Assembly (NCBI GenBank): GCA_009746045.1
Contig: RPFO01000819.1
Coordinates: 684,382-748,381, forward strand
Direction of reading: 5' to 3'
DNA from: Mesostigma viride
Taxonomy: Eukaryota; Streptophyta; Mesostigmatophyceae; Mesostigmatales; Mesostigmataceae
DNA length: 64,000 bases
The translations under genes were made by a program, and so were the position numbers. The notes below the pieces were generated by a model. The model was given only the letters and a program-made list of their open reading frames with translations, searched no databases and had not been told where the DNA came from. Every line of letters begins with the position of its first letter. Within the stretch, counting starts at the first letter, position 1. This document shows positions 1 to 64,000 of this stretch, in pieces.

Positions 1-578
1 GTGACCATGCGGGGGGTTGTTGTTGTATAGTTACCACGACGGTTTCTTGCTAGCGACCATGCGCAAGCAACAGCAAGTGGGATGCACAGAACTGCCAATG
101 GTCCGGTGTCTAGAGTTTACGGTTCATGCCCCGGTAATAACCTGGATGGAGAAAGATGCCGATAGAACAAACTTGCCAAACAAATTTGGCAAGAGGCCAA
201 TCAATTTGACCATACATGAAGACCCCAGCCACCGTGGCAGTGGCCACCTAGGGACCTGCACACCCCAATCGGGACACCACAGCCAAAGGGACCACACGCC
301 AACGCCAAGGCTTCGCACGGCAACCCCTGGAGGACTTGGTTTCCGGTTTCTAGCGCCACCATCTCACGCCACGCAGTCTACGTGTTCAATCATTATTCCA
401 GCGCCATATCCCAAACCCACATGACATGAACACACACACACACACGATGAACTTCACACACTGGACACCAACAGGGCACCCCGCCCCAACTTGACGCCTC
501 TCGCACTGACACGGCTGACACTTCATGAATATTTATACTTACATGGATGTACGCATTTACACGGGTATAAACACTTAC

Positions 579-2600
579 ACAGATACGCCCATGCCGATCT
601 GCCCGTTGCTGTAGTCCCCCCCAAAGCCCTGGTACCCGCCACCATGATCCCACAGCTGCAATATAGTTGTCCCGGGCTCCGGCACCTTCTGGAAGCACGC
701 GTTCATGAAACGCGTGAGTGTGCCCGGGTCATCCATGTCCACCTCGCCCCAGCTGTCTAGCTGCTCCCAGAACGCGCCCCGCAGCTGCAGCAGCCGTGCA
801 GTGGAGAAGGAGGTGTCCATGTCGACATAGGCGCCCCCTGAGAGCCGCTTGATGGGGGCGGGGAAGGGGTTGGGGTCGCACTCGCGTTCGTGCTCGGAGA
901 ACTTGCACCGGTCGATGAGGACGATCATGGCGTACTGCTTGCCGCCGACACAGGGCATTCGTTCGGGCATGTGTGCAGCAGGGGGCGTGTGTCCAAGAGA
1001 GGGCGTGTGTGCGAGAGTGTGCATGTGTGTATTCAACATAGGGTATGCTTGTTGCAAGGGCAGCAACGTTTAAAAGGACATCTTTGCGAGAGCGGGCAGT
1101 CTTTGCAAGAACGACAGGCATTATCGCTATGTGTGGGGGGCTGGGGGGGGGACCCAAAGGAACCGATGCAATGACACAAGCATGACCCTAGTGTGCAACA
1201 TTGTGGGCGGGCAAAGATTGAAACTAGAAGGATCAAGGGCAGAAATGGGTTCATGCTAGCCTTCCAAGCAGCATCCCCGCGGGCTAGCATGAACATGCGA
1301 GCTGGGACAAAAACGTCAGGTAGCAAAAGCACAGCCTATGGGACGTCAGCCAGGATCATGTGGTGGCAAAGGGACAAGTCGATGCACATGGCAAATTCAA
1401 TGGCGGTGTGTGTGCGCGGGGTGTGGGGCGCATGTGTGTGTGTTGTGAGGAGGAAGGAAGGGGCACAGGTGGGCAATCGTTCGGGAGTCTCGATGGCAAG
1501 CGCAGAGGCATTAGCACTGGTGGCGTTGAAGGCATTAGCACTGGTGGCGTTGGAGGCATTAGCGCTGGTGGCGTTGGAGGCATTAGCACTGGTGGCGTTG
1601 GAGGCATTAGCGCTGGTGGCGTTGGAGGCATTAGCACTGGTGGCGTTGAAGGCATTAGCGCTGGTGGCGTTGGAGGAATACGCTTGCAAGGAAGAGGGGT
1701 AGCAATTAAGAAATGCAACAAATCAACTGGCGAAGCTCGTTTTGCTGACAAGCAGGGTTGCATGTGATGGTGGCGGGGGCCGTGGAGCAGTGAAAAAGTG
1801 GGGGCAGAGGTGGCCATTGTGGGTGCGGCGATAGCGCTGTGGCAGTGGCGATGGTGGCGGCAGTGGCAGCAGGGTTGCTGGTGCAGGCGTGGCGGTGGTG
1901 GCGGTGGTGGAAAGTGGGTGTAATGGTGGTGGCGGCAGTCTTGGTGTTGGTGTTTCCATGGCAGCCCACCACGGCCCATCCAAGCAAACGACCTGCATTG
2001 CCTGGCAGCTTCCTGCGCGCATGCCTGGATGCCTCCACGAATCCGTTTAGTGCCCCCCCCCCCCCCCCCCCCGCCCCCAGGAACGGAAAATTCAACCTAA
2101 GCACACGGTAGCACTGTCCCACAACGGCTGGGGTGTGAAATATTTTTATCGCCCAGCCCTCCATGCACTCTCAAGAGAACTCGCGGGCTTACCATAGATA
2201 GATCATAAGACCACACACATAGATAGACCACACACACATAGATAGACCACAAACATAGATAGACCACACACGTACATAGACCACACAAATAGATGGACCA
2301 CGCATGGAGGAGCCAACCTATTCAAGAGCACACATAGTAGCACTGCTATGGTGGCATGCCCACAAACTTTAACATGGTGCAAGCATAGCAGCTTTCTGCC
2401 ACTCAAGGGTAGTGCAAATCATGGAGAGTTACGAGTCCTATATGAGGGTTTTATTAGTAATCAAGATGCATGATTCTTGTCCTCTCGCGCCCACCTCTGT
2501 CAAGTTCCCGTGCCAGCTGGCAAACCCTCGGTACATCTCCGCCACGTCCAGTAGCGCCATGCCATCCAGGTTGTTGTCGCTGTGCACGTACAGCATGTGG
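579..2600 (-). CDS. Clostripain-like (peptidase C11) protease, partial, two internal exons
   Basis: Two minus-strand exons are visible. Exon 2495-2600 sits between acceptor GCGCAG and donor GTGGGC and encodes SDNNLDGMALLDVAEM, like the N-terminal 'DNnLe..al.dl.EM' signature of clostripain proteases. Exon about 579-934 (acceptor AAGCAG, donor GTAAGT near 578) encodes a strand ending LIDR, then GEVDMDD and LQLWDHGGGYQG, the family's conserved WxHGGG stretch holding the catalytic histidine. Both junctions are phase 0. The catalytic cysteine exon would lie below position 1 and is not seen. Exons upstream of 2600 are not found; a 28-bp minisatellite starts 350 bp away and fragments of this exon are duplicated in between, so the gene may be a relic. 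C11 enzymes cleave after basic residues; substrate and location cannot be read here. Family call from motif memory. Confidence 0.6.
1508..1680. repeat. 24-bp minisatellite in protease intron
   Basis: About seven tandem copies of a 24-bp unit containing GGCATTAGCACTGGTGGCGT, with A/G variation between copies. Because 24 is divisible by three, several frames stay open (ALALVALE and ISTGGVGG readings). This is a repeat artefact, not a gene. Confidence 0.85.
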
Positions 2601-2780
2601 CTGCGCACAAAAACCGGCACAGGGCCGAAAAATTCGTGAGGAACATGCGTAGCACAGGGGAAGGGAACTCATGAACACATGGCCTCCCGGTTGTTTTCGC
2701 TGTGCACGTACACAATGTGGCTGCAACGTGCTCATTAGCACAAGCGAAGCACACGGGCAGCACATGGCTGCGCACAACCA
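2567..2780 (-). repeat. Partial duplications of the protease exon edge
   Basis: A stretch of about 38 bp spanning the acceptor and first codons of the 2495-2600 exon (2567-2604) recurs at about 2687-2725 with few changes, and a shorter version recurs near 2750-2780. The copies keep the acceptor-like GCAG and the coding stretch YVHSEN but run into stops. They look like local slippage or duplication beside the minisatellite rather than alternative exons. Confidence 0.55.
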
Positions 2781-2946
2781 TAAGAAGACACACAAACTAG
2801 CCCGCCACAGTTATAGTTAGCACGTGCGAGTGGGCGACCAGAACGTGGCTGCGCGCGAGGGCGCATGAGCGACCGAGGGGACGTCGTTGGTGGCGAGAAG
2901 AGGGAGCGCGCGCGACACCAGCACGTGGCTCAGCACAGCCACAACG

Positions 2947-5386
2947 GCACCATGACCGAACCACCCACCATGACCGAACCACCCACCACGCGGCACCATG
3001 ACCGAACCACCCACCACGCGGCACCATGACCGAACCACCCACCACGCGGCGCCATGACCGAACCACCCACCACGCGGCACCATGACCGAACCACCCACCA
3101 CGCGGCGCCATGACCAAACCACCCACCACGCGGCGCCATGACCGAACCACCCACCACGCGGCGCCATGACCGAACCACCCACCACGCGGCACCATGACCG
3201 AACCACCCACCACGCGGCACCATGACCAAACCACCCACCACGCGGCGCCATGACCGAACCACCCACCACGCGGCACCATGACCGAACCACCCACCACGCG
3301 GCACCATGACCCACCACGCGGCGCCATGACCGAACCACCCACCACGCGGCGCCATGACCGAACCACCCACCACGCGGCACCATGACCGAACCACCCACCA
3401 CGCGGCGCCATGACCGAACCACCCACCACGCGGCGCCATGACCGAACCACCCACCACGCGGCACCATGACCGAACCACCCACCATGACCGAACCACCCAC
3501 CACGCGGCACCATGACCGAACCACCCACCACGCGGCGCCATGACCGAACCACCCACCACGCGGCGCCATGACCGAACCACCCACCACGCGGCGCCATGAC
3601 CGAACCACCCACCACGCGGCACCATGACCGAACCACCCACCACGCGGCGCCATGACCGAACCACCCACCACGCGGCGCCATGACCCACCACGCGGCGCCA
3701 TGACCGAACCACCCACCACGCGGCGCCATGACCGAACCACCCACCACGCGGCGCCATGACCGAACCACCCACCACGCGGCACCATGACCGAACCACCCAC
3801 CACGCGGCACCATGACCGAACCACCCACCACGCGGCGCCATGACCGAACCACCCACCACGCGGCGCCATGACCGAACCACCCACCACGCGGCACCATGAC
3901 CGAACCACCCACCACGCGGCACCATGACCGAACCACCCACCACGCGGCGCCATGACCGAACCACCCACCACGCGGCGCCATGACCGAACCACCCACCACG
4001 CGGCGCCATGACCGAACCACCCACCACGCGGCGCCATGACCGAACCACCCACCACGCGGCACCATGACCGAACCACCCACCACGCGGCGCCATGACCGAA
4101 CCACCCACCACGCGGCACCATGACCGAACCACCCACCACGCGGCACCATGACCGAACCACCCACCACGCGGCACCATGACCGAACCACCCACCACGCGGC
4201 ACCATGACCGAACCACCCACCACGCGGCGCCATGACCGAACCACCCACCACGCGGCACCATGACCGAACCACCCACCACGCGGCGCCATGACCGAACCAC
4301 CCACCACGCGGCGCCATGACCGAACCACCCACCACGCGGCGCCATGACCGAACCACCCACCACGCGGCACCATGACCGAACCACCCACCACGCGGCACCA
4401 TGACCGAACCACCCACCACGCGGCGCCATGACCGAACCACCCACCACGCGGCACCATGACCGAACCACCCACCACGCGGCGCCATGACCGAACCACCCAC
4501 CACGCGGCGCCATGACCGAACCACCCACCACGCGGCGCCATGACCGAACCACCCACCACGCGGCGCCATGACCGAACCACCCACCACGCGGCGCCATGAC
4601 CGAACCACCCACCACGCGGCGCCATGACCGAACCACCCACCACGCGGCGCCATGACCGAACCACCCACCACGCGGCGCCATGACCGAACCACCCACCACG
4701 CGGCGCCATGACCGAACCACCCACCACGCGGCACCATGACCGAACCACCCACCACGCGGCACCATGACCGAACCACCCACCATGACCGAACCACCCACCA
4801 CGCGGCGCCATGACCGAACCACCCACCACGCGGCGCCATGACCGAACCACCCACCACGCGGCACCATGACCGAACCACCCACCACGCGGCGCCATGACCG
4901 AACCACCCACCACGCGGCACCATGACCGAACCACCCACCACGCGGCACCATGACCGAACCACCCACCACGCGGCACCATGACCGAACCACCCACCACGCG
5001 GCACCATGACCGAACCACCCACCATGACCGAACCACCCACCACGCGGCACCATGACCGAACCACCCACCACGCGGCGCCATGACCGAACCACCCACCACG
5101 CGGCACCATGACCGAACCACCCACCACGCGGCGCCATGACCGAACCACCCACCACGCGGCACCATGACCGAACCACCCACCACGCGGCACCATGACCGAA
5201 CCACCCACCACGCGGCGCCATGACCGAACCACCCACCACGCGGCACCATGACCGAACCACCCACCACGCGGCACCATGACCGAACCACCCACCACGCGGC
5301 GCCATGACCGAACCACCCACCACGCGGCGCCATGACCGAACCACCCACCACGCGGCACCATGACCGAACCACCCACCACGCGGCAC
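2947..5386. repeat. 28-bp minisatellite, about 87 copies
   Basis: A nearly perfect tandem array of a 28-bp unit with core CCATGACCGAACCACCCACC. Most variation is one A/G choice (GGCACC or GGCGCC) plus several shortened units that skip the CACGCGGC part. The unit is not a multiple of three and lacks stops on minus, so all three minus frames are open for about 860-900 codons with the same 28-residue period. These long ORFs are artefacts. Confidence 0.97.
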
Positions 5387-5826
5387 GGATATAAGGAGCA
5401 TGTGGCAGACGCGCGCATAGAGCAAATGGCTGGGCAAACACAAGCGACTAGTGAAGTGCCGACCGCCATACAGTATAGCACAGGATGGCACAATATAGTA
5501 CACTATGGCACACTATAGCGCAGGATAGCAAACATAAATTGATTAACACGCAACAGCGTTACATGAGCAAACACACCCATAACCAACATCCCGCATTAGC
5601 ATAGTGGAGAGCAGGCAGATGTCGCCGTGAATGTATGGCTAGCAGCAGGAGCCAGGCCATAACTCAACGATAAAGTTAAAATTTGTGAACTTAAGAAGAA
5701 CTGGTAGAGACTTTTGTATGCGGGAGTTGATTGAATAAAGGGAGTAACTGCAATCTCTTCACTTCTGCTCTTTTGAGGCGAGCGAGTTTAACTATTTTTC
5801 TCTGACCTTTGTTGAAACAAGAGAGC
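5387..5826. other. Gene-free unique DNA after the minisatellite
   Basis: Beyond a short 'GCACACTATGGCAC'-like repetition near 5470-5520, I see no gene, RNA or mobile element in this stretch. Confidence 0.5.
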
Positions 5827-6259
5827 CTACACCATGTGTCCAGTGCCGATCCCCGCATAATACAGCTTTATTAATATGCCGCTGCCATATGCCGATGTGT
5901 TCAAGTTACTACTTGGTGCCAATATCTTGCAAAATTTTATGTTTCCCTGGGGCAGACGGCCGATGAAGATGACAAGAAAAGAAGCATGCAGCAGGGACTC
6001 GAAACCTAGTCTCGCAAGATGGCCATGGGAAGAGCGCTGCTTGACTTCAGAGTACAGCTGCAACAATTAACGGGAGCGGGTCAACCATGTGATCATAAAC
6101 GTCAACGACAAAGTGCATGTACTGCAACCTAAACCGTATGCCGAAAAGTTTACGAAGCTTACATGCTTAATGACATTGTTGGGTAGTTGCCGCATAGCAC
6201 ACATGTTGTTATCATATGCGCAAGCAATCCTCCAAACAAACGCAGTTATCTCGACGGAA
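5827..6259 (-). CDS. Possible two-exon fragment of an unknown gene
   Basis: On minus, an open stretch ends at donor GTAAGC near 6153 (reading PNNVIKH). It can join in phase 0 to an acceptor TTGTTGCAG near 6069 followed by 80 open codons (LYSEVKQRSSHGHL...) to a stop at 5827. A further upstream ORF, 6534-6341, has a signal-peptide-like start (MTMSPVVASLLLLLLYC) and a GTAAGT donor, but its phase does not fit the next exon. No family recognised. The unit could be chance. Confidence 0.2.
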
Positions 6260-6534
6260 CACAACATCACGCGCAACCCATATTGACATGACGCGCGCAG
6301 CAATTACAGAAAAACGAGTCGGAATATTACTACAACTTACAGAACAGGGCCCATTGACGAACTTGTCTGCATTAGGTGACGCCCTCCACCGTTGCGATAC
6401 TGGCGGCCGGCCAGGTTCCCAGCTTGGATTATTTGAGGCCGGCTTGCCGGACGAGCTTTGACAATGCAAATCGGCCTCATAAGGCAGTACAGGAGGAGCA
6501 GAAGCAAACTGGCCACGACAGGTGACATTGTCAT

Positions 6535-7242
6535 TGCCTATGAGCGCAAGGATTCCATGTTTATTGTAAAAGTAGGCCGGCACGCATAACACGTCCAGCT
6601 GGTTTAACTTTTCCCGCAATGTTCCTAGTTGCATAACCCCTAATCATTTAGATGTTCTATGAAGGATCTACCAATAATTCTTCACGGTAGCGCCGCGCGT
6701 GCGTGAATGTATGCCATGAAGCTTCTTGAAATGATAACCATGAAGCTATTCATCACAATTGACGCCTGTATTTGCGAAAAATATCGTCTGTGGCATGGCA
6801 TTATCATTATATCGCTGCATGCATGGTATTCAACTGCGAACACTCTCAGTGCGGACAGTAATTATGCTTGCGCGCAAGATTATCTCATGTGGTCGTTATT
6901 GGCTTCGTCAAAAATAATTACCTACGCCTACTCGCCTAGCCATATGTATTTTTCGGCCCAAAGTTTTACAGATCTGTAAAATGTAAATAGCTCTTTAGAA
7001 AACTTATTCCGGGGAAGTGGGTGTTGTTCATTTCCATTTAAACCGGGGTTAATACCTAATTAGTTATAACCAAGGTATGCCACAACTCACAAGCCCACAA
7101 ATAGCCAAAAGCCTAGTCGAGCCTAAATTAGGGTGCCCGCATTAATAAAGTCTAAAACTTATTATTTTTTCCGGGTAAATGGGTATTTTTATTTTAAAAC
7201 TTATTATTAAAAGCGCGCGCGCATACAGTAGAAACAACAACA
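6535..7242. other. AT-rich intergenic region upstream of the HSF gene
   Basis: No convincing ORF or RNA. Near 7170-7200 it carries on minus a short motif (AATAAAAATACCCATTTACC) that recurs in similar form near 18,120 and 61,580, which suggests a dispersed repeat end. Confidence 0.45.
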
Positions 7243-7455
7243 ATGTTCAACAACAACACAACAACAACAACAACAACAACTAAACAGCTTCAAGCACGGC
7301 GCGGCGCTCCAAGAACTGGCGCGGGCCACGTGACTGCGGTCCGTTTTCTCGCGCCAGCCATTTTTTCTCATGCCAGCCAATTTTTGGCGCCGCAGCTGCC
7401 GCAGCCATTTTTCTCGCGGAAGCCATTTTTCTCAGACAACCCCACACGCTGTACG

Positions 7456-9882
7456 ATGGTGGGTTCAACTCACGAGTCCAACACAGAAGATCTGTCCATG
7501 CAAACGGCCAACGAAGAAAGCCATGCCAGAGAAGAAAATTCGCAGTCCCCTGCTTCTCTTGGTTCGAGCCCAGCTTCAACCACGCAAACAAAGCCCCCTC
7601 ACATAGCACCTTTCGTCAAGAAGATTTATGCGATCGTCAATGATCCGACTACGGATCCAATAATCGTTTTTGGCCCCGACGGAAAGAGTTTTACAGTGCT
7701 GAGCCGTTATGAATTCGCGCAACAGGTGTTGCCAAAATATTTCAAGCACAATAAGTTCAGCAGCTTCGTCCGCCAGCTGAACACCTATGTAAGTGCCTGT
7801 TTCTTTCCCCGCGGCTTACAACGTGCTTCAGCCAAGTATTGTTCTGACGTTGTAGGCATCGGTGCTGGAAGCTTCGAGTTGCAAATAGAAACATTTGTAC
7901 TTGTCTTGGTTCAGGTTTACTCTTGCGCTAGTAAAAGAGCCTCTCTGTGGCTTGTCCTTTCTTGGCCTTAGTTAAACGCCTATCTGGCGCTTACCATTTC
8001 TGGTTCCATTCGGTTGCTATAGCACGTCTCGTTGATCAGGATGCGTAACCAAATATTGTTCTGACGTGGTAGGCATCGGTGCTGAAAGCTTCGAGTTGCA
8101 AGTAGAAGGGCTTGTAACAGCCTCGCTTTAGATTTGCTCTTGCACTAGTTGAAGAGCCTCTCTGTGGCTTGTCCTTTCTTGGCCTTAGTTAAACGCCTCT
8201 CTGGCGCTTACCATTTCTGGTTCCATTCGGTCGCTATAGCACGTCTCGTTGATCAGGATGCGTAACCAAATATTGTTCTGACGTGGTAGGCAACGGTGCT
8301 GGAAGCTTCGAGTTGCAAGTAGAAGGGCTTGTAACAGCCTCGCTTTAGATTTACTCTTGCACTAGTTGAAGAGCCTCTCTGTGGCTTGTCCGTTTCTTGG
8401 CCTTAGTCAAACACCCCTCTGGCTACTATCCTTGTTTTCATTCGGTGGCTATTGCACGTTGCTTTGATCAGGATGCTTACTATGCTTATGCTTATCAAAT
8501 GCCTTTGTCTTCTTCCCCTGTTGGCTGTGCATCCTGTGCGTCCTTGCACCGTGGCCGTGTTCTTGCAGGGGTTTCGCAAGCTCCCCTCAAAAAACCCTGA
8601 CCATGACAAGTATTACCACCCCAGCTTCCAGCGCGGCCAGTACAGCCTGCTCAAGTTTGTCCAACGCAGCGACAGCAAGCAGGCATCCTGCAAGGTGCCT
8701 GCCTCCCAGCCTGCCTCTCTCCCTACCCTAGCACCTGCCCCTGCGCCTGCCCCTGTGCCTGCCCCAGCGCCTGCCCCAGCGCCTGCCCCCGCACCTGCCC
8801 CCGCGCTTGCCTCCCTTTTCGAGCCGCATGGCAACGGCACGGCGTATGCGGGCGCCAGCGAGGCCGACCTGGCGGCCAAGGTGCACCATCTCGAGTGCTT
8901 GCTGGCTTGTATGGCAGCGCACTTGGAGGAGCAGGAGCGCGTGCTGCGGGACACCGCAGAGATGCTCCGCACGATGCAGCATTGGGCGTGGCAGGTGGCG
9001 GCGCACTGCAACCAAGCGGTGGCCGAGGCCTGCAAGGGGATGGGGGGGGCCCACGCGGCCTTGTGGCACCTGTTTTTTCCCGGACAAGCCTTGTTGGACC
9101 AGCTGTCCCCCTCGTCACCGTTCGACCTGCCCGCGTCCCTCCGCAGCAAGGTCCCCCCCCCCACAACCAGTTCCTTCTGCGAGCACCCGCGTGATGAAGC
9201 CATGGATGGCAAGCGCGTGCAGCTGGAGCCGGCGATCGCCCACCTAGGTGGAGCTGGCAGTGATGGTGCTGGCACTTGTGATGATGCAGGCCAGTGCCGG
9301 GCAGGCGGCACGCACGCGTGGTTCAACGCCCACCCCGGCAGCAGTAGCGATGCACCACCCCAGGGGGTCCAGATGGAGGCGGGTGGTGTCGCCGTGTCCA
9401 TGGAAGAGGCCGGCGGGACCGTGCCTGTTGCTGTGGTTGGCACCGGCCACCTGGCAGAGGATGGTGATGGCAGCGCGGATGCAGACCCGATGGAGGAGTT
9501 GGAGCGGTTCGTTGACGAGGCGTTCTTGGACCTGGTGGTCCCCCTGGACGCCCCCATGCCCACGGACAACCACGCGCCCCTGCCTTTGCCTGGGTCGGTG
9601 GATGTTGTGACAGATGGCAGCGTGATGGAGGTGTCGGGCGCGCAGCTGCTGCTCACCATGCACTTGGTGATGGACATGCAGCCAGACGTGGTGATGGGCA
9701 TGCATGCACAGCAGATGCCAGAGACAAGCACGCAGTGCCAGCGGTTCGTCCCGCAAGGTGGGCCGGAGATGGTCCAAGTCAGCGCAGAGATTGACCAAGT
9801 CAGCACGGGGGATCTGGCGTGGTCTGGGGATGAGGGCATGTCTGACGATGAGCTGCGGGCTCTCTTTTTCGGCCCATTGTGA
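7456..9882 (+). CDS. HSF: Heat shock transcription factor, two exons
   Basis: Exon 1 is 7456-7788 and exon 2 is 8569-9882, giving 548 aa. Donor GTAAGT and acceptor TTCTTGCAG join in phase 0 between LNTY and GFRK, the classic intron site within the HSF DNA-binding domain. The winged-helix domain (about residues 48-145) has PPHIAPFVKKIY, GPDGKSF, HNKFSSFVRQLNTY and QRGQYSLLKF; the usual Trp and WEF positions are changed to Phe or lost. A Pro-Ala run follows, then a predicted coiled coil (AHLEEQERVLRDTAEM) suited to trimerisation. The acidic C-terminus (DEAFLDLV, DDELRALFFG) resembles an activation region. HSFs bind nGAAn repeats and activate chaperone genes. I chose ATG 7456; an in-frame ATG at 7243 after a CAA run would add 71 low-complexity residues. 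Confidence 0.92.
7833..8478 (+). repeat. 217-bp tandem repeat inside the HSF intron
   Basis: Nearly three copies of a roughly 217-bp unit starting AAATATTGTTCTGACGTGGT (about 7833, 8051 and 8268) fill most of the only HSF intron. The last copy ends shortly before the acceptor. The first copy is the most diverged. The repeat accounts for most of the intron length. Confidence 0.85.
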
Positions 9883-11242
9883 AGGGGACAATGCCCCTTT
9901 TGTGGCGAAGGGGAGGCTCTCGTGTCTGGATGGTTGTCTGCGACGCCAGAGCGCTTCGTCTGGTTTTTGGGGTGGTCTGGCTTTTGGGGTGGTTCGGTTT
10001 TTGGGACCTTGTTTCCTGTTTGCGTGGGGGTGCCTTAACAAAGCCTATGGCGCCCGTTGACAAGGACCTCCTCATGGGGCAGAGGGCAGTGTGTGGGGCA
10101 GTTGCGGGGGCCAGTGGCTGCCACCAGCATCTGTGAGGCAACCAAGAGTCAACCAGCCATGTATATTTGGCCTGAGCTCGCCCCTGCTGGGCGTTGCCTG
10201 TGTGACGAGCGTGAATGGCCATGACACGCGACAGCTGGTCGCCGCCACCGGGTCATGCCCCATGAGTCGCTGGTGGTGTGTCACTGTACATATTACAATG
10301 TACATATTTCGGGAGAAAAGACAGCAGAAAGATCTGATAAAAACAGAGCTGCAAAAATGCTTTATAGGTTGAACTGTGACCTGCTGTGCGGCACGGTTCA
10401 AAGTGTGGCGGCATGGAAATTTGCCCCAGGGGCGTATGCAGCGTGCCTGAGTTTTCCCTCTTGGCGTTGCCACGTCCGAGGTCCCTGCCATTTTCTTTGC
10501 AGCAGGGAGGATTTGCGAGTGCCTCGGCCAGACCACGGAGCCCTACCCGTGGGGAAAGAATAAGTCACGCCATGCCAGGGGGCTGCTGGCTGCTTGTGTG
10601 CGGCGGTGGCAGCGATGGCATACCCGCGATGGCATGTGTATTATAGGTTGTTTCTTACTTTTGGAATTAGATCAACAGGCCGCGGTCAGTTGTTTTATGT
10701 ATCAGTTAGTCTGGCTGTGGCCAGCATGCTTCTTGCTTCGCAAAGCAAACAAATTGGTCATGACAGTGTGTAGTGCAGAAATGTAGATGTTGAGCTAAAA
10801 ATTTTAGTTCCCTTGTGAGCTGGGTGGCGCACAAGATGCACCCTCTGCATCTTCCAGGGTTATGGATGCAATATGAGTCCATGACACCCATGGTAATTCT
10901 TTATATTGATCCAATAAGTGAGACAACCGATGGTCGCCCCTGCCTTTCCTCCTCTTGTAGCGTTTGCTACCAGTGAGAAATGCAATTTGTCGCTGGCTCC
11001 ATATATTTTATTGATGATATTTTTCTTGATTTACACGAAACGGCATGTGAAGTTCTTTCATAATCGAGAAGTATGCGATCGCTCATGCGCGTCGTGTCAA
11101 CACATCCATGACCAAGATAGACCTGTAAATATTCATATTTCTGAGGCAAACTGGATGGTTCCAAGGACGGTCAAATAAACAACCTTGGGAAAGCTTCAAG
11201 CACGGCTGGTACTCACATGCAAGCTAAACTACTTTATGTGAA
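9883..11242. other. Intergenic DNA downstream of HSF
   Basis: No gene recognised. The stretch probably includes the HSF 3' UTR, and otherwise shows only short chance ORFs. Confidence 0.5.
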
Positions 11243-11565
11243 AATTATAACATGACTCCGTTGGGAGATCATGTAGCACGTATTCCTGATATTGCTGGAT
11301 GGATGGGGGTGGGCGGAGCCGCGAAACCGAACTAAGCTAACTCTAAGCTAATTCTAAGCTAATCTAGAAAATCCTAACTACTCGACTCAGCAAAGCGCCC
11401 CTTCCTCCTGGGGGGGGGGGGTGCCCACCGGGGCTGGCGTGTGGGCCTGGACAATCGTCTGCCACCTCTTCTTTTTCTGCATAGCAGTCCAAGCAAGAGA
11501 GGAGGAGATGCGGAGTTCAAACTTAGCTGGGACCACTGGGTTGGCCAGCAACTGCTGTGCATATC
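11243..11565 (-). mobile_element. 3' end of L1-like LINE A
   Basis: Reading on minus, this is the last part of a LINE ORF2 followed by its 3' UTR, ending with the family signature CTCCCAACGGAGTCATGTTA near 11,255. The same tail occurs at 43.6, 44.1 and 45.4 kb. The ORF2 C-terminus is rich in Pro, Lys and Arg, like the tail at 44.2 kb. Confidence 0.75.
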
Positions 11566-11569
11566 AAGG

Positions 11570-12175
11570 AGACAACCTGCTGTGCATATAGTTCATGCAA
11601 AAATCCTTGTCCCCGGCCATGGCTCTCACTGGTAAGGGCAAGCCGCGGGGGGTGACCCCCCTTCCCCGCTCGCGGGGTAAGGCTGGCCCCTCCCCATGGC
11701 TCCTCACCTTTGACACCATGGCGGATAAGATAGAGCTCCTCAAGCGTCCCAAGCGGCTTGGGGGGACCTCCTACACGCTGGACGACGACTTGACCTTGAC
11801 GCATGCGCAGCAACAACGTCAAGGAAGCGATTGTTGCGACACAGGGGGTCGAGTGGTCGTGACGGACCAAGGCGTGTCGAGGTAAGCGAGTCGTGCGGCT
11901 CGTGGACTCCAGTGCTGTGGTGGGGGCGTTTGTCAGAGGGCGGTCGCCTTCCTACCGCCTCAACCAGCTGGTTCGGCGCTACTGCGCTCTGTCACTGGCT
12001 GGCGACATGCAGAGCCACTGGATCTGGGTGGCTACCGACCACAACCCAGCTGACAAGGCCAGTCGGCGCGGCGCTTGGATTCCTGACTTGACCCGGTGTG
12101 GTGACGTGCATCCCAACCCTGGGCCTGAGGGGGCGCGACGCCCTCGGGACTTGGCACTTTTCAAAAAAAAAACCT
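11570..12175 (+). mobile_element. Chimeric insertion: LINE ORF1 piece plus retroelement RNase H-like piece
   Basis: This plus-strand segment interrupts LINE A ORF2. Its first part (about 11,595-11,820) matches the end of LINE ORF1 (PRSRGKAGPSPWLLTFDT, TLDDDLTL). The second (about 11,880-12,160) reads VDSSAVVGAFVRGRS, WVATDHNPADKASR, a signature I associate with the RNase H end of DIRS-like retroelements, followed by GDVHPNPGP. The two parts are out of frame with each other. It looks like a template-switch or nested-insertion product. Confidence 0.55.
12100..12126 (+). other. 2A-like motif GDVHPNPGP
   Basis: Codons at 12,100-12,126 read GDVHPNPGP. The cellular and retroelement 2A consensus is D(V/I)ExNPGP; here Glu is replaced by His. 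In retroelements such motifs can cause ribosome skipping between proteins. The motif is followed by about 20 more open codons. Activity with His at that position is uncertain. Confidence 0.45.
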
Positions 12176-12179
12176 CTGA

Positions 12180-13671
12180 CAGGCGCCATAGGTGAGCACC
12201 GTGAGGACTGAGGACCGGGACCTTGAGGAGCATGCGCTTGCAGTGCTTGCCCAGGTCCTTCGAGTGCAAGTAGGTCTTGAGCGACCGATGCCTAGCCCAG
12301 GCGGCAGGCCGATGCGGATGTCCACATCCTCGGCGGTGTCAGGGAGCATGCTCCCCGGCAGTTCGGAATTAAGCGATCACGGAACTCGACCTCCTTCCCG
12401 TCTAGCAACCGCAGCAGTGGCGGGCGACTGGTAGCCCCAATCACCATCGCCTTGAGCAGTTTTGACGCTAATCTCCAACCCCACCGCCCGCGCCTCCAAG
12501 CCCAGACAGTCCAGCCAGGTCTGAATGTGCTCGGGGCGCTCGATGAGGGTGGTATCATCCGCATATACCAGGTCGGACAGGCGGTAGCCAGGGCCACCGC
12601 CGCCATATTCGCGATCGTTAAGGATGTCCAAGCTGGCCAGGCTCGAACCCGAGCAGTAAAGCGTGCACGTGCCTGGCGCATGACGTGATCCACCACGATA
12701 ATGAACAGGTATGGGGACAGGACACAACCTTGCCACCGACACCCCGTGGTGAAGGGGGAATGGTGAGGTGGTGCCCTCCGACCGCAGTCCGCACTACTGC
12801 TTGTGAACCCTCATACAGCCGGTGAATGGCAGCAATAAACGTACTACGCTGGGGGCACACGGTCCAGACTCCAGAGCTAAGATGGCCCAAAGAGCCTCCC
12901 AGAGGACCGTGTCGAAAGCCTTGTTATAGTCAACAAAAATGAAGACCAGCGGAAAAACATCAGGGCGAATGCGACGCACCTCCTCCATCAACCGGCGCGC
13001 CACAAATACAGCCATGACAGTGTTACGGCCACGACGGAAACCCATCTGAGACTCATCCAGGTGCGGGTCCAGCGCGGCGTGGAGCCTGTGCAGCATCATG
13101 CGCATGAAGACCCTCAGCGCGGCGCTCTGGAGGCAGACACCCCGATAGAACTTTACCGGGGTCAGCAGCAGAGCCCTTCGTGTACAGCATGACTCGGATG
13201 GCTGTCTGCCACTCAGCAGGCGGAGGCTCATCAGAGAGCAGGACACGGTTGCAGAACGCCAGCAGAAGCTCCCTCACCGCCAGGTCAGGGGTCTTCAGCA
13301 GCTCAGCCGAAAGGTGGTCGACCGGCACCGACCGCCGCGTCGTACCGCAGGCGAGCAAGGGCGCCGTCCAATTCCTCCAAAGTGAAGGGGTGGACGACGT
13401 CGTTGGTGGCAAGGCAGCCCTCCTTCAAGGCGGGGACTTGATCATAGTCCGCGGCCGAGTAGGGGGGTGCAGGCAGCGGGGGAGGTCTGGCAACGCCGAG
13501 ACGGGCGGCCGTCTCAGGGTGAAGCGGCGGGGGAGGGGCGCGGGCCCCACCTGTCAAGGAAACATTGTGGGCCAACCAACCATCGGTCAAGGCTAACCGA
13601 TGCCGCGCCGTCCCCCGTGTGCTCCACTGGGGTGCGCTGCCGCCGAATGCCGCAGGGTAGCACATGGCCAT
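12180..13671 (-). pseudogene. LINE A ORF2 reverse transcriptase, frameshifted
   Basis: Minus-strand pieces in different frames together form a LINE reverse transcriptase: LRYDAAVGAG and PVDHLSAELLK (fingers), DESQMGFRRGRNT, FVDYNKAFDTVLWEALW (motif A) and YADDTTLIERPEHIQTWLD (motif C, catalytic YADD, near 12,570-12,500). At least four frame changes break it. ORF2 continues towards the tail at 11.2 kb, but the intervening 350 bp or so is replaced by the chimeric insertion. The endonuclease domain is missing: LINE identity is lost beyond 13,671, where a second copy abuts. Confidence 0.85.
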
Positions 13672-13679
13672 GCCTAGCT

Positions 13680-14106
13680 AGTCAATCACGGAAAGTCCAC
13701 AGGTGGCGGCCCTGCCGCGCGCGGCCTGGGGCGAGCCAGGTGAGGACTTGTAAACGTCCAGGCCTGGGCGGGCTTGGTGCAAGCTAGTCTATCTGATGTG
13801 TCTACCAGTGATCTGTGCGGGCCAGACCTGTGCCCGGCTAGGCCCAGGTGCCTGTGCCTAATCTTGAATGTGGGAAACATATGGCAAATCAGTGTACAAA
13901 TCCTCATTACTAATGTGCAAACCAAAGGGGATATTAAGGGCCTTGTGCAGCATCTTGGTGACGTTAATTGCCGTCGAGTTGTTGCTCCAGCTCCTGCCGT
14001 TAGTGTCCAGGTCTAGCTCGACACGGCGCTGTAGGTCAGGATCGTCAGAATGACGACCTTGAAGAGGTGCCGCTTGACGATCCGGGGTAGGGCGGGTTTG
14101 CTCCAC
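13680..14106 (-). pseudogene. C-terminal LINE ORF2 fragment (copy F)
   Basis: Minus-strand reading LPYVSHI, LGLAGHRSGPH, VDTSDRLACTKPAQ matches the ORF2 C-terminus at 30.2-30.6 kb (LPYVSHIIRQRRLGLAGHLA). It is frameshifted and abuts LINE A, so these are two separate insertions in the same orientation. Confidence 0.7.
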
Positions 14107-14234
14107 CAGCGGCGGTGGTCATGGAGTTGCGCCCACGCCATGCCTCTTTGTCGTCAGGTCGTCCAGTTGATCCTTGTCGTCAGGTCGTCCTCGCAGTAGG
14201 GAAGCCAACTGCCGAGCAACTTGAAGCGGCCGAA

Positions 14235-14350
14235 GTCCGCACCTTAGCTGCTGGAATACATAGTGGTGCAGGTGCACTTTGTGCACCCAGAGCAGGTGTA
14301 GTTTACACCCTACCCAAGTGCAGGAAGTAGCCCAGAATGTATTAAAAGCC
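14235..14350 (+). mobile_element. LINE 3' UTR tail fragment
   Basis: The plus strand carries the second tail subfamily: GGTGCAGGTGCACTTTGTGC..., GTAGTTTACACCCTACCC and GTAGCCCAGAATGTATTAAA. The same order of blocks is seen near 55,610-55,700 and, inverted, at 31.1, 43.95 and 53.7 kb. Confidence 0.65.
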
Positions 14351-14399
14351 ATATTCTGATTTGGCACGCCGCAAAGGTGAAAACCATTTGCGTTCAGTG

Positions 14400-14580
14400 C
14401 CGGTCCGTGGAAAACGCGGAAAAACGCGATCTGCAAATGAATCCAGGCCGGAATCGAACTGGGGACCTCTCGCACCAATTTTGCTGACTATAGGACGGAC
14501 GTCTCCGGATCCTAAGGCATCGCCAACTGACACCTACAGTCATCCGCAAAAGTTCTCCTTTCCGGGGAGTGATGCAAGCC
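14400..14580 (-). mobile_element. Possible tRNA-derived SINE (copy 1)
   Basis: On minus, CCTATAGTCAGCAAAATTGG resembles an A box and is followed by GAGAGGTCCCCAGTTCGATTCC, close to the T-arm and B box of an Ala-type tRNA. The two boxes are too close for a complete tRNA and the T-stem does not pair well. A related block occurs at 19.8 kb, with shared GGATC-GGAGAC and CTATAGTC segments and a similar downstream CCGCAAAAG stretch. Confidence 0.35.
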
Positions 14581-14599
14581 TTTCGGATTTGGTACTAGA

Positions 14600-15140
14600 T
14601 AAATCATTCGAGATCTGTGTGTAGGAGTAAAAGCCATCTGCCCCTTCTCAGGGATATGTGCTACATGTACTCCCAACGGACGTTGTGTTCCATATTAATA
14701 TCATTTAATTTAATGAAACATAAGGAAAGCCCCGAAAAGAGAAAGAACCCCAAAAGAAAATAATAATACAATGATATTATATACACTATGATTATAATAC
14801 TATTGTTCCATTTTGTCTGCAGTGTGACAACTTTTTTTCCTATTGAAGGTCTAGACAGCTACTATTGAAACTAGGGTACGGTATACAAAATGCTGTCAGA
14901 TAGACTTTGCCTTGCATGTCAACACCATGATTCATGCTCACCCAAAGACTTTTCCGACATCCACAGCAGGCAATCATGCCCCGTGCGCAGGGTTTGCTAT
15001 ACATTAAGTGAGGCAACTATTCCTGGCAACATGGCGGTCCAACGTTGCCAGAGGATTGGAGCAGTTGTCGTATGTAAACTGTATATACAATAAACTGCCA
15101 CCCCCGCGTCCTTGTGCCAGGTTGATGCATAAGAGCACGC
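14600..15140. other. AT-rich gene-free stretch
   Basis: Contains the LINE-tail phrase GTGCTACATGTACTCCCAAC near 14,650 and AT-rich low-complexity DNA around 14,700-14,800. No gene recognised. Confidence 0.5.
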
Positions 15141-15141
15141 G

Positions 15142-15232
15142 GACTCGAACACGCGGACAAGATAACGGCAGGCTCGAGCTACCATGGTCCGGATTCTCCC
15201 GATTTCTGGGCTGCGCTGGTTGTCTCCTTGAT
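15142..15232 (-). mobile_element. SINE-like repeat (copy 1 of 2)
   Basis: A block of about 90 bp shared with 55,329-55,423 with few differences (ACAAGATAACGGCAGGCTCG, GCTACCATGGTCC, GATTCTCCCGATTTCT). On minus it has GGTAGCTCGAG, A-box-like, and GTTCGAGTCC, B-box-like, about 30 bp apart, which fits a pol III-promoted tRNA-derived SINE. Confidence 0.4.
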
Positions 15233-15558
15233 AAGAGCAACCATGCATCTCGACAGGAGTGGCTGCTGTGCATGTTCTGTCCGGCCTTCCTTTTCCTTGT
15301 TCTTCTATCACATGCAGCGTCCACCTCTATGCTGTGTTTTGTGAATCCAACCTCTCGCTGGTTGGATTCACATGAATGTTACAACTCCCCTGGAATACAG
15401 AGTCACCGATTCCAAAATTCCGATACCAAAATTCTAGTGGTACCGCCTGCCTGGCGCAGGCTGCCTCTTTGGACAAAACATGACATCGCGTCGGCTGCAC
15501 GCGTGGCACACTGTGCGCCAATGCCCCGAGCACGCACCACACCAATTGCTGACCCGTC

Positions 15559-17089
15559 TCAGCACAGCTTCAAGTCTATTTCGTACGTGCACACGAGGTC
15601 GGGGCACTCGCATGCCGCATACTTCTTCTCCATCCATCCCAAAAAACCATCCTCCAGCACCACCGGCTGAATGCCCTCCAGATCATGAGCGTGCTTGGCC
15701 ACTGCCTCTGCAAATTTCTGCGCGCACTTGGGGCCACGCACCTGCAAGGGTGGCGCATGACCGGTAACCATAAATTAAAAGGATAGGTGAATATAGTAAT
15801 TAAAACATAGTTAGTCAAGGATCCCAGGAAGATAACTCTAAAACACCTTGTATCCTGCGACTCTCCCAACAAGGGCATGGGCGTACTGGACCACAGAGTG
15901 GCGTGCTATCCAGTGAGTATAGTAGAGTAGAGTATACAGTTAGAATAGTATGCACACTATTGAAAGAAGTGGCTATGTGTATTCAGATTTGACCTGGTGA
16001 GGAATGAACTATGCCGCTACACAAACATGTGAGTGCTTCCCAACCACGCCTGCAATCGATCAGCTGGGGCCATAACCCCCGGTTCTTTTTTATGCTCCTC
16101 AAGCTGATGCTGGCCCAGGTCACTAACCGCGAATCGCTTGACATGAGACTCCAACATAAGCTATGCATTATAGATAATCTGATTGGCTGCACGCTCAACA
16201 CAAGCAACATGTGCTCCGTGGTTGACTGTCTGGATAACTGCAAGTTCCAACATGGAAGTTGGCTACTGTATCACAAACACGTGGACCAATGAGCACGTTT
16301 CACTTACCTGCGAGTATGAGCAAAAGAAGATCACATGCCCAGGGCGGGCATCCTTGACGACTTGCAAGAGAGTAGGGATGCTGTCCTCAAATGTCTTGCT
16401 TGGAAAATGTCTGGAGCCTGCACCCAGAAAGAGCAAAGGAAATGAAGCAGTCACCGGGGTAAGAATCAGAAAGAGTTCCTCGCGCGTATATGAAGAAAAT
16501 GTCCCAGGCAGCAGGTGGTCAGGGCCGTGCATTGCATACCTTCATAAAGTGGCAATTATATCGATCTGATCGGGCAGCAGAAGCACACGTATTGCTTCAT
16601 CAGGTTACCAACTTGACCGTACGAAACGTCGGCCGCGGGCAGCTAGAACAATGGCTCTGGGCGGCAGAAAACTAGGCACGCGAAAAGGAATATAGTAGTT
16701 TCAGCCTAGATGAGCAGCAGGCCTAATAATGTGCTCAACACGAACTGTTATAGCGAAAAAAGCCTTCCAATCTCACCATCAGGAGGTGATTCTAGTTCAT
16801 CGGCAGCAGCTTACCAGGAATATGTCCACTGTAAGCTCGCTCTTCGTCCCTGCAAGACCAGCCAATACAATATGATCCGAGTCAATCCTAGCGCGAAGGG
16901 CTGCAGCGCCCGTGCAGACGGTGCAAGTGCCGATCGAAGTGCCGCGTGAGGAGAAATTCATCCTATAACAGCTTTTCAGTCAAGTCAAAAAGATTATACA
17001 AACCTGCAATCGACGAACAGGCAATCATTCGCTCCTTTGGTCGACAAGATGTCGATGACCTTGGCGGCGGCAAATACAGGCAATTTCAT
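15559..17089 (-). CDS. Plant-type CDC25 / arsenate-reductase-like rhodanese phosphatase
   Basis: Four minus-strand exons join without phase conflict: 17089-17004, 16849-16815 (35-bp microexon), 16417-16308 and 15741-15559, giving 137 aa. All introns are GT-AG. The translation reads FVDCRDEERAYSGHIPGS, then CSYSQVRGPKCAQKF across the last junction, then GIQPVVLEDGFLGW and a Cys-rich end CECPDLVCTYEIDLKLC. This matches the Arabidopsis CDC25-like proteins in order and length (about 132 aa). The C-x5-R catalytic loop is present (C73, R79); the His usually before the Cys is Phe. The C-terminal cysteines may form the zinc site known in the plant enzyme. Such proteins show tyrosine-phosphatase and arsenate-reductase activity. 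ATG 17089 is the start because an upstream in-frame stop lies close and family length fits. Confidence 0.85.
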
Positions 17090-17820
17090 CTGTGCTTGCA
17101 GCTCGGCGGCGCTGTAGTCAATTGCAATTATCGGTCATGGAGTAGTATTCCCGCGGGTTCCGACACATGCGTGCAATAAACTTGCAAACAGTGTACTCTT
17201 TCGAGCACAATCAAGGTCCACGAAATTTGAAAAGACCGTAATGTTGATGAGCATGAATTCGCTTCCTGCGCGGGTATTTAGGATTTCAACGCGCTGGCAA
17301 CGTCGACACAGCTAACCTAGTGGCTGTACCTGCGCTGGACGAGGGAACAAGTTACGCCCTGGCAGTTGGCACACGGCAATTGTGGGCGAATTGCAATCAC
17401 GTCTTTTTGTCGTGCCACTGTTGAAGCGAATTTCCCGAGATTCTGCCGCCCGAGTTGCTGCCAAGCGGCGAGATTCTCGTCAACATGCCATGAAAAGTTC
17501 AAGCCAGAGCCTGAACTTAACGACAAACCACTACATCTTCGGGTATTTGTGCAGTCCTGGCTGGTAAGTTCAGAAGATTTCGAGTGGGTACGCGGCTGTT
17601 CAGAACATCACTAATTGGAACCTGCTTGGAACAGGCTTGGCAGTTGGCGCAGAAGCAGACATTGGTGCCCGCAACCCCTGGGTCTTTATGTACATACATA
17701 CAATGTTGCCGGCCTTTTTAACCTGTCACCTGCCACATCATTCACGCTGAGTAACCAGCTGGTCGCTGATTGGAGCTCTGATTGGTATTAACTACTTACC
17801 CATTTATTTATTAGAGATTT
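17090..17820. other. Upstream region of the CDC25-like gene
   Basis: Probably contains its 5' UTR and promoter. Short ORFs on both strands show no family resemblance. Near 17,750 the phrase AACCAGCTGGTCG recurs at 61,527, next to a LINE end. Confidence 0.4.
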
Positions 17821-17823
17821 ATC

Positions 17824-18009
17824 TGGCGGAGCCAATTTTCGGAAGAACCGTTAGGTTCGCCAGAATTGGCGAAGCTTATAAGGCCGTACACGTGAGAAAA
17901 CATAGGAATAGGGGATGAAAATCCGTCAATCCATCCATCCATACATCCACCGAATTTGTCCCGAATTTGCAAGCATAAGGGTGAGGTTCTTCCGAAAATT
18001 GGCTCCGCC
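17824..18009. mobile_element. MITE-like foldback element, 186 bp
   Basis: A perfect 25-bp inverted repeat (core GGAGCCAATTTTCGGAAGAA) occupies 17,824-17,848 and 17,985-18,009 and encloses about 136 bp with no ORF. Size and structure fit a miniature inverted-repeat transposon. No clear target duplication could be seen. Confidence 0.6.
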
Positions 18010-18585
18010 GTAGAGTTTCAACGGGCAAGTTGCAAACACGCACGTTACTTGATATAATTATATGTGAGTAGATTTATATAATTATGTAGGTCTCCATACA
18101 GGCTGTATTGGTAAATAAAGATACCCATTTACCCCTGATTTACCCAGGATTCTAATTGGAAGTAGGTACTCGCAGCCCCTGCCAAACCAGTACGTTTGAA
18201 TTTCCCCGCGCCTGGCCGCGGCCGTTGAAACTCGCATACGAGGGCAAGATAACCGAGGTAAGAACTTGAACAATACGCCATCGCCAGTAGATTGCCCCTT
18301 CCGGCTTCCGCTGACTACGAGCCGTGTCTAGAACAGACACGTTGATACTGATAAGAGACTACCGCGAAAAGCTGGAAGCTGTTTAAAGATTCATAATTTG
18401 CTTGGTTTGGGTAACCTGACTTTGCGTAATCGGCTATGGAAATGCCTACCACAGACGGTATGTCGCATACTGTAGGAAGTTGTTTTGAAGGGGTAATTTA
18501 AGGGAGAAATATATTCTTCTCAATAATAGAAGCGAAAAGGATTCACCTGTGGACGCTCCTCACGTTGTCTTGCACAACAGCCTAA
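18010..18585. other. Upstream region of the coiled-coil gene
   Basis: No gene recognised. A TACCCATTTACCC motif near 18,122 is shared with 7.18 kb (minus) and 61.58 kb. Confidence 0.4.
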
Positions 18586-21500
18586 ATGGAGTCTCGCTCG
18601 TTACGTGAACGGAAGCCTGTAAATTACGTTGTCGACATAGCAAGCCCTAAGCCCGAGCGGCAAAAGAAAAGGGTGGCGCCCGCAAAGGAAAAAGAAAATG
18701 TGTTGGCTAAAGACAAATCCTCCAAGGACAAAGAACATGATCATCGCCATGATGACCGCGTCAAGCATGCGACAGCAAACCCCCACGATCGCGACGACAG
18801 CGCGACGCGCGCACCTACATCGGACCACGCTGTTGCTCCTGCCGCTAAGGACGCACATGATGGAGCCAAAAAATCTACCGTTACCGCGTCTGCCCCTGCA
18901 AGCTTAGAACAAGCCTCGGGGCAGACAGGCAAGTCATTAAGGACAGAATTGCCTCTTCAGGCGGCTACAAACAGCGTGGCGCCTTCGGTACGGCCAACCT
19001 CAAAAGGGAAACGGAAGAAAGGAGGGCAGGTCTCACCAATGGTGGCAGCAAAGGCCGCTGAAGCCTCCGTTCACGACATCACGGGAGATGATGGCGACGA
19101 TGACCTGGTCAGTTTGGAAACTGCCTTCTGAGGGCATGCATATGGAAGTACCTAGTATGTTTATCTCTTTACAAGCACTTGGCAGCAACTGTTTGTCTAG
19201 CGCCCTTTTTGCAGCCCATTCGACGACCATCTCGCCCCACCTCACGCACGTCCAAGCCAGGACGATTCACATGGACGCCCTCCCCGTTCTCTGGCCCCCC
19301 TGCAATGCTACCAAGTAATAAGGGGGCACGTCGTGACCCGGTACCCACAATAGTAGCCACATGAAGCAGGAGACCTCTCCTGCATTATGTGGCTACTATT
19401 TGGACGTGGCAGGAATGTGATTCACACGAACAACACACAAACAACACACAAACAACTGCCATGTCAGTGGGGCACTCAAGCCACACTGCCCATCATCCCC
19501 GCTTCCTTTCTCTCTGTGACCACGAGGGTACTGAATTCACGTAGCAGTTGCGCCCAAGTGTATCAGTGTATACACAGCAACCGTTCCGTGGCGCATGCTG
19601 CCCTGCCCCCTCTGCTGACCATGCACGCGCTTGGCCCCCTCTCAATGACTACCCGCACTCCGTCGCTACCCTCTTGCTGACGACCTGCACTCGTCACCCT
19701 CTTGCTGACTCCCGCAATTGGCTCTCAGGTGCTTCCGACGTCGTCCAAGAAAAGGAAGGCGACCCCCGCAGCGGCTACCGGCCGTAAAGCTCCAAAAGGT
19801 ATGAACCGTGAAAACTTTAGGAGACACAGGACCTCTGGTACAATTTCGCGACTATAGGGGTCTCCTGATCCGAAGGCATCCCAAACTATAGCCCAACTGC
19901 GAAAAAGGCTCTTTACCGGAGAACGGTGCCAGTGTGTCTGAAATTCCCCAACATATACCAGCGGACATAATCTAATTGTGCTAGCCTCAGGGGGGCGAAT
20001 GTGAGCAGCACTACTGGCTGGGGCACGTAAGGACGGTGACTCCAGGTTGACCACGGCTGAACTCTGGACCTCCGACTAGCGTCAGCAGCTTGTAGCCGGT
20101 CAGTCTACAGTACCCCTGTACCCTGTGCGGTGGTGTACGTAGGACCGTTTCCTTATGCACCCCTGTACCCTGTGTGGTGTTGTACGTAGGACCGTTTCCT
20201 TACGAGCTCTGCTATCGGTGCCTGCTGGTGTACCGCCATGCCCTCTTCCTTACCCTCCCTGGCCCCCCCTGTCATGCCCCTCGTCGAGCCGCCTCTCCCC
20301 TGGCCCCATGCTGCCTTTCCCCTCGCCCCATGCTGCCTCTCCCTTGCCTCTCCCCTTGCCTCTCCCCTTGCCTCTCCCCTCGCCTCTCCCCTCGCCTCTC
20401 CCCTCGCCTCTTCCCTGGCCTCTCCCCTGGCCTCTCCCCTGGCCTCTCCCCTGGCCTCTCCCCTGGCCTCTCCCCTGGCCTCTCCCCTCGCCTCTCCCCT
20501 CGCCTCTCCCCTGGCCTCTCCCCTGGCCTCTCCCCTGGCCTCTCCCCTTGCCTCTCCCCTTGCCTCTCCCCTCGCCCAATGCTGCCTCTCCCCTTGCCTC
20601 TCCCCATGCTGCCTCTGACCTTGCCTCTCCCCAAGCTGCCTCTGCCCTTGCCTCTCCCCTTGCCTCTGCCCTTGCTGCTGCTTCCCTTGTCTTTTTCCCG
20701 TGCCTCTGCCTGCGACTAAATCTTCCGGTACACCCCCCCTTGCTGCCCGCATACCTGGGGGCAGCCAGACCATGGGTGTCGACCGGCATAGAATGTAGCT
20801 CCAGCCAACAGCAACATCTCGAAAGGGATCCCCTCTCTGGACACGGACAGTTGGGGCATGCCCGGGCAGGACGCAGCAGCTAACCGCATTATAATATGAC
20901 GCGTCATGATATGCACTATAATATGATATGCACTATAATATGACATGCACTATAATATGATATGCACTATAATATGACGCGTCATGATATGCCGCGTTCT
21001 CGTCCAAGCCCAGACTCAGGCAAACCGTCCTGCCCAGACCCTGCCTGCCATTCCTTTAGAGTGGTTGAGGTTGCTCTGCTTGGGAGAGCAACCCTGGTCA
21101 TGAGCGTGTGCAGGAACTCCCTCCTTGCCTTCTAGCCTCAAACCCCTCGTCGCTAAGGAACTGTGCATGGTGACTTGCGCTTTGGTTACTTACTCGCATG
21201 CTTACTTGGCCGTGTGCTTACCTGAACACGTACTTAAATAGCCACTTACCAGGACGCATACTCTCTTTTCAACCCCCACCCTTTGATGCCCTCACGGCTC
21301 ATGGCTCCCCACGACGCAGCCACGGCACCGTCGGGTGAGAAAGCAGCCAAGGCCTCCCATGCGCGAGCTGCTGCCATGGCGGCAGGTCCTAACACCCCAA
21401 CGGCACCTCACGCGGACGCGACCGATGGCCAGAAAGGCCTGCCCCAGGGTGTCCCTGCAGTAAACTGCCAGGCCAACTCTTCCCAGCCATCTGCGGCCAA

Positions 21501-24500
21501 CGCGGGCAGCCCCATGGTGACAAATGCCAGCATGGTCGCGGTGACGGATGCAGGCACCATCGCAGTGACGGATGCAGGCGCCATCGCGATGACCAACGCG
21601 GAGCGCGAGGAGCTGACCCAGGTGAGGGGAGGGGGGCAGAGCTGACCCAGGTGAGATGGATTACCGCTTTGCCATGCAGATGGCAGTATTGCTGGGCAGA
21701 TGGCAGTGTCGCGGTGTCACCATGCCGCCGCCCTGACCTAGCTGCGCGTCGCAAGGGTTGTTTCGTACGTGCTGTTTCATGTCAATTACTGTCCATCCTA
21801 CTCCCGCATGGGGCGCGGTGAAGCGGGCGGCAGGGTGTGAATCTCTCGGCTGCGCCTCATCGCAGTGCTTCCTGCGTGTGTCTCGCCATCATCCCTCGTT
21901 GCTACTCCCCAGCAGCCGTCAGGTAGGGATGGCACAGCAGCCACCCGTATCATGCTTGTGGCCACCCACGGCTATCTGCACCGGCCCCTAACATCGATCT
22001 CACCCTCGTGGTCATCCACGTGCCATGACTCTGGCCCTGCATTTTTACGTGCATCAACAGCTACAAGGTGGGACCCATCGTCATGCCTCGTAAACCCTTG
22101 CAGGTGGTCGTGTGCGATGGGGCCTAGTCATGGGCTACCCCTTGCGGTCTGATGTCCCCTTGTGGCATCGCCTCTAACTCGGTGTCGCCGCGATGCCCCT
22201 CTCCCCTGCCCGTCCCCCCTGGTGCTCTTTACCCCCAGCTGCGCGCACTGTATGACCAACTTCAATGCCGCTTCGAGAAGATGAAGGTGGGGGCTCCATA
22301 TGCGTATTGTGTATGCCATGTCAATACGATGCAATGGGTGATGCAATACTTTGTAATGCAACATGTCGAGCAATACAATGACATGTGACTTTGCCATCAC
22401 CATGCATGCAATCAGATGACATGGGACTTAGCCTTGCATATGGACGTGATGGGATGGCATGATGTGGGACAGTTCCAGGTTGATGGAGGTGCGTTTCCTG
22501 CTGCCCCGACACAGTGGTGAATGCGGATGTGGCGGATGATGGGTACAACATGAGTGATGTGTCTAGTGCAGTGGGGTGAACTGATTAATAAATCATGTAA
22601 GTCTGGTAGAGCCAGTGGATGTCCCCACATCTCCTTTCTCCCAGTGGCTTTTCTCCCTTTTGGCATTGCATGCGAGCATGGCTCGGACTGCAGCGCCTAA
22701 CTCATGTGCTTGCTGGCATTATATCCATTTATGTGCACCGTTGGCCCAGTCACGCTACTGTGGGGCATGGCCACACGGCGGTCGTGCATGCTTGCGGTGG
22801 GGCATGGCCACACGGCGGTCGTGCATGTTTGCAGTGGGGCATGGCCACACGGCAGTCGTGCATGTTTGCAGTGGGGCATGGCCACACGGCGGTCGCGCAT
22901 GCTTGCGGTGGGGCATGGCCACACGGCGGCCGTGCATGTTTGCAGTGGGGCATGGCAACACGGCGGTCGCGCATGTTTGCAGTGGGGCATGGCCATACGG
23001 CGGTCGCGCAAGTTTGCAGTGGGGCATGGCCACACGGCGGTCGTGCATGTTTGCAGTGGGGCATGGCCATACGGCGGCCGTGCATGCTTGCGGTGGGGCA
23101 TGGCCACACGGCGGTCGTGCATGTTTGCAGTGGGGCATGGCCACACGGCGGCCGTGCATGTTTGCAGTGGGGCATGGCCACACGGCGGCCGTGCATGTTT
23201 GCAGTGGGGCATGGCCACACGGCGGTCGCGCATGTTTGCAGTGGGGCATGGCCACACGGCGGCCGTGCATGCTTGCAGTGGGGCATGGCCATACGGCGGT
23301 CGCGCATGCTTGCGGTGGGGCATGGCCACACGGCGGTCGTGCATGTTTGCAGTGGGGCATGGCCATACGGCGGCCGTGCATGCTTGCGGTGGGGCATGGC
23401 CACACGGCGGTCGCGCATGCTTGCAGTGGGGCATGGCCATATTGCGGTTGTGCATGCTTGAGTTGGTGCATGCTTGTGGATCCAACGATGGGGGCGGGGG
23501 GTGTGATGGGGCCGCCGCCATGGTGAGGGACCGAGCTATCGCCGAGGGAGGCGGAGGGACCAGGAGAGGAGTGCGTGAGAGCCACTGCTGGAGCCGCTTT
23601 GTGGTGTTCTTCTTTCTCCCCATCACGCCCACCCCCGCGCCGATGCCGATGCCCCCGCGCATAAACCCACACGCTCAGATGTCCTACGCGCTTAGGCACA
23701 CATGCCCAAACATGGACACCCACTCCACATGCCCATACCCACACGTCCATACCAATGCGCCCACACCGACGTGCCCAAGCCCACGCGGTCAAATGACATC
23801 GCTCCACGTCCGCGCCGCCGCACCAGGCCTAAAAGCCGCGATGCCAGCGATCATGCCCCTCTCATGCCACGTACTGCATGGTCCATGCACGCATACTTCC
23901 TCCTGCCACTTATACTTCCTCCACATGGTCCATGCACACATACTTGGTCCTGCCCACCCCCGCAGGCACTCAAGATCGCCGAGGTTAACGACCAGCACAA
24001 GGTGCTGACGGAGCACGTGCAAGGTGGGTCACAGGACAGGCTGAAGGAGAGCTGTGCCGGGAGCTGTGCGCATCCACCCCGTGGTTGGGTGTGGCATCCG
24101 CATGGCCCATCACAGCTGCCCGTACACTTTGTACACAACTATTGAACATTATTCCATTAAAAAACGAGTAGAGCGTGCACATTGAGCTACAGCATCAGCC
24201 TAGAAAAGGTCGCTGCGTTTTTGGTCTCTGGAAACATGCTGTCTGCTAGGGGCCGTGGAGCGAGGGTGGTCCTATCCCTGGCTGGCTAAGCCATCTTGAC
24301 AGCACCGCGGTCCAGTCGATGGCACACATCGCCGGGCGCTATGTCCGTGAGAAAGGAAGATTAACTCCTGTGCGCCACCTCACTTCTTCCCGTCCTTCCC
24401 CAGGCTGCCCTTCTTTGTGTATGTGCATGCCTCTGCGTGTCAGTGCATGTGTGTGGGTGTGGGTGCATGAGTGCGGTCATGGTTGCATTTGGATGCGTGT

Positions 24501-27247
24501 TCATGCATGTGGATGTGTTGTGCATCGTGCGTCCATGTGTTGTGCATACGCGTGCGTGCTTGTGCATGTGCGTGCATGCATGTGCAAGCGTGTGGATGCA
24601 TGTTTTGTGCATGTCGATGCGTGCGCACGGGTGCCTGCAACAGCCGCAAAAGACCTGTGGGCGCAGCGCCTCAAGGAGCAAGAGCGGTTGACCCAGCTCA
24701 CCAGCCAGCAGGCGGTGGAGGAAACGGAGAGCAGGCAAGTGGGGGGTGAAGGGCGAGGAGCACATGGGTTAAGTGGAGCAGAGCACCTGCAGTGTTTTTC
24801 TTTGCGGCCCTACCACGAATGGGGCTGGCAAGGGCTACAATCACCCGCACTAGCCCACAACCAAAACATGTCTACGTTCCCATGCAGGTGGCAAACTGCC
24901 CGGGTCCACGAGTAGATAGCGGCAGCATTGGCAAGCGCAGAGTGCATTGTTGGGGGGGCAGGCGCACACACACTGTCAGGGGGGTGAGGTTTGGGTAGCA
25001 CTTGAAACGCGCTGCATCCATGCCGTGTGCGGTCCAGCCACGGCAGGGCATGCGCGCCGGCAACTGCGTTAGGTTTGTGGCTAGACGCATGATGCGTGGG
25101 TGACATGCAGAAGCAGTATTGTGTAGGGGGCCATCTCTGCTTACTTGCCCAAGGCTAGTGTTACCCCTTGCTGCCCCTTGCCGGCCAGCCTGCCTCCCTG
25201 CCGGTGCCTGGAACTTGAAGATATTCTTGGAAACCTTGTGAGAGCGCCGCTGCTCCTCGTCTGCCTCCCTGCACTGTCTTGTCTTCCTGCGATGCGGCTC
25301 GCTTTGCCTTTCATGCGCACCACGCTCAGAAGCCAGCATTACTGGGCTGCTGCTCAGGCGTGCGGTCTTGCATGGGCACCCGCATGTCATCATTTTTGCA
25401 ATGGCCCTCCTGTGTGCCTAGCAGCTAACGCACACCCCCCTTTAGCCGTCTCTGCTTGGGGGTTGGACGTGGGTGCTTGCTGTCTGACATGTGCTTGCTG
25501 ACTGACGTGTGCTTGCTGACTGACGTGTGCTTGCTGTCTGACATGCGATTGCGACGACAGGGCCAAGGCCCTCCAGGAGGAGGTCTCATCGCTGCGGGAC
25601 GCCCTGTTCATGATGAGGGCCGAGAGTGCGTGACCCGAGCACAACATGTCTTGCACCCTCACATTATCCCCCCCCCACGATTTCGCAAGGCAACCCTTGT
25701 TTCCATACTTGTTGCATTGCACCACGATCATCCATCCACCACTGTGGATGTTGACAACCAACGCACCATCCAGCCACGGACATCGATCGGACAGTCAAGC
25801 CATCGATACACAACGCACGAAACCCCCCCAAGGATAGCCCTTGCACGCGGCACAGTCTGCTCTTTGCTCACACGCGGTACAGTCTGCCCGTTGCTTGCAC
25901 GCGGTACAGGCTGCCCATTGGCAATGGGTTATTTGTGTTGGCGCATCCACCGTTGGGCACTGCTTGACGCGGCATGCCCACATAGTGGCTTTCCCCACAA
26001 AGAGCCATAGGTGGCGTGCCCACTTGCTCGTTGCACCTCCCTCACTGGCACAACAGCGCGCTCACTTCTCTGTAACAGCCAGTCCTTCCTAGGCTGCGTT
26101 TTCCGATGGGTGTCTGCCCCCGCATGCCGCTACTCCGCCATTATTCATGAGCCAGATGCACTGCATTGTAGCCAGAAATTCACATAATATAATTCAAACA
26201 TTGAAAGCCTTTGAAATGTTTTTCTTCTAAGGGCTGCATGCCGTGCAGTCCTAGTAAGTTGATGGTATACAACGTGGCAGTCGCTGCAAACTGGGAGTGC
26301 GGCTCCCCGGTGGTTCCACTGATCCACTCACTACATCCGTGTTCCCTTGCACGCATGCATGCCCACGTGCAGACATTGAGCTGCAAACCGCGAATGTGGA
26401 CCTGCGCGCGCAGCTGACCCGTGCCGAATTGATGCTGCGGCAGTACGAGGAGGCCAGGGCCAGGGAGGGCAGGGCACCACCGCAGCCCAATGCTGCTCCT
26501 ATCATTATAACACCGCCGCCCGACGCTGCGCCAATGATTGAAGCACCACTGCCCAACGCTGCTACTATTGACGCGGGTACCATCATTGCTGCTATCATGG
26601 ACGCAGATGGCTTGGGCCAGGCGACACCCACTCCGGGTGCAGCCACGCCCGCAGGTGTGCCTGCAGCGCTAGCACCCAGCAGTACTGCAACTGACGAAAC
26701 TGCTGATGGCATGTGGGAGACAGGTTCCGGGGCAACTGCCCAGGAGCACGCGACGGGCAACGGTAGCGCCTTGGCTGGTCATTCCGTGCCCGGTCGGTGT
26801 GCCACCGATGCAGCGTCCCCATCCAAGGAAATAGCAGAGGGCATTGGGGCTGGGAATAGCCATGCACCACTTGTCATCGGTGACGCCGCAATGGTCCATG
26901 ATGGCGAGTGCGCTGCCGCGGGCAGTGACTCTCTGGCGTATTCCCCCGCCAGCCTTGTACCGTTGCTCCCAGGGTTTCAAGTCACGGAGCTGGGTGTCTG
27001 CAGGGGCTACCGAGGGGCCCGCTTCTGCCACGAGGCATCGCAGTATCAATTTGACCTGTATGAGCCTGTGCAAGTGCCAGAGGTGTACCAGCGTGTCAGG
27101 AACCAGGTGTATTATGAGCTGGTGTCTGCGGGCACGGTCATGTTCACAGAGGAGCATTCCTGTTTTGCTGACTCCCTCGAGGTTGCGAGGGATGCGGCAC
27201 CTGCCCTCTTCGCGTGCATTCTCAAAGTGGTAGCGGGGCTCAGCTGA
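18586..27247 (+). CDS. Basic coiled-coil protein, eight exons, function unknown
   Basis: Eight exons join in consistent phase to 676 aa: 18586-19107, 19729-19798, 21320-21621, 22239-22286, 23966-24023, 24644-24734, 25561-25625 and 26373-27247. Introns are GT-AG except the sixth, which uses a GC donor (AG|GCAAGT). The start [15 protein letters not shown] is basic and Lys/Asp/Ala-rich; exon 2 adds a likely nuclear signal (SSKKRK). Exons 3-8 carry a heptad-rich coiled coil, about residues 288-420 ([70 protein letters not shown]). An Ala/Pro/Thr linker leads to a folded-looking C-terminus ([32 protein letters not shown]). I do not recognise the family; a nuclear structural or chromatin role is a guess from composition. 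Three introns hold minisatellites. Confidence 0.75.
19815..19990 (-). mobile_element. Possible tRNA-derived SINE (copy 2), in intron 2
   Basis: Minus strand shares GGATCAGGAGAC, CCTATAGTCGCGAAATTG and CAGAGGTCC blocks with the 14.4 kb repeat, and plus strand shares AACTGCGAAAAAGGCTCT further along. More diverged than copy 1; the B box is lost. Confidence 0.3.
20330..20580. repeat. 12-bp CT-rich minisatellite in intron 2
   Basis: About 20 copies of CCTCTCCCCT followed by TG, CG or GG. Open in all frames on both strands, giving artefact ORFs rich in Leu/Pro/Ser or Gly/Glu/Arg. Confidence 0.9.
20889..20992. repeat. AT-rich tandem repeat bounded by GACGCGTC palindromes
   Basis: Four to five copies of a roughly 20-bp unit (ATATGCACTATAATATGA), with ATAATATGACGCGTCATGAT at both ends. 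Lies within intron 2 of the coiled-coil gene. Confidence 0.8.
22757..23455. repeat. 37-bp minisatellite in intron 4
   Basis: About 19 copies of a 37-bp unit containing GGGGCATGGCCACACGGCGG, with a few variable sites (GTC/GCC, TTT/CTT, CAG/CGG). All frames are open on both strands, giving artefact ORFs of up to about 430 codons. Confidence 0.93.
24420..24632. repeat. GTGCATG-rich simple repeat in intron 5
   Basis: Irregular GTGCATGTG/GTGTGTG low-complexity DNA directly before exon 6. No coding content. Confidence 0.7.
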
Positions 27248-27350
27248 GGGGGCCAATGATGCCACGGCAAATCAACCTATGCTACCGCTTGTACAAGGGC
27301 ATCCCCGGATTGTTCTAGAATGCGGTGGGGTGGCATCAGCTTTAACGTTA

Positions 27351-27670
27351 TACTACAGTCATCCCCGCGTTAAGTTACGATTCTCAAGGTTACGGCCCCG
27401 TGTTAAGTTACGATGCCCAGATCAATGGCAGCGTGTACCTGACGGCCCACCTTACGCAAAACATCTTGCCGGAACAATGGACTTATGGCACTTCGATGCT
27501 GCAGCTGGATCGGGCTTGACGAGAGCTGTCGATTGCCATATATTAGTCCGTCAGAGGAGGAGGGGGTGGGCTGCTAGCCTAATTCTACCGCAAAGGTTTC
27601 GTCCGCACGTAAAGTTACGACGCCGTGAATTTGGAGGCGATCGTAACTTAACGTGGGCATGACTGCACTA
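27351..27670. mobile_element. MITE-like element with CAGTCAT inverted ends
   Basis: Ends match as inverted repeats over about 31 bp with four mismatches (CAGTCATCCCCGCGTTAAGT at left; reverse complement of right CAGTCATGCCCACGTTAAGT). The core GTTAAGTTACGA is repeated inside near 27,402 and, altered, near 27,610. CAGT ends recall Tc1/mariner-pogo elements. Total about 320 bp with no ORF. Target duplication unclear. Confidence 0.6.
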
Positions 27671-28440
27671 TTCTTATGTCGAATCCTCAATATCTGGAGG
27701 TGCACGACACATGGCCCCATTTGGAGGTCATACAGCGGCACGAATATAGCGAGATGCTGGACAGCGAAAATTGATGTGTGCTCCGAAGAGTTGGGCACAC
27801 CCCAGAGATGTGCCATCACTGCAACCAACCAACAATGATGGCTCTCAATCTGAACGCTTGAGAAATAATGCTACCCACTTGCCGCGTTCAATCCAGTGAA
27901 GCTTGGGACACAATCAACCCTGCTAATCAACCCAGTAAAATGGAACCATCATCACCTCATCAGACAAGCGTGGCAAGTTATGTAACTATAACTAGATATG
28001 GACACGAGATAGAAAGGGTAACCCTCGCTGGCAGGGTCAGCTAGCTTTCATCTAGTGTAACATTGAAATCATGGTGTCTACACCTCACAATTTGGGTCAG
28101 CTACCTGTTGCACATCGATACATTGGTACGTTGTTTATCAGCGCATGGAATCTTGACCGCAACGAAGACAATATGGCGGGGGCCGGCCGCTGGCCAGTCA
28201 TGCATGCATGCGCCCTATAGGTCCTGGATCGATGCTTAGCATGCATGGAGCTGTCAGTGATTCATATGCAATATCAGTCAGTGCTTCATCGTCAGTAATC
28301 GTCAGTGATTCATTAGCAACAAGCAATATGGTTCGATCCCCTCCCCCCCCCGAATCGACACAGTCCAAGGACAGTTGCCTTGGATACGCATGCAAATGGG
28401 CCCATGCGCAGCAATTGTAATGTTTTAATTTCAATACATG
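27671..28440. other. Gene-free stretch before the LINE cluster
   Basis: No gene recognised. Near 28,250-28,310 there is an irregular repeat of GTCAGTGATTCAT-like words. Confidence 0.5.
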
Positions 28441-28520
28441 GCCTAGTGGGCAAGCCCCCTCCCCCCAAGCGGAAGGGGCCTTTTGCTTAGTGTAGTTAGG
28501 ATTTTCTAGACTCAGGCGAC
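28440..28520 (+). mobile_element. LINE tail fragment directly upstream of LINE B
   Basis: Reads GTGGGCAAGCCCCCTCC on plus, then TAGTTAGGATTTTCTAGA: the end of ORF2 and start of the 3' UTR seen in LINEs A and D. It is head-to-tail with the 5' end of LINE B, which begins at about 28,522. Confidence 0.6.
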
Positions 28521-28677
28521 AGCCACGAGCCACGAGCCACGAGCTAGGTAGCCATGGCTGTCGGAGCTCATAACTTTCACGTTTGAGCACCGAATTCAGC
28601 TGTGAATATCACAATCGCTTCGTCTTTCTCAGACGCACATGCTGATATAATTTTCCGAAGCTATAACGCACTATACG

Positions 28678-30085
28678 ATGAGCAAACGCCTCTCGACGCA
28701 ACGCAGCCTGGCGGCTGCGCTCAGCAATGAAAATACGTCTGCAGCCCCGGCTGCAGCTTCGCCAACCGGCCCAGACGGCAGCGGCGCCACTAGCCAAGCT
28801 CTAGTGGTCGCCCAGCCCCCTGCTGAGCCCGCCTCGCCCGCAGCGTCGCCTGAACCCAAGCGCAGTCGCTCTGCCGAGCCGAGTTGGATAGCGGCCGACT
28901 TTGTCGCCGAAGCCAGCCAGCCCGGCTTCCTTGACACGCTTACCACGGAACGCATCCTGGTCTGCGTGTTTCAGGGAACGCACGCCTCGCTTCTTGCACT
29001 ATGCAAGCAGCTCTTCAAACAAGGTCGCCTCTTTGACCCTCGCTGGATTCGTATCTCCTGTTTCGACACCATTCCCAGCCTCCACCGCCCCTACCTCCAG
29101 CATGTCGCTCTCTTTTCCCTCCTTGGACGCCCCATCGGGGAGCTTTGGCCCCCCAAGCCTCTCACCACCACCTTAACCGAATCCTCCATCCGCTCACTCC
29201 TTAAGGAGGCCCTCGAGGAGCACGTGGACCCCATTGCTGCAGATGTGGCGGCCATCGGCGGCACGCTGACTGCCGAGCTTCCCCTCCTTTCCACCGCCAC
29301 CTAGCTCCACCATCTCCACCGCCACCTCCACCCTCCTCGCCTCCTCCACCGCCACCACCTCCACCTCCGACGCCATCACCGCCCAGCTCCGTGACATCGA
29401 CCACCGTCTTAAGGACAACGCCATCGCTATCGAGGTTCTGCAGAACACGGCAGGCCTCACCGCCCAGGCGGTGAAGGACATTGCCGCCAAGCCAGCCCCG
29501 GCTGGCCTGGCCGGCGATGCTCCTCCCATCACCACCTGGGCGGACATGCTTAAGCAACATACCACCTCCACCACCTCCGCCGTCGCAGCCCAGCTCCAGC
29601 GGCAGACGCTTGACCTCCGCGAGGAGGCCGAGCTCTCCAAGCGCAGCCTCAACGCCATCCTCAAGAACTTCGACCTGGTGGAAGGTGAGAATTCCGAGAA
29701 GCTTGCACGTGCGTTTGAGAGCAAAATCCTTGCACGCATGGGCCTCCTTGGTGAGATTAAGCTGACCGCCCACCGCCTCCCCCGCGCGCGGGGTAAGGCA
29801 GGGGCGCCTCCGCTTCTTCTCATCTTTGACAGCCCAGCGGACAAGGTTTCGTTCCTCAGACGCCGCAAGCGGCTCGCGAACACTCCCTTCACCGTGGACG
29901 ACGACTTGACCCTGGCGCAGCAACAACGGCGACGGGAGCTATGGCCGACCTACCTCCAGCTCCGGCAGACCAAGGCGGGCCAGCCGGTGTACTGGAAGGG
30001 GGCGGACATCTACGTCGGCCACAAGCCCTGGCACGCGACCCCCTCGACCACCGCGGCCCCAGCGACTCCGGCAGCCCCAGCCTAG
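28678..30085 (+). pseudogene. LINE B ORF1 (L1 ORF1p-like RNA-binding protein), one frameshift
   Basis: ATG 28,678 starts MSKRLSTQRSLAAALS. The first frame runs to 29,304; the rest continues in another frame to 30,085. Order: low-complexity Ser/Ala/Pro N-terminus with a basic PKRSRS stretch, a coiled-coil-like region (LRDIDHRLKDNAIAIEVLQ), ADMLKQHTTSTTSAVAAQL, then an RRM and C-terminal-domain-like segment: LPRARGKAGAPPLLLIFD, FTVDDDLTLAQQQRRRELW and YWKGADIYV. That arrangement matches L1 ORF1p, a trimeric nucleic-acid chaperone. Copy C at 42-43 kb crosses the 29.3 kb shift point without a break, so the shift is a later mutation. Confidence 0.75.
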
Positions 30086-30197
30086 GGGAATACAGCAGCA
30101 TGCAGTAGTGTAGAATAGATAGACAGTGGCCTTGTACATGCCCGCCTACTACAGGCACTATACCAGCCTAGCCCAGCCTTTTTAGTCATGTACATGT

Positions 30198-30632
30198 GTG
30201 CCTATGCTGATCATGTACGCTGATTTGCCCTATGTTTCCCACATTATTAGGCAAAGGCGCCTGGGCCTAGCTGGGCACCTGGCCCGCACAGATCAGGTAG
30301 ATACATCAGATAGACTAGCTGGCACCAAGCCCGCCCAGCCTGGGCGATATGTCCTCACCTGGCGTGCCCCCGGCCGCGCGCGGCAGGGCCGCCACCCGTG
30401 GACTTTTCGTGATAGACTCGGCATGGACATGTGCTACACTAGACGTGACGGGCTCACCCCCGGGCAGCCTCCTGGTTTGTCTGTAATATGGAGGCAGATG
30501 GTGCGCAAGGATAGATGGCAAGTAGTGATGAAGGAGACCACCCCCAAGCCTGTGGGGGCTCCGCGTGTGACCAAGTATGGCATTCATAGCGATTCGGGCC
30601 GCGGTGCCCACACCCCTGTAACTAGGACCTAG
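30198..30632 (+). pseudogene. LINE B ORF2 C-terminal remnant
   Basis: Open stretch containing LPYVSHIIRQRRLGLAGHLA, RTDQVDTSDRLAG, WRAPGR and SVIWRQMVRKDRWQVVM. The same order is seen at the end of ORF2 in LINE D (IRQRRIAFVGHLARTSQVD and TAMQDKTRWQKIVK). No catalytic domain remains. Confidence 0.75.
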
Positions 30633-30899
30633 ATAGCTTATACCATCCATTCCATCCCATGTTCCCCTCCCACTGAGGACTTATGCTCACGTGACGCAGT
30701 CACGTGTCTATTAATTAATTAATTAATTAATGTGTGCCTATGATGAGCCACCCTCCAGATGATACCTAGCTTTATTTAAGTATGCCGTGCCCATGCAGGG
30801 GGTCATGCACTCCCTGCTGAGAAGCCATGCCCTAGCTTTTTGTATAGCTCAGTGCTGATCTTTTCCACCTATGACAGGCTCCCCTTAGCTGGGTGTTGC

Positions 30900-31190
30900 C
30901 TGAAACTCTGGGTGTTGCAGGTGCCCTAGTGCACCTAGAGCAAGTGTTGTTTACATTCCCACCCTAATGCAGGAAGTAGCTTAGAATGTATGATAGGCCA
31001 TATGCCCCTTCTCTGGGCTATTATTATTATTATTATCAACATCACTCCGTTGGGAGTAGATGTAGCACATAGCCCTGAGAAGGGGGCATATGGCTTTTAA
31101 TACATTCTAGGCTACTTCATGCAAGGGTGGGAATGTAAGCTACCCCTGCTCTAGGTGCACCAAGGCACCTGCACCCTCATGGTCTATCAC
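30900..31190. repeat. Tail-to-tail LINE junction forming an inverted repeat
   Basis: The LINE B tail (30,905-31,018, plus) and the LINE C tail (31,040-31,185, minus) are reverse complements of the same 3' UTR blocks, with GCCATATGCCCCTTCTC facing GAGAAGGGGGCATATGGC around an (ATT)n core at 31,020-31,035. Confidence 0.8.
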
Positions 31191-31823
31191 GCTATGCCCG
31201 GGTAAGGGGGGAGCATGCCTGTGAGGGAGGAAGATCATCATGGCTATACAGGAGCTAGGACATGGCTTCTCGACAGAGAGCATCTCTCTGCATGGCATAG
31301 CATGGCTAAATTCTTAATGCAACATCCATGGGGGTCCCATTATAGACAAAGCATGGCTAAATGTTGAAGGCATCATCCATGGGGGCCATTATGGGCGCAC
31401 ATGCGCGTGGGCCACATGCTAGGCTAAGCCTTACTAATCTACACTACTGGTATATATATTCCTAGTCTGAGGTGGCAGGAGGGGGCTGCCAGGGCTTGTG
31501 GTCAACGTGGATGACCGCCCCCCTCCAGTATACCGGCTTCCCCCTTGCGCTCTGCCGGAGCTGAAGGTAGGTCGGCCATAGCTCGCGTCGCCGTTGTTGC
31601 TGGGCCAGGGTCAAGTCGTCGTCCAGCGTGAAGCGAGTCTCCGAGAGCTTCTTGCGGCATTTAAGGAACGCCAGCTTGTCCGCCATGTACTTAAAGGTGA
31701 GGAGCACGGGTGCCGGGCCAGCCTTGCCCCGCGCGCGGGGGAGGCGGACAGCCGACATGTCCAGCTCACCAGTGAGTAACATGGGGGCAAGAATGGCGCG
31801 CTTAAATGCCTCAAGAAGGCTCG
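31036..31823 (-). mobile_element. LINE C, 3' part (downstream of the 10.1-kb insertion)
   Basis: Minus strand carries the last part of ORF1 (AFKRAILAPMLLTGELD, LPRARGKAGPAPVLLTF, TLDDDLTLAQQQRRRELWP) to a stop at 31,462, then a short 3' region and tail. ORF2 is missing. The ORF1 sequence continues directly from the 41,955-42,959 part once the element at 31,824-41,954 is removed. Confidence 0.85.
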
Positions 31824-31878
31824 GAGTTGTTGCGCTGGATTAGGACAAATTGCGAAATTTAGGACACTTTTGATGCCG
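31824..31878 (+). repeat. Left terminal inverted repeat and subterminal block
   Basis: 31,824-31,854 is the inverted repeat; 31,858-31,878 holds the TTTAGGACACTTTTGATGCC block that also occurs, same orientation, inside the right end. Confidence 0.85.
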
Positions 31879-32552
31879 ACTCAAGATAATAAGTTGATTT
31901 GGGTCCCTTTTACGGGCCAATATGTGGCTGACATTGATTCCCTACGTATTCAACTGTTTTCAACCTATTTGGTACCACCCTGCAGGACATTTACCGGGTG
32001 ATGCTCGTGACGGTGCCCTTCATGATGTCATGCTTACTTCCATATAATGCATGAGCGTGGACACGATGACTTTAATGCGCGGAACGTGATTGTATTTGCC
32101 AGGGAAGTGTACCATGCATGCAGTAATTTCATACAATCTTCTCGCATAATGCATGAAGTCCTCCCCGGGCATGGAAACATTTCAATACCAACAATGAATT
32201 TTGAGGTAGTGATGTAGCATGCATGCACTTGGGTGTACTGTCAGAGCTATTGGTGCTAACACATGCCGCCAATTATAATGGCCAAGGTGCATGTATAATA
32301 TTTTAAAATGTCCAAAGAGACATTGTTGGGCGTGCATGGCTAATAACGCCCTTATTATCAATCAGTCCAATATCCTGGACTAGACAGCTCCGCGGCTTTT
32401 GCGCCGAGTTCCTCTTGAACAAATTATACTCTAGCCTACCATGACCGGGACGCCCAGATAATTAATAGCATGTTGCATCCGTGCAACACATAGCCTAGAT
32501 ATAGTGTCAATGGAATGCCATATCAAGAAACGGTTGCTTCACATGAAAACGG

Positions 32553-34795
32553 TCAGTAGTAACGAGGTTGCGGCAATGGTGCCGGCTGCCATGCCAATGT
32601 CATCGAGGGAGGCTGCTGCCAAGCGGCAGCCGCTGATGTCGCCGGTGCCGGTGGCTGTTGGTACCATCCCGCGGCTGCAGTTGCTGGTGGCTGCGCGTAT
32701 GGTGCCGGCGTGTATGGTGCCGGCGCATACTGTGGCTGCGTCAACGGTGCCGGCGCGGTTGCCGGTGCCAGGACCTGCTGGTACCATCCTAGTGCTTGTG
32801 CCGGTGGCTGCGCATACGGTGCCTGGGCGGCTGCCGTTGGTGGCGGGTAAAGCGGTGCCGCCGCGGGTGCCGGTGGCGGCGGGTAATAAGGCGGTGCCGC
32901 CGCGGGTGCCGGTGGCGGCTGGTAAAGCGGTGCCGCCGCGGGTGCCGGTGGCGGCGGGTAATAAGGCGGTGCCGCCGCGGGTGCCGGTGGCGGCTGGTAA
33001 TAAGGCGGTGCCGCCGCGGGTGCCGGTGGCGGCTGGTAATAAGGCGATGCCGCCGCGGGTGCCGGTGGCGGCGGGTAATAAGGCGGTGCCGCCGTGGATG
33101 CCGGTGGTGGCGGGTAATAAGGCGGTGCCGGCACGGCTGCTGGTGGTGGCAGGCAAGGCGGTGCTGTCGCCGGTGCTGGTGGTGGCAGGGCTTCTGGCGG
33201 CGGGGCCTCGGCTGCCGGTGCCTGCTGCTGCCGCCTCCCCTGTCGTTGCTGCTGCGGCGGCGGCTGCTGTTGCTGTTGCTGTATTTGCTGCATTTGCTGC
33301 AGCAGCAGCCGCTGCTGTTGTTGCTGCTGTTGTTGTTGCTGCTGCAACTGCTGCTGGAGTTGTCGGTGCTGCTGCTGGACCTCTTGCAGAAGCTGGGCCT
33401 GCTGCTGTTTCATACCCTCCAGTTGTGCCTGCACTTCTGTTGGTACTCGCGTTGTGCCGGGCAGGGCCTCCTGCAACGGCTGCGGCCCCGGGCGCCGTTT
33501 CTCCGGCTGGCGCTTCTTGGCATCTGGGGGGGGGGCTGGAAGGCCTGCTTGGCGGTGATTCGCTTCGCTCGCCCTAGCCCGGCGTTGGTGATATCCGTGA
33601 GCGGTGCCGGTGCCGCATCGGTCATGGTGGTGTCTTGTGTCCGCCGTTCTCGGGATGGCGTATCAGGAGAACCACACAGATCCATCGTGGCCCGCTGCGG
33701 GAATGCGTTACTGAGCAGGATGCTTGGGACGGGCGCATTGCCCATCAGGGCAACTAAATTGGGCTCGTTCTCCTGGGCCCACGTCAAACACTCCTGCATT
33801 TCATCATTCCATGCGTTTGCAGGGATGGATTTACCCGGAAACGTTACACCAGGGACATCGCACCACTTGGGAGGGTTGTTGGCCACGATGAGTGCCACTT
33901 GGTTGTGGAAGTGGATGCCGGTGGGTGCGGGCCTGGTCATGGAAGGAGTAAACGAACATAGCAACGACTTGTAGCTCGAATTCTTCGTTTCGCGGGCTAA
34001 CAGAGCGCTCATGGTCTTGTTTTTCCAGCCGCCCAAGATGATGCCGACATTTTGCCTCCATGGGTGAAGGTTCACGACGGCCCGAGCCATGATCCCGCAT
34101 TCGGCCCTAAAACCAGGAACCCCGCCCCCCACAGATATGGTGCTCTCATTTCGACCTTGGACCGGCATTGTCTTGAGCACCGGTGGATCAGGTGAAGGAA
34201 ATTTCAATGTCATCTTGGCATCCTCCAGCTCGGAGCGACTGAACCCTTTGCCACGCTCGTCGGCCGGGGTACTTTCCATCACGTTGTCAATGGAATTGTC
34301 CCCCGTCAGGTCGGAGGAACCCAGGTGTGCACCACGGCTGGCCGGATCGTCATCGCCACTGTCGACCATCTTGTCGTCACTGTCATTCTTGTCGTCACGG
34401 TCCTTTTTATCCCCGGCAACCTTGCCCTTCCCGCCCAAATTACTATGAAGATCTACCATCCCCGCCAGGTCATCCTCGGAAACTGGAGCATTAAAGTTGA
34501 TGCCGGCCGGGAGGGGGGGACGTGGGTTGTTGCCGACATGATGAGTCGCTTCCTGGTCTTGCTTGGACGACCCAGCAAAACATTCGGGGCACATCCATTC
34601 TGCCCCTTCTTCAGCACTTGGGTCCTTGAATAGCCCCGTGCATATCCCATGGACGTGCTTTCCACACGACCCACTGCATGGGTGATTGGCGCCACTCAAG
34701 AGCTCCTCCTTAGAAACGCCATCCTCGGATGCTCCGCCTCCCAATTTCCTACACTTTTCGCCTGCAAAGCAGGCATCACCGTTGCTCTCTGACAT
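32553..34795 (-). CDS. Transposon PHD-like zinc-finger protein with polyQ and Pro/Tyr repeats
   Basis: ATG at 34,795. Residues 9-72 form a PHD-like C4HC3 pattern: C9, C15, C40, C44, H49, C52, C69, C72, with the typical Trp two residues before the last CxxC (WMCPEC). A Lys/Asp-rich acidic linker follows, then a probably folded unit, about residues 200-390 (ECGIMARAVVNLHPWRQNVG, HFHNQVALIVANNPPKWCD, WNDEMQECLTWAQENEP). A C10 run (G on plus, 33,526-33,535) breaks the frame: as written the ORF stops at 33,410. One base more would continue it into LQEALPGTTRVPTEVQAQLE, a polyQ coiled-coil segment and tandem PPAPAAAPPYYQP repeats to a stop at 32,553, about 747 aa. Homopolymer error or real mutation cannot be told apart. 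It may read chromatin or assist the transposase; that is inference. Confidence 0.7.
32850..33140 (-). repeat. Coding tandem repeat (Pro/Ala/Tyr) in the PHD-like gene
   Basis: Seven or so units with core CCGCCGCGGGTGCCGGTGGC on plus, coding on minus for PPPAPAAAPPYY. Units vary between 39 and 45 bp in multiples of three, so the reading frame is kept, as expected under coding constraint. Confidence 0.8.
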
Positions 34796-35991
34796 TTATT
34801 ACTCACTTTTCCGCAGCACTACTCATTGCTTCCGGCATTATCGCCAACAATCGTTTAGCCGCACCGAATACCATCGTTTCCGGCGTTAAATTCATTCCAA
34901 GACGGAGGCACTGGCTGGAGCCCCGGCTCAGGCGGGAGATCCGGCGTTTGAATGAGGTGACAGTTGCGGATCCCAGGCATTATAGTATCTCCGAAGCCAG
35001 GCTTCGTGTCCGTTTCCTAGTACAAGGCATCGTATCTCAGACAAGTATCGCAGACAAGGTTTTCCCCAGCGGAGGCCAGGCATCGTATCGCCGCGGACAG
35101 GTTTTTCCATAGCCGAGGCAGGCAACGTATAAATTATTCCCCAGCCGAGCCTGCCGAGGCCAGGCATCGTATCTCCGCGGACAAGGTTTTCCCCAGCGGA
35201 GGCCAGGCATCGTATCTCCGCGGACAAAGTTTCCGTAGCCGACACAGGAATCTTATAAAATATTCCCCAGCCGAGCCTGCCGAGGCCAGGCATCGTATCT
35301 CCGCGGACAAGGTTTTCCCCAGCGGAGGCCAGGCATCGTATCTCCGCGGACAAGGTTTCCGTAGCCGAGGTAGGAATCTTATAAAATATTCCCCAGCCGA
35401 GGCCAGGCATCGTATCTCCGCGGACAAGGTTTCCCCAGCGGAGGCCAGGCATCGTATCTCCGCGGACAAGGTTTCCGTAGCCGAGGCAGGCAACGTATAC
35501 AATATTCCCCAGCCGAGGCCAGGCATCGTATCTCCGCGGACAAGGCTTCCCCAGCGGAGGCCAGGCATCGATACAGTAGCTCGACCTAAACTGTACACTG
35601 TAACCTGATGTGCGTGAGAGGTACGCCGAAGGCATGATGATTGTCTGTCAAGCAACGCCACGCTGTCATCAGTGCTATTACAATGTCTTAAAGAGGTGCT
35701 GCAGGTGAGACAACCGGCTGCTAATAATCTGCTGTAGCGTTTGTTGTGCGAATTAATTTTGCAGGGGACGAATCATTGGTATGAAATGCGGATGCTATTA
35801 AATGGTGACAGAAGCAGACAGGACCTAGACTAGAGGTGGCCAATCTACGTGACATAACCAGTTGTGGCTAGGTAGTAATGGTAGGGTAGCTGCGTCCAGG
35901 TACCTTGGTTTGAAGTTTCTAGTATCGCAGTCTGTTGGGAATCCAGGTTGTTGCGTTTACAGATAGGGAGAATGCTGACGGAGTAGGCACA
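34796..35991. promoter_or_regulatory. Divergent intergenic region of the transposon with tandem repeats
   Basis: This 1.2 kb separates the two divergent genes and should hold both promoters. About 35,015-35,575 is a tandem array of GCCAGGCATCGTATCTCCGC plus GGACAAGGTTTCC units with interspersed ATTCCCCAGCCGAG blocks, more than ten in all. Such an array could be a transposase-binding region or a simple expansion; nothing decides it. Confidence 0.5.
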
Positions 35992-38900
35992 ATGGGCGAT
36001 GACGCAGTGGATCCGGATGTGCTAATGTGGGATGGCAGATTAGATGACGGGTGGGATGCCGACGATCCAGATTACGAATTTTCATTCCACGATGGCGTAC
36101 AGGAACCGCCAACTGAAGCCAAACGTCCTGGCAAGCAGAGATTAGACGCGCTTCGTGAGCAGAAGCTGGCTGCTGTTACGGGCGACATGGCGAAGCGGTA
36201 TTGTTGCACAGAGCAGCGCTGCCTTCACCAGTTTAACAGTTACCTCGTAGACCACAGGACCTGGACAGCCGTGCGCCAGGAATTTTACAGCCATCCTGAC
36301 AAGGCGCGCATGGCAACCCTGGCTGACATCATCCGATCAGGTGGGGTAGGCAGCATTGAGGTGAAGCCCCCCGGCCCAGGTGGTCAGTACCACCACATCA
36401 GATTCAAAAGTCCATTGCATGTGGATGTGCACGTCGACGGCGCCACGCGCACCATCAGCGGGTGTGCGACTGCAATCCGCAAAGTGTTGGGCGTGGAGCC
36501 AAAAACCTGGAACAAGGTGGTGAAGGGGGTCGCCTACAGCAAGCAGTTTTTCGATGCGGTGGACCGTGACACCCTGACCAGTCATGGATTGCCGGGTGTG
36601 TGCCACGAGGAGACTCCGCGCCGGACGCCTGTCGCTGGGCGCTCTAGTGCCACGGAGTACGCTGCTACCTGGATCTGCCGGCTGGTGAGCGAACTGGGGG
36701 ACAGCGACCCCGCCCACCCGGATGTTGCCTACATGGATGTTATCCCCATCACCGACATGCACCAGCTCTACGTGGCCGATGCCAAGCTCGAGTTCCCTGG
36801 AGATGAGTATAATAGAGGCCGCTCGATGATCCTGAAGTACCGGGCGTTCCATGAGGTGTGGACCGCGTTCTGCGAGGGCAACTACTTCCAGGGGTCGCCC
36901 AAGGTCATCTTGAAGACGAGCGCCAAGAACGTCGGGCAGTGCGCGACCTGCGTCGAGTTGCGGCACCTGCACACCCATGCGTCGGACAAAGCACAGCGGA
37001 ACTACATCGCTCATCTCACCAAGGCACACCTCGCCCTGGTGAGGTTTGCGCGCCAATTGTACTGGCAACGGCGCGACTTGGCCCTGCTGATGCTCTTGTG
37101 GATTTCACTCTGCATTGACAAGATTGACCATGCGAAGACGTACTTTCCTAAGCTGGTCAACGGCCCATCCTCCTGGCAGTCCCACGCGAAGAGCATGGTG
37201 CAGTTTTCACTCTTCTGCGTATGCGCGCACGCGTACAAGGCATTCTGGTTTCCCGTCCTGCCATGCGTGCTCCTAGATGAGGGCCTCTCAGGTAGCGTCA
37301 CTGTCACGATGCTGATGCACGTGTTACTATGCATGATACGTGATGCCCCGTGGAGGCGGCTCGGCAATAGAAGCATGCCACGCTGCCTAGTCCTGCAAAT
37401 GGACGGCGGTTCTGAAAACCGCAACTACACAGTCCTTCTCTGGGCGTGGTGGCTCGTCCATGTGGGGCTCTTTGACGTGGTGGAGATGCACCGCATGCGG
37501 CGAGGGCACACGCATGCAGACTGTGACCAAAAGTTCGGGGTGCTGGTCGGGTACATGGACCACGGCGTCGGCGCGAGAGCAAAGAAGTCCAACATATTCC
37601 CCACGATGGAGAGCTGGGAGCAAGCAATTCGAGACGCGTTCCACGGCATCAGCAACGCCACGGTGCCAGAGGGCGTGGATGTGCAGTGGCTGGGTGAGGT
37701 ATACGATGTCCAAGCGTTCCTCGTGTGGCTGAAAGCCTCCAAGTTCGAGAAATGGTGCAGGTCACGCGACTGGTGCGCCGCGGTGGGGAAGGAAGAGTCT
37801 GAGAAAGTAGGGCAATCTATGAAGCCGCACCATGTCGTGTTCTTCAAGGTGGTGGGAAATGACGAGGTGTGGATGGCGTACCGCTTCACCGAGTCAAAGC
37901 GAACTCCATGGCAGCCCGCTGGGGTGCGCGATGAAGACGCGCCGCGGAGCGGCAGGGCACGCATGCACCCCTACAAGCACGACGACGCGGGGAAGCCTCT
38001 GTTCGGGGTCCGCGTGGTGGATCCGGACCTGGTCGCTAATTTGGAAGACACTCCCAAGACGGCGCCACTCGACATGCGCTTTTTTGACAGGGAGCTCGTC
38101 AAGATCCAGAACGCGGTGGCATCCCTGCCCAGCAGCTGGCAGTCCTTCTTCAATGCCACGGACATCCAGCCCACCGTCAAGTTTTTGAAGGAGGCTGAAC
38201 AGTTCCCGGACAAGATGCCCAAGAAGTTGCAGCCTTTGCCATGGCCAACGCGTGCAGAAATCGCAGCAATGCGTGATCGTGAGGCTGCCGCGGCTGCGGC
38301 TCAACCGGCTGTGACCCAAGCGGACATCACAACAGCCCTCATTGACGAGGCGGCGCTCCGGGCAGCGCCGTTGGTAGACCCTGTCTGCCACGATGGTCGC
38401 ACGCGTGCGGAGTGGGTGGAGGAAGACCGCGCGTTTGGGGCCAAGGTGGCATTCGAGGAGCGCCTCAAGGGCGTGCAGGCTGGCTCGCCTGTTATATACA
38501 AGCATCCCAATGCCGACATGCTCTGCAACTCTGAACTGCCATGGACCCCTGTACTGTACGGGGAGGTGAAGGAGGTGCATCAGGGCAGCGAGGAGGGCGC
38601 TGAGCCTCATCTTGAGGTGTACGTGTACCGCGCCAAGCACTTGCGCGACTCGTGGCACCCATGGATACCTGACGTGGCTGTATGGCCGCATCCACCATCT
38701 GCCAACGTGGACCGCCACGTGGTGACCATCCCGGCATCGGCCCTTGTCCTCACCCATTGGGCGCCACCCAGCAAGCGGAAGTCCCTTCCCGTCCGCTCAG
38801 TGTCCTTGGATGCTAAGAAGAAGCTCACCAAGGACAGTTGGAACGCGCTCAAGCTGGTGCCATGTGACGCAAGTCGCCCTGCTATCGACTGGCAAGCGGT

Positions 38901-39367
38901 CTCCACCACAGCGGGTATGAGGCGCCTGACTGGAACACGCTGGGAGGACATTTTGAAGGCGGTGAAGAGCGGCGGGCGCTGCCTGGTGGGGCAAGTCGTG
39001 TGCCAGTGGGCAATCAAGCACGTGCGAGACGAGCATGGCAACCTGGTGAAGAACCAGAAGGAGAGGTTCCATGGCCGCGTCGCGGTCGTCAATACCCAGC
39101 ATGACATGGTGGGCCTATTCTGGGGTGCGCATTGGGAGGAAGAGGCCGTGAGCACCGTGGCACTCCCTGAGCTAGGAGGAGTGATCTGTGCATGCCCAGG
39201 TGTTAAAGTCCCTGAACTTCAGGCATCCGAGATCGCCAGGGCTGAAGACTACCTACGCGCACACGCCGCCGGCGCGCCGGCTGCCAAGCCTACCAACCGT
39301 TCGCGCGCGCGCGCCCGCGGCGCGCAGGCTGCTGCTGCGGAGGAGGCGGGTGGGGTTGACGAGGACG

Positions 39368-39457
<90 letters not shown>

Positions 39458-40282
39458 GTGAGGAGGAGGAGGAGGAGGAGGAGGAGGAGTCCTGAGGAGG
39501 AGGAGGAAGAGGAGGGGGAGGATGACGATGAGGACGAGGATAAGGATGATGATGATGATGATGAGGAGGAGGAGGAGGAGAAGGACCGCTCACGCACATG
39601 CACCCGCGGCGCGCCGGCTGACAGGGCTAAGAACCGTTCGCGCGCGCGCACCCGCGGCGCACAGGAGGAGGAGGAGGACAAGGACGAGGAGGAGGAGAAG
39701 GACCGCTCACGCGCACGCACCCGCGGCGCGCCGGCTGGCAGGGCTAAGAACTGTTCGCGCGCGCGCGCCCGCGGCGCACAGGAGGAGGAGGAGGACAAGG
39801 ACGACGAGGAGGAGAAGGATCGCTCACGCGCACGCACCCGCGGCGCGCCGGCTGGCAGGGCTAAGAACCGTTCGCGCGCGCGCGCCCGCGGCGCACAGGA
39901 GGAGGACGAGGAGGAGGAGAAGGACCGCTCACGCGCACGCGGCGCGCCGGCTGGCAGGGCTAAGAACCGTTCGCGCGCGCGCGCCCGCGGCGCACAGGGG
40001 GAGGAGGAGGACGAGGAGGAGGAGAAGGACCGCTCACGCGCACGCACCCGCGGCGCGCCGGCTGGCAGGGCTAAGAACCGCTCGCGCGCGTGCGCCCGCG
40101 GCGCACCGGAGGAGGAGAGGGAGGAGGAGGAGGAGGACCGCTCGCGAGCATGCGCCAACGGCGCAGAGGAAATCGAAGAAGAAATGCCGCGTGGCTTGCG
40201 CCGCACGCGGGCAAACAAGGCTCAGGTCTTGTCGGATAGCGACAGTGGTGGCGAGGCACCAGCGGAGGCATTGGAGGCGTGA
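35992..40282 (+). CDS. DUF7869-like protein, candidate transposase of the 10.1-kb element
   Basis: First ATG at 35,992 (MGDDAVDPDVLMWDG); open to 39,495, 1,167 aa. An N-terminal Cys pair region (RYCCTEQRCLHQF), a Gly/His segment and SGCATAIRKVLGVEPKTWNK precede CATC (C317, C320). Then CIDKIDHAKTYFPK (D376, D379), QMDGGSENRN (D471, E475) and GHTHADCDQKF (D510, D512) follow in the order I remember for DUF7869 proteins (IIDGMDQ, LDN..EN, GHTHEDIDQ). Aspartates spaced this way suggest an RNase-H-fold DDE nuclease; that is inference, since the family is uncharacterised. A basic/acidic tail (NRSRARARGAQ) meets a GAT/GAG run where the frame changes. The same RSRARARGA repeats continue in another frame to a stop at 40,282, so the original protein was probably about 260 aa longer. 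Confidence 0.75.
39369..39490 (+). repeat. GAT and GAG triplet run at the frame change
   Basis: About 29 GAT codons (polyAsp) then nine GAG codons (polyGlu), ending in the TGA at 39,493. The downstream repeat arm is open one frame away, so a non-triplet indel near 39,490 is likely. Confidence 0.85.
39590..40140 (+). repeat. Coding repeats of Arg/Ser and Glu blocks
   Basis: Six units of DRSRARTRGAPAGRAKNRS plus RARARGAQEEEE, about 100-120 bp each, with lengths in multiples of three. They extend the C-terminus of the DUF7869-like gene in the shifted frame and resemble charged nucleic-acid-binding tails. Confidence 0.75.
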
Positions 40283-41900
40283 TCGTCTTGGTCTTCAATC
40301 AGCACGTGGTAGTAGTTTTTTTTTTTGTCGCCGTGCAATTTTGCTTTCTTCATATGTGATGTGTGCCATGGACATTTCTCCGGCTGGCTTTCTGCATAGA
40401 TCTGACACGTATTGGATTCACTGGCAACATATCTTGTATATTACCATATACAATTGACAATGTGTGTTGTTCTTGTCTTTATCCTGCTGTTGCGGCTGTT
40501 ATATGCTGTTGCGGTTGTACCACTGTCCTGAACTCATTCCCTTCGTGCCATTCACGCTACCGTGTTTGCTACTGCCACTTATGCTCCGTGGTTGCCCATT
40601 GCGATTCCAGGGATCATGGATGGGGCCAGTGCTGAGGAGGGGGGTTGCACGTGGAATACGTCTCTGGTGCTGCAAGCATTATTAGCTGCATCTTCACGTG
40701 TCGCTGTTTTTTATTCTTGCACATCATGGCTGGTGGGGCCTGCGGGGGGCTGGGCTCCGACATATTTTGTGGCATATATGCCAAACCATTATTATGTTTC
40801 ACCGTTACTTCCCTCCCACCTGCCTCGGCCTTGTGTGCCAGGCAGGGGACGAACCGGTTTTACTGACATGCGTGACTGAAGCGGTGTCGGGACGTAGTAT
40901 TCCACAGGGAGTGGCAATGTCTCTTCGAAGCCACTGGGTTAGATCAGATGCCCGGGCCAGGGTTGCATTTCCAGGCCTGTATGGCTGGCTCCCCTGCATG
41001 GCTAGCACTTGGATCTCCCAAATTTGATCAGTCAACTGATTTGATGCTTTGACAACTACAATGAAGTTATAATGGCTGGGTCACCAATGATGTTATGACT
41101 CGTTGTCATCACTGCAAGCAATGTGCTATAGTTGCTGCAACCCTCGCGCACTTGCAATGGCCATTGAACATGCGTTAAACCACTATGCGCCAATTTGCTC
41201 TTGCCGCGTGCCGTAACTGCCCGAGTGCCACGGTCTTACATCATCCTTGCTACCGGTGCTATTGCGGACACACTCGTGATTCATGCACTGAACCGTTGTT
41301 TGCTTCTGGCACTATTGCGTTTTTATAAACCGCGTAGCTAGCTAGCTGCTGCCGTCGCCATTAGGCGGGGCGATGATGCTCGTTGCCGCTCCTTGATTCA
41401 ATTGGTGCCCACTGCGGTTGCTCCCAAGTAGCATCCATCTTTGGTTCAGTTTGTTGTGATCAGTCGAGACGCATGGGAGCTTGATCCAACACATGCATTG
41501 TTGGTATATAACATACTCCGCAAAGCCGCGAAGCCGCGACCCTGTGCGTTAGCTAGCAGACCTGGCGGCACCTGTGATCCTAATACATGGCATAATCCCG
41601 CGTGCAAACTTTGCCGGACTCAGCATGGTCTCTCCACTGAATTGATATTGATACATGCATGAAAGATGTTTATTTCAGCCAGACAATGAATTATGAATGC
41701 ATTATATGTATTATAATCATAGGATCTCAGCATCTTCAATCATGATGCCATGTCGGAGACAGTGTGTATAGCAAATATGCATTACAGCATGGAATACTTT
41801 CCTTGAAACACAAGCGCTGATTAAAATTTCTTGACAAAACTTGTTAAAACATATTCTGAAATGCTCCTGGCATAAAAAAACCATGTTTGCCAACTTTTCA
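40283..41900. other. Non-coding right arm of the 10.1-kb element
   Basis: No ORF with family resemblance. A T10-12 run lies near 40,317. Likely 3' UTR and transposon-internal sequence up to the right end. Confidence 0.5.
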
Positions 41901-41954
41901 TTTAGGACACTTCTGATGCCTTCCGCAATTTGTCCTAATCCAGCGCAACCACTC
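41901..41954 (-). repeat. Right terminal inverted repeat and subterminal block
   Basis: 41,924-41,954 is the inverted repeat (reverse complement starts GAGTGGTTGCGC). The TTTAGGACACTTCTGATGCC block at 41,901-41,920 is in the same orientation as the block at the left end. Confidence 0.85.
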
Positions 41955-43105
41955 TCGTGGAGGTCTCACCTGCCTGCTGGTCGAAGTGCTTGACGATGAC
42001 ATTGTGGCTGCGCCGCGCGATGTCGGCTTGGAACCTCGCGAAGGTCGAGGGCTTGTTGCTTGAGTTGTGCCGAGATGGTGGAGGTGGTGGAGGTGGTGTG
42101 CTGCTTAAGCAAGTCCGCCCAGGTGGAGGGAGCATCGCCGGCCGGGCCAGCAGGCGCCGGCTGGGCGGCGAGGTCCTTCACCGCCTGGGCGGTGAGGCCG
42201 GCGGTGTCATGCAAGCTCTCAAGGGCGTTGGCGGTGGCTTGAAGGCGGTGGTCGAGGTCGAGGAGCTGGGCTTTGATGTCGGCAGTGGAGGCGGAAATGG
42301 CAGTGGAGGTGGAGGCGGCGGCGGTGGAAATGTGAGGAAGTTCAGCAGTCAGCGTGCCGCCGATTGCTGCTATGTCGGCAGCAAGGGGGGTCACGTGCTG
42401 CTGAAAGGCTTCCGTGAGGATGGAACGGAATGCGGGGGCGGAGATGGATGGAGCCCAGATCTCGCCGTCAGACTTCTGGAGAAGAGAGTTGAGGACGGCG
42501 CCGTTGGAGTTGGGGGCGGGGACACCCGAACATCTGGCTGATGTTGTGCCAGCGTCGGCCGTCGTCGACGAGGAGGCGTCCAGTGGCGTGGAGATGGAGG
42601 CACAGGTCGTAAAGCGAGGCGTAGTCCCCGAAGAAGATGTGATGCATAGCCTCACTCGGAGAAATGGTGGTCCAGTCGTAATCATCGACCTGGAAAGGTT
42701 GGGGCCGAAAGCGCGGTTCCGAGAAGCGTGTTTCCGCCCAGCGTGGCCCTCCAGTTTTGTCGGCGGGGCGGGCGCGTTTAGGGTCAGGCGATGCCGATGG
42801 CGAGGCATTGAGGCCGGGAGGTTGCTGGGCGACCACCAGTGCACGACTAGTGTCACCGCTGCCTGCCGGATCTGGCGAAGCGGCAGCCTCAGCTGCCGCA
42901 TTGTTGAAGGCGAGCGCATCCGCCAAACTGCGTTGCGTCGACGGGCGTTTGCTCGTCATATATTGCGTTTTAGATTCGGAAAATTATATCAGCATGTGCG
43001 TCTTAGAAAGACGAAGCGATAGTGATATTCACGACTAAATTCGGTGCTCAAACGTGAAAGTTATGAGCTCCGACAGCCATGGCTACCTCGTGGCTCGTGG
43101 CTCGT
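41955..43105 (-). mobile_element. LINE C, 5' part with ORF1 N-terminal portion
   Basis: Minus strand: 5' UTR matching LINE B (CTCATAACTTTCACGTTTGA near 43,060), then ORF1 from 42,959 (MTSKRPSTQRSLADALAF), with basic DPKRARPADK, AAIGGTLTAELP and a coiled-coil stretch LLDLDHRLQATANALESLH. Frameshifts occur near 42,500 and 42,060. The reading reaches HNVIVKHFDQQAGETST at the insertion site of the 10.1-kb element. Confidence 0.85.
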
Positions 43106-43134
43106 ACATCCGTCAGCCATGCATATTGGCTATG

Positions 43135-43260
43135 TCGTGGCTCGTGGCAAGGGCTCTGTGGCTATGTGCTACATATACTCCCAACGGAGTTATGTTACAA
43201 TTCAATTCAATTCAATTCAATTCAATTCAATAGCTTAGAGTTAGCTTAGTTCGATTACGC
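43135..43260 (+). mobile_element. LINE 3' end with (TTCAA)n tail
   Basis: Plus strand carries GTGCTACATATACTCCCAAC and GGAGTTATGTTACAATTCAA, ending in a short (AATTC)n array at 43,199-43,230, followed by fragments of the inverted tail (TCGATTACGCGGCTTCGCCC). Confidence 0.6.
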
Positions 43261-43280
43261 GGCTTCGCCCACCTCCACCC

Positions 43281-43588
43281 ATTAAATTAAATTAAATTAA
43301 ATTAAATTAAATTAAATTAAATTAAATTAAATTAAATTAAATTAAATTAAATTAAATTAAATTAAATTAAATTAAATTAAATTAAATTAAATTAAATTAA
43401 ATTAAATTAAATTAAATTAAATTAAATTAAATTAAATTAAATTAAATTAAATTAAATTAAATTAAATTAAATTAAATTAAATTAAATTAAATTAAATTAA
43501 ATTAAATTAAATTAAATTAAATTAAATTAAATTAAATTAAATTAAATCAAATTAAATCAAATTAAATTAAATTAAATTAAATTAAATT
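43281..43588. repeat. AAATT pentanucleotide satellite, about 61 copies
   Basis: 308 bp of almost pure ATTAA/AAATT pentamer with two C substitutions near 43,550. It joins two oppositely oriented LINE 3' ends and looks like an expanded LINE tail. Confidence 0.95.
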
Positions 43589-44095
43589 ATAACATGCCTC
43601 CGTTGGGAGATCATGTAGCACATATTCCTTGATGGATGGTGGAGTGGAGAGAGCCGCGTAATCGAACTAACCTAACGCTAATCTACCTAGTCTAGAAAAA
43701 TCCTAACTACCCTACTCATCAAAACGCCTCCTCCTCTTGGGGGGAGGTGGCTTGCCCACAGGGTCGGGCGTGTGAGCCTTGACAATCTTCTGCCCCCACG
43801 TCTTGTTCTGCATGGCAGTCCAAAGAAGGGAGAGAGAGTGGATTAAAAATTAAAATTATAACATGCCTCCGTTGGGAGATCATTAATTAGAAACATAACT
43901 CCGTTGGGAGTACATGTAGCACATATCCCTGAGAAGGGGCATATGGCTTTTAATACATTCTGGGCTACTTCCTGCAAGGGTGGGAATGTAAGCGACCCTT
44001 GCTCTAGGTGCACCAGGGCACCTGCACCCTCATAATCTTCACACTATGCCCAGCTAAGGGGAGTATGCCCAGCTAATGGGAGATCATGTAGCACA
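43589..44095 (-). mobile_element. Two stacked LINE 3' tails
   Basis: 43,589-43,850 is the ORF2 end and 3' UTR of the CTCCGTTGGGAGATCATG tail type. 43,870-44,065 is the other tail type (GAGAAGGGGCATATGGC, GTGGGAATGTAAGCGACCC), as at 31.1 kb. Both point the same way. Confidence 0.65.
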
Positions 44096-45360
44096 TATTC
44101 CATGATGGATGGGTGGGGTGGAGAAAGCCGCGTAATCGAACTATCCTAACTTCTAAGCTATCTATTCTAGAAAATCCTAACTACACTACTCATCAAAGCG
44201 CCTCCTCCTCTTGGGGAGAGGTGGCTTGCCCACAGGGTCGGGCGTGTGAGCCTTGACAATCTTCTGCCACCGCGTCTTGTCCTGCATGGCAGTCCAAAGA
44301 CGGGAGAGAGAGTGGATGCAGTGCTCAAACTGGGCTGGGACCACTAGGTCGTCCAGCAACATCTGGATGTAGTTCGTGACAGTTTTCCCTACCCTTTTGG
44401 GAATGCCCTTGGGGCCAGGCCAGGTCAGAATGTGTCGCCCTGGCTGGCCAAGCCGCCGGCTGGGGGCCGGACAGACCAAGGGCGGTGTCGACCTGGCTGG
44501 TGCGAGCAAGGTGTCCTACAAATGCTATCCTACGCTGCCTAATCTCGTCCGAAATACGAGGCATACCATGATACAAAGACTCTGATGACGGGCGCTCGGA
44601 AAACCCTACGTTAAGGGCCTGTCGGAGCATCCTGTAAACCGTGCCGTTGAGCCTAGCTGCCAGTTTGGGTGTGATTGTCCACGCCTCGGCGCCATACGTG
44701 AGCACCGTGAGGACGAGGACCTTGAAGAGCATGCGCTTGCGGTGCTCGCCCAGGCCCTTCGAGCGCCAGTAGGGGTTGAGCGAACGGAGCCTGGCCCAGG
44801 CCAGGCCGATGCGGGTGTCCACATCGTCTGCAGTGTCAGGAAGCCAACCCCCCAACAGCTTGAAGCGATCGCGGAACGGGACCTCCGTCCTGTCGCGCAG
44901 GCGCGGCAGCGGTGGTGTACTGGAGGCCCCAATCACCATCGCCTCAGTTTTGACACTAATCTCCAACCCCACTGCCCGCGCCTCCAGGCCCAGACAGTCC
45001 AGCCAGGTCTGAATGTGCTCGGGGCTCGCGATGAGAGTGGTGTCATCCGCATAAATCAGGTCGGCAAGGCGGTAACCAGGTCTAACCCGGCCGTGCTCTT
45101 TCTCGTTAAGGATGTCCAAGCCTGGCTCGAGAGAGTGGATGCGGTATTCAAACTGGGCTGGGACCAGTAGGTCATCCAGCAACATCTGGGTGTAGTTCGT
45201 GACATGTTTCCCTACCCTTTTGGGAATGCCCTTGGGGCCAGGCCAGGTCAGAATATGCCGCCCTGGCTGGCCAAGCCGCTGGGGGCCTGCCAGACCAAGG
45301 GCGGTGTCGACCTGGCTGGTGCGAGCAAGGTGCCTACAAATGCTATCCTACGCTGTCTAA
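44096..45360 (-). pseudogene. LINE D ORF2: reverse transcriptase and C-terminal part, rearranged
   Basis: The longest intact stretch (45,185-44,325) reads YADDTTLIASPEHIQTWLD (catalytic YADD), AVGLEISVKTEAMVIGAS, TADDVDTRIGLAWARLRSL, VLVLTVLTYGAEAWT and IRQRRIAFVGHLARTSQVD, the palm-thumb and connection region of a LINE reverse transcriptase. A segment of the ORF2 end at 44,304-44,545 is repeated in the same orientation at 45,131-45,358, so the apparent ORF start is a junction artefact. Endonuclease and motif A are missing. The 3' end points to 44.09 kb. Confidence 0.8.
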
Positions 45361-45435
45361 CCTCCACCCATCCAGCAAGGAATATGTGATACATGATCTC
45401 CCAACGGAGTCATGTTATAATTTAATTTAATTTAA
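45361..45435 (+). mobile_element. Plus-oriented LINE tail with (TTTAA)n
   Basis: CATGATCTCCCAACGGAGTC then TTATAATTTAATTTAATTTAA: the opposite orientation to the adjoining LINE D pieces, and a fourth example of a pentamer tail. Confidence 0.65.
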
Positions 45436-46380
45436 TGGCCTAGTAGCTGGCCTCAACCTAAATAGTATATATCAGCCGACCAGCATCAAGAAAAATTGGC
45501 TCATCCTATTGCGGTCTACAATGTTTAGTTAGTCTTTTCCGTCAGTGCACACGCCAATATGACATCCGCACACTTCGGTACGTCACGTGCAGTCCACCCA
45601 CATTTGATGCCGGTGCCATACTAGTCTAGTTGTGAGTGTTCAGGGTTCATACTAGTCTAGTTGTGAGTGTTCAGCATTGCAGCTGTGCTAGCTTGCCTTC
45701 GGGCATGAGAGAGGACCAGAGTCCCTCCCCCCTTCTTGTTGTGTACCACAAAGGGATTCAAAGCACTAGAAATTCGCTCTGCCTTTCCTCAAGGTGCCCG
45801 CGTGTTCTAATGCTATGCAGGCTCCTGAGCAGCCATCTCCCTCGACATATCACGGTCGTTGCACAACCTGAATATATTTGTTACTTGTAATGCCAGAACC
45901 TGATATTAATTGTTAACTTGATGCACCATTACAACAGCATGCCTTGCAATTATAGCGATCGATGTCAGGAGCATGCAATTAAAACAAGGCGTGAATGTCA
46001 ACTTCACTATCCGCGTTCCATTCTGCCAGCCAAACCCGTCTGAATCTCTGATGCGATGAAAACTCTATCATAGCTCAGCGGAAAGCGCAAATTAAGGGCT
46101 TTTTATACCAATCTACAGCACTATGAAGTCCATCGTAGCTTTACTTGAAATGGTTGGGCTTTCGAACTTTTTGGAACCACGCCCAAGTCCCGACTCCCCT
46201 ACTGAACAATTACTCCCGACTCCCGAGTTCCAAAACCCGTCGGAGGCCCGACTACGTATGGCACTGCAACGCTCTGTCAGTATGCCACGTGTCTATAGCA
46301 CCTACAATCCAGAACGTATCCGTTGGAGATACCGTTTCACCCATCTGACGGTCGTAAATCGGTGGGAGAGTAAATGGGTG
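45436..46380. other. Intergenic DNA upstream of the PhoX-like gene
   Basis: A 30-bp direct duplication (CATACTAGTCTAGTTGTGAG...) lies at 45,618-45,680. A plus ORF (46,123-46,683) runs through the GTT repeat and has no recognisable family; I do not call it a gene. Confidence 0.45.
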
Positions 46381-46396
46381 GGAGAGATGAGCATTC

Positions 46397-46457
<61 letters not shown>

Positions 46458-46625
46458 GTCCCACGCCGCACATGGGCAGCAGATGGAGATACCGTATGGT
46501 ACACGTGTAAACGTTTCTTGGTACGGCTGCATCTACACTCTACGGCTGTTCAGTGTCCTGGCCCTCGGCCGTTTCCAAATCTCTGCTGCCCATGTGCGGC
46601 GTGGGCAACAACAACAACAACAACT
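46397..46625. repeat. (GTT)n and foldback with matching (CAA)n
   Basis: (GTT)20 at 46,397-46,457 leads into CCCACGCCGCACATGGGCAG. Its reverse complement CTGCCCATGTGCGGCGTGGG lies at about 46,586-46,605, followed by (CAA)n. The arms could pair across about 110 bp. Confidence 0.8.
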
Positions 46626-46802
46626 CTACTGTACAGTACGGCATGAGCCCGTCGTGGATCCTGGGGCCCTGGCTTTATCGTAGCCTCAATTTCTCTTGTC
46701 TGGCTGTGCATGATCGAGTTCGACAAGGGCAGGCCCACTTCGGGTGTGGCATCTCCGCGAAAATTCGCGTACGAAGGAATATGTTGAGGAATAATACGTT
46801 GT

Positions 46803-47036
46803 GCTGTAGGAATCATGTTAAATAGATGCCGAAGCCGTGGACTCGATGAAATTTCAGGCCTTGTCGAAGCCTGGTCGAAGTAAGGAAACGCTTATGTCCA
46901 GGTGGCAGCGCGTCCGAGCTCCAAAGGCATCTCAGCCATTCTAATGCGCATCTTGGGCATAATTCGCTGAACTTCAACGGAATCAGTATGGAAGAATGTA
47001 GGAATCACGTAATTAGATGCCGAAGCAGTGGAGGAG
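46803..47036 (+). repeat. Duplicated promoter-proximal block upstream of PhoX-like gene
   Basis: TGTAGGAATCATGTTAAATAGATGCCGAAGCCGTGGA near 46,806-46,842 recurs as TGTAGGAATCACGTAA plus TTAGATGCCGAAGCAGTGGA at 46,998-47,033, just before the TATA box. It may be a duplicated upstream element; function unknown. Confidence 0.5.
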
Positions 47037-47043
47037 TATATAA
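47037..47043 (+). promoter_or_regulatory. TATA box of the PhoX-like gene
   Basis: TATATAA, 108 bp upstream of the ATG at 47,151, in a GC-richer setting. Position and sequence fit a pol II TATA element. Confidence 0.5.
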
Positions 47044-47150
47044 CGCCGACCTTCCCCGCCATGGTCCCCACGACGCCGAATTCGACCTCCATTGTGAGTT
47101 CGTGACCCGCCGCCGCTCTCCGTGTCGTGGCGACACTCCTCCCAACAAAC

Positions 47151-49078
47151 ATGTCGAGGTTATTACCCTACCTGATCATCCTGTGCGCGCTAGCCGCTTC
47201 CACAAGCCATGCGGAACAGGCAACGTTTGGAGAAGCGCGCGATGCTTTGCTGACGCAGCGTGCGATGGAGCTGTTCGGCATCCAGGAACCCCTTGTCGCG
47301 AACACCCCGTCATCGGGCGGCTTCATGCATCGCCAAGTGGGCCAAGTGGGAAGCGATCTGGTCGTCGCGGCAAAGGGGCTACAAGTTGAAATTGTCTCGC
47401 GAGTTGTCGGGCAATCTGCAAGCATGCTTGCACCGTGGCCCCATGGTGCCGAGGAGCCGACTCACATGATGCTTACGATCGGCGGCCGCCAAGGGTACAC
47501 ATCTTCCGGGAAGCTGCGCGCCAGTGTTCAATCCGTCGACCTCGCAACGGGGGAAGTTAGGACCATCCTCCGCGGGCTGGACCGAGCCAACGGCATCCGT
47601 GCAACCGCTTGGGGAACCCTGTTGGTGACCGAGTCGGTGAATGACGGCGCCGCCTACGAGATTCTCGATCCGCTGCACGTGCATGAGCTGTCGGTGATTG
47701 ACCGCGAGACGGGCGAGATCCAAGACGCCAACGGTACGTCGAGTTTGCTGCCGTCGCTCTCCTGCTCATTTGCCTGCTCTTGTCGGATCTCACACAGTCT
47801 GGTGTTGATACAAAGCGTGAGACAAGCTCTCTGAGGTAGACAATGTGTATCCTGTAATTCTGCCGCCGTTGCACTGATATCCTGGTTTTCCGCACATGCC
47901 TCTACATGCATTTCTTCAATACCCCCTGACGTATGCGTGCCTTGTACATGCCTCTGCTTGTCTGGCTCCTCCTTCCCCCCTGGCCAGGTGTCGTCGTGAC
48001 ATCACCCGCCCGCAAGCTTGCCTCCCTGCCCACCATGTCCTGGGAGGGCGTCGCGGTGCTGGACAACGGTGTGGTGTATGCTGGTGACGAGCACCGCCCA
48101 GATGACCACGACATTGGCAGCGACGTCGAAGGCGGCTCCCTTTTCAAGTTTGTGCCTGAGCGCCCTGCGCTCCTGGGCCTCACCATCAGCCAGCTGGAGG
48201 ACAGCCCGCTTGTGTCTGGGTCGACCTTCGCGCTCGCTGTTTCTTGCATCCCCCGCAGCAGCGCTGGCTTCCCCCAGTACGGCCAGGGCTGCCAGACTGG
48301 GCAGGGGGCGTGGGTCAAGGTGGACCCCGCCTCTGCGCGTAGGGATGCATTCCTGAAGGGTGCCACTGGGTACTATCGTCCAAGGGACATGCGGCGTGAC
48401 ACGCGCCATGCGGGCCCTGGTGTGCGCCTTTGTGTAGCTAATGCTGGTAATGTGGTTGCGGAGAATTTCGCCGAGGTGCTGTGCGTAGTGGACCACTATC
48501 CACTGGGTGATGGGAGGCAGGGTACTGTCAAGGTCAACGTGCAGGAGTACCAGGCGGTGTCGCCGGGCACGATGGGGTGGGCGACTGTGGGCCGATTTGT
48601 GCTCGGAGATGCTAGTTTTAACTCCATGGATGACCTGGCCTTCCAGCCTGGGACCGGGAACCTGTTTGTGGTGGAGGAGCAGGACGGTGGCGACATCTGG
48701 ACATGCTTGCCAGATGGACCTGACCGGGATCTGGAGAGCGACGGCTGTGTCCGCGTGCTCACGGTTCAGGACGGGCTTACTCAGCCCACCGGGCTCGTGT
48801 TCACCAACGGCGGGCGTGTGGCGTACGTCAACCTGCGGCGCAACGAGGGCGCGCTGCCGTCTCTGCACATGACAGCGGATGGGTTTGGGACGGACGACTT
48901 GTTACGAATCACGGGGTGGAAGGTCCCTGCTGCCTCCGCAGGGGCTGCTCTGCGGGGTGATGCTGGCAAGGACGCTAGCAGTAGTGAAACTGAGCAGGCA
49001 GTGGAGCAAGGTGGTGGTGTTGGTGCCGTGCTTGCGGCTGTACAGGACACAAAGCGCCACCGGAAGACCCTGCTTTAA
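47151..49078 (+). CDS. PhoX-type (DUF839) secreted phosphatase-like protein, two exons
   Basis: Exons 47,151-47,733 and 47,988-49,078 join in phase 1 (AAC G|GT) to 557 aa. ATG 47,151 opens a signal peptide, MSRLLPYLIILCALAASTS, cleaved near SHA-EQ, so the product enters the secretory path. Repeats of beta-propeller type follow: HMMLTIGGRQGYTSSGKLRA, NGIRATAWGTLLVTESVNDG, SWEGVAVLDNGVVYAGDEHR, GGSLFKFVPERP, DDLAFQPGTGNLFVVEEQDG and QPTGLVFTNGGRVAYVNLR. The order, with EGV..AGDEHR and TGLVF..VAYVNLR, is that of DUF839/PhoX proteins, calcium- and iron-dependent alkaline phosphatases of bacteria and algae that release phosphate from esters outside the cell. PhoX identity is by resemblance; catalytic ligands were not assigned. 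The C-terminal 40 residues are low complexity. Confidence 0.8.
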
Positions 49079-50241
49079 GGGCGTGTATAGTAAAGCACCA
49101 GGCTCATTTTTTGGCAGGCTGCAGTTGATGAACAAAACAAAAAGTTTACTGTTTTGTGTTCCTACATGACATGGGTGGTAGGGCTGCCCTTGTGTGGCAC
49201 TGGGTTTAGTTCTGTTGTAGACGGCTGTGATGCCCATTCTTCTGGGTAGCAAAGCAGTTGAAACAGACATTGCAACACCCTGGACTGAATTGAGTCAGTT
49301 GTACTATTTTGTGAAATAGGGCGAGAGCCATACAGAAATAAGTTGGATGCCCTTTATTTATTTTAGATATATAGAATGAGTTTATGATTTGCTATATTCA
49401 AGCGTAGGTAGGTACTAGCTAGCCTGACGTTTAACTTTCCATCGAATAGTGTGCCGAAGTGCAGACGCATGATGACATGTGTATATGGATATTGTGTTGT
49501 CTCTTTGATATGGATATTGTGTACATTTGTTTTGATAATGGAAATTTACGTAACTGAACACTACTGTCTGTCAGTCCTGAACAAATGCCTTATTCAACAA
49601 TCTTGTATTCTCATATGTAATATTTTGTTCTTTATCTCATTTCACTGTTATCATTTTGTTACTTTTTTATATTAATATTTTACTTCTTTTCTTTTCTTTT
49701 CTTCTTTTTTCCCTCCTTTCCCACTTCTCTTTGTGCATTAACTCCTCTTTTACTCTCACTGTTATGTTGGTACATCCTGTCCATTTTTCACTGCCTACCC
49801 CTTTTCACCTTAATTACATTTTTTCATCAAGGAGTGAGCTTGAGGCTGTTGGATAGGAGAGCCCCGGCCGGGTACCACGGGCGCTAAAAAATCGAACTCC
49901 TGACCCATACTCCAACATCGCCTGTGCCTCACCACATCACAGCGATGACCTCTTTCTTTATTCCAATTTTGTTTTTGTTATAATTATTACTCTTTACATT
50001 GTCTTTATTTATTATTGTTCGTATTATTACCATTTACATTTTCTTTTCTTTTTTCTTTCTTTCCTTTTCCTTTTTCTTTTTCCCTTTATAATGTATACTC
50101 CTCACTTTTCATTTTAGCCCCTTCGTGTATGTGTATGCGTTCCCTCTTTTCCTTCTTAGTTTTTGTTGTTTTTGTTGCTGCTGGTGGTGGTGGTGGTGGT
50201 GGTGGTGGTGGTGGTGGTGTGTGCGTGTATTAATTAATGAA
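49079..50241. other. 3' UTR and pyrimidine-rich intergenic DNA
   Basis: T/C-rich stretches lie at 49,655-49,800 and 49,960-50,090. Near 49,870-49,910, minus reads GGAGTTCGATTTTTTAGCGC, a weak B-box-like word; not called. (GGT)14 lies at 50,176-50,219. No gene recognised. Confidence 0.5.
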
Positions 50242-50245
50242 TTAA

Positions 50246-52532
50246 GGGGAGGGGACACCCCTAAAGGGCACTTTTCTGGAAACCATACCTATGCATGTGC
50301 TAAAAATCCAATGATGATTGGGGACCATTAATATGATTAAAAAAAAAAATTCCAGCCACTTGGGGGGGGTGCTAGCCCCCACAGGGCACCGGTAACGCGC
50401 TAAAAATAGAAAAAGACGCTATTCTAGTCACATTTTTCCTAGGGCAGTGGGCAAACATATTGGGACCAAATCATATATTCCCATATAGTTCCCTGACTTT
50501 TGAGAAATGCTACCTAATTTTGAGCACAAAATAATCATGTTTACACACATTGATGGATTTTCCCGCAAAAAGGGTACTTTTTTAATGAAAAAAAAAATTA
50601 TCAAATCATAAACACATGGAATAGGGCCAAATCATATATTCCCAAATACTAGAGGTTGGGGGACATGCAGCCCCAAATTTTCAGGTCATTCTGACAAGCG
50701 CAGCCCTATTTGATGGATATTCCTAGATTGCCACCTGTGACGAAGCTAAGGGAGGTTTTAGCTAGTATTTAACCACACTAACACCCCTTTATACATCTAA
50801 GCCTCATGAAAACTGGCCAAACCACATACTACCATTCTCTGCACATATGGTACCTCCTATGTTCAAGGTTTGACGCCATTCTGACAAGAACTGCCCAAGT
50901 TACAACCATTCCAAGACGGCCACCCATGTAGACGCTACAAGGAAATTAGAGTAACCATTTAGCCACACTAGCACCTCCTTCTTCATCAAAGACATCTGCA
51001 AACTGACCAAAGCACACATAATCAACTCTTGCACGCTGACGGCAACGCATGCTCAATGTGGGGGGTCATTGCGACAAGAACTGCTCAAGTTGATGGGTTT
51101 CCTATATGACCACATGACAAGGCGCTAAGGACCACTCAGTAAGTTAGTGACCCCACAGTGCCACTTAATATGCCATCCAACATGCACCAAAACCATGCAG
51201 AGTATGTTTACAAAGTACAAAGGGGTGGCCACGCACCTCATATGTCTTCATCATCCCTCCAGCATGGCCAGCCTTGTAAATATGTGCATAGCCTTGACGA
51301 TGGTAGCCCTAACATGCCTAAGCGGCATTTCCTATGTTTCTCCAAGGTTAGAGTGTAAGGTTGATGCCAACCAAGCTAATCAACACAACAACACCTCCTA
51401 AACTGTCCTCCCCGGCATGGATGACAAACTGGGACTATGGAGGGCAAGGAACCAAGTAAGAACATGGTATATATAGCTTGCATGCAGTCATGCATGTCAA
51501 CCATGGTTGGCCCAGCACATTGTAGTCTTGTCACATCATCATAACAAAGGAAAGCTCAAACAACCATTGGTGCCAGCTATCTACATGCAGTCACACAAAT
51601 GCAATATCTCCAACATCATCATCACTATAACACTTCCATCCCTGCACGATAAAATGCAAAGAAACCATTGGCGGCCCTTCACCGCATGAGCGCTGTGATG
51701 CCGCTGCGGCCTGTGAGGAGAGGGTGCGTCACTCTCAAACAACAAGAAGCGTCCATACGCACAACATCCTTGCCAGAACACGTTTTATGAAATGCCTTAT
51801 ACCTTCCCGAAGAGCTATAGGCTGCGACTGAAGCGGCCCTGATCACGACATCAACGAAAACAATCTAAAGCTGCCAGGTATTCGACAACACAACGGCAAG
51901 CGACGGCGAGCTAGCTGGCGGAAACTGCCCAAAAAGAACGCAAAAAACCTCGAACGATGAGCTCATAGAAGAAAGCACCGATAGCAGATAACGTTCGCGA
52001 CAAATCTGTACCTTGCCCTCGTAAATCCCTCGCCCAGGCGCGCAACAACAGCCGTTCTTCCATGGACAGGTCAGACACGCACTGCGCAGGTCTGAACAAT
52101 TACTTACCGATAATGGCCGAAAATCTGGCAAAAAGCACCAGCTCGGTTTAGAATTCGATGCAACCGATATTAGTGCCTGCTTCAAGGTCAGAACAGCCCC
52201 CAAAACCGCTATTTTACAGCCGCTATCATGAATTCTATTTCATTCCGCGCGACCAAAAAATTCAGATTACCCACCATGCCGATGGCATAAAAAAACAACA
52301 GCGATATTGTAAACCAGCTGATTTCCGCCACAAAATAACATCATAAACTCATCTCCTTTTAGATTCGAGTAAAATTTTTGCATTTCGCCTGCCCTAGTGT
52401 GGTAGTTTCGCCTGAACGCAGTCGCCATGGCCACTTCCGCAAGGGGTGCGCGCACCGTGCACGTGAAATTTGTGACCTTCGGCTCCGGCGCGAATTTTTT
52501 GGCGCCAAAAAATTCGGGGGTGTCCCGTCCCC
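50246..52532. mobile_element. TTAA-flanked inverted-repeat DNA element, 2,287 bp
   Basis: TTAA occurs directly outside both ends (50,242-50,245 and 52,533-52,536). Ends are inverted repeats of 16 bp with one mismatch: GGGGAGGGGACACCCC at left; right reverse complement GGGGACGGGACACCCC. TTAA duplications are typical of piggyBac and Kolobok elements. Inside are three diverged direct repeats of about 190 bp (ATTCTGACAAGAACTGCCCA near 50,880; relatives near 50,690 and 51,068) and an AT-rich left half. No transposase seen. It inserted at the TTAA-rich tail of the LINE at 52.54 kb. Confidence 0.65.
51679..52428 (-). CDS. Small spliced gene of unknown function inside the TTAA element
   Basis: Three minus exons agree in phase and have GT-AG junctions: 52,176-52,108 (ALISVASNSKPSWCFLPDF), 52,081-52,012 (CVSDLSMEERLLLRAWARDL) and 51,710-51,679 (GRSGITALMR, stop). 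The last intron ends in a good pyrimidine tract and CACAG. A first exon beginning at ATG 52,428 (MATAFRRNYHTRAGEMQKFY) is possible, but its donor is weak (CTG|GTTTAC near 52,310), so the N-terminus is uncertain. I recognise no domain; the middle looks helical and basic. It could be a captured host gene or a transposon-derived protein. Confidence 0.4.
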
Positions 52533-52539
52533 TTAATTA

Positions 52540-52840
52540 GACTCGTGCTCCCGTTGGGGAGTCACGGAGCATTAACCCCGATGGATGGATGGATGGGTGC
52601 AACATTCCTACCGGTCTAATCTATCTACATTGGCTACGTACTACATCTATCTAACAGCATTCTAATGACAACATCTATCTAGGCAGCCGCACGCTGCCCG
52701 AGGGGGAGCTATCTGGCGTGCCTCCCGCGGGATTGCACACGCGGGCGCTTCCCCACTGGGGGGGGCTCATTGTCCTCTATGACCTGGGCCCACTTGGCCT
52801 TGTCCATCATCTTCTTCCAAATCACGGAGAGGCCGAGGCC
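52540..52840 (-). mobile_element. LINE 3' end (copy G)
   Basis: Minus reading MGGLGLSVIWKKMMDKAKWA then QVIEDNEPP matches the ORF2 ends at 30.5 and 44.3 kb in position and pattern. The 3' UTR ends in GGGGTTAATGCTCCGTGACT and ACGAGTCTAATTAA, where the TTAA element begins. Confidence 0.65.
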
Positions 52841-53175
52841 CCCCATGTGTGCGTGTATGTGTGTGTGTGTGTGTTTTCCCTATCAATCTTACTTGTTACC
52901 CGGCTCTGTCTCCCTCCATGCAGGTCTTCCCAGAGATAGCCACGCGGCTCCCGCGGCCTTCGCGTCTTTCCTCTCAGACAACTACCCTAGTCCTTCCACG
53001 GCGTTGGATCGCCAACCGTCCGGGCATAGTTGTCTCACTTCACTGTGCCCTGACCACTCCTTTGGTCTTGGTGTCGATCTTTCCTCTCAGATGACTACTG
53101 TTGTCCTCACATGACGTTGGACCGCCAGACGTCCAGGAATCGTTAATTAGTTGTCTCACTTAATTGTTGGATTAG
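52841..53175. other. Sequence between LINE ends G and H
   Basis: Contains a (TG)n run near 52,855-52,873 and two diverged copies of a TCTTTCCTCTCAGA(C/T)AACTAC block (about 52,968 and 53,078). A related block lies near 57,270-57,340 (CGGCTTCCGCGGTCATCACG). No gene. Confidence 0.45.
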
Positions 53176-53179
53176 TTGT

Positions 53180-53480
53180 CGCACAATTAAACTCGTGCTC
53201 CCGTTGGGGAGTCACGGAGCATTAACCCCGATGGATGGATAGATGGAGGGGTACACGCAATCCTACCGGTCTAAGCTATCTACAAAATCAGTCCTACTCC
53301 GCTATAACTATGGTGCCCGCGACCCTAGGGGTCTTGTCTAGCATGCTTCCCACGTGTGCAAACCCGCGGCTCCTCCACTGCAGGCCGGGGGTTGTTGTCC
53401 TCTATCTATGACCTGAGCCCACTTGGCCTTGTCCATCATCTTTTTCCAAATCATGGAGAGGCCTAGGCCCCCCATGTCCT
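53180..53480 (-). mobile_element. LINE 3' end (copy H)
   Basis: Repeats the same blocks as copy G (CTCGTGCTCCCGTTGGGGAG, GCATTAACCCCGATGGATGG, CACTTGGCCTTGTCCATCAT), same orientation, about 640 bp away. Confidence 0.65.
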
Positions 53481-53634
53481 CTACAAGCTGCTCTTTGAAG
53501 GTGCGGGCCTTGCGGCGCCTAGCTAACCTGGCTGAACCCAGCCCACGTCGAGGAGGTGCCTGCCCGGCTGCAAGCGGGGCGCAGCCCCATGCAGAGGGGC
53601 CACGTGAGGTGTCTACCTGGTCAATTAATTAATT

Positions 53635-53840
53635 AATTCATTAAGAACACACCTCTGTGGGGAGGATATGTAACACATATCCCTGAGAAGGGGCATATGG
53701 TTTTCAATACATTCTAGCTAGGCGACAACTGACCTGCAGGTGGTTGGTGTAAACTGCCACCTACTCGGGGTGCACAACTGAGGTGCACCTGCACCACCAT
53801 GTACACTACTTCCAAGCAGCTGTGCAAAGTTGCGGACATC
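53635..53840 (-). mobile_element. LINE 3' UTR tail with (TTAA)n
   Basis: ATTAATTAATTAATTCATTA then ATATCCCTGAGAAGGGGCAT and GTAAACTGCCACC...GGTGCACCTGCACCACC: the second tail subfamily, minus orientation. Confidence 0.6.
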
Positions 53841-54089
53841 AGTGGGGTGGAAGATGATCATGGCTAGGCAATGGCTTGGGCATGATGGCGTCTCAGCAGA
53901 GAAGAGTGGCTCTCTGCATGGGCAAAGCATGGCTGACTCGTAGCGGATGCACAGTACTTAAGGCTGCCCCATGGTCCAGAGCCCACAGATAGGCTTGGAA
54001 CACGCACATTTAGAGGCACTGGTTTGGGAGAATATAAAGGCCTCTCCCGGAGCCTGAGGGGTTTTAGAGGCATAATAATTTCGCAGGGT

Positions 54090-54475
54090 TATAACCCACA
54101 ACCCCCCTGCATGGTCTACCTGGTTGGTGCGAGCTAAGTGCCCTACTAGGAATAGTTGTATCAGGAATCCTTACACTTATATAAAGAGGACTTGATGACT
54201 GTTTGTCGCCTAAACTCAAGTGAATCGTGATCATTGGGAAAAAAAGCATTTCGGGTGTACTCGATCAGGAGATCGACGGACGAATCCCAGCTGATGCAGT
54301 ACGCGCGAAGCGCCAAGCGAGCGGTCGCTTCAGCGGCCTCTTCTCCGGTCCGAGCGCAGCGAAGGAGCACGTTACGACCCGGCCTCTCCGGAGCGAAGCG
54401 AAGGAGCATGTCCCTACTATGAAAAAGGGCCGGAAGGAATTTCAGGCGACGGACAAACGGGCAAATACCTAGCAA
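54090..54475 (-). pseudogene. LINE ORF2 C-terminal fragment
   Basis: A minus frame reads LFLVGHLARTNQVDHAG, matching AFVGHLARTSQVD of LINE D. The upstream ORF to 54,475 contains LALRAYCISWDSSVDLLIEY and may be diverged ORF2 or unrelated sequence. Confidence 0.45.
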
Positions 54476-55328
54476 CGGGCAATGTCGGCGAGGGACGGAA
54501 GGAGTTTCAGCGGCGACGGGCTTCGGGCCACTAGTTAGCCTCGGGCCATTTCAGCAATTAAGGGACGAAAATGATGAAGGGTGATTGACGGGCCACTACT
54601 TAAGCCCCGGGCCGACTAGCCATGCAGTTGCCACAGGCCACAGGCAACTAGCCACGGGCTATTTAAAATTTCAGCGACGGAGGGACGAAAGGAATTAACT
54701 TGAAATTCACAATTTCCTCTTGCATCTCCATAATGGAGATGCAAGGGACCGACACTGACGGCAGGCCCGGGGGCCACCGCCTGCCTGAAACTCTGACACG
54801 GGACATTCAGACTTGCCTAGGGTGGCCACGGCCTCAGGCCATGACCACGGCCTTATTAGGCTGGCCCCAGCCCACCATTGCATGCTCCTATATTTAATAT
54901 TGCATGCATGGCAAGCAATATTGTTCTACTAATTAAGCTACTAAGTACTTGGCTTGTAGAGATTCTACTTCCGGTTAGTAGTACAATCCAGAAACGGGTT
55001 CATTCCTACAAGTATTGCTTGAGATATGAGCAAGATACTGATTTCTACTACATTCTACTTGGATTCTGTGATTCTACGGCGGTTCTTCAAACTCATGTGA
55101 CGCGTGGCGTACGACGTCTTGTCACAGTACGTGTACGATCAGAACATTTAATCGCCGACACTGCGGTCTAATCAATGCTATTGAATAGACGTGACACTTA
55201 GTGACAGGGCTTGTGCGACAAGACATTGATGTGACTATTTATGGACAATTAGCCGAGATCTGTACGTTGGTTCAGAGCTAGTGAAGGACTGCAACATATG
55301 TATAGTATATTGATCATCCTGCCGGAAC
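54476..55328. other. Gene-free stretch
   Basis: Contains diverged repeats of GGGACGGAAGGA(A/G)TTTCAG and CGGGCCACTA near 54,490-54,690. No gene recognised. Confidence 0.45.
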
Positions 55329-55423
55329 GACTCGAACACGCGGACGTACAAGATAACGGCAGGCTCGAGCTACCATGGTCCAGATTCTCCCGATTTCTCG
55401 CCTGCGCTGGTTATCTCCTTGAT
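55329..55423 (-). mobile_element. SINE-like repeat (copy 2 of 2)
   Basis: Second copy of the block at 15,142-15,232. Differences are a few substitutions and a TAC insertion. Confidence 0.4.
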
Positions 55424-55589
55424 ATGTTGCAGTACGTCCTTCACTCGGAACTCGGTCCGCGCAACAGAGATTAATTACTTAATGAATTGAGAATTTAGCC
55501 AAGCTCTGCCTATGCATGCATGCAGAGAGTCACTCTCTGATGAGAAGAGATGATGATCTTCCACCCCGCCTATGTCTGCGCCCCCCGTA

Positions 55590-55720
55590 GTAGGTGCCGG
55601 AATACATAGTGGTGTTCATGCAGGTGCACTTTGTGTACCCAGAGCAGGTGTAGTTTACACCCTACCCTTGCAGTCCTGAAGTAGCCCAGAATGTATTAAA
55701 AGCTCCACATGCCCCTGCTC
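55590..55720 (+). mobile_element. LINE 3' UTR tail fragment
   Basis: GGTGCACTTTGTGTACCCAG, GTAGTTTACACCCTACCC and GTAGCCCAGAATGTATTAAA match 14,235-14,350. It abuts the ORF2 fragment of LINE E. Confidence 0.6.
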
Positions 55721-55724
55721 TCTG

Positions 55725-56977
55725 ATGAGCCTCCGCCTGCTGAGTGGCAGACGGGCCGGGCATCCGAGTCATGCTGTACAAGAAGGGCTCTCTGCTGCTG
55801 ACCCCGGTAACCGATCGGGGTGTCTGCCTCCAGAGCGCCGCCGGCGCTGAAGGTCTTCATGCGCATGATGCTGCACAGGCTCCGCGCCGCGCTGGACCCA
55901 CACCTGGATGAGTCTCAGATGGGTTTCCGTCGTGGTCGTAACACAGTCTGTCATGGCTGTATTTGTCGCGTGCCGGTTGATGGAGGTGAGGTGCGTGGCC
56001 TTTGCCCTGATGGTTTGCCGCTGCCAGGTCTTTATTTTTGTCAACTACATCAATTAGTTTGGCACGGTCCTCGATCTGGGAGGCTCTTTGGGCCATCCTA
56101 GCTCTGGACCGGATACCACCAGCGTTTATTGCTGCCATTCGTCGACTGTATGAGGGCTCGATCACAGGCAGTAGTGCGGACTGCGGAAGGCACCACCCCA
56201 CCATTTCCCCTTCACCACGGGGTGTGCGGGCAAGGTTGTGTCCTGTCCCGGCCCATATCTGTTCATTATTGTCGTGGATCACGTCAAGTGCCGGGCACGT
56301 GCGCGCTTTACTGCTGGTTCGAGCCTGGCTCGGACATCCTTAACGAGCGCGAGCACGGCGGGGTCGGCACTGGCTACCGCCTGGCCGACCTGATTTATGC
56401 GGACGACACCACCCTCATTGCGCGCCGGCCCCGAGCACATTCAGACCCAGTGGCTGGACTGTCTGGGCTTGGAGGTGAGGGCCGCGGGGTTGGAGATTAG
56501 TGTCAAAACTGAGGCGATGGTGATTGGGGCCTCCAGTCGCCCACCGCTGCCGCGACTGCTCGACGGGACGGAGGTCCTGTTCCGTGACCGCGCTAATCAA
56601 ACTGTTGGGGAGCATGCTTCCTGACACTGCCGACGATGTGGACATCCGCATCGGTCTGGCCTGGGCCAGGCTCTGTTCGCTCAACTACCTACTGGCGCTC
56701 CAAGGGCCTGGGCGAGCACTGCAAGCGCATGCTCTTCAAGGTCCTCGTCCTCACGGCCTGCTTATACGTATGGCGCCGAGGCGTGGACACTCACGGACAC
56801 CCTGGCGGCTAAACTCGACGGCACGGTTTACAGGATGCTCCGACAGGTCCTGAATGTAGGGTTTCCCAAGCATAGGTCATTAGAGTCTTTGTACCAGGGT
56901 ATGCCTCGTATTAATCGGACGACATTATTAGGCAGTGTAGGATAGCATTTGTAGGACATCTTGCTCGCACCAGCCAG
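55725..56977 (+). pseudogene. LINE E ORF2 reverse transcriptase, frameshifted, cut by a transposon end
   Basis: Plus-strand pieces in several frames: LKVFMRMMLHRLRAALDPHL, DESQMGFRRGRNT, IPPAFIAAIRRLYEGS, YRLADLIYADDTTLIARR (motif C), AVGLE-like GLEISVKTEAMVIGASSR, TADDVDIRIGLAWARL. It ends at 'CTTGCTCGCACCAGCCAGG', where LINE D continues but here a transposon end begins. Confidence 0.8.
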
Positions 56978-57040
56978 GGGTGGTTTTACCGGATTAGGAT
57001 ACATTTTTTTGTCTAGGATACATTTGATGCACTGTGCAGT
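56978..57040 (+). repeat. Left end of a second element related to the 10.1-kb transposon
   Basis: GGGTGGTTTTACCGGATTAGG, then ATACATT, a spacer, and TCTAGGATACATTTGATGC. It aligns with GAGTGGTTGCGCTGGATTAGG, ACAAATT, TTTAGGACACTTTTGATGC of the element at 31.8 kb, including the subterminal block at the same distance. It begins exactly where LINE E homology stops. The right end is not in the window. Confidence 0.65.
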
Positions 57041-57519
57041 TTTCAGATGTGTTTGTGGGGGTTGATTGCGCCTAGCATGCATTTTATTGAAGCAATGAGT
57101 TTCCCAAGATATACATTATATAAACTAAGACAATTGACCCATTAACGCAATGAGACAACATCAATGAGACAACATATGCCAATTGAAGGCTGCCCGCAAC
57201 TTTATTCCAAGTTCATTATTATATGATTCCAAGACCGTACATCTTCAAGATATAGCACTACAGACACCCACGCGGCTTCCGCGGTCATCACGCTCCTCCT
57301 CCAAGACAACTCAACCTTACAGGACGTTGGGCCATCATACGTCCGGAATAATTGTGTCACTTATTACATAACCAAACTTTTTGAGGGATCGCCATGGTTG
57401 CATGGTTTCAACACATGCGCCCTGCACTCATGTGCATCAAAGGTGTTGCGTAGTGCCAACTCAGTGTCAAAGAACTGATTCAATAATATTTCCCGTATGG
57501 CCATGAAGGCCCACATGAG
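57041..57519. other. Interior of the second element, no gene seen
   Basis: No ORF with family resemblance. Short direct repeats of AATGAGACAACAT lie near 57,148-57,175. Confidence 0.4.
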
Positions 57520-57599
57520 TTAAACATGGCCGAGAGTGATTGCATCATCCTTCTTGGCGACATCGGTCTTGACGACGTCGATGGGGAAGACGGCAGCAC
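57520..57599 (-). CDS. Possible terminal exon of an unknown gene
   Basis: After an acceptor TTCACATGCAG (minus, 57,600), the reading GAAVFPIDVVKTDVAKKDDA continues as ITLGHV to a TAA at 57,520. Composition is protein-like, unlike the flanking repeats. No upstream partner exon was found; the family is not recognised. Confidence 0.25.
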
Positions 57600-57785
57600 C
57601 TGCATGTGAACAAAAGAATCCATGAACTGTGGCATCCAAAGGCAACAACATATTAGCATCCCATTGAACACGAAGCCACGCTGACCCGGCCATCCAGCCG
57701 CCCACGCAGCCACAGAGCCAGCCAGCCACGCAGTGACGCACCCACCCAGCCACACATCCACGCATCCACGCACCCCGCCACCCCC

Positions 57786-58470
57786 CCCCCCCCCAGCCAA
57801 CCACGCAGCCACGCAGCCACGCAGCCACGCAGCAGCGCAGCCACGCAGCCACACAGCCACGCACCCTCCTTTCCAGCCACGCAGCCACGCAGCCACGCAG
57901 CAGCGCAGCCACGCAGCCACACAGCCACGCACCCTCCTTTCCAGCCAAGCAGCCACGCAGCCACGCAGCCACGCAGCCACGCAGCCACGCAGCAGCGCAG
58001 CCACGCAGCCACACAGCCACGCAGCCACGCAGCCACGCAGCAGCGCAGCCACGCAGCCACGCAGCAGCGCAGCCACGCAGCCACACAGCCACGCACCCTC
58101 CTTTCCAGCCACGCAGCCACGCAGCCACGCAGCCACGCAGCCACGCAGCCACGCAGCCACGCAGCCACGCAGCCACGCAGCAGCGCAGCCACGCAGCCAC
58201 ACAGCCACGCACCCTCCTTTCCAGCCAAGCAGCCACGCAGCCACGCAGCAGCGCAGCCACGCAGCCACACAGCCACGCACCCTCCTTTCCAGCCAAGCAG
58301 CCACGCAGCCACGCAGCCACGCAGCCACGCAGCAGCGCAGCCACGCAGCCACACAGCCACGCAGCCACGCAGCCACGCAGCAGCGCAGCCACGCAGCCAC
58401 GCAGCCACGCAGCCACGCAGCAGCGCAGCCACGCAGCCACACAGCCACGCACCCTCCTTTCCAGCCAAGC
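57786..58470. repeat. CAGCCACG octamer minisatellite with higher-order structure
   Basis: Tandem CAGCCACG units with periodic CAGCAGCG variants, and a CACCCTCCTTTCCAGCCA spacer recurring about seven times. All minus frames are open with the same 8-residue period (VAAWLRGC), giving artefact ORFs of about 300 codons. Confidence 0.93.
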
Positions 58471-58564
58471 AGCCACGCAGTCACACAGTCACACAGTCAA
58501 ACCCCCCTACACCCCCCCCCCCACACACACACCCACCCCACCCACTCAACACTACACGAATGAC

Positions 58565-58700
58565 TCACAAAGAACTGCTGCACCACCGATGATCCCTGCG
58601 GGAACTGCTCTGCTGCCGACGGTCCCTGCGAAAACTGCTGCAGTGCCGACAATGCCTGTGGAAACTGCGACATTGCCGACGCTGCCTGCGGGAACTGAAG

Positions 58701-58772
<72 letters not shown>

Positions 58773-58809
58773 AGTTGTTGCTGCAGTTGCTGCTGCAGTT
58801 GCTGCTGCA

Positions 58810-58854
<45 letters not shown>

Positions 58855-59202
58855 GCTGGACCACTTGTTTCTGCACCTCTTGACGCAGCTGCAAACCAAG
58901 CTCTTCAACCTTCTTGCTTTGGTTCTCCATAGCTCGTTGCATCTCTCTCATCGTCTGTTCCACGCCCACCAGTACGGGGGTCGGCGGCGGAAGCGGCTGG
59001 GTACGCTCTGGCTGGGTGCGCTCTGGCTGCCGTGCAGGACCTTGCCACATCGGCCGGCGCATTGGTGGTTTGCACCGGCCAAAAAATCTACTTTCATGGC
59101 ACCAGATTTCTTTCCTAGCACCCATTTTCTACAATCGTCCCCGGCATAACACAAATCAATCAATTCGTCCATGTCATCGCTTCGGCTATCAGCATCGGGC
59201 AT
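58565..59202 (-). pseudogene. Decayed PHD-like/polyQ gene of the second element
   Basis: ATG 59,202 begins MPDADSRSDDMDELIDL, then CYAGDDCRKW and FLAGANHQCAGRCGKVLHG, matching CFAGEKCRKL and LLSGANHPCSGSCGKHVHG of the gene at 34.8 kb. The second half of the PHD pattern and the central domain are gone. After a frame change, a Gln-rich coiled coil follows (MQRAMENQSKKVEELGLQLR, then a long polyQ encoded by a GCT/GCA array at 58,700-58,852). The reading stops at 58,565. Orientation relative to the left element end is the same as in the intact element. Confidence 0.65.
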
Positions 59203-59380
59203 AGTTCCCGTGGCTAGTGCCCATCATTCTTTCCACCTTGAGCGGGGCGAAGTCACGAATTCAAGCGCGAAGTGCATTTGAATCAAGCGGGAACTGGGTG
59301 ACACTGCTTGAAGACGTGCAGCTCCAAGGCATGCAAATGATGCAATGTATGAAAGATACGATACGCAAAGTTCAGGTGTT

Positions 59381-60385
59381 CAGGTGAAGCCGTGAAGACG
59401 TGGTGAAGACAGGTGAAGACGCGGTGAAGACGTGAAGACGTGAAGACGTGAAGACGTGAAGACGTGAAGACACGATACGGCAAGTTCAGGTGAAGTTCAG
59501 GTGTTCAGGTGAAGCCGTGAAGACGTGAAGCCGTGAAGCCGTGAAGACGTGGTGAAGACAGGTGAAGACGCGGTGAAGACGTGAAGACGTGAAGACGTGA
59601 AGACGTGAAGACGTGAAGACACGATACGGCAAGTTCAGGTGAAGTTCAGGTGTTCAGGTGAAGCCGTGAAGCCGTGAAGCCGTGAAGCCTGAAGACGTGG
59701 TGAAGACAGGTGAAGACGCGGTGAAGACGTGAAGACGTGAAGACGTGAAGACGTGAAGACGTGAAGACACGATACGGCAAGTTCAGGTGAAGTTCAGGTG
59801 TTCAGGTGAAGCCGTGAAGCCGTGAAGACGTGAAGCCGTGAAGACGTGGTGAAGACAGGTGAAGACGCGGTGAAGACGTGAAGACGTGAAGACGTGAAGA
59901 CGTGAAGACGTGAAGACACGATACGGCAAGTTCAGGTGAAGTTCAGGTGTTCAGGTGAAGCCGTGAAGACGTGAAGACGCGAAGACGTGAAGACGTGAAG
60001 ACGTGAAGACACGATACGGCAAGTTCAGGTGAAGTTCAGGTGTTCAGGTGAAGCCGTGAAGCCGTGAAGCCGTGAAGCCTGAAGACGTGGTGAAGACAGG
60101 TGAAGACGCGGTGAAGACGTGAAGACGTGAAGACGTGAAGACGTGAAGACGTGAAGACACGATACGGCAAGTTCAGGTGAAGTTCAGGTGTTCAGGTGAA
60201 GCCGTGAAGCCGTGAAGACGTGAAGCCGTGAAGACGTGGTGAAGACAGGTGAAGACGCGGTGAAGACGTGAAGACGTGAAGACGTGCATGCAAGGTATCA
60301 AAGATACGATACGCCGCAAGTTCAGGTGAAGTCGTGAAGACGTGAAGACGTGAAGACGTGAAGACGTGAAGACGTGAAGACGGTG
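59381..60385. repeat. GAAGACGT octamer minisatellite with higher-order units
   Basis: Runs of GTGAAGAC(G) alternate with CACGATACGGCAAGTTCAGG and TGAAGTTCAGGTGTTCAGGT blocks, repeated about six times at roughly 150-180 bp. Short GAAGACGTGAAGACC remnants reappear at 61,609-61,660, after the LINE, which suggests the LINE inserted within the array. Confidence 0.92.
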
Positions 60386-61610
60386 ATTGGATCAGTTTTT
60401 ACCCAGACGGGATCACATCCACATGCAAAGGTCTGGTCCGGGGAGTGTTGCCTCCGGCCGGAATTCAAGTCCAAGTGGCCGACACCCTTCCAGGCCACAA
60501 TGGTTGCCTCAATCAGTTGGCGACTTTATGTGTCTGTCTTCCAGCCCACCAATGTCACCGTATCCGGATGGTCCCGTGGTTAGTATCAAGGTCCTGCATG
60601 TTCCAGCCGGACCCCACGACCCCGGCGGAGGCCATCACTTGGTTACACGTAGGCAATACGAGATTGGATACTTTACCATTGGACCCCCTGGAATTTGGCT
60701 GGACCCTGACCAAGGGGATGTCTAGGATCAGCAAATGTCTTTACGAGTACACGGCAGAATGGGGTTATGACATTTTATTGCACGAGAACCATAAGCTCCA
60801 CCCTGGCCGCCCACGATGGGGCTTTCAATGGCCTGGATATAGTTGGATTAAACTTATCACCCTGGCGGTCGATCACCCTTTGGTGGACCGCAGAGCGACC
60901 GACATTCAACATCTTTTACTGCACAGAGCCATCGGGGTAAACGCGACCCTCAGCAGCCGGTTTCACCACGATGCGACATGCCTGTGCACCTTCCCTTCGG
61001 AAACAATTGAGCACCGCTTTCTCTACTGCCAAGTGAGCGGGGTGTGGCAATGGTTGTTTAACGTATGGTCCGCATGGACCGCGCTACCACATTCCACACT
61101 AACGCTATCCGTGCGTTGTATCATATTCGGTATGGCGGGGACCCCCGGGGAGGAGCTATCCGACAGTCAACTAGCCTGGGTATGGCTCCGAACTAATATG
61201 CTATACGCGATCTGGACTATCCGGAACGAGACGGTTTTCAAAGTGCGGCACGAATACACCAAAGCCGCCGTTGTGAGGCGGTTTATCTTCCTCTGGAACT
61301 CAGCAATGCGTCGCGCTTGGCTCTTGGCGCAAGAACAATACAAGGTGTGGGACCCCGGGCCCAACAATGACAGGCCCAGCCCCTTGGAGCTCTTCCATGC
61401 TCTCCTGGGACGCAACAGGGTGTTTACTTGCATTCCTCACGGTGACCTTACGCGCGTCACTTGGCTCCCCTGGTCACACAATGCTCCTTTCTAAACCTTT
61501 CACCTATCACACTACCCTCAGAGGGTAACCAGCTGGTCGATACGTGGTACCTCTTCACCTAATGATATTCCTATTGGTTAATAAAAATACCCATTTACCC
61601 GGAAAAGACG
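60386..61610 (+). mobile_element. 5'-truncated LINE of a second lineage
   Basis: Flanked on both sides by the GAAGACGT repeat and ending near 61,602 in AATAAAAATACCCATTTACC. Contains only the C-terminal part of the polymerase protein. Confidence 0.6.
60445..61494 (+). pseudogene. Reverse-transcriptase C-terminal region with zinc-binding domain
   Basis: An open stretch of about 349 codons with no proper start (the first codon here is GTG). It carries C-x-C-x8-H-x4-C (CLCTFPSETIEHRFLYC) followed by GVWQWLFNVWSAW, the pattern of the zf-RVT domain at the end of plant-type LINE polymerases, then an alpha-helical tail (WLRTNMLYAIWTIRNETVFK). The reverse-transcriptase catalytic part is missing, so this is a dead 5'-truncated copy, though its reading frame is still unbroken. 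It differs from the ORF2 ends of LINEs A-H. Confidence 0.75.
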
Positions 61611-62158
61611 TGAAGACGTGAAGACCAGGACTGTCACGTGAAGACTGGGACGTGAAGGCAAGTTGCAGCACTCGGCCGCTGCAGTCGCACGCAGGTAGAA
61701 ACGAGTATTGCTGCTTGAATCTGTCAAGACCCCATCGAACGTAAAACAGGTTTTTCGTAAAGAAATCCGATTTGTGGGCGGGCTTTACATATTGCTTCTG
61801 TCCAAGCACTACCGGATGTAAAACAGTATACTTCTTGAAGAAATAAGTTGGGGCTTTGTTGGGCGTCACATTTGACCGGTGGGCGGAGTTTCCTGCTTCT
61901 GTGAAGGCGCCATCGAATGTAGATCAGTAGATTTTCTAAAGAAATCTGAGTTGTGGGCGGGGCCTTTATTGCTTGTGTCCATCCACCACCGGATGTAGAA
62001 CAGTAGACTTATTGAAGGTGAATCACGATACAACAGCTGTAGTTGACAACATCATGACCGGCACATCTTTCCCCCACCGCTGCTCAACCCGGTCCCCCCC
62101 AAACTCCTCCACACTTGCCCACCTTTCCACCCTCCTCCACGGCCCGTTGTGTTTGCAG
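61611..62158. other. Intron-like sequence upstream of the CFAP299 exon
   Basis: Two diverged direct copies of a GTGGGCGGG(G/C)C...TTGCTT(C/G)TGTCCA...CACCGGATGTA block (about 61,776-61,822 and 61,952-61,998). A CT-rich tract precedes the acceptor at 62,158. No other exon seen. Confidence 0.45.
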
Positions 62159-62934
62159 GCGTTGGCACAAAGGGAGGAGGCCGTGCGAGCCGGGAAACTC
62201 ACGGTATGGTTTGATTTCTAGTTTTGTATTAGGACCCTAGGGTAGCTATGTTATATAGGCATGTCTGACAGCATAGCTCACCATTTCATTACCATGGGAT
62301 GCTGAGCATACCATTTCCAGAGAGGTAAGTCAGTCACTCTTCGCAGTTGACAAGTCAGAGAAAGCAATCAAGTGCAGCGTTCACAACTCTTGCCGCTCGT
62401 AACCTTTTGTCTGCCCGGTTTGGCAGCTCCCTGTCTTTGCTTTCTCTCGTATTTCTTTCTTTTGTCTCTTTTCTACATCTTTCTTTGCTAATTCTTGAAT
62501 ATATGATGCTATTGTAGCATCCTTCTAGCGCGGATCGCTCTTAATATCCTTCTCGCGCACGTTTCCTCGCTTTTTCTCATGTAAGAGCGTCTTCCCTGCC
62601 CATGCAGCGTGTACCTGGTGTGTGTGGCTCTGCCTTGCCAATCACAACTGACCGACATGCTGGTCAGGCACTGCAGGTCGTTGCCCTTGCGTGTGTGAAC
62701 CTGCTGTTTTGGCTGTTCCCATGGCCGCTGCGTGTGTCCGTGAATGATACCATGGGAGGGAGACTTCTCCCATGGGTCCCCTTCGCTGACACTCGTGATG
62801 TAGGTTCGCGTCGACTTGTTTCTCTCACTGTGCCCATATTGGCCTCGCACGGCTTTGTCTCTCATTCCTTGTTTGCATGCGGCGGCGTGTAGACCATCAT
62901 CTTCATCCGAGACCGCAACAGCAAGGGCCAGGAG
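62159..62934 (+). CDS. CFAP299: CFAP299 (C4orf22)-like cilium protein, two internal exons
   Basis: Exon 62,159-62,203 (acceptor GTTTGCAG, donor GTATGG) encodes ALAQREEAVRAGKLT. Exon 62,893-62,934 (acceptor GTGTAG, donor GTGAGT) encodes TIIFIRDRNSKGQE. Both are phase 0 and together match the conserved core of CFAP299/DUF4464 proteins, remembered as 'LALREE..R.GKL..IFIRDRN..GQE.SGYIDYAHRL'. The next exon (SGYIDY...) should follow but is not seen before the GC-rich minisatellite, so the gene continues beyond the window. Upstream exons were not found; the second transposon, LINE and octamer arrays may lie in one of its introns. The protein is known as a cilia/flagella-associated factor, so the organism should make flagella. 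A short match, but distinctive. Confidence 0.6.
62207..62892 (+). other. Intron of the CFAP299-like gene
   Basis: Pyrimidine-rich in part (62,400-62,490), with no additional exon recognised. Confidence 0.4.
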
Positions 62935-63117
62935 GTGAGTAATTGCTGAGGGCATGGCTCCTATCCCTTGATGAGTCTAGCGCCATGTACCACCCTCTAT
63001 GCCTGCATATAGGTGACGCATTGAAAATGCAAGCATCTTACTAGAAGTAGCACGGGCCTCCGAGGTGAGATTTTGCGCAGGCCTCATGATCCCAATGGAC
63101 CTGCGAAGCGCATGGCG

Positions 63118-64000
63118 CGCATGGGCGGCCGGCCGGCGCAGCTGGCATGCGGCGGGGCGGGGCTGTCGACGGGCGGCGGGGCAGGGCCGTCGGCGCGCGG
63201 GGGGCCAGCGGCGCTGCCGGTGCGCGCGGGCGGCGGGCCGGCGCACCTGGCATGCGGCGGGGCAGGGCTGTCGACGGGCGGCGGGGCGGGGCAGTCGACG
63301 GGCGGCGGGGCAGGGCCAGCGGCGCTGCCGGCGCGCGTGGGCAGCGGGCCGGCGCAGCTGGCATGCGGCGGGGCGGGGCTGTCGACGGGCGGCGGGGCAG
63401 GGCTGTCGACGGGCGGCGGGGCAGGGCCGTCGGCGCGCGGGGGGCCAGCGGCGCTGCCGGCGCGCGCGGGCGGCGGGCCGGCGCACCTGGCATGCGGTGG
63501 GTCGGGGCTGTCGACGGGCGGCGGGGCGGGGCAGTCGACGGGCGGCGGGGCAGGGCCGTCAGCGCGCGGGGGGCCAGCGGCGCTGCCGGCGCGCGTGGGC
63601 GGCGGGCCGGCGCAGCTGGCATGCGGCGGGGCGGGGCAGTCGACGGCGGCGGGGCGGGGCAGCCGGTGCGCGGCGGGGCGGCGCCGTCGGCGGGCGGCGA
63701 GGTGGCGCAGCCAGCGCGCAGCGAGGTGGCAGCGGCGGCGCAGCCTGCATGCGGCGGGGCAGGGCTGTCGACGGGCGGCGGGGCGGGGCAGTCGACGGGC
63801 GGCGGGGCAGGGCCGTCGGCGCGCGGGGGGCCAGCGGCGCTGCCGGCGCGCATGGGCGGCGGGCCGGCGCAGCTGGCATGCGGCGGGGCGGGGCTGTCAA
63901 CGGGCGGCGGGGCAGGGCCGTCGGCGCGCGGGGGGCCAACGGCGCTGCCGGCGCGCGTGGGCGGCGGGCCGGCGCAGCTGGCATGCGGCGGGGCGGGGCA
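63118..64000. repeat. GC-rich minisatellite reaching the window edge
   Basis: Irregular tandem array built from GGCGGGGCAGGGCTGTCGAC, GGCGGGCCGGCGCAGCTGGC and GCGCGCGGGGGGCCAGCGGC blocks with a higher-order period of roughly 120-240 bp. Open minus frames rich in Pro, Ala and Arg are artefacts. Confidence 0.9.

Follow-up and report, generated by a model that had tools for sequence, protein, structure and literature searches.

A recently mobile DNA transposon in Mesostigma viride with a DUF7869 protein as its candidate transposase

We found a recently mobile DNA transposon of 10.1 kb at positions 31824-41954 of the window, a 64,000-nucleotide stretch of Mesostigma viride contig RPFO01000819.1. 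It is quite probable, judging from sequence comparison, that this is a recently active two-gene element and that its DUF7869 protein is a putative RNase-H-like transposase of the DDD type. An earlier note, made from the letters of this stretch, had proposed a DNA transposon here, and the ends, the duplication, the empty sites and the near-identical copies elsewhere bear this out. The element has the terminal inverted repeats, the target site duplication and the empty sites that define a class II (TIR) DNA transposon. Its borders and terminal features are as follows.

31821-31823, no strand: target site duplication TCG, left copy (a single TCG in the empty-site paralog)
31824-31854, + strand: left terminal inverted repeat, 31 bp, GAGTTGTTGCGCTGGATTAGGACAAATTGCG (sequence comparison)
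31858-31878, + strand: left subterminal block TTTAGGACACTTTTGATGCCG, repeated in direct orientation as the right block (families a and e follow this plan too)
41901-41920, + strand: right subterminal block TTTAGGACACTTCTGATGCC, direct orientation
41924-41954, - strand: right terminal inverted repeat, 31 bp, GAGTGGTTGCGCTGGATTAGGACAAATTGCG (sequence comparison)
41955-41957, no strand: target site duplication TCG, right copy

The two 31-bp inverted ends are identical at 30/31 positions, so that the ends with one mismatch described in the earlier note are exact to the base. With up to three mismatches allowed, the 31-bp end occurs in the window at these two sites alone, and in none of 100 shuffles. 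The 3-bp TCG duplication was also read correctly and is present on both sides, as are the direct subterminal blocks: TTTAGGACAC lies at 31858 and at 41901, on the + strand both times, and is thus direct rather than inverted. TTAGGACA by itself is a weak signal, with four matches, a number reached in 4 of 100 shuffles.

The window element is truly mobile, because in a related copy of the target the site is unbroken and TCG occurs once. Paralogous empty sites, in which the duplicated 3 bp stand only once, were found for four insertions, namely the window element (TCG; empty site in L013) and three other copies: C887 (ATG; in L045), C1406 (TTG; in L013 and the right window flank) and C1446 (CTC; twice in the right window flank). 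Less clear are a second paralog for the window insertion and a third for C1446, both in the left window flank; the former aligns to one side of the joint only, and the latter spans the joint only with gaps beside it. In their longest alignments with the window copy, ten sister copies are 98.0-99.8% identical to it, and four of the ten do not differ from it within the first 700 codons of the DUF7869 frame. Between families, pN/pS is 0.44-0.53, with synonymous sites near saturation. The three nonsynonymous and zero synonymous changes between b1 and b2 count against our best explanation, as does the ratio of 0.81 for C1690b in the pN/pS comparison.

Two divergent genes lie between the ends, with the following features.

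33410-34795, - strand: accessory gene, 461-aa frame, with an N-terminal PHD-type zinc finger (C4HC3) (ORF, Pfam, alignment)
35992-39495, + strand: DUF7869 gene, candidate transposase, 1167 aa, ending in an acidic GAT/GAG repeat tail (ATG frame, Pfam)
36940-36963, + strand: conserved C..C pair CATCVELR, preceding the first Asp (protein alignment)
37117-37140, + strand: first conserved Asp motif, DKIDHAKT (D376) (protein alignment)
37396-37425, + strand: second conserved Asp motif, QMDGGSENRN (D471) (protein alignment)
37504-37539, + strand: third conserved acidic motif, GHTHADCDQKFG (D510 or D512) (protein alignment)

To our knowledge, DUF7869 is a Pfam family without an assigned function; its distribution extends to other eukaryotes. 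The earlier note had taken the DUF7869 protein for the transposase, and several observations speak for this. DUF7869 (PF25273) reaches 53.6 bits in the window copy, where the cut-off is 26, is matched by representatives of all five families of these elements, and is the sole Pfam domain above cut-off in 11 scanned element frames. The gene lies between inverted ends in five families. Three Asp residues, in a DDE-like order (D376-95-D471-39-D510, window numbering), are invariant among one protein from each of the five families (alignment A4, five proteins; alignment A5 is without L049, which has stop codons). Pfam, NCBIfam and PHROGs gave no match to a known transposase domain, nor did a sequence search of the PDB, and Pfam at E values up to 10 returned DUF7869 for 5/5 proteins, three unrelated families once each (0.058-0.31) and no transposase. 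Against the proposal stand the AlphaFold models, which were unusable both for the DDD region (292 aa, 13 rows; mean pLDDT 40.8) and for a larger core (728 aa; 8 rows, several fragments; mean pLDDT 46.2). In these low-pLDDT models, the predicted strand and helix order near the second and third Asp is compatible with a DDE core and that of the first-Asp region is not; the latter is modelled as helical with very low confidence, which we count against our best explanation. Foldseek searches of the PDB with both models returned nothing at E <= 0.001.

The partner protein has the C4HC3 pattern of zinc ligands that marks a PHD finger, with a first pair of C-x5-C rather than C-x2-C. Its ligands C9, C15, C40, C44, H49, C52, C69 and C72 are invariant in one copy each from families d, a and e, and its Pfam PHD scores of 17.4 (window copy), 15.3 and 15.1 bits lie below the cut-off of 24. 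Motif scans found no PHD gene in families b and c. This divergently encoded protein is probably an accessory factor, a chromatin-reading or targeting partner. The earlier description of two divergent genes only stands for both genes, with two caveats: the partner may continue in another frame, which is Q/P-rich (32553-33662), and the DUF7869 frame, whose acidic tail ends near 39495 in the window copy, reaches 1384-1508 aa in six of the ten sister copies.

The 440-Mb genome holds 150 scored DUF7869 matches, from 275 candidates. We examined the flanks of 19 of these loci, which were chosen by DUF7869, and found one or both family-specific inverted ends at 19/19, in five families (a to e), with both ends at 14. 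The DUF7869 genes in this genome are therefore taken to be transposon genes, as the earlier note had suggested of DUF7869 in general; the support comes from the 19 examined loci of the 150 scored. Groups of DUF7869 matches beyond the five families lie outside this flank sample, as do the window-family copies C2074 and C1591, and L004-L011 (3.5-kb pieces without ends) were excluded from border calls. Two small regions that had been taken for extra diversity are copies of family a.

Exactly 3-bp duplications flank 12 of the 13 two-ended elements in families a, b, d and e, including 7/8 two-ended copies of the window family. This count is without C1502, C1635 and C1690b (one end found each), b2 (left end present, its right arm inverted) and c1 (N at the right end). 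The duplications vary in sequence (TCG, ATG, TTG, CTC, ATT, TTC, TGG, TCT, TTG, TGC, CGG and TAA). The predicted arrangement of DUF7869 ORFs between inverted ends with a 3-bp duplication thus holds for these 12 elements and fails in two cases that count against our best explanation: C1690a, of the window family, has both ends and no duplication, and family c, the most distant, has a 5-bp duplication in its one readable copy. The termini are GRG..CYC (GAG or GGG..CTC or CCC) in families a, b, d and e and CCT..AGG in family c, and subterminal TTTAGGAYA blocks are common to a, d and e. Every family has its own ends, which rules out a single end sequence and contradicts the expectation that all DUF7869 elements share the same ends. 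The window contains a further element, which belongs to family a:

56978-64000, + strand: degraded copy from sister family a that runs past the edge of the window

We found no alignment of this piece to the DUF7869-encoding part of family a (element positions 4741-7348).

It is possible, if somewhat doubtful, that a known superfamily whose members make short duplications (EnSpm/CACTA-CMC, Harbinger/PHIS, Zator or Academ) includes the element as a divergent member, with a transposase too far changed to be recognised by sequence. This is a question of classification, which leaves DUF7869 as the transposase. Large size and subterminal repeats are typical of EnSpm, and passages in PMC12730594 and PMC10045372 give 3-bp duplications for EnSpm, Harbinger and Zator. 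However, the GRG..CYC ends of families a, b, d and e are not CA..TG, the stretch of the protein from the second to the third acidic residue has neither C(2)C nor H(3-4)H, and no Pfam transposase model matches the protein. The evidence seems about evenly balanced on whether DUF7869 would instead mark an unrecognised, superfamily-level group of eukaryotic DNA transposons, with a DDD transposase, a head-to-head PHD partner, GRG..CYC ends, direct subterminal blocks, 3-bp duplications and a sister branch with 5 bp.

Alternatively, DUF7869 might be a conserved passenger or regulatory gene, the element being moved in trans by a transposase from elsewhere. Accessory genes occur in elements, and the PHD-finger gene is already one here; moreover, we only infer DUF7869 catalysis and fold. 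Because the loci were picked by DUF7869, the linkage is one-sided and another transposase might share the same ends. We nevertheless regard this as unlikely, since DUF7869 is enclosed by family-specific ends in all five families (in b and c too, where motif scans found no PHD gene), keeps the ordered Asp triad and occurs in recent copies. It is scarcely credible that DUF7869 is a host gene family lying near repeats by chance. There are many matches (275 candidates, 150 of them scored, with flanks seen for 19 loci), and elsewhere in this genome or in another organism the idea could hold, but for the 19 loci examined it is contradicted by nearly identical copies at unrelated positions, with exact borders, duplications and empty sites.

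We also looked for relatives in other databases. Searches of IMG/VR by protein, end sequence and profile confirmed no relative (28 stretches fitted a pattern, 0 confirmed), nor did a pattern search followed by tblastn in 84,980 prokaryote genomes of GTDB (112 pattern stretches, 0 confirmed); INPHARED and PLSDB gave no match. Three viral contigs with a GHTH motif are taken as chance because their frames are short (175, 43 and 39 aa from stop to stop) and otherwise dissimilar, and because the motif frame of one (L003) lies opposite a 932-aa frame.

In the transposase reading that we prefer, the DUF7869 protein would bind the 31-bp ends and the subterminal blocks. Staggered cuts 3 bp apart at the target would then let the element insert, leaving 3-bp duplications of varied sequence, and the divergently encoded PHD-finger protein would join as an accessory factor. 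Catalysis by DUF7869, its RNase-H fold, cut-and-paste as against copy-and-paste movement and the role of the PHD-finger protein are what we infer here. If this is true, a Pfam family without a function would gain a testable one, and 'hypothetical' eukaryotic genes could be re-annotated as transposons. If DUF7869 does mark a superfamily-level group, much of the DUF7869 in databases would be transposase, and an enzyme of the DDE type would for a second time have been paired with a PHD protein, as in RAG1/RAG2. The PHD partner would be a separate case, to be compared with RAG1/RAG2, for the attachment of a chromatin reader to DDE recombinases. The recent copies with long open frames are material for tests of transposase activity.

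Among known systems, EnSpm/CACTA elements are large and carry repeated subterminal motifs. Their 3-bp duplications (2-5 bp across the CMC/CMCT clade, according to passages in PMC12730594) are a likeness too. In contrast, EnSpm/CACTA termini are mostly 5'-CA..TG-3', not GRG..CYC (a, b, d, e) or CCT..AGG (c), and the C(2)C and H(3-4)H pairs that they carry in the segment from the second to the last acidic residue are absent from that segment in the five DUF7869 proteins of A4; the DUF7869 element also has a PHD partner and no Pfam transposase match. Harbinger elements encode their own transposase and a Myb-like partner. They share 3-bp duplications and a two-gene layout with the DUF7869 element, as parts of PMC12477816 and PMC12730594 describe for PHIS. 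However, only one of the 12 duplications (TAA) follows the Harbinger TNA pattern, the partner is PHD-like, not Myb/SANT, and the two genes have no Harbinger or Myb match in Pfam. The 3-bp duplications of Zator, given in a section of PMC10045372, are alike. Compared with Zator, whose transposase is related to ISAzo13, the DUF7869 protein is without a Pfam or NCBIfam transposase match. Academ elements have 3- to 4-bp duplications and an Academ transposase.

KDZ (Kyakuja-Dileera-Zisupton) elements resemble the DUF7869 elements in being large with long transposases; part of PMC12477816 describes giant elements, known from algae, whose transposases can exceed 1300 aa. Duplications are 8 bp in Zisupton and 7 bp in Kyakuja, with CA..TG ends without TIRs, in the portion of PMC12730594 on these groups, whereas DUF7869 elements are without 7- to 8-bp duplications and have no Pfam match. 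Rehavkus, of the MuDR group, similarly combines a PHD finger with a minisatellite before one end, but its duplications are 9 bp and its PHD finger lies within the transposase (from passages in PMC6446971). Unlike RAG1/RAG2, the DUF7869 pair has no Kelch domain among the partner's Pfam hits and no RAG1 chain among the PDB sequence hits. Transib duplications are 5 bp. In RAG1/RAG2 and TransibSU, a DDE enzyme gene stands head-to-head with a PHD-finger gene, as told in part of PMC4411706, and the DUF7869/PHD pair has the same layout.

The window element is a mobile DNA transposon. It lies in the window (G000:C2000:684382-748381 of the 440-Mb assembly in 2,243 contigs) with the following features.

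Features of the window element
31824-41954: the element, 10,131 bp, with inverted ends and a duplication
34795 (start), minus strand: divergent gene, weak PHD-finger match in Pfam
35992 (ATG), plus strand: DUF7869 gene, 1167 aa; Pfam DUF7869 at 53.6 bits against a cut-off of 26

At the borders 31824 and 41954, we found terminal inverted repeats of 31-bp with one mismatch, adjoined on both sides by TCG as a target site duplication, and the subterminal block TTTAGGACACTTYTGATGCC directly inside both ends in identical orientation. All of this agrees with the earlier note, made from the sequence alone. Its claim of only two divergent genes also holds in the main, with DUF7869 on the plus strand, the PHD-like gene on the minus strand and no Pfam match above cut-off in nine further frames of the element. 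Between the two genes, a repeat array (35025-35580; units of about 116-126-bp, AGGCATCGTATCTCCGCGGACAAGG) occupies the place where a common promoter would lie. A long GAT/GAG run at 39372-39495 encodes the acidic tail of the DUF7869 protein; the frame stops here and continues in several sister copies.

We found empty sites for four insertions. When the window flanks are joined through one TCG, one frame is open across the joint, and upstream of it the right flank's long frame is in a different register. The joined frame, which has no Pfam match, presumably resembles LINE ORF1; the LINE-ORF1-like frames split by the element (31462-31839 and 41966-42955) likewise have none. Evidence independent of this frame reading comes from a paralog in the flank of another copy (L013), which is 92% identical across the 800-bp joint region and has the site uninterrupted with a single TCG. 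Empty sites were also found for the sister copies C887 (ATG; a paralog in L045), C1406 and C1446 (TTG and CTC, respectively, with two paralogs each). To family d, that of the window element, we assigned 12 other matches from the DUF7869 genome search, judging by profile range and score; ten were studied, giving 11 with the window. Both ends are present in 8 of these 11, and exact 3-bp duplications, seven different sequences, flank 7 of the 8 (chance of at least this many at 1/64 each, 2e-12, assuming even base use). Over its longest alignment with the window copy, each of the ten sister copies reaches 98.0-99.8% identity, and four of them show no difference in the first 700 codons of the frame, indicating recent movement.

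We then investigated DUF7869 loci across the genome. Of 275 candidate places, the best 150 were scored with the DUF7869 model, which matched nothing in any of 14 control genomes. Nineteen of the 150, chosen by DUF7869, were studied with long flanks: 11 of family d and two each of families a, b, c and e.

Ends and duplications of the other families (3 bp exactly, except in c)
Family a: GGGTGGTTTTACCGGATTAGGATACATTTG; TAA, TCT
Family e: GGGTGGTTTGTTTGGGTTAGGACAGATTTG; TTG, TGC
Family b: GAGGGGATTCATARGTGTTTGCTCAATTTCA; CGG
Family c: CCTACCAGCCATTTAGAATGTACTCCAGCAC; GTATC, 5 bp, single readable copy (L042-L043)

At these 19 loci, DUF7869 genes are transposon genes. The earlier note asked whether they always lie between the ends of the window element with a 3-bp duplication, and this stood in part: each family has ends of its own, at least one family-specific end is present at 19/19 loci and both at 14, and 12 of 13 two-ended elements of families a, b, d and e have the exact 3-bp duplication. 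Copy C1690a has two ends and no duplication, and the apparent 5-bp duplication in the single readable copy of family c speaks against 3 bp as a universal length. Among the five proteins, that of family c diverges most (its identity to the window core is 32%), and this family has a different end sequence. Many DUF7869 loci without such ends would, according to the note, refute its reading; no locus without a family-specific end was seen among the 19 studied of 150 scored. Families a, d and e resemble one another beyond the protein: their termini read GRGTKG, their TIRs contain a GGRTTAGGAYA core, and a subterminal TTTAGGAYA block lies in direct orientation.

The window holds another element, a degraded one from sister family a, which begins at 56978 and runs past 64000, with one mismatch in its TIR and CAG at its flank. 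It does not align to the DUF7869-encoding part of family a (element 4741-7348); its segment 60287-61609, also unaligned, has a weak zf-RVT match and is perhaps a LINE piece. In family b, copy b1 (L036-L037, joined coordinates 517-1331 and 9109-9915) has 173-bp satellite arrays at both ends in inverted orientation, and an inversion in b2 (L038-L039) takes in the right arm with its roughly 14 units. Satellites carried by transposons could seed satellite arrays in the genome.

In families d, a and e, the divergent gene can be aligned over a module at the N terminus, in which C9, C15, C40, C44, H49, C52, C69 and C72 are invariant and a Trp stands two positions ahead of C69. The invariant Cys and His residues make up C4HC3, the ligand pattern of PHD fingers; Pfam PHD scores 15.1-17.4 bits, below its cut-off of 24. 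Motif scans did not detect such a gene in families b or c. Within family d, the window copy, C887, C1524 and C1668 have a frame of 461 aa; it is shorter in five copies and was not found by motif in C1956 and C1690b, indicating either that many copies are damaged or that introns interrupt it.

The DUF7869 protein is probably the transposase, as judged from its conserved residues. Aligning one protein from each of the five families (identity to the window copy 32-66% across some 210 aa) revealed, in order, C..C, a hydrophobic stretch leading to D (IDKIDHAKT in the window), two more hydrophobic stretches, the segment TVTMLMH, another hydrophobic stretch leading to D (LQMDGGSENRN) and GHTHxDxDQKFG. 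The acidic residues of the window copy are spaced D376-95-D471-39-D510 (or 41-D512), an order and spacing shown by DDE/D recombinases. For three family pairs, pN/pS values of 0.28/0.64, 0.37/0.70 and 0.36/0.69, with synonymous sites near saturation, indicate constrained substitution between families. Differences within families are few, with ratios of 0.15-0.81 where both kinds are present (C1690b highest); b1 and b2 differ by 3 nonsynonymous and 0 synonymous changes. Two AlphaFold models of the core were too low in quality for reading the fold, and a Foldseek search with them gave no match at E <= 0.001. PDB sequence searches matched mostly the acidic tail, or had E near 1, and no transposase match was found in Pfam, PHROGs or NCBIfam.

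This putative transposase would bind the TIR and subterminal blocks, pair the element ends and then cut, by cut-and-paste or copy-and-paste. The 3' ends would be joined to target strands at positions 3 bp apart, and gap repair would generate the 3-bp duplication. The sequence requirement at the target looks loose. All four insertions with empty sites lie inside other repeats, which is no measure of target preference because such paralogs are visible only for insertions into repeats.

The term 'DUF7869' was absent from the texts of 5.39 million papers in our literature search, and related searches returned no fitting title or abstract start; Repbase or Dfam curators may already have catalogued this element type under another name. 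Published descriptions list 20 DDD/E-transposase superfamilies in Repbase (PMC9587614), and three with 3-bp duplications: EnSpm, in which the ends are CA..TG in most cases and Cys/His pairs lie between the second and the last acidic residue; Harbinger, with TNA targets; and Zator, which resembles ISAzo13 (PMC12730594, PMC10045372, PMC12477816). The window element lacks the end and motif marks of EnSpm and the TNA target of Harbinger as given there, and there is a fair chance that it represents a new superfamily, set apart from these two by their described marks. Its head-to-head layout recurs in RAG1/RAG2 and TransibSU, where a DDE enzyme gene stands head-to-head with a PHD-protein gene (PMC4411706). 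We propose that this parallel may reflect similar working, not kinship.
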